Positions 1 through 64,000 of a stretch of DNA of 64,000 nucleotides are shown one piece after another. Every line of letters begins with the position of its first letter. The first letter of the stretch is position 1. The translations under genes were made by a program, and so were the position numbers. The stretch lies in NCBI GenBank assembly GCA_917880885.1, contig OU862934.1, positions 34,518,734 to 34,582,733 on the forward strand. Reading direction: 5' to 3'. Under the pieces are notes generated by a model. It was not told where the DNA came from. It saw only the letters and a program-made list of their open reading frames with translations, and ran no database searches. The DNA comes from Limnephilus marmoratus (lineage: Eukaryota > Arthropoda > Insecta > Trichoptera > Limnephilidae).

Positions 1-828
1 TACTCACCTGATGTTGGAAATTAACACTCTTTCCACCAGGAGCGCCACTATCGAACAGGTTTTGAATGTCCAAGCTTCCATGTCAAAAAAGCTGGACACG
101 GCCATTAAGGCTCGCCCCACTCAGAGCATTGCACCAATTTCATATGCTTCAGCAGCGGCTGGTTTGCCCTCTTCCAAGAAGGTTTTGATTAACGGTTTTG
201 AGCGACCTTTGCCCCCCAAACCGTTGACGGTACTGGTGTACCCGGAGATTCCTGAGGGGAAAACTTCGGAAGGAACCCAGAAGGATATGGAAAAGCTTAT
301 AAACCCCAGGACTGACGACTTCCAGATCGTTCGCGTGCGAAAGATTAAAGACGCTGGCATGGCCCTGCAAGCCAAAGGGAAAAAAGATCTTGAAAACATT
401 CTTAAGGCGGGAACCAAGCTAGCAGCAAGTGGGCTGAAACTTGTCAACCCCCTGGGTCGTTTACCTAAGATTGTAGTCTACAACGTCCCTAAAGGCGATC
501 CCCCTGCTGACCAGGCCCTCTACGGCGAAATCTTTACCAACAACCTGGAAGGACATACCCCTCTATCCCTGGAAGACCACCTCCGCACCATGAGGAGAGT
601 TTCCCTCTTTGGAAAGCATGACGGCGGCACAATGAATATGGTCCTGACGTGCCACCCGGCCGCCAGGAAGGTACTTATTGACAGCGGGCAGTGTTATCTT
701 GGGTGAACGCTTGTCGGACCCGCGATTACGCTGGCGCCACCAGGTGCTTTAAATGCCATCTTTATGGACATATTTCAAAGAGCTGTTCCCAAGACAAGGA
801 AACCTGCCGCCACTGCGCCGCTGTGGGT
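1..828 (+). pseudogene. LINE ORF1 (gag-like) copy 1, cut by window edge
   Basis: This is the C-terminal two thirds of a non-LTR retrotransposon ORF1, an RNA-binding gag-like protein. A long open frame runs to a stop at 704-706. After it, the reading continues in another frame into the first CCHC knuckle (CFKCHLYGH) and the start of the second, near 745-825. The text then switches abruptly at about 828 into the N-terminal acidic region (ESDSDMDTET) of the next copy. It is nearly identical to copies 2 and 3 over the shared part. The zinc-knuckle style suits R1/Jockey-type ORF1 proteins. No matching ORF2 follows directly. Confidence 0.75.
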
Positions 829-1705
829 GGCCATCGGCTCTGAATCTGATTCAGATATGGATACGGAGACAATAAACCCCCTTCCTGGACCCAGTGGGGT
901 CTCCATTATTGGTATTCACCCCCCAACCCCCATAGCTGGCAATAAGAAGCGTGCGCGAATCAGTGATTCTCCCAACAGTCAACTGGCCCTCGTGGAATCT
1001 ACCTGCAAGGCTATCCCGGCTATCGAGAAGTGTCATAAAATCAGGTGCATTGTCACGGATGGCACAAACAAGTTGAATAAGGCAGACAAGAGCGCCCTCA
1101 ACCAACTTGTGGACGACCTAATGACGGACATTACCCACCTGATGCTGGAAATCAATACTCTTTCCACCAGAAGCGCCACCATCGAGCAGGTTTTGAATGT
1201 CCAAGCCTCCATGTCTAAAAAGCTGGACACGGCCATTAAGGCTCGCCCCACCCTGAGCACTGCACCAATTTCATACGCATCAGAAGCGGCTGGCTTGCCC
1301 TCTTCCAAGAAGGTTTTGGTTAACGGCTTTGAGCGACCTTTGCCCCCCAAACCGCTGACGGTACTGGTGTACCCGGAGATTCCTGAGGGGAAAACTTCGG
1401 AGGGAACCCAGAAAGACATGGAAAAGCTCATAAACCCCAGGACCGACGACTTCCAGATCGTTCGCGTGCGAAAGATCAAAGGCGCTAGCATGGCCCTGCA
1501 AGCCAAGGGGAAGAAGGACCTTGAAAACATTCTTAAGGCGGGAACCAAGCTGGCAGCAAGTGGGCTGAAACTTGTCAACCCCCTGGGTCGTTTGCCTAAG
1601 ATTGTTGTTTACAACGTCCCTAAAGGCGATCCCTCTGCTGACCAGGCCCTCTTCGGCGAAATCTTCACCAACAACCTGGAAGGACATACCACATTATCCC
1701 TGGAA
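829..1705 (+). pseudogene. LINE ORF1 (gag-like) copy 2, truncated at both ends
   Basis: A second head-to-tail copy of the same ORF1. It starts at the acidic ESDSDMDTET segment and runs through the conserved middle (PLPPKPLTVLVYPE, PRTDDFQIVRVRKIK, PKIVVYNVPKGDP). It breaks off after NNLEGHTTLSLE, before the zinc knuckles. Its frame is open but fused to unrelated residues on both sides (ORF span 764-1765). Loss of the N-terminus and the CCHC domain makes it non-functional. Head-to-tail ORF1 without ORF2 suggests unequal exchange or internal duplication. Confidence 0.75.
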
Positions 1706-1739
1706 GTCGCCTATACCGGGGCGGGACAGTGGTGGGTAA

Positions 1740-3232
1740 TTCAATGTCCCTATCTACTAAATTAACAATGATCTCCGACGCAGTCTTGTCTTGCGAGTCG
1801 GATGGTGCGGGTCCCGACCTCGGGAAAGAGTCAGAAGCTTGGAGAAATTCCATCCAGGTCCAAATAGACGCGTTGAACAAGTCCCTTACCTTGGGCCCGC
1901 GTCCAAAGGGTAAAAGGAGATCTAAAAAGCCGGTCAAAGTAACTGACATTGACACTCTGATTCTGATTCCGACATGGATACTGAAACAATAAACCCCCTT
2001 CCCGGACCCAGTGGGGTCTCCATCGTGGGCATCCACCCCCCAACCCCCATTGCAGGCAACAAGAAGCGAGCAAGAATTAGAGACTCTCCTAATAGTCAGT
2101 TGGCACTTGCGGAATCTACCCGCAAGGCTATCCCGGCCATGGAGAAGTACCACAAAATCAGGTGTATTGTTACTGATGGCTCCAAAAAACTTAACAAAAC
2201 AGATAAGGGCGCTCTCAACCTACTCTTGGACGACTTGATGAGTGACATCACCCACTTGATGCTGGAGATCAATACACTATCCACCAGGAGCGCCACCATC
2301 GAGCAGGTTATGAATGTCCAAGCCTCCATGACTAAAAAACTGGACACGGCCATTAAGGCTCGCCCAACACTGAGCACTGCACCAATGTCGTATGCCTCAG
2401 CAGCGGCTGGCTTGCCTTCTTCCAAGAAGGTTCTGGTTAATGGCCTTGAGCGACCATTGCCCCCCAAACCGCTGACGGTACTGGTGTACCCGGAGACTCC
2501 TGAGTGGAAAACTTCTGAGGGTACGCAAAAGGACATGGAGAGACTCATCAACCCCAGGACCGACGACTTCCAGATTGTTCGCCTACGAAAGATCAAAGGT
2601 GCCGGCATGGCTCTGCAAGCCAAAGGGAAGGACTTGGAGAACATTCTTAAGGCGGGATCCAAGCTGGCAGCGAATGAACTTAAACTAGTCAATCCCCTGG
2701 TTTGCCCAAGGTTGTTATATACAACGTCCCAAAGGGAGAACCCTCTGCTGACCAGGCCCTCTTCGGCAAAATCTTCGCCAACAATTTGGAAGGACGTACC
2801 ACATTGTCCCTGGAAGACCACCTCCGCACCATGAGGAGAGTCTCCCTCTTTGGAAAGCGCGACGGTGGAATGATGAATATGGTCCTGACGTGCAACCCGG
2901 CCGCCAGGAAGGTACTCATTGACAGCGGGCTGTGTTATCTTGGGTGGAACGCTTGTCGGACCCGCGATTACACTGGCGCCACCAGATGCTTTAAATGCCA
3001 TCTATATGGCCATATTTCTAAGAGCTGTTCCCAAGATAAAGAAACCTGCCGCCACTGCGCCGCTGTGGGTCATGGCTACAAAGATTGCTCCAAGAGGGCA
3101 CAGCCTGCTGTCTGCGCCACCTGCTCACGCTTTAAGAAGCCGGCGGATCATCCGACGGGTGACAGGAACTGTCTGGCCCAAAAAGCAGCGGTGGAGGCAG
3201 CCTTCCGGATGACGGATTATGGTTCCTCTTAA
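1740..3232 (+). pseudogene. LINE ORF1 (gag-like) copy 3, most complete
   Basis: The longest ORF1 copy. It starts with a basic N-terminal part at 1744-1960 (MSLSTKLTMISD) and ends at a stop at 3230-3232. There are two frameshifts relative to the other copies: one near 1955, just before SDSDSDMDTET, and one near 2700, where two bases are missing at the NPLGRLPK equivalent. Three zinc knuckles lie at about 2986-3174: two CX2CX4HX4C and a third longer C-C-H-C motif, the R1/Jockey-type ORF1 arrangement. The frameshifts make it a pseudogene. Confidence 0.8.
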
Positions 3233-3302
3233 TCCCCTCTCCCTAGGTCAGGTCAACCTTCAGCGATCCCGGATGGCCACACTGGAAGTACTGACCTCAA
3301 CA

Positions 3303-3600
3303 TCGACATTATGCTTATTTCAATTTTTTTCAATTCAATTCAATTTATTTATTCTTTAAAAACATTACAAAATTAAAAATTTTAATGCGTTTTTAAAATA
3401 TATTTGTAACAGTATTACATTAAATATTAAATTAAATATATAAATGGTAGGCAAAAAAAAAAAAAAACTATATAAGCATTAATTGAGCTTGCCTTTTAAA
3501 GGCAGCTTCACTGACGCTAAATATGTCAATACAGGAATAATAATATGTCATAATTTATTCAGGAACAGTACACCTGGGAAGGTAAGACCCCCATTAATTT
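3303..3600 (-). repeat. AT-rich LINE 3'-tail-like sequence and filler
   Basis: A stretch with CAATT and ATTT runs (3330-3360), an A tract at 3455-3469 and no coding signal. The run of T/ATTT reading into A-rich DNA resembles the 3' end of a LINE on the minus strand, but no ORF supports that. Confidence 0.3.
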
Positions 3601-3800
3601 TCCGGGTGCGGTACTCTAAGTTGGCCGCTCACCAGGGGCGGGTGTCCTGGTCAACACTTCATTGATCAGTCCCCTCCTTCTGGCTGGTCTTTCTGATGAA
3701 TACCAAACCTGTGTATGTATTAGATTTGGGGACACTGAGATCTTCTTGATTTCAGTGTACTTTAAATTTGGGAATCCGGTAGTACACAAGTGTGACAAGT
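3600..3800 (+). pseudogene. APE-type endonuclease fragment of a LINE ORF2
   Basis: The frames around 3610-3790 read LVNTSLIS..LLAGLSDEYQTCVCIRFGDTEIFLISVYFKF. This matches the core of LINE apurinic-endonuclease-like domains (the 'IRFGDTEIFLISVYF' strand). Only about 60 residues survive and there is one frame change. It sits just upstream of an R2-type RT. R2 elements do not use an APE nuclease, so it is more likely a remnant of the ORF1-donating LINE. Confidence 0.5.
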
Positions 3801-3804
3801 ACAC

Positions 3805-5388
3805 ATGGCAGACAATGAGGTTGAAGAGGAGGCTACACCGCCACCGACTAATTGTGACATGACGGACGTCCGCATGCAGCTACAACGCCTGTGTGGTGAA
3901 CTAGCTGAGCATGACGGATATAAATGCGGTGAGCTAAGGTACATCGTCACTTTAGCCCTAGCCGGAGAGGACGTCGAGCCACGCTTAACCGCCTGGCTGG
4001 CTGACGTATTTCCGGCTCGCACCCGTCGTGTCGCGAATCGCAATGTTAATCACGATGTAGTCGACAATGTAAGTAGAAGAAAGAGGAGACAATTAGAGAG
4101 AAGGAGGAAGTACCGTCGGACTCAGGCCCGATGGCTGAAAGACCCGGGCTGTATCGCGAGGGAAATCATAAGCGGGAAGGAAGATGCTTCCCAAGATATG
4201 CCGGACTTGGAGGCCTTCGTTGAGGCATGGGAGCCGTTGATCGGTGAACCCAGCCAACCGTTTAACGAAGAGTCTAGGTTATCCCCAGTTCGAGATGACC
4301 TTCGCGCTCTCATGGAGCGACCGATCACCTTTGATGAGGCGTATGATGCGCGAGTCAAGGTGTCTTCAGCCGCGGGTCCCGATGGTATTACCGCGAGGCA
4401 ATGGGGGAAAACCCCCCGTTGTGTCATCTTATTTCTTCTGAATCTCATTCTCTTTACGGGACATCCCCCAACGGTCTTAACCACCGCAAGGACAATATTT
4501 ATAGAGAAAGGTGAGGCTAGCCCAAGGGCTTTGGATTACCGTCCGATCACCGTGCAATCGGTGGTCTTAAGGCATTTCCACAAAGTTCTGGCTAGGAGGC
4601 TAAACAGAGCCTTTTTGAACGACAATACGCAAAGAGCATTTATTAACGCCGACGGAGTTGCGGAGAACCTGCACATAATGCAGACTGTATTATCGTCAGC
4701 CCGCAACAACATTAAAACCGTCCATATGGTAGTTCTTGATGTCTAAAAAGTATTTGACTCGATTAGTCACCACGCACTGTTGGCCGCCCTCGTGCAGCTC
4801 GGCCTGCCTACCCGATTCGTCGAGTATATAGGCCGGTTGTATGCGGACGCGTCGACTGTATTTCAGGTGAAAGGCAGACGTTCTAGCGCTCTAAAGGTCC
4901 GTCGCGGTGTGAGACTATTCAATTTTATAATTGACATAGCGCTGAGGGCCCTTCCGAACTATTCGTGTGACGGGGGAGCGCGCCAGCGCGCTCGCCTTCG
5001 CGGATGACGTGTGCCTGTTGGCTTCGACGGCCGCAGGCTTGCGAGCAGCTTTGTCTGCATTCGAATCTGAACTAGCGAAACGGGGCCTATATTTGAATGC
5101 TGGGAAGAGCCTAACCGTTTCCCTGGAGGCTTCGGGAAGAGAAAAGAAGGTTAAGTCGGTGGAGGGGTCCTTCACCGCAGATGGAGCCATTCTACCGTCG
5201 GCGTCTTCTCTATCGACCTGCAAATACCTGGGCTTACGGTTTGGGCTCCATGGAGTAACCAATACGGACAAGATAGTCAATGTCTTAGGTGAGCTACTAG
5301 AGCGCATCGGACGTGGGGCGCTCAAACCGCAGCAGAGGCTACGCTTATTATTATTCCGACATACATCGGTTATTGATTGGGAGGCCTA
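3805..5388 (+). pseudogene. R2-type non-LTR retrotransposon, copy 1: N-terminal region and reverse transcriptase
   Basis: A reverse transcriptase of the R2 lineage. Visible blocks are RRKRRQLERRRKYRRTQ, SAAGPDGITARQW, LDYRPITVQSVVLRHFHKVLARRL, LDV-stop-KVFDSISHHALL, RRGVR..LFNFIIDIALRAL, AFADDVCLLAS and CKYLGLRFG. Lesions are an in-frame TAA at 4744-4746 inside RT motif A, loss of the QGDPLSP block at about 4910, and a frameshift near 4960 before the catalytic ADD. The DYRPIT..RHFHK block and the linked C-terminal REL domain fit R2 rather than R1. It ends abruptly near 5388 against a second copy. Confidence 0.8.
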
Positions 5389-5391
5389 AAC

Positions 5392-6270
5392 ACTAACGCG
5401 CTAGCTTTTGCTGATGATGTTTGTCTACTTGCCTCCACCGAATCTGGCCTGCAGGAAGCGCTTCAGGCCTTCGGTGGGGCTCTAGCTGAGCCAGGACTTA
5501 ATCTTAACCCCACCAAGAGCTTGACACTTTCCCTAGTGGCTTCGGGTTGACAAAAGCGGGTAAAGTCGGTAGCAGGGAAATTCACCATTGGTGAAACCCT
5601 CCTGCCCTCTACATCCGTCTTGTCTACCTGGAAATACCTGGGATTGCACTTTGGTCTTGGTAGGGTTACCCGCGTGGAGAACTCCTGACGGTCTTGACTG
5701 AGAAACTGAAAAGGATTACCACAGGACCTCTTAAACCCCAGCAGAGACTGTGGATATTGGAAACGTACCTGCTCCTGTCACTAACCCATGGGTTGGTTTT
5801 TGGGCGTATAACCGCAGACCTGCTGGGGCGCCTCGACCGCCAGGACCGCAGCTGTCCGACGATGGATCCACCACTTGGATACTTTCACACCCCTGTGAAG
5901 GAGGGGGGCCTTGGACTGCCGAGCTTTACTTACTCAATTCCCTGCCTGAGAGCCCCCAGAATCAAGAACCTCCAGCGATCCGGGCTTCCGCTGGCTCAAC
6001 CATTTTGGCACACTGGATTCATCCGGAACCAACTTGTTTGGTGCCAGCGGCGGCTTGCGAGGCCGGGTGTTCGCGATACCAGAGATGTAAGAGCGCACTG
6101 GGTCAAGAGACTACATGATAGTAATGACGGTGCTGAACTAGAAGAAAGTCGGGGATGTCAATACTCGACAGATTGGATTCTTCCCAATTCTGAAGGCATC
6201 CCCGCCGCAGGTTACCGGTGCGCAGATCTCAGGTGTAGTTCTCTCCAGATAGCTGCAGTCAGGTTGTAAG
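5392..6270 (+). pseudogene. R2-type non-LTR retrotransposon, copy 2: end of RT and thumb
   Basis: Begins directly at the RT catalytic block (LAFADDVCLLASTESG). It continues through TKSLTLSLVASG-stop, WKYLGLHFGLG, LKPQQRLWILETYLLLSLTHGLVFG and PPLGYFHTPVKEGGLGLPSF. The last is the R2-typical 'YFHxPVKxGGL' thumb signature. There is a TGA at about 5548-5550 and a frame change near 5690. Codon-level divergence from copy 1 over the overlap shows a different R2 subfamily, not a recent duplicate. It loses homology after about 6110-6270. Confidence 0.78.
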
Positions 6271-6880
6271 GCTGAGCTGCCTTTGTTAGCTTCCTTCAGT
6301 TCCACACCAGGGAACGGTACAATGAGTGATAGAGAGAGGTATTTTGAGGTAATCCTTTGTAGTAAAAAACACTTGTGTTGTGATATTGGATATTCGTAAC
6401 TATTTATTCTTGTGAATAATTTTACAGAGAGGTTTGGTCTGAGCACTTGACTGCGACAATAATTTAGACTAATTAATTTACAGAAGTGAAAGACGGTTTG
6501 CTAAACAAGCAGAGTTTAGACGACGATAATAACAATAGAGAGAGACTGTTTGTAAGATTGAGAATGACAAGCAGAGTCAAAACACGCCATTTTATAGACA
6601 CAAAAAGAGAAAGTTTTATGCGCCACAGACAAAAGAGATTTTAGACAAGACATTTTATGGCGATATTTTAGTAATAGGTGGCATAGACGCGAAAGTTTAA
6701 GATAAAGGGCTCTACACATCGAGATTAGAATAAATGATAAGTAAATGTTCAGTGCTACATGAATTTAAATAGAAAATAGGACAATCACAACACACAACAT
6801 CCAACAACCGGAACTACCATAAAGTACACATAAATGCCTTACCGACACGCATGAGAACCTCAAGGGGATGACGAACCCAT
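6271..6880. other. Non-coding gap inside the R2 remnant
   Basis: AT-rich sequence separates the R2 thumb from its endonuclease domain. No coding or terminal-repeat signal was seen, so it is probably an old insertion or heavily decayed sequence. Confidence 0.4.
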
Positions 6881-7473
6881 ATGAGAGAGGGAGGCCAAGA
6901 GGGCAATGATAACAGTAATGCCTGGGTGTGCTGCCGGGCCGGATGTATAAACATGACCGAAATGGCAGCACATGTTGTCCAGAACTGCCCACGAACTCAT
7001 GGCGGCCGGATCCTATACATAATGCCGTCTGCGCAACCCTGGCTGGCGCTCTCTCAGACAGGGGATGGAGTGTCGCGCGTGGAACAAGATTCACGATGAA
7101 CAATATCAACCTCCAACCAGATATCACAGCATCCAAGGCCAACAAGTCTACAATCCTAGATGCATAAGTATTGTCGACATTGTTAGGCCTTTCACGGGTC
7201 CACAACATCAAGGTTGGAAAGTATAGTGGGGAGGAACTGAAAATACAAGTCACGGCGAAGCATGGCGTCCAGGCTCTCGCCGCGAAAATCTCGTGGAAGG
7301 GTGTATGGTGCACGAGGAGTGCCGGGGACTTGACGGCCCTTGGCATCTCTCGTGGCATCTTAAGGGGTATCACGATGAGGGTCCTCTGGGGCTCATTTAT
7401 GAGCTTCAGGGCGTTTACTCATGATACCACCCGCACCCCCCACAACCATCCGATACAGGGTACGAGCCGGTAG
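6881..7473 (+). pseudogene. R2-type CCHC plus restriction-like endonuclease domain
   Basis: The C-terminal domain of an R2 protein, split over three frames. The order is CRAGC..AAHVVQNCPRTH (CCHC-like), then HNAVCATLAGALSDRGWSVA, then NLQPDITASKANKSTILDA. The PD-x(n)-D arrangement matches the R2 restriction-like endonuclease. HNIKVGKYSGEEL and VTAKHG follow, to a stop at 7471-7473. An extra stop at 7165-7167 and frame shifts kill it. This domain cleaves the 28S rRNA gene target in active R2 elements, which agrees with the 28S sequence found downstream. Confidence 0.8.
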
Positions 7474-7689
7474 AGAATGGGGATCGGATAGAAAACGAGC
7501 CCCCCTCCGCCGGCGCCTCCTGGCATGTTTAGTTTTATCTTCATTAAATAGTTTACAGTGTAGGATTCCCTAACTTCGCCCAGAGGGAATGAATTAATAA
7601 AATCGTTTCAAAATTATATGTTTCTAAGTTTCGCTAAATTATGTTTGGCCGAATCAAATCAATTTGTTCTGGGCAGTTTGTATCATAAA
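7474..7689 (+). mobile_element. R2 3' untranslated region
   Basis: Non-coding sequence between the end of the R2 ORF and the exact 28S target junction. It ends A-rich (..TATCATAAA) immediately before TAGCCAAATG, as expected for the 3' end of an R2 insertion. Confidence 0.7.
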
Positions 7690-7746
7690 TAGCCAAATGT
7701 CTCGTCATCTAATTAGTGACGCGCTAATGGATTAAGGAGATTCCCA

Positions 7747-7777
<31 letters not shown>

Positions 7778-7856
7778 TGCCAAGGGAACGGGCTAGGGAA
7801 AATCAGCGGGGAAAGAAGACCTGTTATGCTTGACTCTAGTCTGGTATTGTAAGGTG
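7690..7856 (+). rRNA. 28S rRNA gene fragment downstream of the R2 target site (degenerate)
   Basis: About 165 bp that I recognise as the conserved 28S core immediately 3' of the R2 cleavage site. It starts TAGCCAAATG, continues CTCGTCATCTAATTAGTGAC, CCCTATCTACTATCTAGCG and AAACCACTGCCAAGGGAAC, then AATCAGCGGGGAAAGAAGAC and TTGACTCTAGTCTGG. It carries substitutions and small indels against the near-invariant 28S (e.g. TGTCTCG for TGCCTCG, a missing C in GACCTGTT), and it stops near 7856. It is not part of a working rDNA unit; it is a relocated or orphaned rDNA piece carried with the R2 remnant. Confidence 0.88.
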
Positions 7857-9689
7857 CATTAATAAATCCCTTCCTACAGCCCCTACCTTAACCCGCCTCA
7901 CAACCCTGCCAGACCGGGTGGTGACATAGTTCCCCAGTCTTTACATCTGTACAGACAGGGGTGTTCTTGTAATCTCATTTGACACATTCTCTTACAGCTT
8001 GTCGCCCACAGTCCATACACGTTGCTATTAAAATCGCAAGACCAACATTGTCACCAATCATTGTTTAATTCTCGAAATGACATAACTAGAATGCTTTCAT
8101 GACCTCACTCACAAACAAACGGTTGCTATAGCAAAGACGTTACATACTTTAGACGCGGGGTAGAAATCTCAAAATGGGAAGCCAACAACAAGACAATTGT
8201 AGAGTACTCGATTTCTAGTACTCTAGTACTAAACTGCCACGCGTCGAGTAAGGTCGTGTCCTACTAGTAAGTAAATTGCATTAAAAAGCGCCAAAATTCC
8301 CTCGTGTGTGATGAGAAAATGTTTCCATTACACGGTAAACAGTAGTAAAAGCGAAGGAATAACATTTCATTTGTAAATACATGCAAATTACTTATTATTA
8401 TCGATTATAAAAATAATGCAATTGCTTTCCGCCCAAAGATTTTATGCATCATTAGAGAACTCAAGGCCTACTAAAGTACAGGTCTGGATGCGCAACAGCC
8501 AAATTACAAAGTCGATGCCATGCCGTCGCTAAGTAAAATTTACTTTTTATAATAATAATCTAATGATTCCTTATTTACTTGCCTGCGGTAAAACAACATA
8601 CAAATCAGCAGAAACAACAAATACAATAACAATCAACGCCATTTGCAAACTATCGTTGTTCATTATAGCTATTTGACATCTCAAAATTCGACTGGTGCCC
8701 AGGCCTCCTACTTTAGTCGGCCTTGAGACAGTATTCGACGGAACTTTTGAATTTTGAATACGAAAATGCCGCCCGCGTTCTATCTTTTGTTTCGTTCATA
8801 TGTACATATTATTTTAAGCGTCTATCTTTATCATACACGAATAACTTTTGAATTAAGAAATTATTGACAATCGCTGAAAACAAAAGAGTTTTGATTAATT
8901 GCCACATTATATCTTGAGTTTGTGAGACTCTGGCAAGTCTATTTATATTACGTCATTGTGCTATAGCTGCTATTTTTATATCCTGTCATTCTTTGTTGTC
9001 TGTTTTGTTCCTAGCATTGATCTAAAGCACACGCATTATTACAAAATGTCTGACACAAATGATACCATGTTTAATTTTGTATGTTCTGTACAAAGTGAGT
9101 GGGAATAATCTCGCCGACTAGTTTACAATATGTCAAATGTACCTATGTACGAATGTTGCATCCGAAACTGTTTTCGAATTATAGCTTCAGATTTTTAAAT
9201 TATAGCTTTGAATGCAAATTACTAAACGAAATGAAACAAAATGAAAATTGTTAATTTGCTGGAATTAGGTGATAATATGTGTATGGGAAAAATAATGGAT
9301 TACAAGAAAGAATGAAACCAATCACTTATCTCTGTAAAGGCGAACAACACAATTACAAATATAGTTTTTTTAGTTCCACCGCGTTACCTCGAGGTATTAT
9401 CGCCACACAAATAGTATAGAATGATCTTGATACGGTCAAAACATCTTCTTTTAGTTCATAAATGAATATATTATATGAACAACCAAGAAAAATGCTTTCC
9501 ATGTAGTTTCAAATATTCTTCTCAAGTTGCTTTCAATGTCCCAAATCTTCTTCTGTTTTTCAGAAACAAAAGCACTTCAATTCACTTTTGTCATTGTTCT
9601 ATTTTCAAATGCTTTTCCAGAAAGGTGTTGTGGTTAGGGAGGGTAGGTACTGAATAAATGACATCTCGGTAGGAACTATGCATATTTTT
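7857..9689. other. Intergenic AT-rich sequence, nothing recognised
   Basis: No convincing ORF, RNA gene or terminal repeat. It includes a short repetitive CTAGTACT motif near 8205-8230. It may be the flank into which the R2/28S block moved. Confidence 0.4.
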
Positions 9690-9782
9690 ATTTATTTATT
9701 GCTTCTTCACAATTTATATACATATATTTTTAGCATGTAATTATTAACCCCACTAGGGTTCGCCTGTATCAGGGTTAATAAT
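9690..9782 (-). repeat. LINE 3'-end-like tail with perfect 11-bp hairpin
   Basis: ATTATTAACCC at 9740-9750 pairs perfectly with GGGTTAATAAT at 9772-9782. A (TTTA)n run at 9690-9704 follows on the minus strand side. A stem-loop before an A/T-rich simple repeat is the usual form of a CR1/Jockey-like LINE 3' end. No coding part is attached. Confidence 0.4.
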
Positions 9783-10559
9783 TTCACAATTTAATAAAAA
9801 TAACACACGCAAATATCGGTCATGCAAAACAGTTAAGTAAAAGCAAAATAATAAAATTTAAAAATAAAATGATAAACAGAGAAAATAATAAGTGACAAAA
9901 ATATATGAAAACAACAAAGTGTTGAGCGATCAGACAAAATGTTATCATTCAGTATATCATTAGTTCATACCATTTTCAACAATAGATAAAATTAAAAAAA
10001 TATATGTCCTTAGGTTTTTTTTTTTAAATATGTGTAAAAAATAAAAAAATGAAAAAAACAAAGATTTATAAGCGATCAAATTAGAGCGAATCTTTCTTAT
10101 GCAATATTAAAGTGCAAATAATTATGAAATAAATATGAAAGAAACCGTTTTGATCACAACATTATTGTTTTATTTCATAAGTGCCCGTTTTCATTAAAAT
10201 ATGATTGTATTTTATAGTGTAAGTGACACCTTAGAAATGCCATCCGTGTGACCTTTTAGTTTTGACAATGTTATGGGATACGATAACCCCTATATATTTT
10301 ATTTTATTTATTTATTTATTTTATTTATTTTATTTTGCAGAAACAAACAGTACATTATTACATAATGGGAAATATTTACAAAGTTATAGAATTAATACAA
10401 TAATTGGTACCAATGACATGTCGCTGTTATATACTTATATTTTTTTGTGATAAATAATACATTATACCTAAATTAAGTTAGTAACTTATTGAAGGAGAGG
10501 GGTGTGGGAGAGTGTTTGTATGCGTGTAAATGAGGGTGTGTGAGGGTGAGTTGGTATGC
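9783..10559. other. AT-rich low-complexity region
   Basis: Mostly A/T with an (ATTT)n run at 10290-10335 that again looks like a minus-strand LINE tail. No ORF or structured RNA was recognised. Confidence 0.35.
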
Positions 10560-10960
10560 ACCTTTATTCGAGGACCTTCACAGGCCTTTAGACCCAGAAT
10601 CCGAGGACTCACACGAATCCGAGGACGTCCTCGGATTCGAAATGCGAAAAACTGAATATGTACCTATAATCTATGCAATCTGATTGGTCAACTGTCGAAA
10701 TTTTGGGCCAATCGGAGAGAGTCCTCATTTTCGTGGTGAAAAATATAGTGTTTAATTTCGCTAGTGTTTCATTAGTACGGGTGTGTGACCACCAGGGCGG
10801 CGCCGCTAATGCTGGAAATCACACACAGACCCTTAACCGAGGACTCTCTCAAAGTCCTCGGTTTCGTGTTAAAAGGTGCCGATCACCGGAATGTGAACAC
10901 CAGGAGGCGCTGCAAGCTCGAGTGTCAAGAAATCTCACCTACGCCCTAAACCGAGGACCA
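10560..10960. repeat. GAGGAC/GTCCTC repeat block with a perfect 26-bp palindrome
   Basis: Repeated (C)GAGGAC and GTCCTCGG motifs occur at 10569, 10602, 10620-10634, 10720, 10840, 10855 and 10950. The segment 10614-10639 is a perfect self-complementary palindrome centred on GACGTC. Related GAGGACCTTC / AAGTCCTC motifs recur at about 18840-19105. The small ORF across it (10673-11053) has no recognisable domain. Confidence 0.45.
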
Positions 10961-11489
10961 GTCGTTCGAAATTCCTACGTGCATGTGAATATAATAAGTA
11001 GGTATTGCACTATTAAGATTGTGCCGACAAGGAATTCAGTTTTTGACAGTTGAAACAAAATTCAATATTGCGTTTAATTCGTATTGTGAACTATGTTCTG
11101 TAATACTGTTTAATTCGCTGTACGGTATTGTAATTGAAATTTAATAATTGAAAGTTATTAAATATTACAATAAAAAAATTAGGACACCTGCTGTATTTGA
11201 TTAATCCGCGTCATATATTCTTCTTTCACTCCATTTTTCGTTAATCCGCTCTATGACCCTATTACCTACACCCAGGGCTGGGCAAAATACATGCTTTGCT
11301 GTAATTGAAATACAAATTACAAAATATTTAAAATATGAAATACAAAATACTTTCGAGTCGTGTATTTGAAATACAAAATACAGTATTTTAACCATTTTTT
11401 TTATTTCAAATACAAAATACAAGTTACAAAATACATTTGGTTTGGTAGAACCTTTGGTTGCAATAAATTGACATAAGTGCCCTTATCTA

Positions 11490-11755
11490 AAGCCTACAAT
11501 ACACGACAACTTTTTTAAGCCCGATTCCCGTATAGAGACCTAAGACAAAATTTTTCGCTTTACGCGATCGCTATTTTCATATCTGCGATTTTAGTTGGCA
11601 TCACAGCAACAATATGGTTCATGTGCTGTTTGCTGTGATGCCAATTGAAATCATAGATATGAAAATAGCGATCGCGAAAAGCGAAAATTTTTGTCTATGG
11701 TCTAGTCTCTATGCGAGAATCGGGCTGAAAAAGGTGTCGTGTATTATAGTTATAA
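11490..11755. mobile_element. Foldback element (about 105-bp imperfect arms)
   Basis: The left arm at about 11495-11602 (ACACGACA..GCGATCGCTATTTTCATATC..GGCATCACAGCAA) is inverted at about 11624-11745 around a short spacer. It is absent from the related hAT copy at 31165-32811, where the sequence runs straight from CATATCTAAG into GGTGCGTT, so it is an insertion. Confidence 0.6.
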
Positions 11756-12041
11756 GAGTGCGTTTTCATAGAAGCAAAGCTGAGCAGAGTGAAACAGGGA
11801 CTTGCAAAAATTGACCAATCATATTGCTCAGAAGATGCATCTCACCTCCGCTCCACTTGTAAAGGTATAGGACCCAGGTGTTATATAATAATAATAATAT
11901 GACATTTGTGCGCAGTTTTGTATTACTTCACTTCAAGTGCGCTCTACTGTGATTAACTTAAAAATATTTTTTTATTATTATTTTTAACTTTGTGAATAAA
12001 AATAAAAATATTCATCCTAGACTTGCAGAAAAGGTTAATAG

Positions 12042-12352
12042 ATTTTTTTTCTTTATATGAGTTCCGCATAGGAGGCCACGAGGAAAATAATTTCCCTCAG
12101 GGCCTATGTCATCTTTGGGGATGCTGTGTGGAGGTTTTTTTTAAGGAAAGGAAGGAGAGGAGAGTTCTTGGAAGGAAAAGGGTTTAAGGGGTGGGTAGGA
12201 ATCTGGGGTTCGGTGTGTCCTGATCATCCGCTTCTCACCTCATGAACCCGGGAACCCCTGCTAAATCACCAAACGTAGCGAACCACTTGGGGTGACCTAT
12301 GGCAGAGGTGTTGGTTATCCAATAAAGGTTCCCAAATTGAGTATCATATATA
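12042..12352 (-). mobile_element. SINE-B family member 1
   Basis: About 300-bp repeat also found at 26165-26470, 57535-57851 and 59328-59642. Read on the minus strand it ends with CTCCACACAGCATCCCC, a stem-loop GGCCCTGAGGGAAATTATTT..(GGCC) and an A-rich tail (plus-strand T run at 12042-12052). The last ~90 bp match the 3' end of the LINE fragment at 45921-46448, so the SINE probably borrows that LINE's machinery. Confidence 0.65.
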
Positions 12353-12462
12353 AAGATAGCAACCAATAATGCGCAATATGTGCGTTTAGAAAATGAAGAT
12401 AATGTTGGTAATTCTTAGTCGAAGTACCTATGATACAATTAAAAGTGACCGAATTGGAAATG

Positions 12463-12534
12463 GGTTCCATAGCTCAGTTGATAGAGCACTTGCTATGTAA
12501 GCAAAGGGCCCTGGGTTTGAGCCCCAGTGGAACG
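12463..12534 (+). pseudogene. tRNA-like sequence, Thr(TGT)-like, in element T
   Basis: Folds as a full cloverleaf. The acceptor is GGTTCCA/TGGAAC (six pairs), the D stem GCTC/GAGC, the anticodon stem CTTGC/GCAAA (four of five) with loop TATGTAA, and the T arm CTGGG-TTTGAGC-CCCAG. Internal A and B boxes are good. Against a working tRNA: position 33 is A instead of U, pair 1-72 is mismatched, and it is embedded in a repeat. Best read as a tRNA-derived repeat core. Confidence 0.6.
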
Positions 12535-12890
12535 AATATCTTTTTCTGATTTTTCTGTTTCCAGATTTTCGATTGAGTTTCGCTAATATTCTCTTCATTT
12601 AATTAAATATTAAAAATAATCTTTTTCATCCATTATCAATAAACTCACGTATTCATGAATAAATACCGCGAACGATGAAAACGACAAATAAATATTAATA
12701 TATCTTGCTCTGGATTCTAGCGTTTTTAGTCAATGTATTATCTGTGTCAATTTATTTTTTTCATTATCATTATTACGATCGCTAAAAGTATTTTAAAATG
12801 TATTTTGAAATATAAATTACAAAATACCTCAGCATCATGTAATTGAAATACCAATTACAAAATACGTATGGTTTAATTATGGTTTTTAAG

Positions 12891-13404
12891 GTAGTCTGAC
12901 ACAAAAATTAAGACAACAAAGTCGTTTATAATTAAAATTATTGAACCGTTCGTTTTACGGATGAACGCAGGTCTTACAGCGACGGTGCGTTGGTTTTTCG
13001 AACTTTCAACCTACTATGGACTATTAGGCAATCTTAAAAGGACTATTAATTATTATTATAAATTTTATTATAATGGCATTATTATTTATAATGGCATTCT
13101 CGGACTATAAAAATATTGCCATTTGTTATTTCGGCCACTGGCATAATACCTAGGAATCTGATTCAAAATTTAAGCATATTAGATTTGTCAAAGAATTTGT
13201 ATATAAAAATGCAAAAATCAGTCATTTTAAATACATGTAGGATTACAAAGGATTTTTTAAATATTTATATTGAGGGATCGGTAGGATTTATAGGTTCAAT
13301 TAGAAATGCCACAGAGCCGAACCCTCTGATATGAAAATATCTGGAGTCGGTGAATTATATTCCCATTTGGTCTCTAGTAGGTTGACATGTTGTTCTTGTA
13401 TTTT
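12891..13404. other. AT-rich spacer, nothing recognised
   Basis: Sequence between the decayed hAT end and the LINE tail. No coding or repeat structure was seen. A small ORF at 13116-13334 has no recognisable features. Confidence 0.35.
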
Positions 13405-13443
13405 TTTATTTATTTATTTTTATTTAAGTTTTTATTCCAGCAG

Positions 13444-13470
13444 GACTGGGAGGGTAGTGCAATCCCAGTC
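13444..13470 (-). other. LINE-1 3' stem-loop
   Basis: GACTGGGA pairs perfectly with TCCCAGTC around a loop containing TTGCACTACC, directly before TGGAATAAA. The related LINE at 36991-37018 keeps the loop and the downstream TGGAATAAA but has a different stem that still pairs (GTGTGGG/CCCACAT). Confidence 0.75.
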
Positions 13471-13645
13471 TGCCATATTACATAAACAACTATAAAAGAA
13501 AAAAAATGTTTAAATATTAGGTATGTACCTAATTAAAACATAAAATGAAAAATTCAAATAACAAAAAATAAGCATAAAATTAAAATAAATAATAAGCAGA
13601 CAGAATTAAAAATAAAAAGATAAAAAGATATTTTGGGATCGTCCG

Positions 13646-16438
13646 TCATGGAGGTCGCCTCATCATCTGCATCCATCGCTCATTTAATGGGGAACTGAGC
13701 CACTCGGATGCAGCCACGACAATGATATTGGTTGAAGTCCGTATCCTGCTCCAGAAGCTGGCTAGTCGGTGGCGAAGTAAGGCTGAGAATGAGTGCACCC
13801 TCCCCTCGGTGAACATCGTGGAGGCACTGCAGAACCTCGGTAGTTGCATAAGTTGCCTATATGCATTATTGTAGCACACCCTCAGTTTGTCCCATTGCGC
13901 TGCTGGGTATTGTGTCCACAATTCAGACGTATACAGGGCAGTACAGTATGTCTTGAATAGTAATTTTCTGACATTTTCGCTGCAGTGGTAGAACCGCCTT
14001 GAGAGCATTCCGGCCCGTATGTTAATTGCTCTTCTTTGTCGTTCCATATCTTCTATATCCTTCATGTCTTCGGTTAGGATATGTCCCAGATACTTAACCT
14101 GTGAGGCCACAAGCAGTTCATTTCCTTCTAGATATATTGGAGGAATATGTGATGGCTCCTTATTGTGTTTGAAAGCGACGATGACTGACTTTTTAGAATT
14201 GTACAACAGGTTATGAGAGTTTGCGTACTCTTCGCATATTTGCACAAGTCGTCTCATCGCTTTAATCGAAGGTGCAAGCAGCACCATGTCATCGGCGTAA
14301 TTAATGTTGTTACTTCCTTGTCCACAGATATGACAACCGATTCGTGTATCGTTCAACTCTTGTAAGAGGTCGTTAATGTACACATTAAATAGAGTTGGAG
14401 ACATATTTCCCCCTTGCCTGACTCCGCTCTTAAGGAATAAAGGTCTTGAAGAAGCTCCTGCCCATTGAATGTGATTTTCCTGTTGTCCGTACCAAATAGC
14501 CAGCATATTGACAACTGCTGCTGGAACATCTCGCTTTATGAGTTTTTCCCATAATAATTGATGGGAAACACGATCAAACGCCTTGCTTAAGTCAAGAAAA
14601 CACCCATAGACTGTGGTTTTTCTTTTTTTGTAGTAGGCTATTGTTTGTTTTACTCCATAAATGGCCATATCGGTTGATGAGGCGCTCTTGAAGCCGAATT
14701 GGTTATCAAGGGTAAATAGTTTCTCTTTGACTAGTGCGAATAAGATTTTTTCAAATAGTCTCGAAAGCATTGTCGCCAAGGAAATCGGTCGGTAATTTCC
14801 TAATACCGATGCATCCAGCTGATTGGATTTCAGGATTGGTACGATAATAGTTTTGCTCATATCCATCGGCATATGTGTGTGTCTTAGGAGGCTCGAGTAC
14901 AGGGCGGCTAGAATAGTATGAAGTTGATCTCCTGCGTATTTTATATGCTCAATACCAATGGCGTCGTATCCTGGACTTTTACCATGGGCGGTTTGCTTAA
15001 TTGCGCTTTCAATCATTGCATGAGTAACATTCATGACCAGGTCATCATTGGCCGCAGGCGGGCATGTCATTATCGAAGGTTTCGTGGTATCTCCTTGATC
15101 CTCGCTTAAAGAGAAAAAGTCTCTAAATTCGTTGGCTATGTTTTCATCACCCATAATGTTGTTGACGCATAGTGGAACTTTGCTCTTGGCTTTCAGCACA
15201 GTTGAAGTTTTTTGCCAAAACTTTCTGAAATCTTTGTTATGCATAGACGTAGCTATGCTATCCATTCGTGCTTTGTTTTCCGCGTGTTGACATTTTCGGA
15301 GAGCAATTTTAAAAGATTTCTTACTAGTTTTCCTTTCGTCTGCGAAACGGCCTTCCGTAGGCCTTCCGGCTTGAACCCAGCAGAGGAATGCATGTCTTGA
15401 ATGGCGGTACAAAGTGGAGACTTCATTATTCCACCCAGGAACAATTTCATACATTTTTTTGGGTTCTTTCCTTCTGAATGCTTTTATGGCGGAGTTTCTT
15501 AGTATATGGACAATATTACCGTAGAGAGAATCTAGTTCAAGTTTATGAGTTTCGTTATCACAGTTAAGTCTTTGACATCTTACGGCATCTGGGGGTTTCA
15601 TTTTTAACAATAGTTTATTGGCAAGGGCGTTGTAAGTTTTAATATCATTTTCGGATTTCGCCGTCCATTTTCCAAAATCCTTTGATCGATTCTGTCTGTT
15701 GGAAATAATGGGGGTTAGATTTAGATCTATTTCCACAGTTAGTGGGAGATGATCTGACCACGTCGCATCGGCTGTAATTTTTACGCTCCTCACTGCACGA
15801 TTCAACCCCTGTGTCATAATGCAGTGATCAAGCCATCTGGTGGTTCCGTGGGCGTCACTTACATAAGTAAATGCATCAGAGCTTAAATGCACAATATCAG
15901 TGTATGTATAGCTATTTTCTATACAGAACTGTGCAAGTTCACGGCCAAAAAGTGACCTCGGATCCGCGTTGAAATCTCCTATAATCATGGAGTTGGAGCT
16001 GTTTTGTTCCTCAATAATGGCGTGTATTTTTCCCAGACAGTCTGCGAATTCCGGTAAGTTCTCAGCTGAATTGGTCGGCATATAAACCGTGACTATAAGG
16101 AGAGTTCCATTTGCTGACTCCAGTTCAATAGCCGTGATTCGTGGATCTCTACAGTCAATCAGAATGGCTTTTATTGTATTGCGCCATAAAATTGCAACGC
16201 CTCCGTAGGGGCGGCCAATTAATGGAGCGTCTGAGAGGTTCACCGCAGATGTTCCATGACTGAGAAATTCTGGATGTATTGACGACAGATATCCCAAGTC
16301 TGTAGGTAACAGCCAGGTTTCCTGTAATGCAATGATGTCATTACAACCACATAATTCATTTATGAAGTGTTCTGTTCGACGAATTGATCTGCAATTGAAT
16401 GAGATAATTTTTAGAGTCTTGGTACTTATGTGATCCAT
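13646..16438 (-). CDS. LINE-1 ORF2: APE endonuclease and reverse transcriptase
   Basis: Intact 930-residue polyprotein that nicks target DNA and reverse-transcribes the element RNA. The N-terminal APE domain shows ISFNCRS (about residue 12), LQETW (about 40), GDFNAD (about 155) and WSDHLP (about 230). The RT shows GKSPGYDAIGIEH, NYRPISLATMLSRLFEK, GCFLDLSKAFDRVS, SGVRQGGNMSPTLFNVY, YADDMVLLA (about 713) and VKYLGHILTED. No RNase H domain is evident. The start codon lies 9 bp after the ORF1 stop, consistent with reinitiation from a bicistronic RNA. Length and motif order are normal for CR1/Jockey-type elements and all visible catalytic residues are present. Confidence 0.9.
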   Translation of the reverse strand: MDHISTKTLKIISFNCRSIRRTEHFINELCGCNDIIALQETWLLPTDLGYLSSIHPEFLSHGTSAVNLSDAPLIGRPYGGVAILWRNTIKAILIDCRDPRITAIELESANGTLLIVTVYMPTNSAENLPEFADCLGKIHAIIEEQNSSNSMIIGDFNADPRSLFGRELAQFCIENSYTYTDIVHLSSDAFTYVSDAHGTTRWLDHCIMTQGLNRAVRSVKITADATWSDHLPLTVEIDLNLTPIISNRQNRSKDFGKWTAKSENDIKTYNALANKLLLKMKPPDAVRCQRLNCDNETHKLELDSLYGNIVHILRNSAIKAFRRKEPKKMYEIVPGWNNEVSTLYRHSRHAFLCWVQAGRPTEGRFADERKTSKKSFKIALRKCQHAENKARMDSIATSMHNKDFRKFWQKTSTVLKAKSKVPLCVNNIMGDENIANEFRDFFSLSEDQGDTTKPSIMTCPPAANDDLVMNVTHAMIESAIKQTAHGKSPGYDAIGIEHIKYAGDQLHTILAALYSSLLRHTHMPMDMSKTIIVPILKSNQLDASVLGNYRPISLATMLSRLFEKILFALVKEKLFTLDNQFGFKSASSTDMAIYGVKQTIAYYKKRKTTVYGCFLDLSKAFDRVSHQLLWEKLIKRDVPAAVVNMLAIWYGQQENHIQWAGASSRPLFLKSGVRQGGNMSPTLFNVYINDLLQELNDTRIGCHICGQGSNNINYADDMVLLAPSIKAMRRLVQICEEYANSHNLLYNSKKSVIVAFKHNKEPSHIPPIYLEGNELLVASQVKYLGHILTEDMKDIEDMERQRRAINIRAGMLSRRFYHCSENVRKLLFKTYCTALYTSELWTQYPAAQWDKLRVCYNNAYRQLMQLPRFCSASTMFTEGRVHSFSALLRHRLASFWSRIRTSTNIIVVAASEWLSSPLNERWMQMMRRPP

Positions 16439-16446
16439 TTTGAGAA

Positions 16447-17520
16447 TTATTTTGAATCATTGGTTTGCGTTGTCGGCATTCGGAAAATGTATTTTCTCAC
16501 AACTGAGAATTTCGGCCATATACTCGCATCCATAAGTTTTTCGTATGTTGACTCAGGAGTCCCAACTTTGAATGCTCGATATTCGCCAGATTTTGTCTGT
16601 AGTTCGTAGGCGACCGCATTAATACCGCTTTGCTTGAGAAAAGCGATAACATCTTCACAGGTTGTTGTTTTCTCCAGTCTTGTGACGAGAGCATATTTCG
16701 TCCTCTGCAAACCTTTAATTTCTGCATTTTCGTTACTGCCCAAAATGATGTTTTTCCTTTTTTTTGGTGGTGGTTGTGGATTTTTATACGTCTTCTTTTT
16801 CATGGATTTCCATTCTTGATTATCTTGGTTTTCGTTTTCACTTGAAGGGATGGTGTTGGCGACATCTGCAAATGATTTCGGGCGATTAAATGGTTTTTCG
16901 GTTTGAGGTTGGTCAAGTTTTGGATTTGTCTCCATAGATGGCATTGCGATGCTTTCACCTTTCGTGGGTTTGACCTTGGTATGAGGCTTTGGCGTTTCGT
17001 CAACAGATGGCACGATATTCATGCTATTACATGGTTTTGTTAGTTCATTGACATTAAGTTTGAGATTTTTTATTTCTGATTTTAATAAATCAATTTGTTC
17101 CTTAATCGCCAAATTCTTATCGTGGTCTGATTCATCTTTCAGTTTCTGTACATCATTTTTAATTATTATTAAGTCTCTTAGGAACGCAGTTGCGTCAATA
17201 TAATCAAAAGTCACCGGCGGTAGTTTGTTTATGTTTAAAACTGCAAATTGTGGTATATTGTTCGGATCAGTTTCTTTAAGAATTTTAATTATGTCACTTA
17301 AAATACGTTTTTTCTTACCTTCACCTACTCTCCTGGCAAAGGTTTTTTCCGGTACACATTTACACAGAACGGTTTTTGCGGACTCAATGTCTTCTTCGGT
17401 GAATGATTTATCACATATTATGTGCATAGTTTGCTCGTCCATCACGTCCATCTTTTGTTGTATAAACGCAAGGATCTCGTTCACAACAATCCCGCACGGG
17501 CAGCCTCCGATTAGAGACAT
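16447..17520 (-). CDS. LINE-1 ORF1 protein
   Basis: Intact 357-residue protein immediately upstream of ORF2, expected to bind the element RNA. The N-terminal part (about 1-115: EILAFIQQKMDVMDEQT, SFTEEDIESAKTVLC, RILSDIIKILKET) is shared with the decayed LINE at 32960. Next comes a helical, coiled-coil-like stretch (about 120-165: KNDVQKLKDESDHD, KEQIDLLKSEIKNLKLNV). A Pro/Lys-rich linker and a C-terminal RNA-binding-like region (about 270-350, RLEKTTTCEDVIAFLKQSG) follow. No CCHC knuckle was seen. Confidence 0.8.
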   Translation of the reverse strand: MSLIGGCPCGIVVNEILAFIQQKMDVMDEQTMHIICDKSFTEEDIESAKTVLCKCVPEKTFARRVGEGKKKRILSDIIKILKETDPNNIPQFAVLNINKLPPVTFDYIDATAFLRDLIIIKNDVQKLKDESDHDKNLAIKEQIDLLKSEIKNLKLNVNELTKPCNSMNIVPSVDETPKPHTKVKPTKGESIAMPSMETNPKLDQPQTEKPFNRPKSFADVANTIPSSENENQDNQEWKSMKKKTYKNPQPPPKKRKNIILGSNENAEIKGLQRTKYALVTRLEKTTTCEDVIAFLKQSGINAVAYELQTKSGEYRAFKVGTPESTYEKLMDASIWPKFSVVRKYIFRMPTTQTNDSK

Positions 17521-17700
17521 TCTCGGTTATTTTTCGTGTTGTTTTTATTATTTATTTACTTTTAGTTCGCGGAGTACGGAATACGAGTTGTAATCGCGAC
17601 GCCACCTATTGTTTTGTATTTATAATACTTATATAGTGCAATTGCATAGCGTGGGTTGACTAGATGATCATTTGGGGAAGTGTGTGAAAGGGTTTAGTTT

Positions 17701-18024
17701 TTCCTTCTTTTTTTCCTTTTTTTTTTTTTTTTTTTGTGGAAAATTTAACCCGGACATTTAAATCTGGTGTATAACAATATGGAAACTCGACAGCGGTGAG
17801 GGGCACCGCAGCAGGTTTCGTAAGTGATTTGGCGTCGAACGGCTCGCCCGACGGATGGGTACACTCGGAACTCTCAAATTATATATTTTTTTTATCGTTG
17901 TCGCTTATTTTTTTTAAATATGGCAATCTAAGTTTTTAAAACTATAATGAAATAAAAATAATAATAAAGATAAACGAACAATAAATATTTTTTTTTTTTT
18001 TTTTTTTAAATCGTTCACAAAAAT
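17701..18024. other. T-tract-rich spacer
   Basis: Contains T tracts at about 17717-17736 and 17988-18007 and no gene. The sequence between may be the LINE 5' flank. Confidence 0.3.
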
Positions 18025-18026
18025 TT

Positions 18027-18410
18027 GCCAGGCTGCTGGTCGGCAGACCGCGAAATTCTTATACGGAATGATCTGGACTATAGTTATTCATTGATTTATT
18101 CGTGTAGTCGATGACGTAAAAATTTCTATTTTTTACCCCACTTTGACGCCGGCTGCCTGCGAACTTGCCAGGCTGCCGGTTGGCAGACCTGCTTTTTTCT
18201 TATTTTCTAATCGACCTTTATCATATGAAACCATTCCCGTTCGTGTAGTCGATGACGTAATTTTTTCGAAAAAAATCGCTGACTATTTCCATGACTGCGC
18301 GGCTCCTGCCAAGAGGCGCACCGGCAGACCAGCTTTTTAAAGGTTTTCTAAATGCCCATAATCACTTAAAAGTAGTTTCATCCGTGTAGTCTGTAGTCGA
18401 TGACGTAGGG
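18027..18410. repeat. Tandem repeat, three diverged about 140-bp units
   Basis: Each unit starts with a TGCCAGGCTGC-like segment followed by GGCAGACC (about 18027, 18166, 18306) and ends with CGTGTAGTCGATGACGTA (about 18111, 18252, 18401). Units are diverged but keep the TGACGTA end exactly. Confidence 0.65.
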
Positions 18411-19300
18411 TTTACCTATCTTGCCTCCTAGTCTATAAGTAAGAATACTATTTCGCTTGAGACCTGTCGTCGGAACAGTTCGGAAGTTTTCAGTACTTTC
18501 CGTATTACGAACGCCGATTACTAGCCGATCTGCTGTTGCACCGGGCGCGCGGGTGGAGGGATGCACTGCCTGTCGGGTGTCAGCCGTAATGATCTCTTAC
18601 CAAATTCATATATTTAGATAGGCAATTCAATTTTATTTTGAACCTTTTTTTAAGTTTTGTACAAATTTATATTTAAAATAAAATATTTAGGAATACGATG
18701 AGGCTTATAATTTTGTTGCCTGTTCACCGCACGAGTGAACATTAGGACGAGCCGCGCTTGCTTCCAAGATACGTGTAAGAAATTCGTTCCACACTATTTC
18801 AAGGACCCAAGACCTCAAAAAACTACAGACCACTAAAACGAGGACCTTCCGAGATCCGTGTATTTTACGTAAGTGTAATCCTGAACACGTGGACAGGCCT
18901 CGGATATGGGAAGTCCTCAGTTACCGGGTGTGTATTCTGGTTTTTTGAGCACCGTTTTCTAGGTGCTTACCGGGTGTATGATGAAACCGAATAGACATCA
19001 ACAATCACAAATAACTTGAGTATACGTATAAGTGTAGAATACATGTCTACTTTATATAATATAACAGGACCTCAAATTCGGGTAGCCAGTTGAAGTCCTC
19101 GAAATCGGGATTGGACAAACAAGGGTGTGTGGATGTGTGTTTTATGTGTGCGAGTTCAGTGTGCTAAAAATATTTATTTATTTATTGTTTCTTTTCCTTT
19201 TTAATTTAGGTGTTATTGTTTAAATTGAAATTTTGAACTTCATTTTGACTTGAGATTAACAATTTTATAGAGTACACAAAATAATATAGGTGTTGAAAGA
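18411..19300. other. Spacer with GAGGACC/AAGTCCTC motifs
   Basis: No gene was recognised. GAGGACCTTC (18840), GAAGTCCTCAG (18910), AGGACCTC (19067) and GAAGTCCTCG (19093) echo the repeat block at 10560-10960. A GTGTGTG run lies near 19130. Confidence 0.35.
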
Positions 19301-19675
19301 GACTCCAGATACTAATATCTATGAACTTCAGAGTGTTGACTAATATCTACTAATATCTACAAATATATTAACAGAGCGTAGGTTGGATTAATCAGCTAAA
19401 TGTGTCCAATAGTCAATTATTAGGGATTTTTACATACATACTTACATAAATTAAGTTTTTTAAACTGCATACGCAATATTACGTTATTCCAATATGCTAT
19501 ACATAATTGCAAATCCAACCTCTGCCAGTGCTGTAGATATTCGTCAACACTTTGGTTCTCATAGATATTCGTCAACAGTTTGAGCTGTAGATATTCGTCA
19601 ACACTTTCCTTCTCATAGATATTAGTTCGATTTTTTCAGTTTTTGGAATTCCTGTAGATATTAGTAGACGCCTCC
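19301..19675. mobile_element. MITE with 9-bp TSD, MULE-like
   Basis: Flanked by perfect GTTGAAAGA direct repeats at 19292-19300 and 19676-19684. The ends are inverted over TACTAATATCTA, and TAGATATTCGTCAACA repeats (about 19535, 19560, 19592) plus GTTGACTAATATCTAC (19338) fill the subterminal regions in opposite orientations. A 9-bp duplication is typical of Mutator-like elements. There is no coding capacity. Confidence 0.65.
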
Positions 19676-19929
19676 GTTGAAAGACAATATTGTTACAATA
19701 ATATTTCTCACAGAATGGGCCTCTATTGCACTATAGGAACAAATACATTATAACGTAAAACATGTAGAGTGACCATATGTTGAAATTAGCTTTGAAATAA
19801 CATTTTTTTTGCAAGTTGTTTAATCTATAATATTTAAAATTAGGTTCAGTTAGAAAATTAATATGTAATGGTAAGTTAAGAAGAAAATAAAAAATAATAT
19901 ATTAACAGTAAATATACTGTAATAAATAA

Positions 19930-21985
19930 TCAATATGCTATTAATTTAGAAATGACAATGTAGAAAAAATCAATTGGCAATCCTCGGCTAATACAAATAA
20001 TTTAACCATCTTTTTAAAAGTGCACAAGGAATTAGATGACTTAATATATTCTGGAAGGTTATTAAATATGAGTGGAGCCTGATGGAAGTAATTTCTTTGA
20101 CCAAAAGAAGATTTAGTTTGAATTGCCACAAAGTTAAGACCAGACCCAATTCTAGTAGTACGAATTTGCTGAGTTCTTTCTGCAATTTTAATATTATTAA
20201 AAATTTTACAAAGTGTTTGTGTAATATACAGCTGTTTTACATTCATGACATTACATTCCTTATAAAGTATATGAGTTGGATATCTAAATTTATCTATTTT
20301 TACGCCAAGGTATTTGATGCTGACTACATTTTCTAAAGGGTTACAGTTACAGGTTTGCAAACAATTGTGTATTATTAAATTATGAGTGGCGGAAGGTTGA
20401 CTTTTACTTGAAATGCTAAAAGTGATATATTTGGTTTTTTGTATGTTCAAAGTTAAAATACTATTATTTAACCAACTATTTACCACTCTTAAACCTGTAT
20501 TACATTTGTTAAATGTTTCATCTCAAGTTTTACTCTCAAATATTAAGGTAGTATCATCTGCAAAACTAACGATGTTACCAGGAATATTCAGATTACATAA
20601 ATCATTTATATATATTAGAAACAATATTGGCCCAAGCACACTACCTTGCGGGACTCCAAAGGAGATTGATTTACCATTGCTTAATATTTTATTTATCTCT
20701 ACTTGCTGCGTTCTATCACTAAGATAAGATCTGAATCAACCCATTGCTGTACTATCAATGCCTAGAGATGATAATTTTTTTAGGAGCAATTCATGGGAAA
20801 CTATATCAAATGCTTTTGATAAGTCCAAAAACACCGCTAAAACTTTGTCGCCATAATCCAGCGCGCTTATAACTTTGGTCAGTACCTTCAATACAGCATC
20901 ACTCGTACCTTTATTCTCTCTGAAACCGAATCGATTGTCGGAGAGTATTTTGTGCTTTTCTAAGAATGAAACTAACTTGACTTTACCAATCTCTCTATTA
21001 CTTTTGAGAGAGTATGGGTCGATAATTGTTAACATCTAGCTGATCTCCACCTTTGAAAAGAGGTATAACCTTAGCAATCTTACAATGAGAGGGAAACACG
21101 CCATTTTTAAAACTAATGTTAACAATATGTGATATGGGACCAGCCAATACAGAAACGTTATGTTTATACACCATTGTACTTAAGCCGTCAATACCACAGG
21201 AAAAAGACATTTTTAATTCATGTATCACTTTTGTAACTTCATAAATGTTAGTAGATTTAAATTCAAATGAGTCTCCTGTTACTTTAGTACTAGGTATAAA
21301 ATTGTTTACAAGACACATTTCGGTAGTTTTGTTTGCGCTGCACAAATTTTTGGCGAATCTAGGACCAATATCGCTGAAAAAGTTATTTACGTGATTAGTG
21401 ATTATATTTGGATTCTCCTCCATTGAGATAATATTGTTATTGATTTTTAATTTTTTTATAGACAATTGTTCCTTTCGTATATTTACAGCCTCCTTTATAA
21501 TCTTCCACTGTTGTTTGGTATTTCCATTGACGTTATCCAATTTTCTTCTGTAATATGCTTGTTTTGTATATTTTATAATTTTTGTACACCAGTTTCTATA
21601 TCTTTTGTAATAATTCAGCAATTGAATATTATTTAACTCTTCTCGACATTTGTAGTGCAATTCGTCACGGGTTCTGAGGCATTTAATAATTCCATCATTT
21701 ATCCAAGGTTTTAAGTACTTCATGTTATGTTTTTCACTTTGTACAGATGAACAATTTTTCACATGCGTTTTTAAACACTTTATAAAATTTTCAGCAGTTG
21801 AATTAACATCTTGAGATGATAGGACTGACTGCCATGATTCCTCCTTTAATCTGTCCTTCAAAAGATTAATATCTATGACGGTTTTGATTTTCACATTATC
21901 CTTTGCTAGAGAAGAAAATATTCTTTAGTGTAAAGCTCATAAATGTCAGCAATATCACATCATGATCTGTTATATCATATTATCA
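19930..21985 (-). pseudogene. CR1-like LINE ORF2 remnant
   Basis: Minus-strand LINE, 5' truncated in the endonuclease just before ITDHDVI (the SDH-type motif, about 21970). It continues with LKPWINDGIIK, CGIDGLSTMVYKH, PLFKGGDQLDVNNYRPI, NRFGFRENKGTSDAV, FLDLSKAFDIVSHELL, PQGSVLGPILFLIYIND and FADDT (about 20560). The C-terminal region runs to 19941. Lesions are a deletion/frameshift near 21010 after NYRPI, an extra stop near 20750, and a TGA near 20522 after FADDTTLIF. A separate lineage from LINE-1. Confidence 0.8.
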
Positions 21986-22330
21986 TTTCAAAACCAAACA
22001 ACGAACCTCCATGTAGATGTATGGCGACAGTCGCCAAGAAACTTGCATCATCAAGTATAAGTCTGTGGAAGAAGGGCCTTAGCTGGCAGAGAATTGAATC
22101 CAAGATTTCGGGGTGGGAACCAGATGCATTTCTCCACTCGGCCACTCGGCAACTAATCTTCTGAATCGGAAATATGTGTATTTTTAAGTCTGGTATGTAA
22201 ATACATAATATATTTTTAAACTAATTTAATATAGATATTGAACAATATTTTGAGTAATGATTATGTACCTACATTATATCGATATTAATTGATTTTGTGT
22301 TTAATTTGTAGAAAGAACTCCATTTTAATT
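21986..22330. other. Spacer between LINE remnant and MITE
   Basis: No feature recognised. A short ORF at 21943-22164 lacks any known motif. Confidence 0.3.
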
Positions 22331-22856
22331 TTTAAAAATTTAATTTAAATTAAATTTGGTAATGTTATTATCGAGTTCTGCAAGTATTTAAGTATGTATT
22401 TTTGTTACAGCTGTTTCGGTTTACAAGACTATTTTCAAAATGTGGTTGATCCATATTGAGACGACCTATTTATACGACTTTAAATGTCAATTTTTGAAGG
22501 TGTCTAAATTGATTTATTACCAGTTAAACCAATTTGCTGAACACTAATTGAGGGAATCTAATCTTTCCCTTTGGTTTACTTTGCACTAAGTGTAAGGGTT
22601 TTCTTAATTGTTTTATTATGTTATGTTAATGTGCTAATTAACATAACATAATTATTTATTATGTTAATGTGCTAAATTAATAAAGTAAAGAAAATTATTT
22701 ATTCCCCACTACTTAGTATGTTTACCAAACCTAAAAAATATAATGCACTTAAATGAGTCATAGCAATAACGTCATTAGAAAACAATTAAGAAAACCCTCG
22801 CAGAACTCGATAATAAAATTATCATATTTAATTTAAATTAAATTAAAAAATACATA
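22331..22856. mobile_element. MITE with about 50-bp terminal inverted repeats
   Basis: The left end (AATTTAATTTAAATTAAAT..TTATTATCGAGTTCTGC, 22335-22382) is inverted at 22800-22850. TTTTCTTAATTGTTTT near the right end recurs internally at about 22598. The AT-rich ends hide any target duplication. Confidence 0.55.
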
Positions 22857-22949
22857 ATATCGCTTTTGTTATGTAGTTTACCGTTGTGTTCTCTGAAAAA
22901 CAATACATTTTTGATGTTCGGGAGGTTCAATGATACTTGTGTCAAGTTA

Positions 22950-23497
22950 GGGGTCGTTCAAGTGTTACGTAACGTTGTGAAACGTTACTGTGCGTTACAA
23001 GGGGTGGGTTCGAACAATACGTTACGTAACATGTTTTTCTTTATTTAGATAAAAAAAAACTAGGGAATTAAAATCTTCCAAGTTGGCAAACCTTTTCGTG
23101 ATCTCTTGTTTTATTTATTACCGCAAACGCGTTTAAAACAAGAAAAAAGGTATTTAAGGGAACGTACCCATACTACGTGACCAACTTTTTGCAATTTTAA
23201 CCCCCCCCCCCCCCCCCCTCCCGGTGACCAAAAACCTAGGCCCGCCGCCGCTCATTTGTACCAAGCATGACATTTTGAAGACCCCCCTCCCCCCCTAAAC
23301 GTGTCACATAGCATGGGTACGTTCCCTAAGCTACTTTCCAGTACTTTGCGCAACTTAATTGTGACTTTCAGGTAAAAATTGGGCATTATGTAACGTTTAG
23401 GAGGGGGGGGGGGGTGGTACGGAAAAACGTTACGGCGCGTTACATGGGGGGGTAAAAAATCTTCAAAAATTGCGTTACGTAATACTTGAACACCCCC
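22950..23497. mobile_element. PIF/Harbinger-like MITE with TTA TSD
   Basis: The ends GGGGTCGTTCAAGTGTTACG and the inverse of TTACGTAATACTTGAACACC are inverted repeats. They are flanked by TTA at 22947-22949 and 23498-23500. The GGG-type terminus and 3-bp TTA duplication fit PIF/Harbinger. It is non-coding and contains another MITE at 23158-23326. Confidence 0.65.
23158..23326. mobile_element. Nested Harbinger-like MITE with TAA TSD and long C tract
   Basis: 169 bp with inverted ends GGGAACGTACCCATACTACG / ATGGGTACGTTCCC. TAA sits on both sides (23155-23157, 23327-23329). It lies entirely inside the 22950-23497 MITE and includes a C tract of about 18 at 23201-23218. Confidence 0.65.
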
Positions 23498-23500
23498 TTA

Positions 23501-24300
23501 CGAGTTTGTTTATTATCATCTTTTTTATAATAAATTTTTAACTGGACTTAATGTCCATTCTAAAGGATGCTCTGTGTTTATCTGCAGCATGGAAAATGTT
23601 CACTGATGGTGCCCACCTGTTAATCGTATTAGACAGGCAAAGTTATCTCTCTCATATAGTACAATAATGTTATTATTTCTAAAGATGTCCTTATTATCCT
23701 TATTATCCATAATGTAAAAATAAAAATTGAAACATTGTCAAGAAAACGACAAAGAGAGAGTTTGCCAGTTAAGCAATAGTTACCCAAATTGGGTAGCTGT
23801 AATTTGGGTTAATTTTTTGAACTTCCCGTAAACAGCTGACTTGTTTAGTCACTAGCTTGATTAAGTTTCTATCTAGTACCAAAAGATGTCACTAATGTTG
23901 CTCTCATAGAATATTCCAGATAATTGTTTGTGCCATGTAGTATGCCATTTTAAATTGTTTTCTAAAAATTGAATACATCGATCGTCCAGTTGATTTGTAA
24001 GATAACTCTGAAAAACCAAAATTAGAGTTGAATATGTAGTTATTTGTAAAAGTGTACCCTATATCTGGTACAATACTCAGATTACTCATATACACCACCA
24101 AATCAATTATAATGCAGAAAAACTTGTAGTGAATTAAACAAAATGTTGATGGTTTCTGGGTCACTAGTGGAATATTTCAAAATGTTATACTAATGTACTG
24201 GATCATTATGCCTCCCGCTGTTATTTTATAACACATTTAATTTAAACAGATTTATGGCGAGCATTGGAATATTGGTTTCCTCATTATCTCAGAACTTAAT
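23501..24300. other. Spacer, nothing firmly recognised
   Basis: AT-rich. CGATCGTCCAGTTGATT near 23978 recurs inverted at about 25440, just outside the TIR element, so the two flanks may be parts of one older repeat. Confidence 0.3.
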
Positions 24301-24304
24301 ATTT

Positions 24305-25422
24305 GAGTCGTTTAGTTCCTATCCACGATAAGTCCACTATGATCCAAAAATGAAGTAATGATGCAGTTTTACTCTAGCGGTTGTTTGGTAAACTAATAAT
24401 ATGTCAATGAGTTCCAAATGGCCGTAAAATCCTATGAAAAGTGGGTTTATAAATTACGATGAATTCCAAACAACGATAAATCCATGGTGCTGTATGTTCC
24501 AAACGCCGATAAGTCCACCGCCATGCAGGCAGCCAATGAGCGGGAAGTATTTCGTCCAGACAGCCAATGAGCGGAAAGCATTTCGCTAATCCCAACATGG
24601 CCACAGAAGTGTTGTTTTGAAAAAGTGTCCGTTTTATTAGTTTTTACAGCTAAATAACGTCTGATCTAACCATAAATGTTAAACATATCTAGAAAGAGAG
24701 TTATCAACAAGAAATCATGGAAAAAGCACATCGACAGCCGTAACAGGAACTTAAAAGTCTCCTATTTTGAGTGAATTTGACATCGAACGTCAGCCTTTAC
24801 TGGGTGATCCCAAAACTTTACTGAGTGGTTTTTAATAATTTTTGAATTTTTATTTATTGTTTTCAAGTTTAATTTTATTTAGTTTTCAAGTTCTGCTAGT
24901 ATTTAATTTATGCGTGACCGCTTTTTAAAGACCTTGAATCAAAAAAACCTTTTTTGTTTTATTAATTCGTTTTTTTGTATTTGCTCTAATTGTCTATTTA
25001 TTTATTCTAGACACTCTGCGACACACCTTTAATTAGAAGAGATTTTAAGATAAAAAAATGTATATCATTAAATATTTTCATTTTACTTAGATAATATCTT
25101 TTGTTGACCCTGTACTTGCCTTCCACGTGTCAACGGTGTTGAGAAACAAACACCGATAAGTCACAGGCTGGTGAGTTCCTATCTACCTTTAATATGACAG
25201 TTAGTTTCAAATTCCGATAAGTCCATCCTTATTTACGTAATTACTCCTAAACTATCAAGAAAACAATTGTTTTAGTTTATCGCATACGTCCGTAGTTCAA
25301 AAACAAAGCCCACTAAATAAGTAATTCTCCAAATTTTAATAAAAAAACATTGCAATTAAAAAATAATAATTTGCCAACATTTCACCAAAGTGGACTTATC
25401 GTAGATAGGAACTATACGACTC
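24305..25422. mobile_element. Nonautonomous TIR element with GATAAGTCCA repeats
   Basis: The ends GAGTCGTTTAGTTCCTATCC..ACGATAAGTCCACT are inverted at 25388-25422, with ATTT directly flanking both sides. The motif CGATAAGTCCA or close variants recurs at 24328, 24474, 24508, 25154 and 25214, and in the right end. The superfamily is not clear from the ends. No transposase remains. Confidence 0.6.
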
Positions 25423-26160
25423 ATTTGGAGATGTCTGAATAATCAACTGGACGATCGACATGTCTACATGACATTAAAAATTGCTTTTCATAATGTCTGT
25501 GACTGTGCATACATATTTGCGGTAGACCATAGACAACACACAGATGTAGTGATATCCAATATTTCCCCAAATAAGTACAAGATAGGACAATTTCGGTAAT
25601 TAGCATACAGAATTCACATATTTATAAATTTTAAGATTTAATTAAATCTAAAAATACGGGAATAAACGGTGAAAAATGAATTCATGAACTATAAACTACA
25701 GAAAGCATATCGACGCTGGAGTTTTAGCAATTTTTCCTTTCCAGCGTCGAAATGTTTCCGTATTAATATTCAGATTTTGGATGAGCGCGGCTAAATCCAA
25801 AACCAAATGCCTGGAAATCTCTATTGTTCATTTGGTTACTAGTTACTGGACAAATTGAAACTTCAGAGTGTTATTTTTGAAGTAAATAAATAGTGTAGAA
25901 ATAATTAATATTCTTTTGATATCAATGATTATTACTGGTTTACTTAATTTATTTATTATTTATAAGGAATTTTGAAAAATGAGAGGAATAGATGAAGGTT
26001 GAGAATACCACTATTCAGATCTAGTCATTAGATAATAAGACTGTGTTATCAATAAAAGTTATAAAAATTGAAGCAGTAATGTTTGTTTTATTTCTTTAGA
26101 ACATAAAAATATAATATTTATTTATTTTACTGTATTATAATATATATTTATAATATATAT
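25423..26160. other. AT-rich spacer
   Basis: No gene recognised. A short minus-strand ORF (25421-25606) ends against the TIR element but has no known motif. Confidence 0.3.
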
Positions 26161-26164
26161 TACC

Positions 26165-26470
26165 TTCACACATGAGGCCCTGAGAAAAAAAAATCCCTCA
26201 GAGCCTATGTCATCTTTGGGGATACTATAGGAGAGACGAACTTATGATGAATTCATTCCTTCCACTGTGGTGCAAGGCAACGGGTCGAGAGAGTCCGGCT
26301 GGAGAGGTCAAAAGGTCTCCCTCAACCAGTCTCTGCAAATCCTCACCCCATGAACCTGGACACCCCTAGCAAGTTACCAAATGTGGAAAATTACTTGGGG
26401 TGACCTATGGCGGTGGTGTTGGTTATCCAATGAATAGTTCCCGGGGCGGCGGTACCCGTACCCGCCTCCC
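26165..26470 (-). mobile_element. SINE-B family member 2
   Basis: Matches the other SINE-B copies: CTTGGGGTGACCTATGGC, GGTGTTGGTTATCCAATGAA, and the tail region GCCTATGTCATCTTTGGGGA. The tail hairpin is partly decayed (GGCCCTGAG / CCCTCAGAGCC). Its internal segment with GGGTCGAGAGAGTC is shared with the copy at 57535. Confidence 0.6.
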
Positions 26471-26479
26471 AAATTGTCT

Positions 26480-27051
26480 AAAGAAGAGAAGCTAGCAGTA
26501 TGCAATGGAGTGCTGCTACCTACCTTGATGTATGGCGGTGAGGCATGGAACTGACTGAATGTTGCACAAATGAGATCCGTGATGCGTACGCGTGGTAAAA
26601 TCATGTATTGTGTGAGATTGTCGATGTAAGCCTAATGAGTAACATTACGAAATAGATGCTTAAATGGTTTGGGCATGCAGAGTGAATGAACCAAGAAAGG
26701 AGTATTAAGAGAATATATTACGCAGAAATTAATGGTAAAAGAAGTCAGGGAAACATGGCACGACCAAGTGAATAGTATATGAATGTGGAGGAAGCAAGGA
26801 GTATGTGGCGTTCTCGGAGTATGAGACATCCAGAGAAGTATGAGATCTTGCATTTCATAATGCAGAGAAAGATTGCCGGAAGACGAGGCCCTGGAAGAAG
26901 GAGAAGCTCATGGCTGAAAAACCTGAGACAGTGGTTTGGCCAGTCTACCGTAGAGCTGTTCCGGACCGCAGTAAACAAAGTCCGCATAGCCAACGTCTGT
27001 TGCACACGAAGAAGAAGAGGGAGTAGGCTACTATGGATATGCTCATTGTAA
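26480..27051 (+). pseudogene. LINE reverse transcriptase C-terminal remnant
   Basis: The reading frames give LLPTLMYGGEAWN, LKWFGHAE, NGKRSQGN and an ORF (26779-27051) with IMQRKIAGRRGPGRRRSSWLKNLRQWFG and ELFRTAVNKVRIAN. This is the basic C-terminal tail typical of an abundant group of insect LINE ORF2 proteins. Several stops interrupt it and the catalytic RT core is missing. Confidence 0.65.
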
Positions 27052-27639
27052 CATATTTCTTCAGACTGATTCGTGGATGGTTCCAAAACTCCTGATGGTT
27101 ATCTCCGTCACCAACGGCATAGACTGTTTTATCTCCCGGCTTGCAGAACTAACTTGCCAATGGTCATGCCAGTGGGGAGAGCTATCCTATATATTATTTA
27201 ACGTATAATGAATCAGAATTTAGATGGCAAGCTTTGTTGCTGTTAGTATAAATCTGTTATATACGTTTATTCCTTGCTGATCAGCGTATTTTGGATTTTG
27301 CACGATGGACAATGTTGTGTTGGGTTTGGAGTGCATTTATCTGTAAGGCACTTATTATTTTCATTATCTATCTTGTATTGTTTTTAAAATGAATAAATTG
27401 AATTGATTATTTGTTCCAATATGCTGAGAGGCTGATTGAGGCGGACCCTTTGACCTCTCCAGCCAGACTCTTTTGACCTGACATGGATTCATGCGTCAAT
27501 ATAGAAAAATAAAGTCATGTTTAATTGAAGAAAAAGATAACACTAATAATCTAAAGGAAAATATGAAAGGAAACAAGACACAGAAAAATAAAAAAAGATA
27601 ATGGTCGAACTAGGACTATCATCTTTTAACCTTCAAATT
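27052..27639. other. Spacer with SINE-B-like scrap
   Basis: CCTTTGACCTCTCCAGCC at about 27448 matches an internal piece of the SINE-B copy at 26165-26470. Nothing else recognised. Confidence 0.3.
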
Positions 27640-29345
27640 TTCATTATTTGTTTTTGGGGTGTTATGCCGAGTTGCGCTACCTCCTTCTTTAGTCAACGTT
27701 TCGGACAGCGTTGCAGTGTCCATCATCAGGGCAGATCCGGCAAATGGTGTAATTGTTAGTGATGAAATTTGTGCTTATGTATTTGAAAGCAATACCGTGT
27801 TGCCAGCTCCACTTCGCTTCAAGCTGGTATTACAGTATACTTCAAAATGGTTGTAGATTTTAATTGCCTCTGTAATCAGGCCAGTACAAAGTAACCGAGA
27901 TAGGCAATGGCATAGGAACTGGTTCTAAAATAGCCTGTTCCTCGAATCCACTGTCATCTTGTGATCGCTAGTCACCGGTACAAAATAACCGAGACAGGCA
28001 GTGGCGTCATAGGTAGTATATACTGCATTTCACTAAATAATAGTACTTACAGCGCCGGATCTGCCATACGTTCAAAAACGTGCAAAAACCTGGCGCCAAC
28101 TCCGAAGGGGCGCCGTGAGAAAATAAATATTGTACTTATTAAAATTTAGTTATAATATTCCCTGAATCGTTTAAAAATTACCCACAGTACGAAATAATTA
28201 TTACGCTCTAGCAACACTTTCCAAAGAAACAGAACGCGCACGCATCGGGTTGGTATCAACGGCTTACGAATTTATAGTCAGTTACAGATTTTTTTTACAA
28301 ATTCCATATATTTAGTTTAAACGTAAGATCTATTTTTCCATATATCTTTTACCGTCTTTTGCGACGAATAGGTGCGATCCAAATTCAATAACCAATCACA
28401 GCGCGGTATTTTTGTTCGTAAGCCATACTTCAGTGTTTAGTGTTTGTTCCCTCAACACAGGGGAAATGCAAGGTACAAATTTGAGGTTATATTCTTATTA
28501 TCACTGCTCACTGTCTCTCGTTGGGACTGCCTGTTGCTAGTCAGAAGCTGTATATGCTATTCTTGTGTTGTACGTTGCCATGAGAACGTATTTGTATTTG
28601 CTTTTTCTAATATTCGCGTTGGGTATATAGGTACATAAACGCAGTAAATCTCAAGAATGTCTAATGGACCTGGTTCGCGAAACCACCCGCATTGTCTCGT
28701 AACCTATATTTTAAATCATGGTACGGGCACAAACAAACAATTCGTTGAATTATTTTAAAGCATAACTTGCAAAGAGTTTTTCCTAAAATAATTAAAATAG
28801 CACCATAATTTATGTTTACCCAATAGATTCAGAGAGTATAGGGCTCCTGGCAATCCTCTCTTTAAAAAAAACGAGTGTGAGAGCTACCGCCAGGTCACTT
28901 GGAAAAGTTACACCTTTATATGTCTTGATTTTATTTGATAAATTAGTGTAAAAAAAAATAATAATTAAATAAAAAAAATAAAAAAATTGGGGTGAACGAA
29001 TTTTCAATAACAATGTAGGGGGGGGGGGGGGGGGGCGCCATCGGTACCTACTGCACAGGGCGCCAGATTTCGTAGATCCGGCCCTGAGTACTTATACTTG
29101 CCTGGGGCATGTCCCCATGCGAGCTACCGACGGAATCAGCAATATCTTTTGACGAATTCTAAAATTAGAAAACGAATTACAATGGTTAAAGCGAATGTGG
29201 CCAATATGCATAAAAGTATAAAACAAAATGGTTTACTACGAGCTGGTATTACAGTATTCTTCGAAATGGTTTTTTGCGTATAGCTTTGGGGTAGCCACCA
29301 ATTACCGGATACCAAGAGCTATTGAGCTTAGCCCCGTTGTCTCTA
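27640..29345 (+). repeat. Repeat family F, copy 1, split by a hAT
   Basis: Matches the inverted copy at 47670-48365. It begins TTTTTGGGGTGTTATGCCG..CAACGTTTCGGACAGCG..CATCATCAGGGCAGATC and continues to ATTACCGGATACCAAGAGCT near 29305. The first ~90 bp also form both arms of the foldback at 40335-40556. The hAT at 28050-29086 interrupts it. Confidence 0.65.
28050..29086. mobile_element. hAT element (CAGCGCCGGATCT ends), 8-bp TSD
   Basis: Starts CAGCGCCGGATCTGCC and ends with the inverse CAGGGCCGGATCTACG. AGTACTTA duplicates flank it at 28042-28049 and 29087-29094. The 8-bp duplication and the CAG..CTG ends are diagnostic of hAT. A G tract precedes the right end. The same family occurs at 49436-50896, where part of a transposase remains. 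Copy F2 (47670-48365) supplies the unoccupied site. Confidence 0.85.
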
Positions 29346-29850
29346 TTAATATACCTTCAAAAGTTATAAAAAGACAGTTTTAATAAAAATTGAATATTCA
29401 TCTAGATTTTTACAAAAAGGTCAATAGGTTTTCCATACAAATAAAATCGACTATATTTATCCAAGACACCGTCTAGGTTACAAATCAGTTTTTAGAACAA
29501 TGAAAAAGTAGTTGCCAATAATATGGAGAGAAAATAGTCGACGATAGTATTATTATTTCTGATATTTGAAATACGAGATTGGCAAATATGACGTTCAAAT
29601 AAGAGGTGGCAGTAGCCGAATTGGTAAGGCGTTTGTTCCGGTAAGACGAGAGGCTGTGGGTGTGAGTCCTAGTTGTGACAGTTATCTTTTTATTTTTGTA
29701 TGTTTTGTTCTCTTTCATATTTTCATTTAGATTAATAGTTTATCTTCTTCTTCAATGAAATATTACATTGATGGGAATAACCTTCAAAAGTTATAAAAAG
29801 AGAGTTGTTCTAATAAAAAATGAAAACTAATGTTTAATTTTTGTCTTTAA
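29346..29850 (+). repeat. Element T, member 4, with tRNA-like core at 29606-29679
   Basis: Shares ATATTCATCTAGA and TAGTTGCCAATAAT upstream and CTTTTTATTTTTGT downstream with other element T copies. The core shows an A box (AGTAGCCGAATTGGTAAGG), CCGGTAA in the anticodon loop and a weak B box (GTGTGAGTCC). TTCAAAAGTTATAAAAAGA occurs at both ends (about 29348 and 29780) as a short direct repeat. Confidence 0.5.
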
Positions 29851-30094
29851 TTAGGTATTTTGTTTTCAGGTGTGCAAACAAATGAATAAAAAAGTATTTG
29901 AAGTCCCCAGCGTTGCATAGTTTTCCAAGTCAGATGTAGACAGTAAATCATTTTCTTCTTATTTTGAATTTCAAGTGTGCAAAATTTCATCAAGAAGTAA
30001 GTGAGGGAGCCGGCGTGTTGCTCTACACCGTGGTGGTGTAGAAGTGACCTTGGTACAGGCGGTCGATCGTCGTCGTGCTGACAGGATATGGCGG

Positions 30095-30337
30095 CTATGT
30101 GTCCTTTGAGTCGGAGCATACACGTGACGCAGGAAGGAATCTTGAGAGGCGATGAGGATGATCTCTGGCAGCGGAACGCGATGGGTTTCGAATGCCAGAG
30201 AACGGGTTGCACCTATATGAACAGCAAGCGAGTGCGGGCTTGGTAGTTGATAGGTCGGGTGACATCTCATGACGAGGCGCGAATGGGCCGGACAGCGGAT
30301 GGTAGTTGGAGAAGGAGTCCTCGAAGGTGTTGAACAT
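30095..30337 (-). CDS. Possible short or first-exon coding region, unknown product
   Basis: The first ATG downstream of the minus-strand promoter (at 30335-30337) opens an 80-residue frame: MFNTFEDSFSNYHPLSGPF then FAPRHEMSPDLSTTKPALACC, ending in Ser/Arg-rich residues. I do not recognise it. The first ~40 residues look like ordinary protein, while the rest could be intron or UTR read through, and another frame is open over the same stretch. The distance of about 160 bp from the predicted start site and the high GC content favour a real transcript. Confidence 0.3.
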   Translation of the reverse strand: MFNTFEDSFSNYHPLSGPFAPRHEMSPDLSTTKPALACCSYRCNPFSGIRNPSRSAARDHPHRLSRFLPASRVCSDSKDT

Positions 30338-30490
30338 GTTCCTGGAGTCACACTGGATAAACTTGCAAATCACATGATGCTGACTGCGGGCAGCCCGGCG
30401 AGGGCTTGTGTTTTGTTGCGGCACTGTACAGTTGTAATCACTGCCCGGTATGTATGTGTCGACCGATGAATGGAGGCTAGGGACTGACTG

Positions 30491-30528
30491 ACTGACTGGT
30501 CCCGGTGAGCAAATCTGCTGCTTATATA
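30491..30528 (-). promoter_or_regulatory. TATA box plus initiator core promoter
   Basis: On the minus strand TATATAAG (30528-30521) is followed 31 bp later by CCAGTCAGTCAGTCAGTCC (A at 30497). This matches the arthropod initiator TCAGT at the right spacing. About 65 bp upstream is GAAGGTTC (30594-30601), a partial heat-shock-element-like inverted pair. The combination is hard to get by chance in AT-rich surroundings. Confidence 0.55.
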
Positions 30529-31164
30529 GCCGAAGCGAGCGGTAGAGTAATTACCCTCACGGCAGGTAATACGTGCCACTCCGCAGTTGTCGAGAAGGTT
30601 CGGCGCTGTACAGATATTGTACGGTGCTATCTCGAGACCTTTCTAGGCGGTGGCGATATTATTAACCGCTGTAGGTAGATGTACTTGCATTAGGTACATA
30701 GCGCGGTGTGCGCCGTAGTATTTCTAGCGTGTTCTTGGAAAGCCAGTGGCGGCGCAATGAATTCGGCGCAAGTGGGCGCTACATAAGTATTAAAATTCTG
30801 CTGAGGTGGTAAAATGAGCTTGTGATGGTTTTCGAAATATCTTGTAGACAATCACTTTCCCCTTGTATTGAAGGTCAAGTGTGCAAAATTTCATCAGTCA
30901 TAGAATAAAACTGTAGATTTTTATATAAAACACAAAGCCACGCTGCCCTTCACGTTTGTTGACAAGCACTACAAGCAGTCTGCAATCCAAAGTTGAAGGC
31001 CAAAGTTTCCAAGAAGTTAAATAAGAGTGTGTAGAGCAGTGGTTCTTAATCTTTTTGGAGGTACTGAACCCCCTATCATACATATATACTGAACCTTGAA
31101 TATACCCCTACCATACCATACATATATACTGAACCCCCTACCATACATATATACTACCCCCTAC

Positions 31165-32811
31165 CAGGGCTGGGCAGTATTTGAAATACTTGTAATTGAA
31201 ATACGTATTTGAAATACAAATACGTATTTTGTATTTGTATTTCAATTTCTTCCTAAAAATGTATTTTGTAATTGGTATTTCAATTACCTGCTGCTAAGGT
31301 ATTTTGTAATTTGTATTTCAAATACTTATGGCTTCAAAATACATTTTCAAATACATTTAGCGACCTTAATAATGATAATGAAAAATGGGGATGGTCCAGC
31401 AAAATCTCACGTTACTTGAAAAGAATAAACGAAGTGACCCAAATTTATCTCACCAAGGGGCGGGGGGAGTCTAACTAAGTCTCACGTAATTAATGTATGC
31501 CGCCTTATCATTGCTTTATATTATAATGTACCGTACATTTTTTTATGTCATGCTAGTTATTATTATTGTCCTGTGCTATAATAGCACTGTTATTGTACAT
31601 TTTGTACAATATTATATTACTTATACTTTTCATTGCTTTGTATTGTACATTTTTGTATCATAGTATTAGATCAAGCACTATAGGAATAATTTGACTGATT
31701 ACTGGATTATTTTTAAGTTAATTACTGTAGAGAAGAGCAGAGAAGTGAAATAACACAAAATTGCGCTATACAAATGTCATCCATTTATATATAAAAATTA
31801 ATCCTTGTTTCCCTTGGTCACGCCATAACTTCAGAATGACTTCACCTATTTCATTCATTTTTTTTAAGTTTTCTAATTCTGTATAGAAGGCTCTTACGGA
31901 AAGAAAAATTAAGAAAATGACACATAAAATTGGATAATTTCAGAAAACTTTACGACTATTTTAACTTTGCACGTCTGACAGTTCGCGCGTTTGTTGAATT
32001 TGAATTTAGCAGGCAGCTGTTTTTTTTTGTAACAAAAGAATTGTCTATGGATTTTTAAAATCATAGATATTTTAAATAGGTACCTATGTTAGGTACCAGA
32101 TTTGATTGATTGTTCTTATAATATAGAAAAATGAATATTTTTAATATGTGAAAAATGAAAATTTGAATAAAAAAATTGTAATAGCTGGCACGCGAGTTGT
32201 TTGAAAATTGAATGTACTGGGACTAAATATATGGAACGCGGGAGGGGGTTGGCGCGATGGGAGGAGCGGGAGAGGGGAGAGGGTAGGCAGGGAAGGTGGA
32301 AGGGGAATGCAAGAGGGGAAAGGGATGCGTTAGGGTAACGGGGACGCATGGGAAAGGACATGCAGAGAGAAACAATTTATTTCTTTGAATATGGCATTGC
32401 AACGCATGCCAGGAACCAGCTAGTCTTATTATAATAATAATCATTATAATCTAACTCCTAAGTCCCATACCACAAAACTTTACAAGTGGAGCGGAGACGA
32501 GATGTGTCTCCTGAGAGTCCTGACTGTCCTGAGCAATATGATTAGTCAATTTTCCAACGCACCCTTAGATATGGGCCCTTACGACAATTTATTGCAACCA
32601 AAGGTTCTACCAAAACCAAATGTATTTTGTATTTTGTAATTTGTATTTTGTATTTGAAATTAAAAAAATGGTTAAAATACTGTATTTTGTATTTTGTATT
32701 TCAAATACACGACATGAAAGTATTTTGTATTTCGTATTTTAAATACATGCGAAAAAGTATTTTGTAATTTGTATTTCAATTACAGCAAAGCATGTATTTT
32801 GCCCAGCCCTG
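31165..32811. mobile_element. hAT MITE (CAGGGCTGGGCA ends), 8-bp TSD
   Basis: Ends CAGGGCTGGGCAGTATTTG and the inverse CAGGGCTGGGCAAAATACATG, with CCCCCTAC at 31157-31164 and 32812-32819. Long subterminal blocks of GTATTTGAAATAC-like motifs lie at both ends. No transposase. A relative, inverted and damaged, is at 11273-12890. Confidence 0.85.
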
Positions 32812-32959
32812 CCCCCTACCATAAAATGACAGCTGTCGAGTTTTTGTTTTGCCCTCGAATAACTAATGTTTTTAAACAAGTTTTAGTAGTTTTTGCAGCA
32901 TTTTGTCTGCTCGGGCGCAGGATCGAATTACATGTGTCGCCGCAGTTTACGAAAACAAC

Positions 32960-34101
32960 ATGAATAACACGAAAAAAAGTGAAAAACTGATTATTAACGA
33001 ACTTTTAACGTTTCTTCAAAATACAATTGATGTCTTAGATGAACTAACTGCTGTGCAAATATGCTCCACACATTTCTCCGAAGACGATGTGGAGGCAGCG
33101 AAAGATATTTTGTGCTGTGAAACAGTTGGGCGCAGAATTATGAGGAAAGGCGAAGGTAAGAAGTGCAAGAATCTATACGACATTATTAAAATACTGAAGG
33201 AAACAGAAAATGAAGCCCTACCAACCTTTGTGGCTCAGAATCTGCACAAACTACTGCCTGTAAATTTTTCAATCGTATAGACGTAACATGTCTATTAAAA
33301 GATATCATGGGACTAAAGGGTGAACTTTTTACAATTCAATCGCAAATGTCCAAACAAAGCGATCTGGAAGTTTTGCGCTGTGAAATGGCCCTTTTAAGGA
33401 AAGAACTGAAAACAAACAATCACAACCATGTTCGAAATCAAGACGTAAATACATCACCGTCCTTGAATACATTAAAGGTCACCATACCAGTAGCACTAGA
33501 GAAGAACCGCTCGATCCCAACCTCGCCACTTAAAGAATTACAATTCGACGATGCCCACTGCAGTAATGTGATAATACAGCACACCCCGCCTCTCTTGCAT
33601 ACCCCTAAACAATGGAATAAAATAGCTGCATCTAATTCTCATGCACAACAGAAACTATCACAGGTACAACACCCTGAATTAGCTCAAAATATTCGCACAC
33701 AATATGATAAAAATGCATACAAACCAGTGACAACGAATTCTAATACGGAAGGTTTTAAAACTGTTACCAGAAAACCACGTAGATCGAGAAATATAACAGG
33801 CACAGCAACAGGTAACTCACTTAAAATAGCCGAACTAAAAACAATGCTCTACGTATTGAGGTTCGACAATAGTGTAACTGAGAATAATATTCGAAACTTT
33901 ATTGATAGTAAAATAACAGCGAATAACATCCAAGTGGAAAAAATTACTCAACGAAATCCCAGACATTTTGGATCCTTTAAGTTGACTATACCGAATAAGG
34001 ATTTCAAAACCTACATGAACAAAGAATTTTGGCCAACAGGTACTGTTTTCCGAAAATTTATTGAAAAAAAAATGCAATGGAAGGGAACAAAATTAAAATA
34101 A
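32960..34101 (+). pseudogene. LINE-2 ORF1
   Basis: The N-terminal part (LLTFLQNTIDVLDELTAVQI, FSEDDVEAAKDILC, DIIKILKETENEALPTF) aligns with LINE-1 ORF1. A one-base frameshift near 33269 produces a stop at 33278-33280, after which homologous sequence (RIDVTCLLKDIMG) continues in another frame to 34101. The C-terminal part contains FKTVTRKPRRSRNITG and a region like the LINE-1 ORF1 end (KEFWPTGTVFRKF). It overlaps the start of ORF2 by 25 bp. Confidence 0.75.
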
Positions 34102-36865
34102 TCTCGATAAACTGCAAAAGCTTTAAAAGAAACATTAACTTCATTATAGATATGTGCGATATATACGATGTAATACTTTTGCAAGAAACGTGGCTATTAC
34201 AAAACGAAACATCTAATCTATCCAAAATTCATCCGAACTTTCAGGGATGGGGCACATCTGCCGTAGATTTAGCTAACGGGCCACTGAGGGGACGACCCTA
34301 TGGAGGAGTCGCGGCACTTTAGAGGAATGAGCTGCAAGCTTCCGTAATACCATGTGGAGATGACCGCATCGCTGGTATTCAGATAACCACCAAAGGAGGG
34401 ACAATATGTGTACTGACTGTCTACATGCCGGTATGTCATGCGGACAACCTTACTGACTTCACCAACTACCTGTCCAAAATATATTCGATCATTCAAGACA
34501 ACGAATACTGTGAAACCATCGCGATGGGAGATTTCAACGCTCACCCATCTTCTGTATTTGGGAAAGAACTATCATTTTTCTACACTGAAAATAACTACAG
34601 TTGTATCGATATGGAAAGACTACCCAACGACACATATACATATGTTAGCGATGCTCACAATACCACTTCCTGGCTCGATCATTGTATTTGCACTAATAAC
34701 CTCAAGGACAAAATACATAATCTGTATATACACTATGATACTGACTGGTCCGATCACCAGCCGACATCTTGCATAATCGCTGCTGAAAACCTACCTGCAA
34801 CCGTCTTTAATGCCCCGAAACAGCCTAATAATATAATATGGCGAAGGACTAACAACAAGAAAATAAATGAATATACGTCTGTGGCAGAAGCATTACTCCA
34901 TGTAACTTATCAAAGACACTCCGAATCCATATGTAATTCTGAGTCTACATGCGATCATATGCAAAGCATGGACAATATGTACACAGATATCGTGGAAGCC
35001 CTAAGAAAGGCTGTCAACATTGTATTCTATTGGGAGAGCAATCATAGCGAACCAAAAACATTTCGTCACATTTCCGGGTGGAATCAAAAAGTCAAGGAAC
35101 ACTACGAAAAATCCAGATCGGTATTGATGACGTGGATTCAAAACGGGAGACCATCACAAGGCCCCATTGCGGATGAAAGAAAACAGAAAATGAAGGAGTT
35201 CAAAAGAGCCCTCAAACACTGCCAAAGCTCTGCCGAACAAACAAAGATGGACGAAATTGTAAAATCGCTTGACACAAAACAGTTTGCTCAATTCTGGAAG
35301 AAAAGCAACAATCTGATCAAACCAAACGCTCGAATCGCCAGCCAAATTGACGGGTCCATAAATACGGAGGAAATCGCCAGGACATTTAGAAGAACCTTTG
35401 CAGATATTTCCGGAAACGAAGCACCGACTGCTCCTGATATTATGGAATATGATGGACAAAACGTCTTCCTCTCTGAAAATAATATAATGAAGGCCATCAA
35501 AGCTACTAAGGCCGGTAAATCTCCGGGACATGATAGTTTAAGTATTGAACACATAAGGTACGGAGGTAGATACATACCTAAACTACTAAACATTCTGTTC
35601 AATGCAATCCTCAAACACAACCATCTACCGAGTGCAATGACGAAAACCATTATAACCCCGATCCTGAAATCAGGAAAGCCCGATACGACCAACTCCAGCA
35701 ATTACTGGCCAATATCCCTGGCAACTATAATTGCAAGACTATTTGAAAGGGTAATCCTGAATGAAATAGAAGGTAAACTCAATTTTAAACACAATCAGAT
35801 GGGCTTCAAGTACAGATTATCCACTAATATGGCAATATACTCGGCTAAGCAAATAATAAAATATTACAAGAAACGAAAAACTACTGTATACGGATGCTTC
35901 TTAGATCTGAGCAAAGCTTTCGACAGGGTCTGTCATAAAACCTTAAGGGAGAAATTGAAAGCCAGAAATATACCTACTATGTATATCAACATACTATCCC
36001 GATGGCACTCTCAGCAGGAAAACGTTGTACGGTGGGCAAGTACGTACTCCCAACCGATATATTTGCGATCAGGAGTAAGGCAAGGAGGCTGTATGTCCCC
36101 AATCCTGTTCAATGTATACATGGACGAATAATCAAATCGCCGGACACCAGGGCGGGTTGTCGTATTAATAATTTATGCCTAAATCACATAAGCTATGCGG
36201 ACGACATGATTCTCCTAGCTCCGTCGATCAAGGGGTTGAGAACATTATTAAAAATCTGAGAAGAATATGCAAATGACCACAACATGATGTACAACCCCAA
36301 GAAGACGGAACTAATCGCATTCCACCATGGAAAAAATCCCGAGAAAATGCTCCCTGTAAAACTTAATGAGGAAAACATAAACGAAGAATGTAAAATAGAA
36401 TGTAAAATACTTGGGACACATTATTACTGAAGACCTCTCGGATGACGGTGATATTGAACGACAGCGGAGAAGTATCGGTATACTGTCTAATATGATTGCC
36501 CGAAGATTCTTCAAATGCAGTAACAATGTAAAAAAAAACATTGTTCAATGCATTTTGCACTAGCAGTATACACATGTGAAACATGGTGTCACTACCGAAC
36601 CAGCTCAATAGAATGACTCCGGATCCAATATAATGATGCTTGCAGAATTATATTTGGATACAGAAGATACAGCAGCGCATCTTCAATGTTTATGGAGCTA
36701 GGACTACACGGATTCGCCGGTCTGATGAGACACCGGGTCACTGGAGCCAGGATGCGGCTAATGGCTTCCGATAACACAGTGGTGATCGCAGCCTTCCAGC
36801 ACCAAGCGCCACTCCTGAGCGAGCGCTGGGCCCGAGCTCACTTCAGACCACGTCCTACATTATAA
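34077..36865 (+). pseudogene. LINE-2 ORF2: APE endonuclease and reverse transcriptase
   Basis: Homologous throughout to LINE-1 ORF2: ISINCKSF, LQETWLL, GDFNAHPSS, WSDHQPT, GKSPGHDSLSIEHIRYGG, GCFLDLSKAFDRVCHK, SGVRQGGCMSPILFNVY and YADDMILLAPS. Lesions are a TAG at 34320-34322 at the position of the Trp in LINE-1 'AILWRN', a frameshift near 36125 after FNVYMDE, a TGA at 36257-36259 (Cys in LINE-1 'ICEEYA'), and further frame changes near 36400 and 36545. The end near 36865 matches the LINE-1 C-terminus. Confidence 0.85.
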
Positions 36866-36990
36866 TTGATTATTTATTTTATTTCTATTATCGCTTATGT
36901 TTTTTATTTATTTATGAATTTTTTTTTTCTTTTCTATTTACTTTTTTTTTTACTTTATCTGTTGTGTAAATATGTACAACTTTATGGGAC

Positions 36991-37018
36991 GTGTGGGATT
37001 GCACTATCCTCCCCACAT
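36991..37018 (+). other. LINE-2 3' stem-loop
   Basis: GTGTGGG (36991-36997) pairs with CCCACAT (37012-37018) around ATTGCACTATCCTC. The loop and the following TGGAATAAA match LINE-1 while the stem bases differ in a pairing-preserving way. Confidence 0.7.
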
Positions 37019-37289
37019 CCTGGAATAAACATTATTATTATACTGAACCTTGAATATCCCCCTACCATACCGTACATATATACTGAACCCCCTACCATAC
37101 ATATGCATTCACCGAACCCTTCTTAATTGGAAAGCGGAAGGGGGGCGTAATGGGATAGGATGGGCTATTGTCACAACTATATTTATCACAACGGGGGGGG
37201 GGGGGGGGGATGCAATGGGATAGGATGGGGCGGGATGGGATGTAGGATAGTGACAATATTCTTCGTAATTTTTTTTCGGGCTGTGTCTT

Positions 37290-37380
37290 GTTTCGCCGAA
37301 CCCCTGAGACTGACTCACTGAACCCCTGAGACTGACTTACCAAACCCCTGAGACTGACTCACCGAACCCCTGGGGTTCGG
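37290..37380. repeat. 24-bp tandem repeat in outer hAT
   Basis: About four units of GAACCCCTGAGACTGACTCAC-type sequence at 37300-37372. It ends in a GAACCCC..GGGGTTCGG small palindrome near the outer hAT right end. Confidence 0.6.
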
Positions 37381-37395
37381 TCCAACACAGGTTAA

Positions 37396-38240
37396 CCCTT
37401 AACTATGGACGTGAAATAAAAATTACACTCCCATGGACGTCGGGTCACACAGACCCCTTCATAAAATTCTTCTGTTTTTATACCTGGACCAATCTGACTT
37501 TAGCAGGAAGTTTATATGTATAAATTATTTATAAATAAAAGATCGGGTAATAAAAATATTCAACTTTTATTCATATTTTGATAATTATCTCCAAATTTAA
37601 CAAACTTAGTCAGTTTTCAGTCTTAATTGACTTGAAACCATATTAAGGCTCCTTAATTATAGTAGGTATCACATAAATCAAAACTAATCATTTTTCCTAG
37701 CTAATAAAGAAAAAAATAACAAAAACTCGTAAAAAAAACTTCTGAAAGAAATAAAATGAAAATTCTGACAAGGATTAAACTTATCTGAAATTACTGTCAC
37801 TCAAAACATAGAGGCTTGGAACACTGAAGACAAACTGGCTTCTTGCAGTTAATTCAGGTACGGGTTGTCTTTCTTTCACAACGTTTCACAGCTGATGTAC
37901 TCGTTTCACTACTGTCCGCTATTTTGTTTTCAAAATCTAGAACAAGTAAAAAAGATTATAATATTAAAATGTACGAGAATTATAGTAGGCGGGTCACATA
38001 GGACCGAGTATATTTGTATGGAAATTATAGTCAGCGGGTCTCACAGACCCTGATCAAATTTTTAATGATTATTACTCACGTGATAAGTGCCGGACGACGC
38101 GACTTTCTCCCTCCTTAGTCCAAACACAACTAAAACTGAAACTACTGAGACGCGAGGGGAAGCGCGCGCGGGGAAGGTGTTTATTCCGAGAAATTGAAGA
38201 AGGGGCTGGGTCTCTGAGACCCGGCATCCACAGTTAAAGG
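37396..38240. mobile_element. piggyBac-type MITE with TTAA TSD
   Basis: TTAA occurs at 37392-37395 and 38241-38244. The ends CCCTTAACTATGGACG and CCTTTAACTGTGGATG (inverted) are piggyBac-like (CCYT terminus). Subterminal CGGGTC..CACAGACC motifs recur (37440, 37986, 38035, 38212). No transposase. It splits the outer hAT right TIR exactly at its own TTAA. Confidence 0.8.
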
Positions 38241-38329
38241 TTAAGAACCACTGGTGTAGAGCATTAGGTGTAAAAAAAAACATACATTCTTATAAGATTT
38301 TTTTGATGATCCTATGAAAATTAAGGTAA

Positions 38330-39345
38330 AAGTATGAGGGTCAGTCATATTTTTTTTTTTTTTTTTTTCCCATTAATTGTCAAGAAATAAAAAAATTATT
38401 AGTTACATAGTTGGAAAACCACACTATTGAGATTAATTTGTCACTTTTCAATATAATCTCCGTACATTTCTAAAATTTTGGACCATTTTTTAACAAAGGC
38501 ATGTATCATATATGACGGCCTCCGTAGTCTGGGGGTAAGGCTCTTGACTCGCAATCCGTAGGTCACAGAATCAAATCCCGCATGTGCAAATAAATTTTAT
38601 TTGATTAATTTGTGTTATTTCACAATTAATTCATTTAAAATAATATATAGTATAATTGCGGAGTGGAAGATAGTCTTAGTATCGCCCTGGTGTAAAACCA
38701 TCATTCAGAATTGAAACATTGCTTGAAATGCCTTTAGCCGTGTTTGGTGACTAGATCTGAATAGCCAGTACTTCTCCAACTTTCTCTTCCCCATCTCCTT
38801 CCACTCCCCACTGCCTTCAGCCTCAAAACATACCCCGATTGGAGATGCATAGAAAGTCTCACTGGCTCCAGACTGGGACTCTTGTGAGGTATTGACATAA
38901 TAAAAAATCCCAAAGTGTAAAAAGTACGGTCCTGCTTCCTAAGGCCATCCACCATAGCTTTTGTTAGGAGAAAGATGTGCTTTAAGCTTTTTAAGGGTTG
39001 TGACGTATTAGACAGAATTTATTGTGCATCCTGCTCCAATAAATCAACCATAATCAAACCCTCTGCATCCACTGCAGAACACGGTGGCTATAACTTTCCC
39101 TGCCGATCGCACAGTTTTGAATTTTATCATCCTCGGTGAGTTTGTATGATGCCATTCCATTGACTGCCTCTTTGATTCTGGTTCCATGAAACCCATGTTT
39201 CGTCTCCGGTCACAATTTTCAGTCTTTCATGAATGCGAATAGGCGTTTCACCTTCTGCATTCAAGGATTCAATCACAGAATGCTGACTAATATGAACATT
39301 GATATCAACCATTTTGCAAGCGACTGCAGTGCTGCCACCTGTTGA
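38330..39345 (-). pseudogene. mariner-type transposase remnant, split by a SINE
   Basis: On the minus strand: HISQHSVIESLNAEGETPIRIHERL (N-terminal helix-turn-helix start), fused to KIVTGDETWVSW, the block with the second catalytic Asp. Then come KRQSMEWHHTNSPR, KFKTVRSAGKVIATVF and VDFLEQDATINS-like segments in shifting frames. The C-terminal end (HAFVKKWSKIL-like, GDYIEK) lies beyond the inserted SINE. The N-terminal third is internally deleted. Frameshifts and stops are numerous. Confidence 0.7.
38514..38915 (+). mobile_element. SINE-A (tRNA-derived), copy 1
   Basis: A tRNA-like head (GGCCTCCGTAGTCTGGGGGT..GAATCAAATCCC) is followed by a body (TTCAGAATTGAAACATTGC, CTTCCACTCCCCACTGCC, CATACCCCGATTGGAGATGC) and an A-rich tail near 38910. 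It is the direct counterpart of the minus-strand copy at 41315-41737. It is inserted in the mariner remnant. Confidence 0.7.
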
Positions 39346-39789
39346 TTCAGATAATTACTATTGCAGATAAAGGTTTGTGGAATAGACAAACCGTATCTTG
39401 TACGTTCAGGTAACTAAACCCGAAACGCACAAAACGTGCGTGATATGTTTGTATACATCAAGTTTGTTCCTGCGCTAACGCGAAGCTATGGGACATGGGG
39501 GTATTTTCGTCTCTCCTACATAAGTCACACCGCTGGTCAGTCTGTAAGCAAGTGGCACTGTATATATAACCGTTTAAAAAATCCCATGTTTTTTTACCTA
39601 CTTTTTTAATAATATCCCAAAGGTAGGGCTTTAGTTTTTGACTGACTCTAGTATAATACCCCAACCCATAGGTAGGAAATCTCTGTTGTAGTGTTTAGAA
39701 CATACTTATATATCAACATTGACAATACTCAAGTCTCCTGAAAAATCAATGTATTTCTTCTGGACTAACAAACACATGTGAGTTAATAT
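39346..39789. other. Spacer, nothing recognised
   Basis: No terminal repeats or domain found. A 68-codon minus ORF (39458-39664) has no recognisable motif. Confidence 0.3.
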
Positions 39790-40028
39790 TTATGTCTCAT
39801 TAATAAACATCTAGAATAATTGATTTTGTCCAGCACAAAACATGCTTGACAAAATCAGTTACATATTGTTTATTACAATTATATTTCGTTTTGGTACGAA
39901 ACAAAACTTTTATGTCTCATTAATAAACATTTAAAATAATTGATTTTGTCTCGCTGGTCCACGAAACGTGCTGGACAAAATCAATTATTATTTATTACAA
40001 TTATATTTCGTTTTGGTACGAAACAAAA
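39790..40028. repeat. Two about 119-bp tandem units, each with a hairpin
   Basis: Units begin TTTATGTCTCATTAATAAAC (about 39790 and 39910) and end TTTCGTTTTGGTACGAAAC. Each contains ATTGATTTTGTC..GACAAAATCA (12-15 bp stem) and the self-complementary TTTCG..CGAAA element. Confidence 0.6.
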
Positions 40029-40192
40029 CTATAAATTACTCTTTCAGCCATTTTCCATTTACTTTAAATCGTATATTATTGATAAACAAGACCTAACCAT
40101 GAACTTCTTTTTTTTGATAGCAAGCAGTAAGTAAAATAACACATTCCTTGCTTCATTTACATTCATATATCATTATTCTAACTCTTGACATG

Positions 40193-41237
40193 CAGTACCG
40201 GATTATCCCTAAGGCAGAGTAGGCAACTGTCTAGGGGCCCCGCATTGGCTAGGGGCCCCTAGCCGACGCGGGGAAAAAATGACTTGCTTCAATTAGTGAG
40301 CAACGAAGTTTCAGAAAAAGTCAGCTTTCAAGATTTTTTTTGTTTGTTTTTGGGGTGTTATGCCGTGTTACGCTACCTCCTCCTTTAGCCAACGTTTCGT
40401 ACAGCGCTACAGTGTCCATCATCAGGGCAGATATGTGTATAACATGTGTATAACGCTGTCCGAAACGTTGGCTATAGGAGGAGGTAGCGTAACACGGCAT
40501 AACACCCCAAAAACAAACAACAAAAATACTTTTGGCCGTGAAAATCTAAAATCATATCAGCTTTCAAGATGTTTTTTTAAAATTTTTATTAGGAACATTT
40601 ACCGGTTAATAACATTAGGTACACGCATTAAAGAAAACAACAAATTATGATAATTATGTTATAACCCAATAAATAACTAATGTTCACATCATGCACAATT
40701 AATAAATAAAAAGTCTATTATTAAAACAAATATGTAAACATACTTTTTACATTTTACTTTTCTTTCCTTCTAATTGTAGCTATATTACTTAGTATCTGAA
40801 CTCTGAAGTGATTGAAGGTGCCGTGTGTGGTTTATATTGGCATTTGTTTCATTTTATTTTTAATTATACATACCTACATATGTTTAAAATATAAATGTTG
40901 TACAAGCTTCAATATGCACTACCTATCTGCTTGGGAAAATAAAAGTGAGGACCGGTCGCTTGAAACGCTGTACCATCTTTAGTTTTGCTCCGATTTACTT
41001 GAAATTTTGACACAGTACTCAATATACTGACATGTTTTACATTCAGAAAAAAAAATGAAAAGTTTTAAAACCTTACCCCCCCCCCGCCCCCATTTAATGC
41101 TTGTTAAGGATTTGATCAAGGGAACAAGGAGGCGTTTGGAAGCCCCTTCAACCCCCCCCCCCCGTTAGTCCGCCATTGGTAAAGGGGCCCCGAGACGTGC
41201 ATTGCCTAGGGGCCCCGACATGGTTAATCCGGCCCTG
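40193..41237. mobile_element. hAT MITE (CAGGGCCGGATTA ends), 8-bp TSD
   Basis: Left end CAGTACCGGATTATCCC, right end the inverse CAGGGCCGGATTAACC; TTGACATG at 40185-40192 and 41238-41245. GGGGCCCC-rich subterminal regions sit at both ends. It hosts the foldback at 40335-40556. No transposase. Confidence 0.85.
40335..40556. mobile_element. Foldback element of family F termini with 14-bp TSD
   Basis: Two inverted copies of the family F end (TTTTTGGGGTGTTATGCCG..CAACGTTTCG) flank a short core. TCAGCTTTCAAGAT is duplicated at 40321-40334 and 40557-40570. The insertion lies inside the hAT MITE 40193-41237. Confidence 0.65.
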
Positions 41238-41314
41238 TTGACATGGACCCCCTCATGTATTTGATTAAGAGGAAGTCACAATAGTCCAGGCAACGAAGGA
41301 AAAACAGAGGAAAT

Positions 41315-41737
41315 TTTTTTTTTTTTTTTTTTACAGTGAATACCGCACAAGAATCTCAACTGCTCCCGTCTGGAGCCAGTGAGACTATGGCATCTCCAAT
41401 TGGGGTATGTTGTGAGGCTGAAGGTAGCGGGGAGGGGAAGGAGGTGGGGAAGAGGAAGGTTGGGAAGTACCTGGCTATTCAGATCTGGTCACTAAACACG
41501 GCTAAAGCCATTTTCAAGCAACGTTTCAATTCTGAATGGTGGTCTTACACCAGGGCGATACTGATAGTATCTTCCACTCTGGAACATGCCGCAAATATAC
41601 TATATATTATTTTAAATGAATTAATTGTGAAATAACACAAATTAATCAAATAAAATTTATTTGCGCATGCCGGGTTCGAACCCGCGACCTCCGGAATGTG
41701 AGTCAAGAGTCTTAGCCACTGGACTACGGAGGTCGTC
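41315..41737 (-). mobile_element. SINE-A copy 2, with 7-bp TSD
   Basis: Complete tRNA-derived SINE. The head GACGACCTCCGTAGTCCAG (41737 downward) has a perfect B box (GGGTTCGAACC, 41672-41682), the body is as in copy 1, and the poly(A) reads as a T run at 41314-41332. AGGAAAT is duplicated at 41308-41314 and 41738-41744. It interrupts the left terminal arm of element A. Confidence 0.8.
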
Positions 41738-42046
41738 AGGAAATAATTTGTGTAGAAGCCAATTTTGGCACAGTTGTAGGGGAAGGTGTCCTTAACGACA
41801 TACTAAAAGTATCGGGGGGTGGGGGGGATCTCTAAAGGTCCCTTTTTTCAGTTTTTCGTTAATAACTCGAAAACTACTGCCTCTAGCGAAAAAATGTCTA
41901 CAAACTAAATTAACGAAATTATTTTTTTTACAAAAAAGGCTTTATAAACTTTTTTGTTAGGATCAATGCTTAAGGATATATAAAGGGGGGAAATGTCAAA
42001 TAAAAAAAAACTTCTTAAAATTTTGCAAATTCACTTTGTGGCACCA

Positions 42047-42405
42047 TTTTATTAATGAAATAATTAAAAACACTTTGTTTTTACCACAATAATCTTTATA
42101 TAAAAGTCAACATGTTTCAAGAATGATCTTCTCTTCATCAGGACATTTAATGTACTGAAATGTCCTGATGAAGAGAACATCTTTCTTGAAACATGTTGAC
42201 TTTTAAATAAAGATTATTGTTTCACCAGAAATATAAATTAGTTCACTGGTGAAATATAAATTAGTAGAAGAAAGTACAAAAGTGTTATAATTTCAAATTC
42301 TAATACAATGGAATTCCACCACGAATTATCAGTGCAAGAAATAGACTCATTAAAGATTATTGTGGTAAAAACAAAGTGTTTTTAATTATTTTATTAAAAA
42401 AAACT
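42047..42405. mobile_element. Two-layer foldback element
   Basis: Outer arms: TAATTAAAAACACTTTGTTTTT..CACAATAATCTTTA at 42058-42095, inverted at about 42350-42400. Inner arms: AAAGTCAACATGTTTCAAGA..CTTCATCAGGACATTT at 42104-42150, inverted at 42158-42205. It lies in the left arm of element A and is absent from the right arm. Confidence 0.6.
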
Positions 42406-42429
42406 GTTTTTATTGTTAAAAATTAAATT

Positions 42430-42840
42430 TTTATTCTTAAAAATGAAATGGAAGAGAAGAGAGAGATCTTGACTATGCTGACCAGCATGGAGGAACTTAG
42501 TCCAGACAAAGTTGTCCAGACAAAGACCTTGGTGTCAGCTTAGACTAAATTTCAGAATCATCTGGAATCCCTCAAGGATAATGGGCCTACTGCTGCTTTG
42601 TGGGTTCAATAGATACTTCCACATGATTACCCTGATGAAGAAGTTCATTGATTCTGAGCATCGTGGTGTTTGGGACGGCTACTTGACGTGTGTACAGCAG
42701 ATTCTTCCATGCAAGTGGGCACTTCCAGTATGCAAAATGTGCCCATCTCTACGTGCAAGATATGATACAACTGAGAGCTAGCGTACAAGGAGTTTGCACA
42801 AAAATGGTACTTCACTATTAATCGCACAGATACACCTTGA
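42430..42840 (+). pseudogene. Left-arm inverted copy of the element A gene N-terminal region
   Basis: Plus-strand duplicate of the segment found minus at 46500-46960: FQNHLESLKDNGPTAALWVQ, MKKFIDSEHRGVWDGYL and YAKCAHLY-type blocks. It shows that the terminal inverted repeats extend into coding sequence, so element A is partly a head-to-head duplication. Confidence 0.55.
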
Positions 42841-43199
42841 TATACAGTACATATTGATTGTTGGTGGTGCCAATCCAATGAGAAGAAATATCATGTCCAC
42901 ATCCTCCCCAAATATTGCTACAGTTGGATGTACAGCAGCTTCATCCAACCCACACCTCACAATAGTGGTGTCAGCATCCCCTGTAGCATAAGGCGGCCAA
43001 CCGTCCCGCATTGGCGGCTGTAGTCCCGCTTTGAAATATTTGATAAAATAGTCCCGCAAATCGTCCAAAGCGTCCCGCATGTCCCGCATTCCTATATTTT
43101 TATAATATTGTTTATGGTGGCATATAAACTTCCTCTATCTGTATTCTATTTTAACCATTTCTGTTCTTCTGTGGTTAAGTTGATAACAATATTTGTTTA

Positions 43200-44030
43200 T
43201 TTTTTTATTTTAACTTTATGAGTAAAACCTCAAATTGTAATATTTAAATAAATGAAGACAATATAAGTGAAACTCAATCGAAAATCTGGAAACAGAAAAA
43301 TCAGAAAATCATATTGACACCTCTGGGACTCGAACCCAGGACCTCTTGCTTTCCGGGCAAACGCGCTAACCACTGCGCCACGGTGTCGATATGAAATTCG
43401 GTCATGTTTAACTGTACCATACTTCGACTAAGAACCACCTACATTATCTTCATTTTCTTTAACGCATATATTATTGGCAACTATCTTTATGTATGATTGC
43501 AAGATTCAAACCCGAACTAAATGCTATCTAGATAGCGTCTGGATAAATCTTTATCCATTTTATTTAATATGCGACATCTATCGACTTTTCTGCAAGTCTA
43601 GGATGAATATTTTTTTATTTTTTTATTTTAACTTTATGAGTAAAACCTCAAATTGTAATATTTAAATAAATGAAGACAATATAAGTGAAACTCAATCGAA
43701 AATCTGGAAACAGAAAAATCAGAAAATCATATTGACACCTCTGGGACTCGAACCCAGGACCTCTTGCTTTCCGGGCAAACGCGCTAACCACTGCGCCACG
43801 GTGTCGATATGAAGATAATGTAGGTGGTTCTTAGTCAAAGTATGGTACAGTTAAACATGACCGAATTTCATATCGACACCGTGGCGCAGTGGTTAGCGCG
43901 TTTGCCCGGAAAGCAAGAGGTCCTGGGTTCGAGTCCCAGAGGTGTCAATATGATTTTCTGATTTTTCTGTTTCCAGATTTTCGATTGAGTTTCACTTATA
44001 TTGTCTTCATTTATTTAAACAATATTTGTC
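43200..44030. repeat. Element T members 2 and 3, with a tRNA-like palindrome
   Basis: Three copies of one identical tRNA-like core: minus at 43316-43387, minus at 43734-43805 and plus at 43875-43946. The last two, with about 80-100 bp of flank each, form a large palindrome around a spacer at 43806-43874. The minus copy at 43200-43640 has the fullest element T flanks. Confidence 0.7.
43875..43946 (+). pseudogene. tRNA-like sequence, Ser(GGA)-like, in element T
   Basis: Cloverleaf: acceptor GACACC/GGTGTC, D stem GCGC/GCGC, anticodon stem TTTGC/GCAAG, loop CCGGAAA, T arm CTGGG-TTCGAGT-CCCAG. A and B boxes are perfect. A genuine tRNA-Ser would have a long variable arm, which is missing, and position 33 is C rather than U. 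It is therefore a tRNA-derived repeat rather than a working gene. Identical cores lie at 43316-43387 and 43734-43805 on the minus strand. Confidence 0.65.
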
Positions 44031-44269
44031 CCTAGAAAAGGTCCGAAGATATCAATCTAGGGATTGGTTTATTTAGGTAAGTCAAGCGAGAGTCAAAGAG
44101 GGCCAGTGTAGTATTGAATAAGTGCAAGCCGTGACACGTGATTGATAACCCATTTTTATCATTCAAATCAAATCAAAAAATTTGTTGAACATGCCGCCGA
44201 CCGCGAAAAGCGAAGTTGTAAGTTCACTGAATTTCCTTTTTTGCATAAATGTTTATCTTCATGTTCTGA

Positions 44270-45095
44270 GTATAGTTTAAATGCACCGCGTACGGTTATT
44301 CTTAATTACAAATAACCAGTTTTTTGTTCAGAATGTAAAATTCCAGCTGGATTCATCTGATGACATATTTCGAAGGAAAACAGTCTCTTCGAAGTGCAGT
44401 TATAAAATTTTAGTTGTTGACTATGTTTGTGCTGCCAGAATCAAAGTGAAACCATTCATGTTCTGAGTGTAGTTTTAATGCGCCGCATACAGATTTAATA
44501 ACCAGTTTTGTGTTCAGAATGTAAAATTTTAACTGGATTCATCGGATGACATATTACGAAGGAAAACATTCTCTTATTCGAAGTGCAGTTATACAATTTT
44601 AGTTGCAGACTATGTATGTTCTGCCAGACTCAAAAAGAAACTATTTTCATATTCTGAGTGTGGTTTTATTTCGCCGCATATAAATTTAATTTAAACCAGT
44701 TTTGTGTTCAGAATGAAAAATTTCTGTTGTGGATTCATCTGCTGACACTTTTCGAAGGAAAAAATGCTCTTATTTGTAGTGCAGTCATGAAATTCTAGTT
44801 GCAGACTATGTTTGTTCTACCAGAATCAAAGAGAAACTATTTTCGTATTCTAAGTGTGTGTTTTATTTCGCAGCATACAAATTTGATTTAAACCAGTTTT
44901 GTGTTCAGAATGAAAAATTTCTATTGTGGATTCATCTGCTGATACATTTCGAAGGAAAATTTCTCTTATTTGTAGTGCAGTCATAAAATTCTAGTTGCAG
45001 ACTATGTGCTATGTGTGCTGCCAGAATCGAAGAGAAACCGTGTTCATGTTGTGATTGTAGTCTAAATGAGCAGAATTCTCGATTTCCGAGAGAAG
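44270..45095. repeat. Four about 190-bp tandem units in hAT
   Basis: GTTCAGAATG recurs at 44326, 44512, 44706 and 44903 (steps 186, 194, 197). Each unit contains GGATTCATCTGATGACA, TTCGAAGGAAAA, GTGCAGTTATA and GACTATGT..GCCAGA. Confidence 0.7.
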
Positions 45096-45920
45096 GATAA
45101 ATTTGTAACGTACCTACCCCCCCATTGATATTTTGTAAAGTTGGCCGCCTTACTGTAGCAACACTTGTTTCAATGACGGTTGCTGTCATTTTCTCACTGA
45201 GCAAGGGAATCAGTCTTGTTTTGTTCCTATCATTAGCAAGAAAAAGCTCTTGTTCATCTGTGATGGTCGTGCTTTCATGAAAGTTGATGTCAACAGAAGT
45301 TTTTGTGAGCCCTCTTCGCTTCTACTTGCTCGTTTTGTGCTGTTGACATCACAATAACCATCAAAACTACCGTACAATTGATTTCCTCCTTTTCGCATTC
45401 CTCCCTGGCTGAACAGAGCCAGGGGTATGAAGTTAATTCATTTGTCAAAAGCTTTGCTACATCTTTGTCATTCTTTTTTGCTATGACAGTTCTTTGGAAA
45501 ATTGTCAAGAGGGTTAATAGTAACTTTCTCACCATTGATTTTAATGGTGCTGCTCATACTGGCTATTGTCAAAACCACATTCTTTCTAGATTGTTTCATG
45601 TCACCACATTTGGTGCCAATGAAACTTTGCTTAGTTTTGGTTCCAATATCCAAGACTTATTGGCAGTTTATTGTGGAATTTCCCAGGATGCCCACTGTCA
45701 GCGACATTAGTGAACCCAACTTTGGAATAGGGGGATGGTCATTGAACCATTCATGAATCTTGGCTCGATCTCGTGAATCTCTCGTTTGCCGTGATACCCG
45801 GAAATCAACGTGCTGCTCTCCAGTTGCGAAAACCACTTCATCAAACTCCGTCAATGACGTGCAGATGGCGGTGCCCCCGGGTGATCCACAAACCCACTTG
45901 GCGAATACAGAATCAGTAAT

Positions 45921-46448
45921 ACGCCCCACGGTTGAATTTGGCAGCCATCTCTGGTCTGGAGCTCCAAAATACCTGAAAAATACCCTCGACTCTGTGCAGA
46001 AACGGGCGGTCCGTTTGATAGATTCTCCCATCTTAACAGACGGATTGCAATCTTTAGAGCACAGGCGTCGGGTGGGAATGCTATCCTTGTTCTATCGGTA
46101 TTACAATGGAAGATGCTCCGAGGAACTAGCATCATTGATCCCTTCGGCACCGGTGCATAGTCGGGAAACACGCCAAACGCGTGCCCAACATTTGTACACG
46201 GTTGACATTTGTCACATGAGAACGGGTCGTTTCTTCGACTCGTTCTTGTGTTCAACAGCTTGGCTGTGGAATGATTTGCCGGCCTCTGTGTTTCCTCCTT
46301 CCTACAACATGGGTCTCTTCAAGACCAATGTTCATTCCTTCCTATCCTCAAAAAGACCCTCCACACAGCATCCCAGATGACATAGGCCCTGAGGGAAATT
46401 ATTTTCCTCAGGGCCTCCTGTGTGGAGTTAAGGTAAAAAAAAAAAAAA
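45921..46448 (+). mobile_element. 5'-truncated LINE insertion with 6-bp TSD
   Basis: The C-terminal tail of a LINE ORF2 is visible: VEFGSHLWSGAPKYLKNTLD, VQKRAVRLID, LEHRRRVGMLSLFYRYYNG, TAWLWNDLPASVFP; stop at 46378-46380. After it comes a short 3' UTR with a strong hairpin (GGCCCTGAGGGAAAT / TTTCCTCAGGGCC) and an A tract of 15. AGTAAT is duplicated at 45915-45920 and 46449-46454. It interrupts the element A gene inside GRG-ITDS. The 3' end is shared with SINE-B. Confidence 0.75.
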
Positions 46449-47266
46449 AGTAATTTCTCTTCCTCGCGTCAGGCCACCTGAACTCTTCATGGAGTGCATA
46501 AGTGTTTGTTCTATGACCACATCCGATCAAATACTGCCCAAGATGTACCTGTGCGATTAATAGTGAAGAAGCAATTTTATGCAAACTTCTTGTACACCTC
46601 CGGATGGCTAGCTTTCAGTTCAGATAGGCACATTTTGCGTACTGGAAGTGCCCACTTGCATGGAAGAATCTGCTGTACACACGCCAAGTAGCTGTTCCAA
46701 ACACCACGACGCTCAGAATCAATGAACTTCTTCATCAGGGTAACAATGTAGAAGTGTCTATTGAACCCACAAAACAGCGGTAGGCCCATTATCCTTGAGG
46801 GATTCCAGATGATTATGAAATTTAGTCAAAGCTGACACCAAGGAAACTCTTCAACTTTGTCTGGAGTAAGTTCCTCCGTGCTTATCAGCATAGTTAAGAT
46901 CTCTCTCTTCTCTTCCATTTCATTTTTAACAATAAAAACTGTTTTTTTTTTTAATTCGACATTTTCACCCTCCATATCTCATTAAGCATTGATCCTAACA
47001 AAAAAGCTTATAGAACCTTTTTTGTAGAGAATTTTATGTAAATAATTTAGTTTTCCAAAAATTTTTTCGCTAGTTTTCGAGTTATTAACGAAAAACTGAA
47101 AAAAGGGACCTTTAGAGACCCCCCCCCGCACCCTTAGCTCCACCCCCACCCTCCCGATACTTTTAGAATGTTGTTAAGGACACCTTCCCCTACAAATGTG
47201 CCAAAATTGGCTTCTACACAATTATTTCCGCTATTCGGTCTTTTTTGGTCTTCGTTGCCTGGACTA

Positions 47267-47669
47267 CTGTTGTGGACTACAAGCCAAAGATGTATTAATT
47301 TTTAGTGTGCCTTATATTGCCATGAATATACGAGTAGGTGATAGGCTTACAAAATTGCTTTGCAAACGGAATCTATAGGTCAAGATTTCAAGTACAATAG
47401 TGATTTTTTTAATAATTTTACACGAAAGAAAAAGTAAATCTATGGAAACTGTCACAGATAATTATAGCCATAAAATAGTATTTTATGGCTATAATTTCTT
47501 TTATATTTTTGAATTTAAAAAAAAAAACATATTTTAGTAGTTTACGCTTATATTTTTTATAAAGTAATTAACAATTTTATCATATTTCTAACCAACGAAA
47601 ATGATAGGAGAAGCTTCAATTTATCCAATTATTTCATGCACGCCTGATTACGGAGGCAATTGAAATCTA
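47267..47669. other. Spacer, nothing recognised
   Basis: AT-rich. A short palindrome ATAATTATAGCCATAAAATA..TATTTTATGGCTATAAT lies at about 47458-47494. No gene. Confidence 0.35.
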
Positions 47670-48365
47670 CAAAAATCCATTTAATATTAATAGAGACGAC
47701 GGAGTTAAGCTCAATAGCTCTTGGTATCCGGTAATTGACGGCTACACCAGCTAAACGCAAAAAAAACCATGTATAAGTATATAGTAATACCAGCTCATGG
47801 TAAACCATTTTGTTTACCTTTATATTGACTAAATTCGTTTTAACCGTTGTAATTCTAATTCTAAAATTCTTACCATTATTCTTCTTCTTTCATATGGGGG
47901 GGGGTCAGAGGGGGACATCTAGGTCTGCGAGCCAGTCTAGGGCCTCAGGCGACTTACCATAATGATTTCTAATTTTTAGAATTCGTTAAGAGATGGAGCC
48001 ACTTCCGTCGGCATTTCGCAAACGGACTTGCCCTGGCTAGCATAAATACCACGATTAAGTGAACTTTCTATTCCGTTCCGCGGCAATGACGCCACTGCTT
48101 ATCGCGGTTATTCTGTACTGGTGAAAGTTAGTGGAGCTGGCCACACGGTATCGCTTCGAAGTAAATAAGCACACACTTCACCACTAAAATTACACATCTA
48201 CCGGATCTGCCGGATCTGCCGGATCTGCCGGATCTGCCCTGATGATGGACACTGCAACGACGTCCGAAACGTTGGCTAAAGAAGGACGTAGCGCAACACG
48301 GCATAACACCCCAAAAACAAATAACGAGAATGCTTTGGCCGTGAAAATTCTAAACCGTATCATTC
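47670..48365 (-). repeat. Repeat family F, copy 2 (unoccupied hAT site)
   Basis: Inverted relative of 27640-29345, running straight across the point where that copy holds a hAT (about 48045-48060). It includes a (CCGGATCTG)x4 expansion at 48201-48237 not seen in copy 1 and ends with the CAACGTTTCGGAC..GGGGTGTTATGCCG terminus. Confidence 0.65.
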
Positions 48366-48515
48366 AAATTGTTGTATATTTCCCTATCAAATACTAGTGA
48401 CTTCTCTTGTAGCTATACTAGCGACATCTAGGATATCTTATAAACCACTACTAGCACCACTAGCACTAGGGCCATCTATGTTACGAAGCTCAAATTATCA
48501 CTTGATATTGTTTGA

Positions 48516-48702
48516 ATGATTGACACACATAACTGTGCAGTATTCCTGTTGGCCGGTGCGGTCTCTGGCTACGTGTGTGGAGAGTGGTGTGCGAATCCGA
48601 AGGCTCAAGAACCCTTGTGCGCTGAATCCTCCACCACCCATATCAGAAATGGATTCCCCAACCAGTGCGTCCTCTTCGACTCCAACTGCTTTGAAACCGA
48701 GA
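48516..48702 (+). CDS. Kazal-type secreted protein, exon A
   Basis: 62 codons plus one base. An apolar stretch (AVFLLAGAVSG) suits a signal peptide, followed by YVCGEWCANPKAQEPLC, then FPNQCVLFDSNC. This matches the insect Kazal-like pattern 'F-x-N-x-C-x-L-x-x-x-N-C'. The exon ends at a GTAAGT donor (48703). I list the ATG at 48516, but an acceptor AG at 48539-48540 could mean the signal peptide begins in an upstream exon. Kazal proteins usually inhibit serine proteases or act as secreted ligands. Spacing between the third and fourth Cys is longer than in classical Kazal inhibitors. Confidence 0.65.
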
Positions 48703-48840
48703 GTAAGTAATTCCTTAAATCTACGCAATGCACTTGTACTATTTTCTTGTGTGAGTCCAAACTACATTCTATGTTACAAACAAATAAGTTTCATCATCAC
48801 CAGCCAAACGGCAGCCAAAAATATGGGAAATAATTGAACA

Positions 48841-48990
48841 TAATGTTTCTAATTCAGAGATGGAAGTATAAGACTTATAAAAGGTGGTGGAATGTAATAA
48901 GGTAGCAATAGCTCAGTTGGTAGAGTCTCAGTCCCGGTAAGGCTAGAGGATCTGGGTTCATGTCCCAGTTTCGACAAATACCTTTTTATT
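48841..48990 (+). repeat. Element T, member 5, tRNA-like core at about 48902-48975
   Basis: A box TAGCTCAGTTGGTAGAG is canonical and the B box GGTTCATGTCC is near-canonical. The T stem CTGGG/CCCAG is intact and the anticodon loop region reads CCCGGTAA. Acceptor pairing is poor. The downstream CCTTTTTATTTTATG is like element T at 29346. Confidence 0.5.
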
Positions 48991-49435
48991 TTATGAGGCG
49001 CGGAGCATGCAGTGAGAAATCTTCAGATGTTGATAATTAAACACAAGCTGAGGTCCCCGGCATTGCCCGGTATACCCCGGTAAGCCCAGTTCCCGCAGGA
49101 ATTTCTATTTGAGGCAATTCAAGGTATCCCTTTCCCAGCTCCAAGTGTACAGGCGCGGAGCATGCAGTGAGAAATCTCCAGATGTTGATAATTAAACACA
49201 AGCTGAGGTCCCCGGCATTGCCCGGTATACCCCGGTAAGCCCAGTTCCCGCAGGAATTTCTATTTGAGGCAATTCAAGGTATCCCTTTCCCAGCTCCAAG
49301 TGTACAGGCGCGGAGCATGCAGTGAGAAATCTTCAGATGTTGATAATTAAACACAAGCTGAGGTCCCCGGCATTGCCCGGTATACCCCGGTAAGCCCAGT
49401 TCCCGCAGGAATTTCTATTTGAGGCAATTCAAGGT

Positions 49436-50896
49436 CAGCGCCGGATCTGCCATACGTTCAAAAACGTGCAAAAAACCTGGCGCCAACTCCGAAGGGGCGC
49501 CGTGAGAAAATAAATATTGTATTAAAAATTTGTTATAATATTCCCTGAATCGTTTAAAAATTTCCCATAGTACGAAATAATTATTACGCTCTAGCAACAC
49601 TTTCCAAAGATACAGACTGCGCACGCATCTGGTTTGAATTCAACGAAATTCAACGATTTACGAATTTATAGTCAGTTACAGAATTTTTTTACAAATTCCA
49701 TATATTTAGTTTAAACGTAAGATCTATTTTTCCATATATCTTTTACTGTCTTTTACGACGAATGAGTGCGATCCAAATTCATTAACCAATCACAGCGCCG
49801 TACTTTTATTCAAGAGAACAAACCAACCGTCGGCGCCTTTCAAAATGCTTTTGTACGAATTAAGTCTCTAGGAGAAGGGACTTAAAGACCATTTTCTTAT
49901 GAAATCTTCAGTAAATTCCATTAGCATAAACATCGCACAGTTTGCAACAGAACAGTTTCATCATTGATTTGACAGTTGAAGTTCGTTAAATGTACCTACA
50001 ATTAATTTCTATTAGATTTGTTATTTTACAGTCAGTAATAATCAGTGTAAGCGTCTTTCGTAAGCCGTTGATACCATAGATACGTTCGTGTTTGTTCGCT
50101 CAACACAGAACACAGGGGAAATGGAAATGCAAGGTACAAATTTGAGGTTATATTATTATATTATTATTATTATTATTAGATTTTTTAATTTATAACTACA
50201 TTTCTATTGGTTGTTAGAGGTTGTGGATTGTGGATTACAATGAATAGAACAATAATTAAAAAAAAACTTTCAGGCTCGCAGAATCTAAAACTTAGAATTA
50301 AAGAGCATAATGACATAAAAAAACTCGTTTCCATTGGGAATTTTTTATTCCAATTTCTCCAGCACCGATAAAAAGTGATGTCCCGCGCAATGACGTTACA
50401 ATAGTCCCGAGCACATCTAAACAGATATCTATCGCACAAATTCCTCCGGTCGAATTATTAGAAGATAAAAATAACGTCACTGATAGCAGTTTAAATTTAA
50501 TTCTGTTTTCAGAGCTTGAATTGAAAGATCCCGGATGCTGGCCAAAGTTATCTCAAAATTCCATTAGTTTATTAGTTCAGGAAGGTCCTGTACAATTGAA
50601 AGGTTTTCATTTTCCTATTACGAACAAGCGTAAATTTAATACTAAGTATTATTACAAGAAACTGCCTAATGGAGAAGAATTACATAGATCGTGGCTTATT
50701 TATTCGAAAACTTTAGATAGGGTTACACCCTTTATATGTCTTGATTTTATTTGATAAATTAGTGTAAAAAAAAAAAAAATTAAATAAAAAAAAAAATTGG
50801 GGTAAACGAATTTTTAATCAAAATAAAAATGTAGGGGGGGGGGGGCGCCATCGGTACCTACTGCACAGGGTGCTAGATTTCGTAGATCCGGCCCTG
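49436..50896 (+). mobile_element. hAT element, same family as 28050-29086, with transposase remnant
   Basis: CAGCGCCGGATCTGCC start and CCGGCCCTG end. TTCAAGGT is duplicated at 49428-49435 and 50897-50904, confirmed by unoccupied array units reading ..ATTCAAGGTATCCC. It is 1461 bp and retains the N-terminal part of a transposase. The rest was lost by internal deletion. Confidence 0.88.
50370..50754 (+). pseudogene. hAT transposase N-terminal fragment
   Basis: Open from about 50349 to the stop at 50752. It contains ELKDPGCWPKLSQNSISLLV, QEGPVQLKGFHFP and KRKFNTKYYYKKLPNGEELH, then RSWLIYSKTLDRV. This is the 'DPxxWP...LVxxGP...R.WLxYS' pattern of the TTF-type zinc-finger region at the front of hAT transposases. 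The protein breaks off before the finger's cysteines, the catalytic domain and the dimerisation domain. Confidence 0.75.
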
Positions 50897-51259
50897 TTCA
50901 AGGTATCCCTTTCCCAGCTCCGAGTGTACAGGCGCGGAGCATGCAGTGAGAAATCTTCAGATGTTGATATTATCTCGGTTGATAATTAAATACTAGCTGA
51001 GGCCCACAGCGTTGCCCGATCATTCTCACTGTAAATTATTCATAAGTAATCCAAGCGCAAAAAAAATACGGGGTAATCTTGCAATTCACTACATCGCCAG
51101 TCACTACAGTGATCAAGAAGACATTATTATGTATTCATTTAAGTAAATGGGATTCCCCGGTTTCGTCACGGAATAAGAAATAAAAAATTCCGTGCTCATT
51201 TCAACGGTCCGAATCGTAGGTGCGACAAAAATATGAAATGAAATGGTTTAAATTTTTAC

Positions 51260-51351
51260 AAAATAATATTATTGTTTTTTGTGAAAATTTGCCGCCCCCC
51301 TTAAAAGTGTCGCCCGGGGCGGGCCGCCCCTCCCCCCACGCTACGCCACTG
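51260..51351. mobile_element. hAT terminal-like fragment
   Basis: The inverse strand reads CAGTGGCGTAGCGTGGGGG followed by GGGCGGCCCGCC, a common hAT end in insects. I could not find its partner end, so only the terminus is called. Confidence 0.4.
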
Positions 51352-51663
51352 ATGCAATTCCAAATTAGCTCAATTCTCTACATGGTGTGCAGCTGTATTA
51401 AAAAGTATGAGCAGCAGGGAAGAATTAGTTGCAATGATAGTAGCCGCTGACCGCTGGTGCATGGCAAGCAGACAAATCTCAAATGGATGGAAGATTTAAT
51501 CAGCAGATAATTGCACCCATGAAGTTGGGGTAGAAACCACTAACTACCAGTGAACCACTCAGCTACTTCTGTATGGATACCTCCACACATGGTGTTAGTG
51601 TGTAGTTATAGATTTTTAAATTATTGTCATTTTAAACTGACATAAATTATCTTTTTTTTTCAG

Positions 51664-51737
51664 AGTTCCGTTTCGTTCACGATGGCCCTTGCACTCGAGA
51701 ACAAGATAGTTTTGAAGCGAGAAATATGACTGCTTAA
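51664..51737 (+). CDS. Kazal-type secreted protein, exon B (C-terminus)
   Basis: Completes the split Lys codon and then reads FRFVHDGPCTREQDSFEARN and MTA-stop. The F-x-F-V-H-x-G-x-C end is the expected final strand and last cysteine of a Kazal domain. With exon A the product is about 86 residues with six cysteines. The stop is TAA at 51735-51737. Confidence 0.65.
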
Positions 51738-51843
51738 AAAAAAAATTTAAAAAAACTATTTTGGTATTTGTAATGACTAATTACTTACATTAGTTGCTTT
51801 TAGTATTTTCACGTTTACGGAACGATGACGATACAAAAAAAGC

Positions 51844-51849
51844 AATAAA
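51844..51849 (+). terminator. Polyadenylation signal AATAAA for the Kazal gene
   Basis: AATAAA lies 107 bp after the stop codon in an otherwise ordinary AT-rich 3' UTR. Confidence 0.45.
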
Positions 51850-52288
51850 CATAATACATATATTTTCATTATAATGCTGCAGCTCTTTCTTATACTTTAA
51901 ATAATGGTGAGACAAAAGATGACACACATAGTACGTATGTCTATGTGTGTCATCAGGCGATACTCAGAACCGAAGAAACTGCAACCTGAGAAGGAGAAGA
52001 GCCGACCCCAACAGCCTACCTGGCAAGGAGTCGGGACAGCGCAAGGAAGAAGTCATTCAGTAATCGTGGGAATAGTAAAAGCGCCTATTGACGGAAATTT
52101 TTTCTTTATTTAATACAAATAATTTTATTTCATAATGGAAATTTTAAATGGGGTAAGGGACAAAATGTTAATTGTTGCAGGAGAGCACAAAAAAAGGTTT
52201 TTAAAAAAAAAACATATCTTCTGTAGATTTATTTATGATTGATGAATTTATAATACAAATATATGTATGTATATTTATTTATTCTGAA
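51850..52288. other. Spacer after the Kazal gene
   Basis: No feature recognised. A palindrome around GATGACACACATAGTACGTATGTCTATGTGTGTCATC lies at 51919-51955. Confidence 0.35.
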
Positions 52289-52448
52289 TATTTGGGTGCT
52301 TCCCCGCCTTCCTTTTTCTCATCTCCTTCCCCTCCCCACTAACTTCAGCCTCACAACATACCACAATTGAGGATGCCGCTGTCTCACTTTGTCTCCAGGC
52401 GGTTGGGAGCAGTTGGGACTCTTATGCGGTATTCGTATAAAAAAAAAT
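52289..52448 (+). mobile_element. SINE-A copy 3, 5' truncated
   Basis: Matches the last ~155 bp of SINE-A (CATCTCCTTCCCCTCCCCAC, CCTCACAACATACC, GAGCAGTTGGGACTCTTATG) and ends in an A tract at 52439-52448. The tRNA head is missing. Confidence 0.65.
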
Positions 52449-52659
52449 ACCGACTTGCCCAAAATCACTGGTTGTTACCTATAGTCAAGGCAATCAAGAC
52501 CAAAAAAGACCAAATAGCGGATATAAATCATGTAGAAGCCAATTTTGGCATAGTTGTACGGGAAGGTGTCCTTAACAACATACTAAAAATATCAGGGGGT
52601 GGGGGTGGAGCTAAGGGGGAAAAACTTAGGAACTTACTTCTTAAAAACCTTAAAAAAGG

Positions 52660-53255
52660 GGCTTAACCCAATGACAATTTTCCAAAGAACTATCATAGCA
52701 AAAATGATAGACAAAGATGTAGCAGAGCTTATGACAAATAAATCAACTCCGTACCCCAGGCTCTGTTCAGCGAGGGAAGAATACGAAAAGGAAAAAATCA
52801 TCCCTCTACGATGTTTTGCAGTAGAGGACAACGCAACTCTCGATCTCACCCAGAGCACTAATGTGGTAGATGGTGGTTTCCTTCTCCACTGCATGTAAAA
52901 GAAACAGTCCTCCTACATTTCTTCAATTTGCCATCAGTACATTTCACATGTACAGAAACATTACGGTGAAAATTGTACGCTGGTTTTTTATGGTTATTGT
53001 GATGTCAACAGCACAAAATGAGCGGAGCAGAAGCGAAGAGATCTCACAAAAACTTCTGTTGACATTTTTGAAAGCACGACCATCACAGTTGAACAAGAGC
53101 CTTTTCTGCTAATGATAGGAACAAAACAAGACTGATTCACTTGCTCAGCGAGAAAATGATAGCAACCGGGATTGAAACAACTGTTGCTACAGGGGATGCT
53201 GACAGCACTATTGTGAGGTGTGGGTTGGATGAAGCTGCTGTACATCCAACTGTAG
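52660..53255 (+). pseudogene. Element B gene, central and C-terminal part
   Basis: Plus-strand frames give FQRTIIAKMIDKDVAELMTN, STPYPRLCSAREEYEKE, STNVVDGGFLLH, the F(D)GYCDV-like stretch, then TGDADSTIVRCGLDEAAVHP. All correspond to minus-strand blocks in element A. Several stops. Homology ends just before the GEDVD motif at about 53260, where sequence switches to the inverted arm. Confidence 0.5.
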
Positions 53256-53289
53256 CAATAGTTGGGAAGCCAGGCCGTGGGAATGTGGA

Positions 53290-54250
53290 GATCGATTTGT
53301 TTTTGGTGCGACAACTTTAACAGCTTCCAATCGCCAAAACGATTCTCTTTCTCCATAGTTTCTCCGGATGCGACACCACCTCGGCGATACATGGAAAGAG
53401 TAAAGTGGAAATCACTAAGCTCTTCACATAAAATCCTGGCCTCACCAAGACGTTTCAGCAATATTCACAGATCCCTCAGCAGTGTTTGTACTATGACCAT
53501 ATCGATTAATAGTGAAGTACCAATTTCTGCAAACTCCTTGTACGCCCCTGTATGGCTAGCTTTCAGTTATATCATATCTTGCACGTAGAGATGGCAACAT
53601 TTTGAATACTGGAGGAATCTGCTGCACACACGCCAAGTAGAGATGGATAAGTTCTGCATTTTGCCGGAGGCCTCCGAGACGTGCTTCCTTTTAAAAGTAC
53701 TTGAGTTCTTGGAGCAGGCCCCGGGAGCCACTCCCGACTCGCGAATGGTCCGAGCGCGCAAAAGAATTCAAACGCGCAACCTGCTTCCTACTCGCAAATG
53801 GCTCGAACCGAGACGCTCGGGTTCCACCCTAGCAGGAGCTCGCAAAAGAACTCGAATGCGCGACCTACTCCGACTCGCACATGTGGCCCGGACCGTGACG
53901 CACGGGTTTGACGAGTGTGAACTGCCACCATGCCGTGCCGCGCTGCCACCCGGCTGTGGCTCGTCCCGCCGAGTTCCAGCTACAAGTACTGTACCGGGTT
54001 CTTTGGGAGTAGTCGATTTGAAAAGGGAGTAGGAGTAGGAGCCGCTTCGCGTGAAGAACCTGAGTTTAAGAGCCCACTCCATCTGAACCTATACATCGCT
54101 AACGCCAAGTAGCTGTCCCAAAACACCATGACGCTCGGAATCAATGAACTTCTTCATCAGGGTAAACATGTGGAAGTATCTACTGAACCCACAAAGGCCG
54201 TTATCCTTGAGGGATTCCAGATGATTCTGAAATTTAGTCAAAGCTGACCG
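53290..54250 (-). pseudogene. Element B gene, N-terminal part in inverted right arm
   Basis: Minus-strand frames give KFQNHLESLKDNG, RYFHMFTLMKKFIDSE, LACVQQI, then RLGEARILCEELSDFHFTLS and MYRRGGVASGETMEKENRFG. The block order differs from A because this arm is rearranged, and a hAT MITE interrupts it. It provides the RLGEAR..SMYRRGG block, which is missing or unreadable in A. Confidence 0.5.
53638..54101. mobile_element. hAT MITE (TAGAGATGGATAAGTTC ends), 8-bp TSD
   Basis: 464 bp, locally GC-rich. Ends TAGAGATGGATAAGTTC and the inverse TAGCGATGTATAGGTTC (13 of 17 identical). ACGCCAAG is duplicated at 53630-53637 and 54102-54109. The equivalent site in copy A is unoccupied (ACACGCCAAGTAGCTG at about 46681). 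Confidence 0.85.
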
Positions 54251-54889
54251 TTTAGCCATTTCATTTTTAACAATAAAAATTTAATTTTTAACAATAAAAC
54301 TTTCCTTTTTAACAATAAAAACTGTTTTATTTTTTATTTTTTTTATTTGACATTTTCACCCTCCATATCTCATTAAGCATTGATCCTAACAAAAAAGCTT
54401 ATAGAACCTTTTTTGTAGAGAATTTTATGTAAATAATTTAGTTTGCAAATATTTTTTCACTAGAGTCAGTAATTTTCGAGTTATTAACGAAAAACTGAAA
54501 AAAGAACCTTTAGAGACCCCCTCACCCTTAGCTCCACCCCCCCCCCAATATTTTTAGTATGTTGTTAAGGAAAACTTCCTCTACAACTGTCCAAAATTGG
54601 CTTCTACACGAATTAGTTCCTCTATTTTCTCTTCGTTGTCTGGACTACTACAATCAAAGGCACATTCAACAAACAAAACCATTTTTTTTTGCTTGCTGTA
54701 AGTATTATGTAAGGAGGATATTATTTCAATAAAATTATATAATAAATATATCGAACTATAAATAAACTAACCCAAAAATTAGCCGCACAATATTTTAACA
54801 ATTTGTAATACATAGCAACAAGTACATATTATAAATACGCTGGTTGTGATCATGTGGGCCTGTGTCATCTTTAGGGATGTTATGTACGG

Positions 54890-55913
54890 CAGTGGTCCCC
54901 AACCCATACCGGTACCGGGCCGTGGACCAAATGGTACTGGGCTGCTCAAGCAAGGGCTTGCTTAAACCAAAATACTTTTGAAAAAAAGTTTAAGCTGTTA
55001 TTATAGTTGTTTTTATGTAAATTGGAGGGGACCCCACCACTTTCCCAACGGCGTTATAAGGAAACATATGGTTTCCTCCTTCACCGCACACGTCAAGACT
55101 CTATTTTTTTTTTAACGAAGCTACATTTATTTGAACGACTCTAGACCCTCCAATGTCCATGCATACGGGGTTAGTAAGCAGTATGCAAGTACTTACATTA
55201 ACATTATACAAAAGATAAATAAAAGTAGCAGCCCGTGGAATGATTCTTCTGAAATCTATAGAGAAAAATATATACAGATAAAGGTGTTAGTAAATAAAGA
55301 AAAATAAGAGCTGCGCCCGGTTGAGGAGACCTGGTTAAGATAAATAACGAAAAAGTAACAGTAATAATATAATGCAAGTATTTGCAAAAATAACTGAGAG
55401 AAGAAAAGGCATAAAAATAAAATATCTATACAGAGAAGGTATTCCACAAACCACCAGGCAGTCCCAATGACAATGTGTATGGCTATCGGCCCAACCGCAG
55501 ACGAAACCCGGAGTCCGCGCCCTTTAGCCGACTCACCGATTTTGCCACGAAGAAATATATGTGGGAAAGAAGAGGAAGTTTTTGAAGACTCGGGGAAAAG
55601 ATCAGCGTCGGATTGTCGGAGGGGGGGCGGAAGGACGTCGAGACCACGCGGCTGTTCCTCAGGCCTACCCATATCATTGGGGGAGGCGCGGGAGGATCGC
55701 AGAAAAACCGCTCCAGTATGGGTTTTTATGTAAATTTAAAATTCAGATAAAGGTTATTAATGAATGTGAGAAAATTCTTTAATTGTCTGTTGCTACCTGA
55801 CCAAATAACGAAGATATTCGCCGAAGATGTTATATTTAATTGCCCCCAGTGGGCCGCGGTAAAATTATCAAACTTTGACCGGTCCGCGGCGACCAAAAGG
55901 TTGGGGAACACCG
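54890..55913. mobile_element. hAT element (CAGTGGTCCCCAACC ends)
   Basis: Left CAGTGGTCCCCAACC, right the inverse CGGTGTTCCCCAACC (13 of 15), each followed by GG/CCGCGG-rich subterminal DNA, as in a common hAT family. The flanks ATGTACGG and GTGTACTG match at six of eight, an aged duplication. The internal ORFs have no recognisable transposase. Confidence 0.65.
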
Positions 55914-56356
55914 GTGTACTGATACATTGTACTTGCCCACCGCACAGATGATGTAGTGGGAAGAGTGACCGGCTAGCCATTTTGACGCCTAGGTAGAAGT
56001 GGGGAGAAACGAGGGAAAAATGGGGAGAAAATGAAGGGGAACGGAGAAAGGGATCGAAGGTGAGGGGAGGAAGGGAGGTAGAGGGAAGTAGAGGGGAAAA
56101 CCTGCGCCTTTGGAAAGGCATTGGAACAATTGTATGCGAAGTCTTCAGGGTGAGCAGTTCGGCCAGGGCAAAGAAGAAGTCCAAGTTGTAGTTCGAGCGG
56201 AGAGGCAGGGCAGGCGAAGATGTTGACGAGATGGCGGATTCTGGCACTCTGCCAGTCCAGAGCTTTTAGGGCTCTATTTAAAGAGGGAAACAGCGGGTCT
56301 AGCCTTTTGTATCCCAGTAATTCCATGAACTGAGATCAGATTCCTGGAATCGGACC
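55914..56356. other. Purine-rich spacer
   Basis: Long GGGGAGAAA / GGGAGGAAGGG purine stretch at 55990-56095. No gene recognised. Confidence 0.35.
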
Positions 56357-56364
56357 GGGTAGAG

Positions 56365-56990
56365 CCGATATTTTTGCGGCCCGCACAAATATCTGCCGTT
56401 TTCTTTTTAACTATATTTTATTTCATGTACAATTATACTATCCGGTTTTTTGCGGCCTGCACAAATATCTGTCGTTTTCTTTTTAAAAATGTATTTTTTC
56501 ATGTACAATTATATTATTCGTTTTTTGCGGCCCGCACAAATATCTGCTGTTTTCTTTTTAACTATATTTTATTTCATGTACAATTATACTATCCGGTTTT
56601 TTGCGGCCTGCACAAATATCTGTCGTTTTCTTTTTAAAAATGTATTTTTTCATGTACAATTAATTATATTATTCGTTTTTTGCAGCCCGCACAAATATCT
56701 GCCGTTTTCTTTTTAACTATATTTTATTTCATGTACAATTATACTATCCGGTTTTTTGCGGCCTGCACAAATATCTGTCGTTTTCTTTTTAAAAATGTAT
56801 TTTTTCATGTACAATTATATTATTCGTTTTTTGCGGCCCGCACAAATATCTGCCGTTTTCTTTTTAACTATATTTTATTTCATGTACAATTATACTATCC
56901 GGTTTTTTGCGGCCTGCACAAATATCTGTCGTTTTCTTTTTAAAAATATATTTTTTCATGTACAATTAATTATATTATCCGTTTTTTTAC
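56365..56990. repeat. Dimeric satellite, eight about 76-bp monomers
   Basis: The GCGGCC/GCAGCC anchor recurs at 56376, 56452, 56527, 56603, 56682, 56758, 56833 and 56909. Monomers alternate between type A (CCCGCACAAATATCTGCCG..AACTATATTTTATTTC) and type B (CCTGCACAAATATCTGTCG..AAAAATGTATTTTTTC). This makes four about 151-bp dimers, a higher-order repeat. Confidence 0.8.
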
Positions 56991-57455
56991 AATTAATTAT
57001 ATTGTTGTTTGAGACTTTCAGGGGGGCAGTAGAAGACCCAGAGAAAATTAGGGTGTAGGTAGATTAAAAAAAATGGTCTAAAAAAGACCAAAAAAACACG
57101 CTTATCACATACCAATAAAGCAAAATATACTTTAATATTGGTTAATTATTGTTATTGTATGAATTGTAATAATTTTTATCACGTGTGCAAAAATTCACAC
57201 ATTTCGATAGTTCGGGAAGTAGATTAGAATTTAACTGAAAGATTCCATTACAGATCTGCACAATTCTTTTTAAATATAATATTATGATTTAACGTGTTTT
57301 GTGTATTAATTATTATTAAGAATTGACACTATATCATGAACACAAGAAGGAAGGAAGTACAACCCCCCCCCTCCCGAAATCATAAGTGTGCGGCCCGCGG
57401 TGATACCACGCATTGTCCTATGTGCCCCTTGACCAGAAAAGTGTGACGACCGCTG
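56365..57455. mobile_element. hAT-like element containing a satellite array
   Basis: GGGTAGAG is duplicated at 56357-56364 and 57456-57463. The right end is a typical hAT terminus (inverse CAGCGGTCGTCACACTTTTC). The left end begins CCGATATTTTTGCGGCC, so terminal similarity is weak and the call rests on the 8-bp duplication plus one good end. Confidence 0.5.
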
Positions 57456-57534
57456 GGGTAGAGTATATGAATGCAACGGCGTTCATGTTGTCACATCCCG
57501 CCTGACACACTACGCTCCCCTGATATTTATTTTG

Positions 57535-57851
57535 TATTTCAGGAGCGAAAGATCTAGGAAGGAAAAGGTGTGAGGGGAGGGTAGGAATCTGGGGAATGGG
57601 TTTGAATTCATCTCTCCCACTGCGGTGCAAGGCGATGGGTCGAGAGAGTCTTACCGGAGGGATACAAAGGTCGCCACACAATAAGTGAACAGACGCATCC
57701 GCCGCCAAGACATAGTCAATCCTCACCCGATGAACCCAGGTCACCCCTGCTATGTCACCAAGTTTAACTAGCCACTTGGGGTGACCTATGGCAGAGGTGT
57801 TGGTTATTCAGTGAATGGTTCCCGGGCGGCGGTAACCGTACCGTCTCCCAT
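57535..57851 (-). mobile_element. SINE-B family member 3, tail missing
   Basis: Contains ACTTGGGGTGACCTATGGC, AGGTGTTGGTTATTCAGTGA and the GGGTCGAGAGAGTC insert shared with 26165-26470. The LINE-like hairpin tail is not present on the left side. Confidence 0.6.
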
Positions 57852-58163
57852 GATGAAAAGAATACAAACGAACACAAATATAAATTATAAATATAGTGGA
57901 ATTGTATAGTGAGAACTTTTCATTCAAATATCTTAAAAATATCACGGAATTAATTTTGCTTTAAAGTATATGTTAATCACAAGTAGATAGATAGACAATT
58001 TCACTATCGATCTCCAATACACAGAATACAGAATGGTAAGTAAAATATTTATCCCGTTTCGACAGACAAAACATAATATTCAGGCCTTCCTGCCAAACAC
58101 GGATACAGCAGTTATATACCATTGTGTGTGTGTCTCCCCCCTACCTACCTACCCTATACTTAC
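57852..58163. other. Spacer
   Basis: AT-rich. It ends in a pyrimidine-rich CTCCCCCCTACCTACCTACC tract just before the possible exon. Confidence 0.3.
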
Positions 58164-58439
58164 CTACCCAAGTCTGCGAGGATCGCAATGGGACACAACC
58201 ATGGACATATGAATATATCTGGACCTCCCCATACCGGTTCCATGGAGCCGGCTGGGCTTACGAGAACCTCGCTTGAATCTAAAAAATGTGACATCATCAT
58301 TCTTGTCCTGACCAGCGCCGAGCTCACATCGTACATTTTACGAACAAAAATGAGAGCTTGTGCTATACATTATACCCTAATATTTGTGGACGTAGCGAAT
58401 GTGGGCGTTTCTCCAGTGAGCTCGTCGCTGGTTACAGGG
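58164..58439 (+). CDS. Possible host exon, unknown protein
   Basis: A pyrimidine-rich tract and AG (58162-58163) precede an open frame that ends at GTAAGT (58440-58445). The translation includes MGHNHGHMNISGPPHTG, then KKCDIIILVLTSAELTSYI and FVDVANVGVSPVSSSLVTG. I do not recognise it. Either splice site could be chance, and no partner exon was found. Confidence 0.25.
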
Positions 58440-58879
58440 GTAAGTAAATTATGAAACATTTGTAAAAGTGTCTTAACTAAATACGGCAACAAAATGTTAA
58501 AAAGGGCGAACTTTACTTTGCCGAATTTGGACTTATAACGTGGCGAGCAATTCGCGCTCCCATGTAAAAAGGTCTATTCATTCAAAAGCAGATTTTGCTT
58601 TTAAGAACTAAATGGTGATATTATAATGCGAGATGCCTATATACCGTCAGATTGATTTTTTAACGAATCATAGTCATCTTTCCCCTCTTCGCCCCCCCAT
58701 AGTTTGGTTTTACCCCTCATCTGTATCTTCTCGTCTATTGGCCCCAGTCCACGTTGGCCCAACGTGCTCGACCAACGCGTTGGCCAGATTTTTGTGGTAC
58801 CGTTCACACGTTGGCGTGTCTCATTCTGCATTGGTCGCTGGATGGAGATGGACGTTAACGGGGCCGCTGCAATATACTT

Positions 58880-59945
58880 ATACAGCGCGATGCGATGTAT
58901 TCTGTATGTAGCCATTAATGACTCTTTTTTAAATTCAGTTAGTGGAATATTCATATTATCTGCTATTCTACTCCAAGCATCATTAACCTGAAATATATTT
59001 TTTTTGGTAGGTATACTTACAGACTACTACTATAGAACAGTCCTATAATATTTCAAGAGGTTTAAATAACCCATCAATATTGATATGAATTATCATTTAG
59101 TGTTCGACTGAAACAGGACTTTCCACCGAAACTGAAACCGAATCTTCGGTTTTTAGACATGTTAAAAATTGTTTGTTTACTGTTATTTGCTTATTATTCG
59201 GGCAGTTAACACGTGTTAAATAAATAAATAAAAAACAGTAATCGAAGTATGTGAAAAAATAATATTTATTTATATTACTTCTACAAAACCAACAAAATTT
59301 ATAAAAAATAACAAAACACGTTAACTCAATTTGGGAGGCGGGAATGGGTACCTTCATTGGATAACCAACACACCTGGCATCTGGCATAGATCACCCCAAG
59401 TGGTTCGCTACGTTTGGTGATTAAGCAGGGGTGCCCGGATTCATGGGATGCGGTTTGTCTAGGTTTGATGACCAGGACACACTGAACGCCAGATTCCTAG
59501 CCATCCCTTAAACCCTTTTCCCAGAACTCTCCTCTCCTTCCTTTCCTTAAATAACCCTCCACACAGCATCCCCAAAGATGACATAGACCCTGGGGAAATT
59601 ATTTTCCTCAGGGCCTCCTGTGTGGAGCTCATGTAAAAAAAGAACAGTCCAATAATATTTCAAGAGGTTTAAATAACCCTTTAATATTAACATGAATTAT
59701 TATTATGAATATTGATATTTTTGAAATCGGTCCAGTAGTTTTTGAGTTTATTCGTTACAAAGTACAAAAATACAAATCATTCCTCATTATTATATTAGTG
59801 TGATTATCATTACTCCGAAGTCACAACTAAACATGTATTATTTAAAATATATTAATTGTGATTATAATAATCAATTAGCCTAAACATTTCCTTATTACTC
59901 CATGACGCCATGTTCGTGAAATAATCGTTGGAACAATTAAGCGCG
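58880..59945 (-). pseudogene. MADF/Myb-SANT-like protein remnant, split
   Basis: The N-terminal piece at 59850-59900 reads ASWSNKEMFRLIDYYNHN, the opening helix of a MADF domain. The later piece at 58895-58990 reads NDAWSRIADNMNIPLTEFKK and SLMATYR, the third-helix 'DAWxxIAxxxxxP..EFKKK' region. About 850 bp of repeats separate them. MADF proteins of Harbinger elements bind DNA with the transposase. Confidence 0.5.
59328..59642 (+). mobile_element. SINE-B family member 4, complete tail
   Basis: Plus-oriented copy from CAATTTGGGAGGCGGGAATG to the hairpin (AAATTATTTTCCTCAGGGCC) and CTCCTGTGTGGAGCTC, then an A tract at 59636. About 60-bp direct repeats (AGAACAGTCC..ATAATATTTCAAGAGG) lie at 59034-59095 and 59641-59700 around it and its left flank. 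Confidence 0.7.
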
Positions 59946-60194
59946 ACAAACAGCGTCCGCTCCGGCCGACACGTGTCTGTGAACTGCTGTGAACTGAGCG
60001 CTCGGCCAACGTGTGAACGCTGTTTGTGGCTTGCGACAAATTCCTTTGATTTGTGCACGAAAAACCGACACCCATCGGCTCGTCAGCGAGCGTTGGCCGT
60101 GGTAGGCCGCAAATGCCAAATACACACAAAATGGCCCTGTACACGTTGGCCCAACGCATTGGCCGAGCGCGTTGGGCCAACGCGGACTGGGGCC

Positions 60195-60839
60195 TTATTA
60201 ATTTTGGATGTCTATGGACACAACAAAAAAGCTGGATAAATAGTACCTTGAAAATGAGGCTAACTATTTTCAGTTTTTGACGCAAATAAAACACTTTTCT
60301 GTTTAGATTTTTTTTATTGTATTCTTAATCATATATTCCTGAGGCAGGGTAAGAGGGTTTTTTTTTTCAAAAATAGCATCCATTTGGTTAGAAAAATTCC
60401 AAAGTTGCCTCCAAATTCATGGATAAATCGTCATCTTTTATAATTTAAAGTAAAAATCTAAAATCGGATTCACATCTGTACTTTATATATACCTTTTCGT
60501 TAAAAAAAATCGAAATAATTTGGTATTTTAGCCGTAAATCCAAAACCAAATTTTGAATGAAACAGGCCGCGCAGACGTTCCACGCATTTGGAATGATTAT
60601 GAATACCGTTAAAGCTATCTGAAACTGAAAATAGAGGAGGAGATAGCGCATCACGGCATAATAATAAAATACAATCACGATATTAAAGAATATTTATGGA
60701 TTTTATCAGGACGTAAATTCATATGAAATTTTAAATTCTTGCGTAAATTTTGTATGAATTATTATATAAGCACCATACGAAAATGAAAATCGTGCAGTCC
60801 TTACGCGGCATAATTTTTTTTTAACATGGCCACACCAAT
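60195..60839. other. Spacer, nothing recognised
   Basis: No coding or repeat structure. A scrap GAGGAGATAGCGCATCACGGCATAA at 60636-60660 resembles the family F terminus. Confidence 0.3.
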
Positions 60840-61080
60840 GTTTCTTTGTTGGTATAAAACAAATTTCTACTTCTTTTGTTGGTAATTCCGTACAACTGTG
60901 AAGACTGTGAAGTTTGTGAATGGTGACAGTTGTGCGACGAAGTTTGTGACGTGTGGTTTAATCGGTTATTTTTGTGAACTTAAAAACGTTTTAAATACGA
61001 TTTATTTGTGAAAGTGACATCTTTTTGAGAAGCACAACTCATTTCCCCCCAATTACATCGTTTTTCAAATAATTCAAGGT
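60840..61080 (+). promoter_or_regulatory. Possible 5' UTR exon with donor
   Basis: TATAAAAC at about 60852 is followed by a GTGAAG/TTTGTGA-rich leader typical of insect 5' UTRs. It ends at AATTCAAGGTAAAATC, a plausible splice donor at 61079. There is no ORF. Weak; it could be chance in AT-rich DNA. Confidence 0.2.
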
Positions 61081-61594
61081 AAAATCAAAAGGTTTGAAAT
61101 TATAATCTGTTAGAACAATATCCATGTTGTCAAGAATTTGACAGTTTTATTTCAACGTTTTATAAATAATAACATGGTTGTTTCTTTCAATTTGTAATAA
61201 TGTATCAAACTTAAGTGTTTTGAGAACAGTCGTGGTTAATTTAAAGCGGTAATTGTGCAATTTCAAATGGTTTATTTTGTAATTCGGTCCACCGGATATT
61301 TGACAGCCATTATTTAGTTGCTCCGTGGGCTTTCGAGTGGGATTTTAGTCGTAAATTAAAGTTTGGTAAACTGCCTCGCTTTAAATTTAGACTTCAGTTC
61401 GTTAGTAAGGTAGTTGATGATGATATATACTTAATTTGGCCTTTGAAATTAATTGAAATGGTTTAATTTGATCTAGTGGTGTCCAAGAAACCAAACAAAA
61501 CATTGGCACACTTTGTTATGATTTGTTGTTTTGGTTTTATGAAATAGATTTTAATGACATTTAGTTTCAGAATATCATTAATAATACCTATTGT

Positions 61595-62360
61595 AATATA
61601 GGGAGGAATGCAGAATACGCCAATGTCAGGGAATTTAATAAAAATGCACTTTCTAGATGAGAAAAGTGTGTAGAAACTCATTAAAAAAAGAATTAATGTG
61701 CGGAAAGCAAAATTGAGGGAGATACAGCCGATCAAAGTTTTATAAAATTGTGTATGTTAACCCAGCGCCGGATCTGCCCGCCCGCCCCCCCCCCCCCCAT
61801 AACCTAACCTAACCTAACCTAACCTAACCCAACCTAACCTTTCTAGCGGGCTTGTGTATGTTAACCCAGCGCCGGATCTGCCCGCCCCCCCCCCCCCCAT
61901 AACCTAACCTAACCTAACCTAACCTAACCGAACCTAACCTAACCTAACCTTTCTAGCGGGCTTGTGTATGTTATCTTTACATTAAAAAACAGCCTACGTT
62001 TTTAAATGTTTGTCTGGCGGGATTCTCCATTCCAGTGCCTATTTACATTATATTATTAATTCTGTTTTTCATAATTACGCGCCTTATAATTTACCCCACC
62101 AAGTCGGCTACAATCGTATCTAGGCTCTTGTTTGTATCAGGTCCGGGATACCAACATAACAGTGACAACGATGGCGGGCGGGCTGTCATAGTATCAGTTC
62201 GCGAAGTGAAATTTTATAAAACTTTGATCGGCTGTATCTCCCTCAATTTTGCTTTCCGCACATTAATTCTTTTTTTAATGAGTTTCTACACACTTTTCTC
62301 ATCTAGAAAGTGCATTTTTATTAAATTCCCTGACATTGGCGTATTCTGCATTTCACCCGT
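61595..62360. repeat. About 145-bp inverted repeat enclosing telomere-type repeats
   Basis: 61603-61745 is inverted at about 62213-62350 (GGCGTATTCTGCAT..AGTTTCTACACACTTTTCTC..GATCGGCTGTATCTCCC). Between the arms are two tandem ~107-bp units, each with CAGCGCCGGATCTGCCCGCC, a C tract, (CCTAA)n and TTTCTAGCGGGCTTGTGTAT. Confidence 0.7.
61796..61950. repeat. Interstitial telomeric repeats (CCTAA)n, two blocks
   Basis: Blocks at about 61798-61841 and 61901-61950, with single variant units (CCCAA, CCGAA). They are the arthropod TTAGG telomere motif in CCTAA orientation. Each follows a C tract and the hAT-like end CAGCGCCGGATCTGCC. Confidence 0.75.
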
Positions 62361-62433
62361 AATATATTTTGGTTGTACTGTTCTAATCAAATTCTAGGAA
62401 AAAATTCGGTTTATGGGGGATGGTCCAAAAAAA

Positions 62434-62760
62434 AAATTTTTTTTTTTTATACTAATTATGGGCCTGAAAATCCGAATCTGAAAGAATTAGGCGGCGGCAA
62501 GCAATATTAACTGAGTTACACGACTTTAAAATTTTTTATACACACACAGGAAAATAGTCATTTTGGAAGCATTTTGATTCCTAGAAAATCAAACTAGTTA
62601 TTTTATACTAACTATGGGCCGGGGAATCCGAATCCGAAAGAATTAGGCGGCGGCAAGCAATATTAACTGAATTACACGACTTTAAAATTTTCTATACACA
62701 CACACATGAAAATAGTCATTTCGGAAGCATTTTGACACACGAAGTACGAAGATCATAGAA
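62434..62760. repeat. Two about 156-bp tandem units; third copy at 63322-63450
   Basis: TATACTAA(C/T)TATGGGCC, then AATCCGAATCCGAAAGAATT, GGCGGCGGCAAGCAATATTA and TTACACGACTTTAAAATTTT at 62447 and 62603. A third diverged unit sits in the centre of the palindromic array at 63322-63450. Confidence 0.7.
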
Positions 62761-62900
62761 AAACAAGAAATGTACAAAAACATGTGCCGGCAGTGTTACC
62801 AGCTCTCAAAAATATTTATCCCTATATTATGAATTACAACTATCTCAACGGCCGTATTCTTAAACCAAAAGTATGAAAATTCGTAGTCTTAAAAATGCGT

Positions 62901-64000
62901 AACCTAACCTAACCTAACGCTAGGTTTGTGTAACATGGTTTGTGCCCCTTTATACCGCCTGCTCGCGTCACAGCAAAAAACATCCCTGTTTTCAAGTAGT
63001 TTAGCGGCTACGCTAGGTTTGTGTAACATGGTTTGTGCCCCTTTATACCGCCTGCTCGCGTCACGGCAAAAAAACATCCCTGTTTTCAAGTAGTTTAGCG
63101 GCTACGCTAGGTTTGTGTAACATGGTTTGTGCCCCTTTATACCGCCTGCTCGCGTCACGGCAAAAAAACATCCCTGTTTTCAAGTAGTTTAGCGGCTACG
63201 CTAGGTTTGTGTAACATGGTTTGTGCCCCTTTATACCGCCTGCTCACGTCACGGCAAAAAAACAACCGGCTTAATTTCGGTTTACGGAAGGTCTTCCAAA
63301 ATAATAAAACTTTTTTTTTTTTATACTAACTATTGGCTGGAGAATCCGAATCCGAAAGAATTTTTTTTCGGAAAGCAATATTAACAAAGTTACACGACTT
63401 TAAAATTTTCTATACGCATACATGAAAATCGACATATTGGAAGTATTATGACAGTTTAAAGTCATAGAAACAGCCACATAAAATTAAGTGTTGCCATATC
63501 AATAACTAACTTAAGTAATTATTTTTTATAAATTTTACTCACTTTTGGCGTAAACGCTAAACTACTTGAAAACAGGGATATTTTTTTAAATTGACGCGAG
63601 CAGGCGGTATAAAGGGGCACAAACCATGTGACACAAACCTAGCGTAGCCGTTAAACTACTTGAAAACGTAGGCTGTTTTTTAAAATTGACGCGAGCAGGC
63701 GGTATAAAGGGGCACAAACCATGTTACACAAACCTAGCGTAGCCGCTAAACTACTTGAAAACAGGGATGTTTTTTGCCGTGACGCGAGCAAGCGGTATAA
63801 AGGGGCACAAACCATGTTACACAAACCTAGCGTAGCCGCTAAACTACTTGAAAACAGGGATGTTTTTTTGCCGTGACGCGAGCAGGCGGTATAAAGGGGC
63901 ACAAACCATGTTACACAAACCTAGCGTTAGGTTAGGTTAGGTTAGGTTAGGTTAGGGACGCGAGCAGGCGGTATAAAGGGGCACAAACCATGTTACACAA
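62901..64000. repeat. Palindromic 93-bp tandem array capped by TTAGG repeats
   Basis: Left arm: (CCTAA)n at 62901-62918, then units at 62919, 63012, 63106 and 63200 (step 93-94). Each holds GCTAGGTTTGTGTAACATGG, CCCCTTTATACCGCCTGC and TTCAAGTAGTTTAGCGGCT. Right arm: the same units inverted at 63553-63925, then (TTAGG)n at 63926-63955, then another inverted unit running off the window. The small ORFs here are the repeat read through. Confidence 0.8.

Follow-up and report, generated by a model that had tools for sequence, protein, structure and literature searches.

The two related elements in the 64,000-nucleotide stretch of Limnephilus marmoratus DNA analysed here (the window) are decayed, internally deleted derivatives that lack the segment coding for the transposase domain. 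It is highly probable that they are non-autonomous members of a cut-and-paste transposon family of AcademX type, about 5.35 kb long, with terminal inverted repeats of about 412 bp, a 3-bp target-site duplication and one protein (1440-1565 amino acids in most full-length relatives). The evidence comes from the ends of the element, the length of its duplication and empty sites, from three families of a single genome in which the gene lies inside the repeats, and from conserved motifs and fold predictions.

Two decayed copies in the window

The 17-bp end TAGTCCAGGCAACGAAG lies at 41282-41298 (plus strand), 47250-47266 (minus), 52482-52498 (plus, three mismatches) and 54631-54647 (minus, one mismatch), where 0.12 matches in the window would be expected by chance. 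The sequence-only reading had recognised two end-bounded copies, and both are genuine transposon insertions, though decayed. Its span for copy 1 (41282-47266) and its right end for copy 2 (54647) hold, and the start of copy 2 moves from 52492 to 52482 (Table 1). Neither copy holds an intact gene: nucleotides ~402-2573 of the full element have no match anywhere in the window, further pieces are absent and foreign repeats are inserted. The peptide blocks it quoted are recoverable, some of them with altered residues, from pieces that are scattered, frame-shifted and on both strands; GEDVD is confined to copy 1 and GCDTTS to copy 2. A Pfam scan of single window pieces returned nothing relevant.

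The foreign insertion that splits the gene of copy 1 has 13-bp inverted ends TAAGGCGGCCAAC and an 8-bp duplication CTGTAGCA. A frame in the non-element sequence at 45921-46448 reads like the terminal part of a reverse transcriptase of non-LTR type. The repeat that breaks the left end of copy 1 belongs to a family present in several of the loci examined, and the full-length copy at L050 sits in a repeat of this family.

Table 1. Features of the two window copies, with the matching nucleotides of the full-length element
Feature	Position	Strand	Remarks
Copy 1: decayed, internally deleted palindromic derivative	41282..47266	-	gene mostly on minus strand; no 3-bp duplication (CAA / CTG)
Copy 1, left terminal inverted repeat, outer part	41282..41310	+	
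Other repeat breaking copy 1 left terminal repeat	41311..41738	.	approximate boundaries
Copy 1, left terminal inverted repeat, inner part	41739..42030	+	full element 39-331 (plus), 5010-5324 (minus)
Inverted second copy of segment coding LESLKDNGPTAALWVQ / FHMITLMKKFIDSE / CVQQILP	42450..42839	+	full element 2574-2978
Gene fragment coding the XPG/FEN nuclease motifs GDADTTIVRCGL and VAIFGEDVDMIFLL	42848..42988	-	full element 3999-4139
Foreign 2164-bp insertion, not element; splits copy 1 gene	42989..45152	.	
Gene fragments DFRVSRQ, HPPIPKLGSLMS, KINGEKVTINPL, FDGY	45153..45920	-	full element 3064-3606, 3778-4006
Non-element sequence breaking copy 1 gene	45921..46448	.	A run close to right end
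Gene fragment MKKFIDSERRGVW...SDVVIEQTLMHSMKSSGGLTRG	46449..46916	-	full element 2574-3069
Copy 1, right terminal inverted repeat	46916..47266	-	full element 1-360
Copy 2: decayed palindromic derivative	52482..54647	+	3-bp duplication CTA/CTA
Copy 2, left terminal inverted repeat	52482..52619	+	full element 1-138
Gene fragments VDGGFLLH, GDADSTIVRCGL, SFSGCDTTSAIHGKSK	52663..53481	+	full element 3467-4083, 4146-4362
Inverted gene fragment of copy 2	53503..53613	-	full element 2852-2963
Inverted gene fragment HLESLKDNG, MKKFIDSERHG of copy 2	54102..54248	-	full element 2658-2809
Copy 2, right terminal inverted repeat	54264..54647	-	

The full-length element and its duplications

In the host genome (1.63 Gb), 642 sites match the 17-bp end when up to one mismatch is allowed; the reversed pattern has three such sites. 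Two copies are full-length (5351 and 5360 bp), with inverted repeats of about 412 bp that start TAGNCCAG and lie outside the gene, and one of them holds an open frame of 1232 amino acids. Empty sites confirm the ends. The target-site duplication is exactly 3 bp long in 27 of the 33 copies compared, where the control gave 2.5; a 4-bp duplication was a single case, within chance. Two other protein families of this genome, about 45% and 41% identical to protein P0005 with a range of 41-46%, have their gene between similar ends and are likewise flanked by 3-bp duplications (6/7 copies in one, 2/3 in the other). The original call of a DNA transposon bounded by terminal inverted repeats was right.

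A predicted DDE half and a predicted nuclease half in one protein

Read from the N-terminus, the full protein is predicted, with considerable confidence, to carry Cys/His motifs, then an RNase H-like DDE transposase domain into which a large helical segment is inserted, as in the P / Transib / RAG1 / hAT type, then a nuclease of the FEN1/EXO1/XPG type and, last, a CXC tail rich in cysteine. In the predicted model the DDE half is RNase H-like, with P element, Transib, Hermes and RAG1 as best structural matches, and D84/D87, D250 and E492 are conserved; Foldseek alone gave nothing for this half at E 0.001 (best 0.32). A C/DxxH motif between the second D and the last E is described for the hAT, P, MuDR, Kolobok and Dada group in the available text of PMC9587614. 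In the protein of the element H281 is invariant, and the residue three positions earlier, the one position looked at, is G in 56/56 proteins.

The predicted model of the other half has a FEN1/EXO1/XPG fold carrying GDAD, GEDVD and GCDTTS, with the acidic motifs VDGG, FDGY, DAD, EDxD and GCD in order; single acids of these motifs would match catalytic residues of FEN1. The GDAD/GEDVD motifs had been read as typical of PIN/FEN-like nucleases, and they belong to a FEN-like one. A search for PIN, FEN or RNase H folds had been suggested, and the models give one FEN-type and one RNase H-like half. The nuclease had also been thought to stand in place of a recognisable transposase, which is not supported: the other half of the full-length protein has a predicted DDE transposase fold, and its coding segment has been lost from both window copies.

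Relatives of 1440-1565 amino acids are found in diverse animals, and 30 of 53 relatives fall in this range with motifs at comparable positions, the motif patterns missing some. Those that are named are usually “hypothetical”, “uncharacterized” or “unnamed”, or are called after the cysteine-rich tail. Precomputed Pfam annotation was blank for 117 of 120 proteins among the matches listed in one search and for 53/53 in another; P0071 carried DUF6589, and P0049 and P0087 carried other domains, probably fused. Pfam scans of longer proteins gave XPG_N below threshold (E 0.0019, P0017) among others, and scans of 50 aligned members gave DUF6589 in three (best E 1.4e-4) and XPG_N, NYN and 5_3_exonuc_N in one each. 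In P0151 and P0155 it is the DDE half to which the DUF6589 match maps, and DUF6589 may be a fungal relative. A protein search with one 144-residue piece gave a single match, probably owing to length limits, and searches of viral contigs with a close query and a profile query gave no relative.

The likeness of the nuclease half to cellular FEN1/EXO1 could suggest that an unrelated element with terminal repeats captured a host nuclease gene as cargo. This is extremely unlikely, given the DDE-like domain in the same open frame, the similar ends around the same gene in the window family and both further families, and the conserved length and motif positions of the relatives. On the shared frame, the shared ends and this conservation, the cargo and host-gene readings are rejected, and the gene appears to be the element's own.

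Palindromic derivatives

The inverted arms reported to extend into the gene are present, for example at 42527-42748 and 46622-46843, which are 94% complementary. Such palindromic derivatives are frequent among the copies examined, mostly with duplications. Their arms measure 1433-1465 bp in L010, L011, L039 and L042, and seven second-family copies have arms of 741-948 bp (L043 is the same place as L042, and L041 is not counted among the junction-sharing palindromes). Their frequency and duplications would fit a foldback-type mechanism in which the head-to-head arms work in transposition, a role that the sequence-only reading had raised as possible, but the two full-length copies have only the ~412-bp repeats outside the gene, and other derivatives, among them L016, L019, L025 and L027, lack extended arms. 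A working role for the arms is accordingly very doubtful; they mark palindromic deletion derivatives.

Proposed mechanism and implications

The DDE domain would form a paired complex with the inverted repeats, where it would cut and join strands, and staggered joining to the target would give rise to the 3-bp duplication. The XPG domain, with a predicted structure-selective activity, may trim flaps or complete second-strand cleavage at excision. The window copies arose by internal deletion and inversion, presumably through a template switch, and, with the DDE-coding segment lost, would have moved only in trans.

Members of the protein family occur widely across animal genomes, mostly without an informative name. 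With its ends, duplication, DDE and FEN/XPG domains known, relatives can be masked as transposons and kept off lists of host genes. The fused pair also poses a testable question: why a transposase has its own flap nuclease, and whether that nuclease sets the short duplication.

Comparison with known transposons and nucleases

Families of Foldback or Galileo-type palindromic transposons typically have long arms. Non-autonomous copies with inverted arms growing inward are common to these and to the element, whose long arms are confined to derivatives. With FEN1, EXO1 and XPG the element shares the fold and the ordered acidic motifs, at 9-18% identity in the rows shown, but its nuclease is fused to a transposase and lies within a transposon.

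The DDE half resembles P element, Transib, RAG1 and hAT (Hermes) transposases in predicted structure; none of these is known to have a FEN/XPG nuclease. Duplications are 8 bp in P and hAT and 5 bp in Transib, compared with 3 bp here. The P element superfamily was rejected, since the element has 3-bp duplications (27/33) in place of 8-bp ones and the likeness is structural only.

The nuclease of AcademX is of XPG type. Judged by its features, the element very likely belongs to AcademX, a lineage within the Academ superfamily. In the available text of PMC10045372, citing Kojima 2020, AcademX has a DDD/E transposase, a nuclease and a 3 or 4 bp duplication, AcademH combines a helicase with duplications of 9 or 10 bp, and the nuclease is suggested to set the short duplication of AcademX as against AcademH. 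AcademH, the sister lineage, is ruled out: the duplication is 3 bp, and the Pfam scans run here matched no helicase.

An unnamed DDE superfamily that gained its XPG nuclease independently of Academ is improbable. Pfam barely recognises the protein, the AcademX link is one of shared features, and P element is the best structural match of the DDE half; against this, the pairing of DDD/E and nuclease with a 3 or 4 bp duplication is the AcademX feature set (PMC10045372), and 5.35 kb fits the mean of 5565 bp given for curated bivalve Academ elements in the accessible part of PMC10294476. Slightly less probable still is a family outside Academ, structurally nearest P/Transib/RAG, in which the fused FEN/XPG nuclease would be an obligate second catalytic centre and palindromes would gain mobility because XPG processes their end structures. 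The undescribed superfamily first proposed is unlikely, with AcademX already in print.

The AcademX descriptions, in the text available, make no mention of palindromic derivatives, which the element has. Common to both are the 3 or 4 bp duplication (3 bp here), the nuclease, the DDD/E transposase (here at the level of the predicted fold only), terminal inverted repeats and an autonomous length near 5.5 kb. The element is most likely a new, well-resolved example of an AcademX-type transposon and not a new kind.

Element ends and target-site duplication

Within the window, the terminal sequence TAGTCCAGGCAACGAAG is matched four times with up to three mismatches (0.12 expected by chance), at 41282 and 52482 on the plus strand and at 47250-47266 and 54631-54647 on the minus strand, delimiting elements 41282-47266 (copy 1) and 52482-54647 (copy 2). 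The sequence-only reading had recognised both TIR-bounded copies but began copy 2 ten bases late, at 52492; the extended inverted arms it described are present in the repeat comparison of the window. Coding pieces in the window are scattered over both strands and interrupted by stops and frame shifts.

In the host assembly (1.63 Gb, 67 contigs), TAGTCCAGGCAACGAAG occurs with at most one mismatch at 642 places, against 3 for the reversed pattern. Duplications were scored in 33 two-ended copies, namely the two in the window and 31 fetched copies with both ends recognised, loci covering one place being counted once. An exact 3-bp duplication flanks 27 of them, compared with a mean of 2.5 and a maximum of 8 in 2000 shuffled pairings; L018, L020, L022, L042, L059 and window copy 1 are without it. 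The apparent 4-bp duplication of L059 is a single case within chance (control 0.55). Among the fetched loci, 4 of 29 joined flanks had a spanning match: L012 versus L037 (97%) and L057 versus L051 (91%) are clean empty sites holding the duplication once, and the matches of L026 and L050 agree at 70-79%. The element ends are thereby fixed. At L020 (C7:11816949-11818211) the flanks, atatccatatta / tagtatggatat, are near-palindromic to one another, without a 3-bp direct duplication.

Coordinates and sizes of the main features
Feature	Position	Size
Foreign insertion in copy 1	42989-45152	2164 bp
Second foreign insertion in copy 1	~45921-46448	
Full-length copy L049	3319-8678	5360 bp
Full-length copy L050	3187-8537	5351 bp
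Third family, L052	C1	frame 1498 aa
Third family, L053	C3	frame 1498 aa
Third family, L054	C15	frame 1389 aa
Arms, L010		1465 bp
Arms, L011		1457 bp
Arms, L039		1446 bp
Arms, L042		1433 bp
Arms, L015		1158 bp
Arms, L012		742 bp
Arms, second family (seven copies measured)		741-948 bp

The first foreign insertion is a second, nested transposon. Its ends are inverted over 13 bp (TAAGGCGGCCAAC), and it is flanked by CTGTAGCA at 42981-42988 and 45153-45160, an 8-bp target duplication without mismatches, whose length suggests a hAT- or P-like element. Inside it (43238-44024), three sequences score as tRNA-Ser (GGA), at 43315-43387, 43733-43805 and 43875-43947, within direct and inverted 158-216 bp repeats of 99-100% identity that look like a young tRNA-derived repeat. 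By eye, a tRNA-like stretch (41660-41740) lies in the repeat breaking the left end of copy 1. Elsewhere, there is a weak Rfam tRNA match (48902-48976) and, at 48996-49460, a tandem array in which a 155-bp unit occurs three times (86-100% identity to the first), with pieces related to these units near 50897-51018. Long open frames of 936, 359, 295 and 602 aa at 13646-17526 and 33214-36131, which we take to resemble non-LTR retrotransposon ORF1/ORF2, are possible recent insertions.

The full element and its derivatives

The full-length copies agree at 98.8% identity and carry terminal inverted repeats of ~412 bp (90.7% over 386 aligned bases). L050 has a 1232-aa open frame, and L049 has the N-terminal part of the protein in another frame; an intron appears to lie in the 3' end. 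At the DNA level, nothing in the window matches positions ~402-2573 of the full element, and at the protein level the window gave no significant match to the DDE half. Since two candidate catalytic aspartates of L050, the first at element position 1783 and the second at 2305, also fall in this gap, the DDE-coding segment is absent from both window copies. That a recognisable transposase is lacking is true of these copies but not of the full element, whose protein has a predicted DDE transposase fold in one half.

Many two-ended derivatives are palindromes by arm measurement; L016, L019, L025 and L027, among others, are without extended arms. A junction near element positions 3826/3928 is common to L010, L011, L012, L039 and L042, which therefore look like an amplified subfamily; L041 has a different junction. 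L010, L011, L039 and L042 are near-perfect palindromes of 2.9-3.3 kb (inverted repeats 89-97% of the element), all but L042 with a matching duplication. In both window copies an inverted N-side segment (from 2574) is joined to the nuclease part. Most simply, palindromes would arise when gap repair switches template, and the products would then be mobilised in trans.

Relatives in the host and other animals

With P0005, a 417-aa relative, at least 101 host matches were found (scoring covered the best 100 of 8711 first-look candidates); those listed include one group at 58-76% identity, corresponding to the family of the window copies, and a more numerous one at ~41-46% that contains two further families. 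The third family has ends TACTCCAGTCAA and copies 98.6-99.9% identical, a near-identity that suggests recent activity; in the printed flanks, by eye, L052 and L053 have a TTA duplication and L054 is mismatched.

A single 144-aa window piece retrieved one relative, and a read-through joined from pieces of both copies retrieved 124 proteins at E <= 0.001. Among the 120 listed, many without an organism name, the named hosts are insects, a spider, a sea spider, a lobster, a fish, a hagfish, a sea anemone and a snail; several proteins carry the name of a Tesmin/TSO1-like CXC domain. The L050 frame retrieved 53, of which 30 are 1440-1565 aa, including Parnassius mnemosyne (78%), the coral Dendronephthya (41%), Photinus, Temnothorax and Bemisia. 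For the 25 of these found solely in 'lgn' or 'ena' sources, the longest contigs (4506-6608 bp) match assemblies breaking at the ends of a ~5.5-kb repeated element, a circumstantial argument because frame length itself sets a lower bound.

Comparison with Academ transposons

The transposon ends would pair, the DDE domain would cleave and join with a 3-bp stagger, and the FEN/XPG domain may process the flap or second strand, a putative division of labour. In AcademX elements, the encoded nuclease is of XPG type. The window family very probably belongs to AcademX, whose described features it fits. A passage of PMC10045372 gives duplications of 3 or 4 bp for AcademX versus 9 or 10 bp for AcademH, and ties these lengths to the encoded nuclease or helicase. 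There is a tension with an excerpt of PMC10294476, in whose sample Academ is scarce outside bivalves, whereas the window family is common in insects. Academ is nevertheless reported, in a portion of PMC9143410, from Bemisia, which holds the relatives P0004 and P0155.
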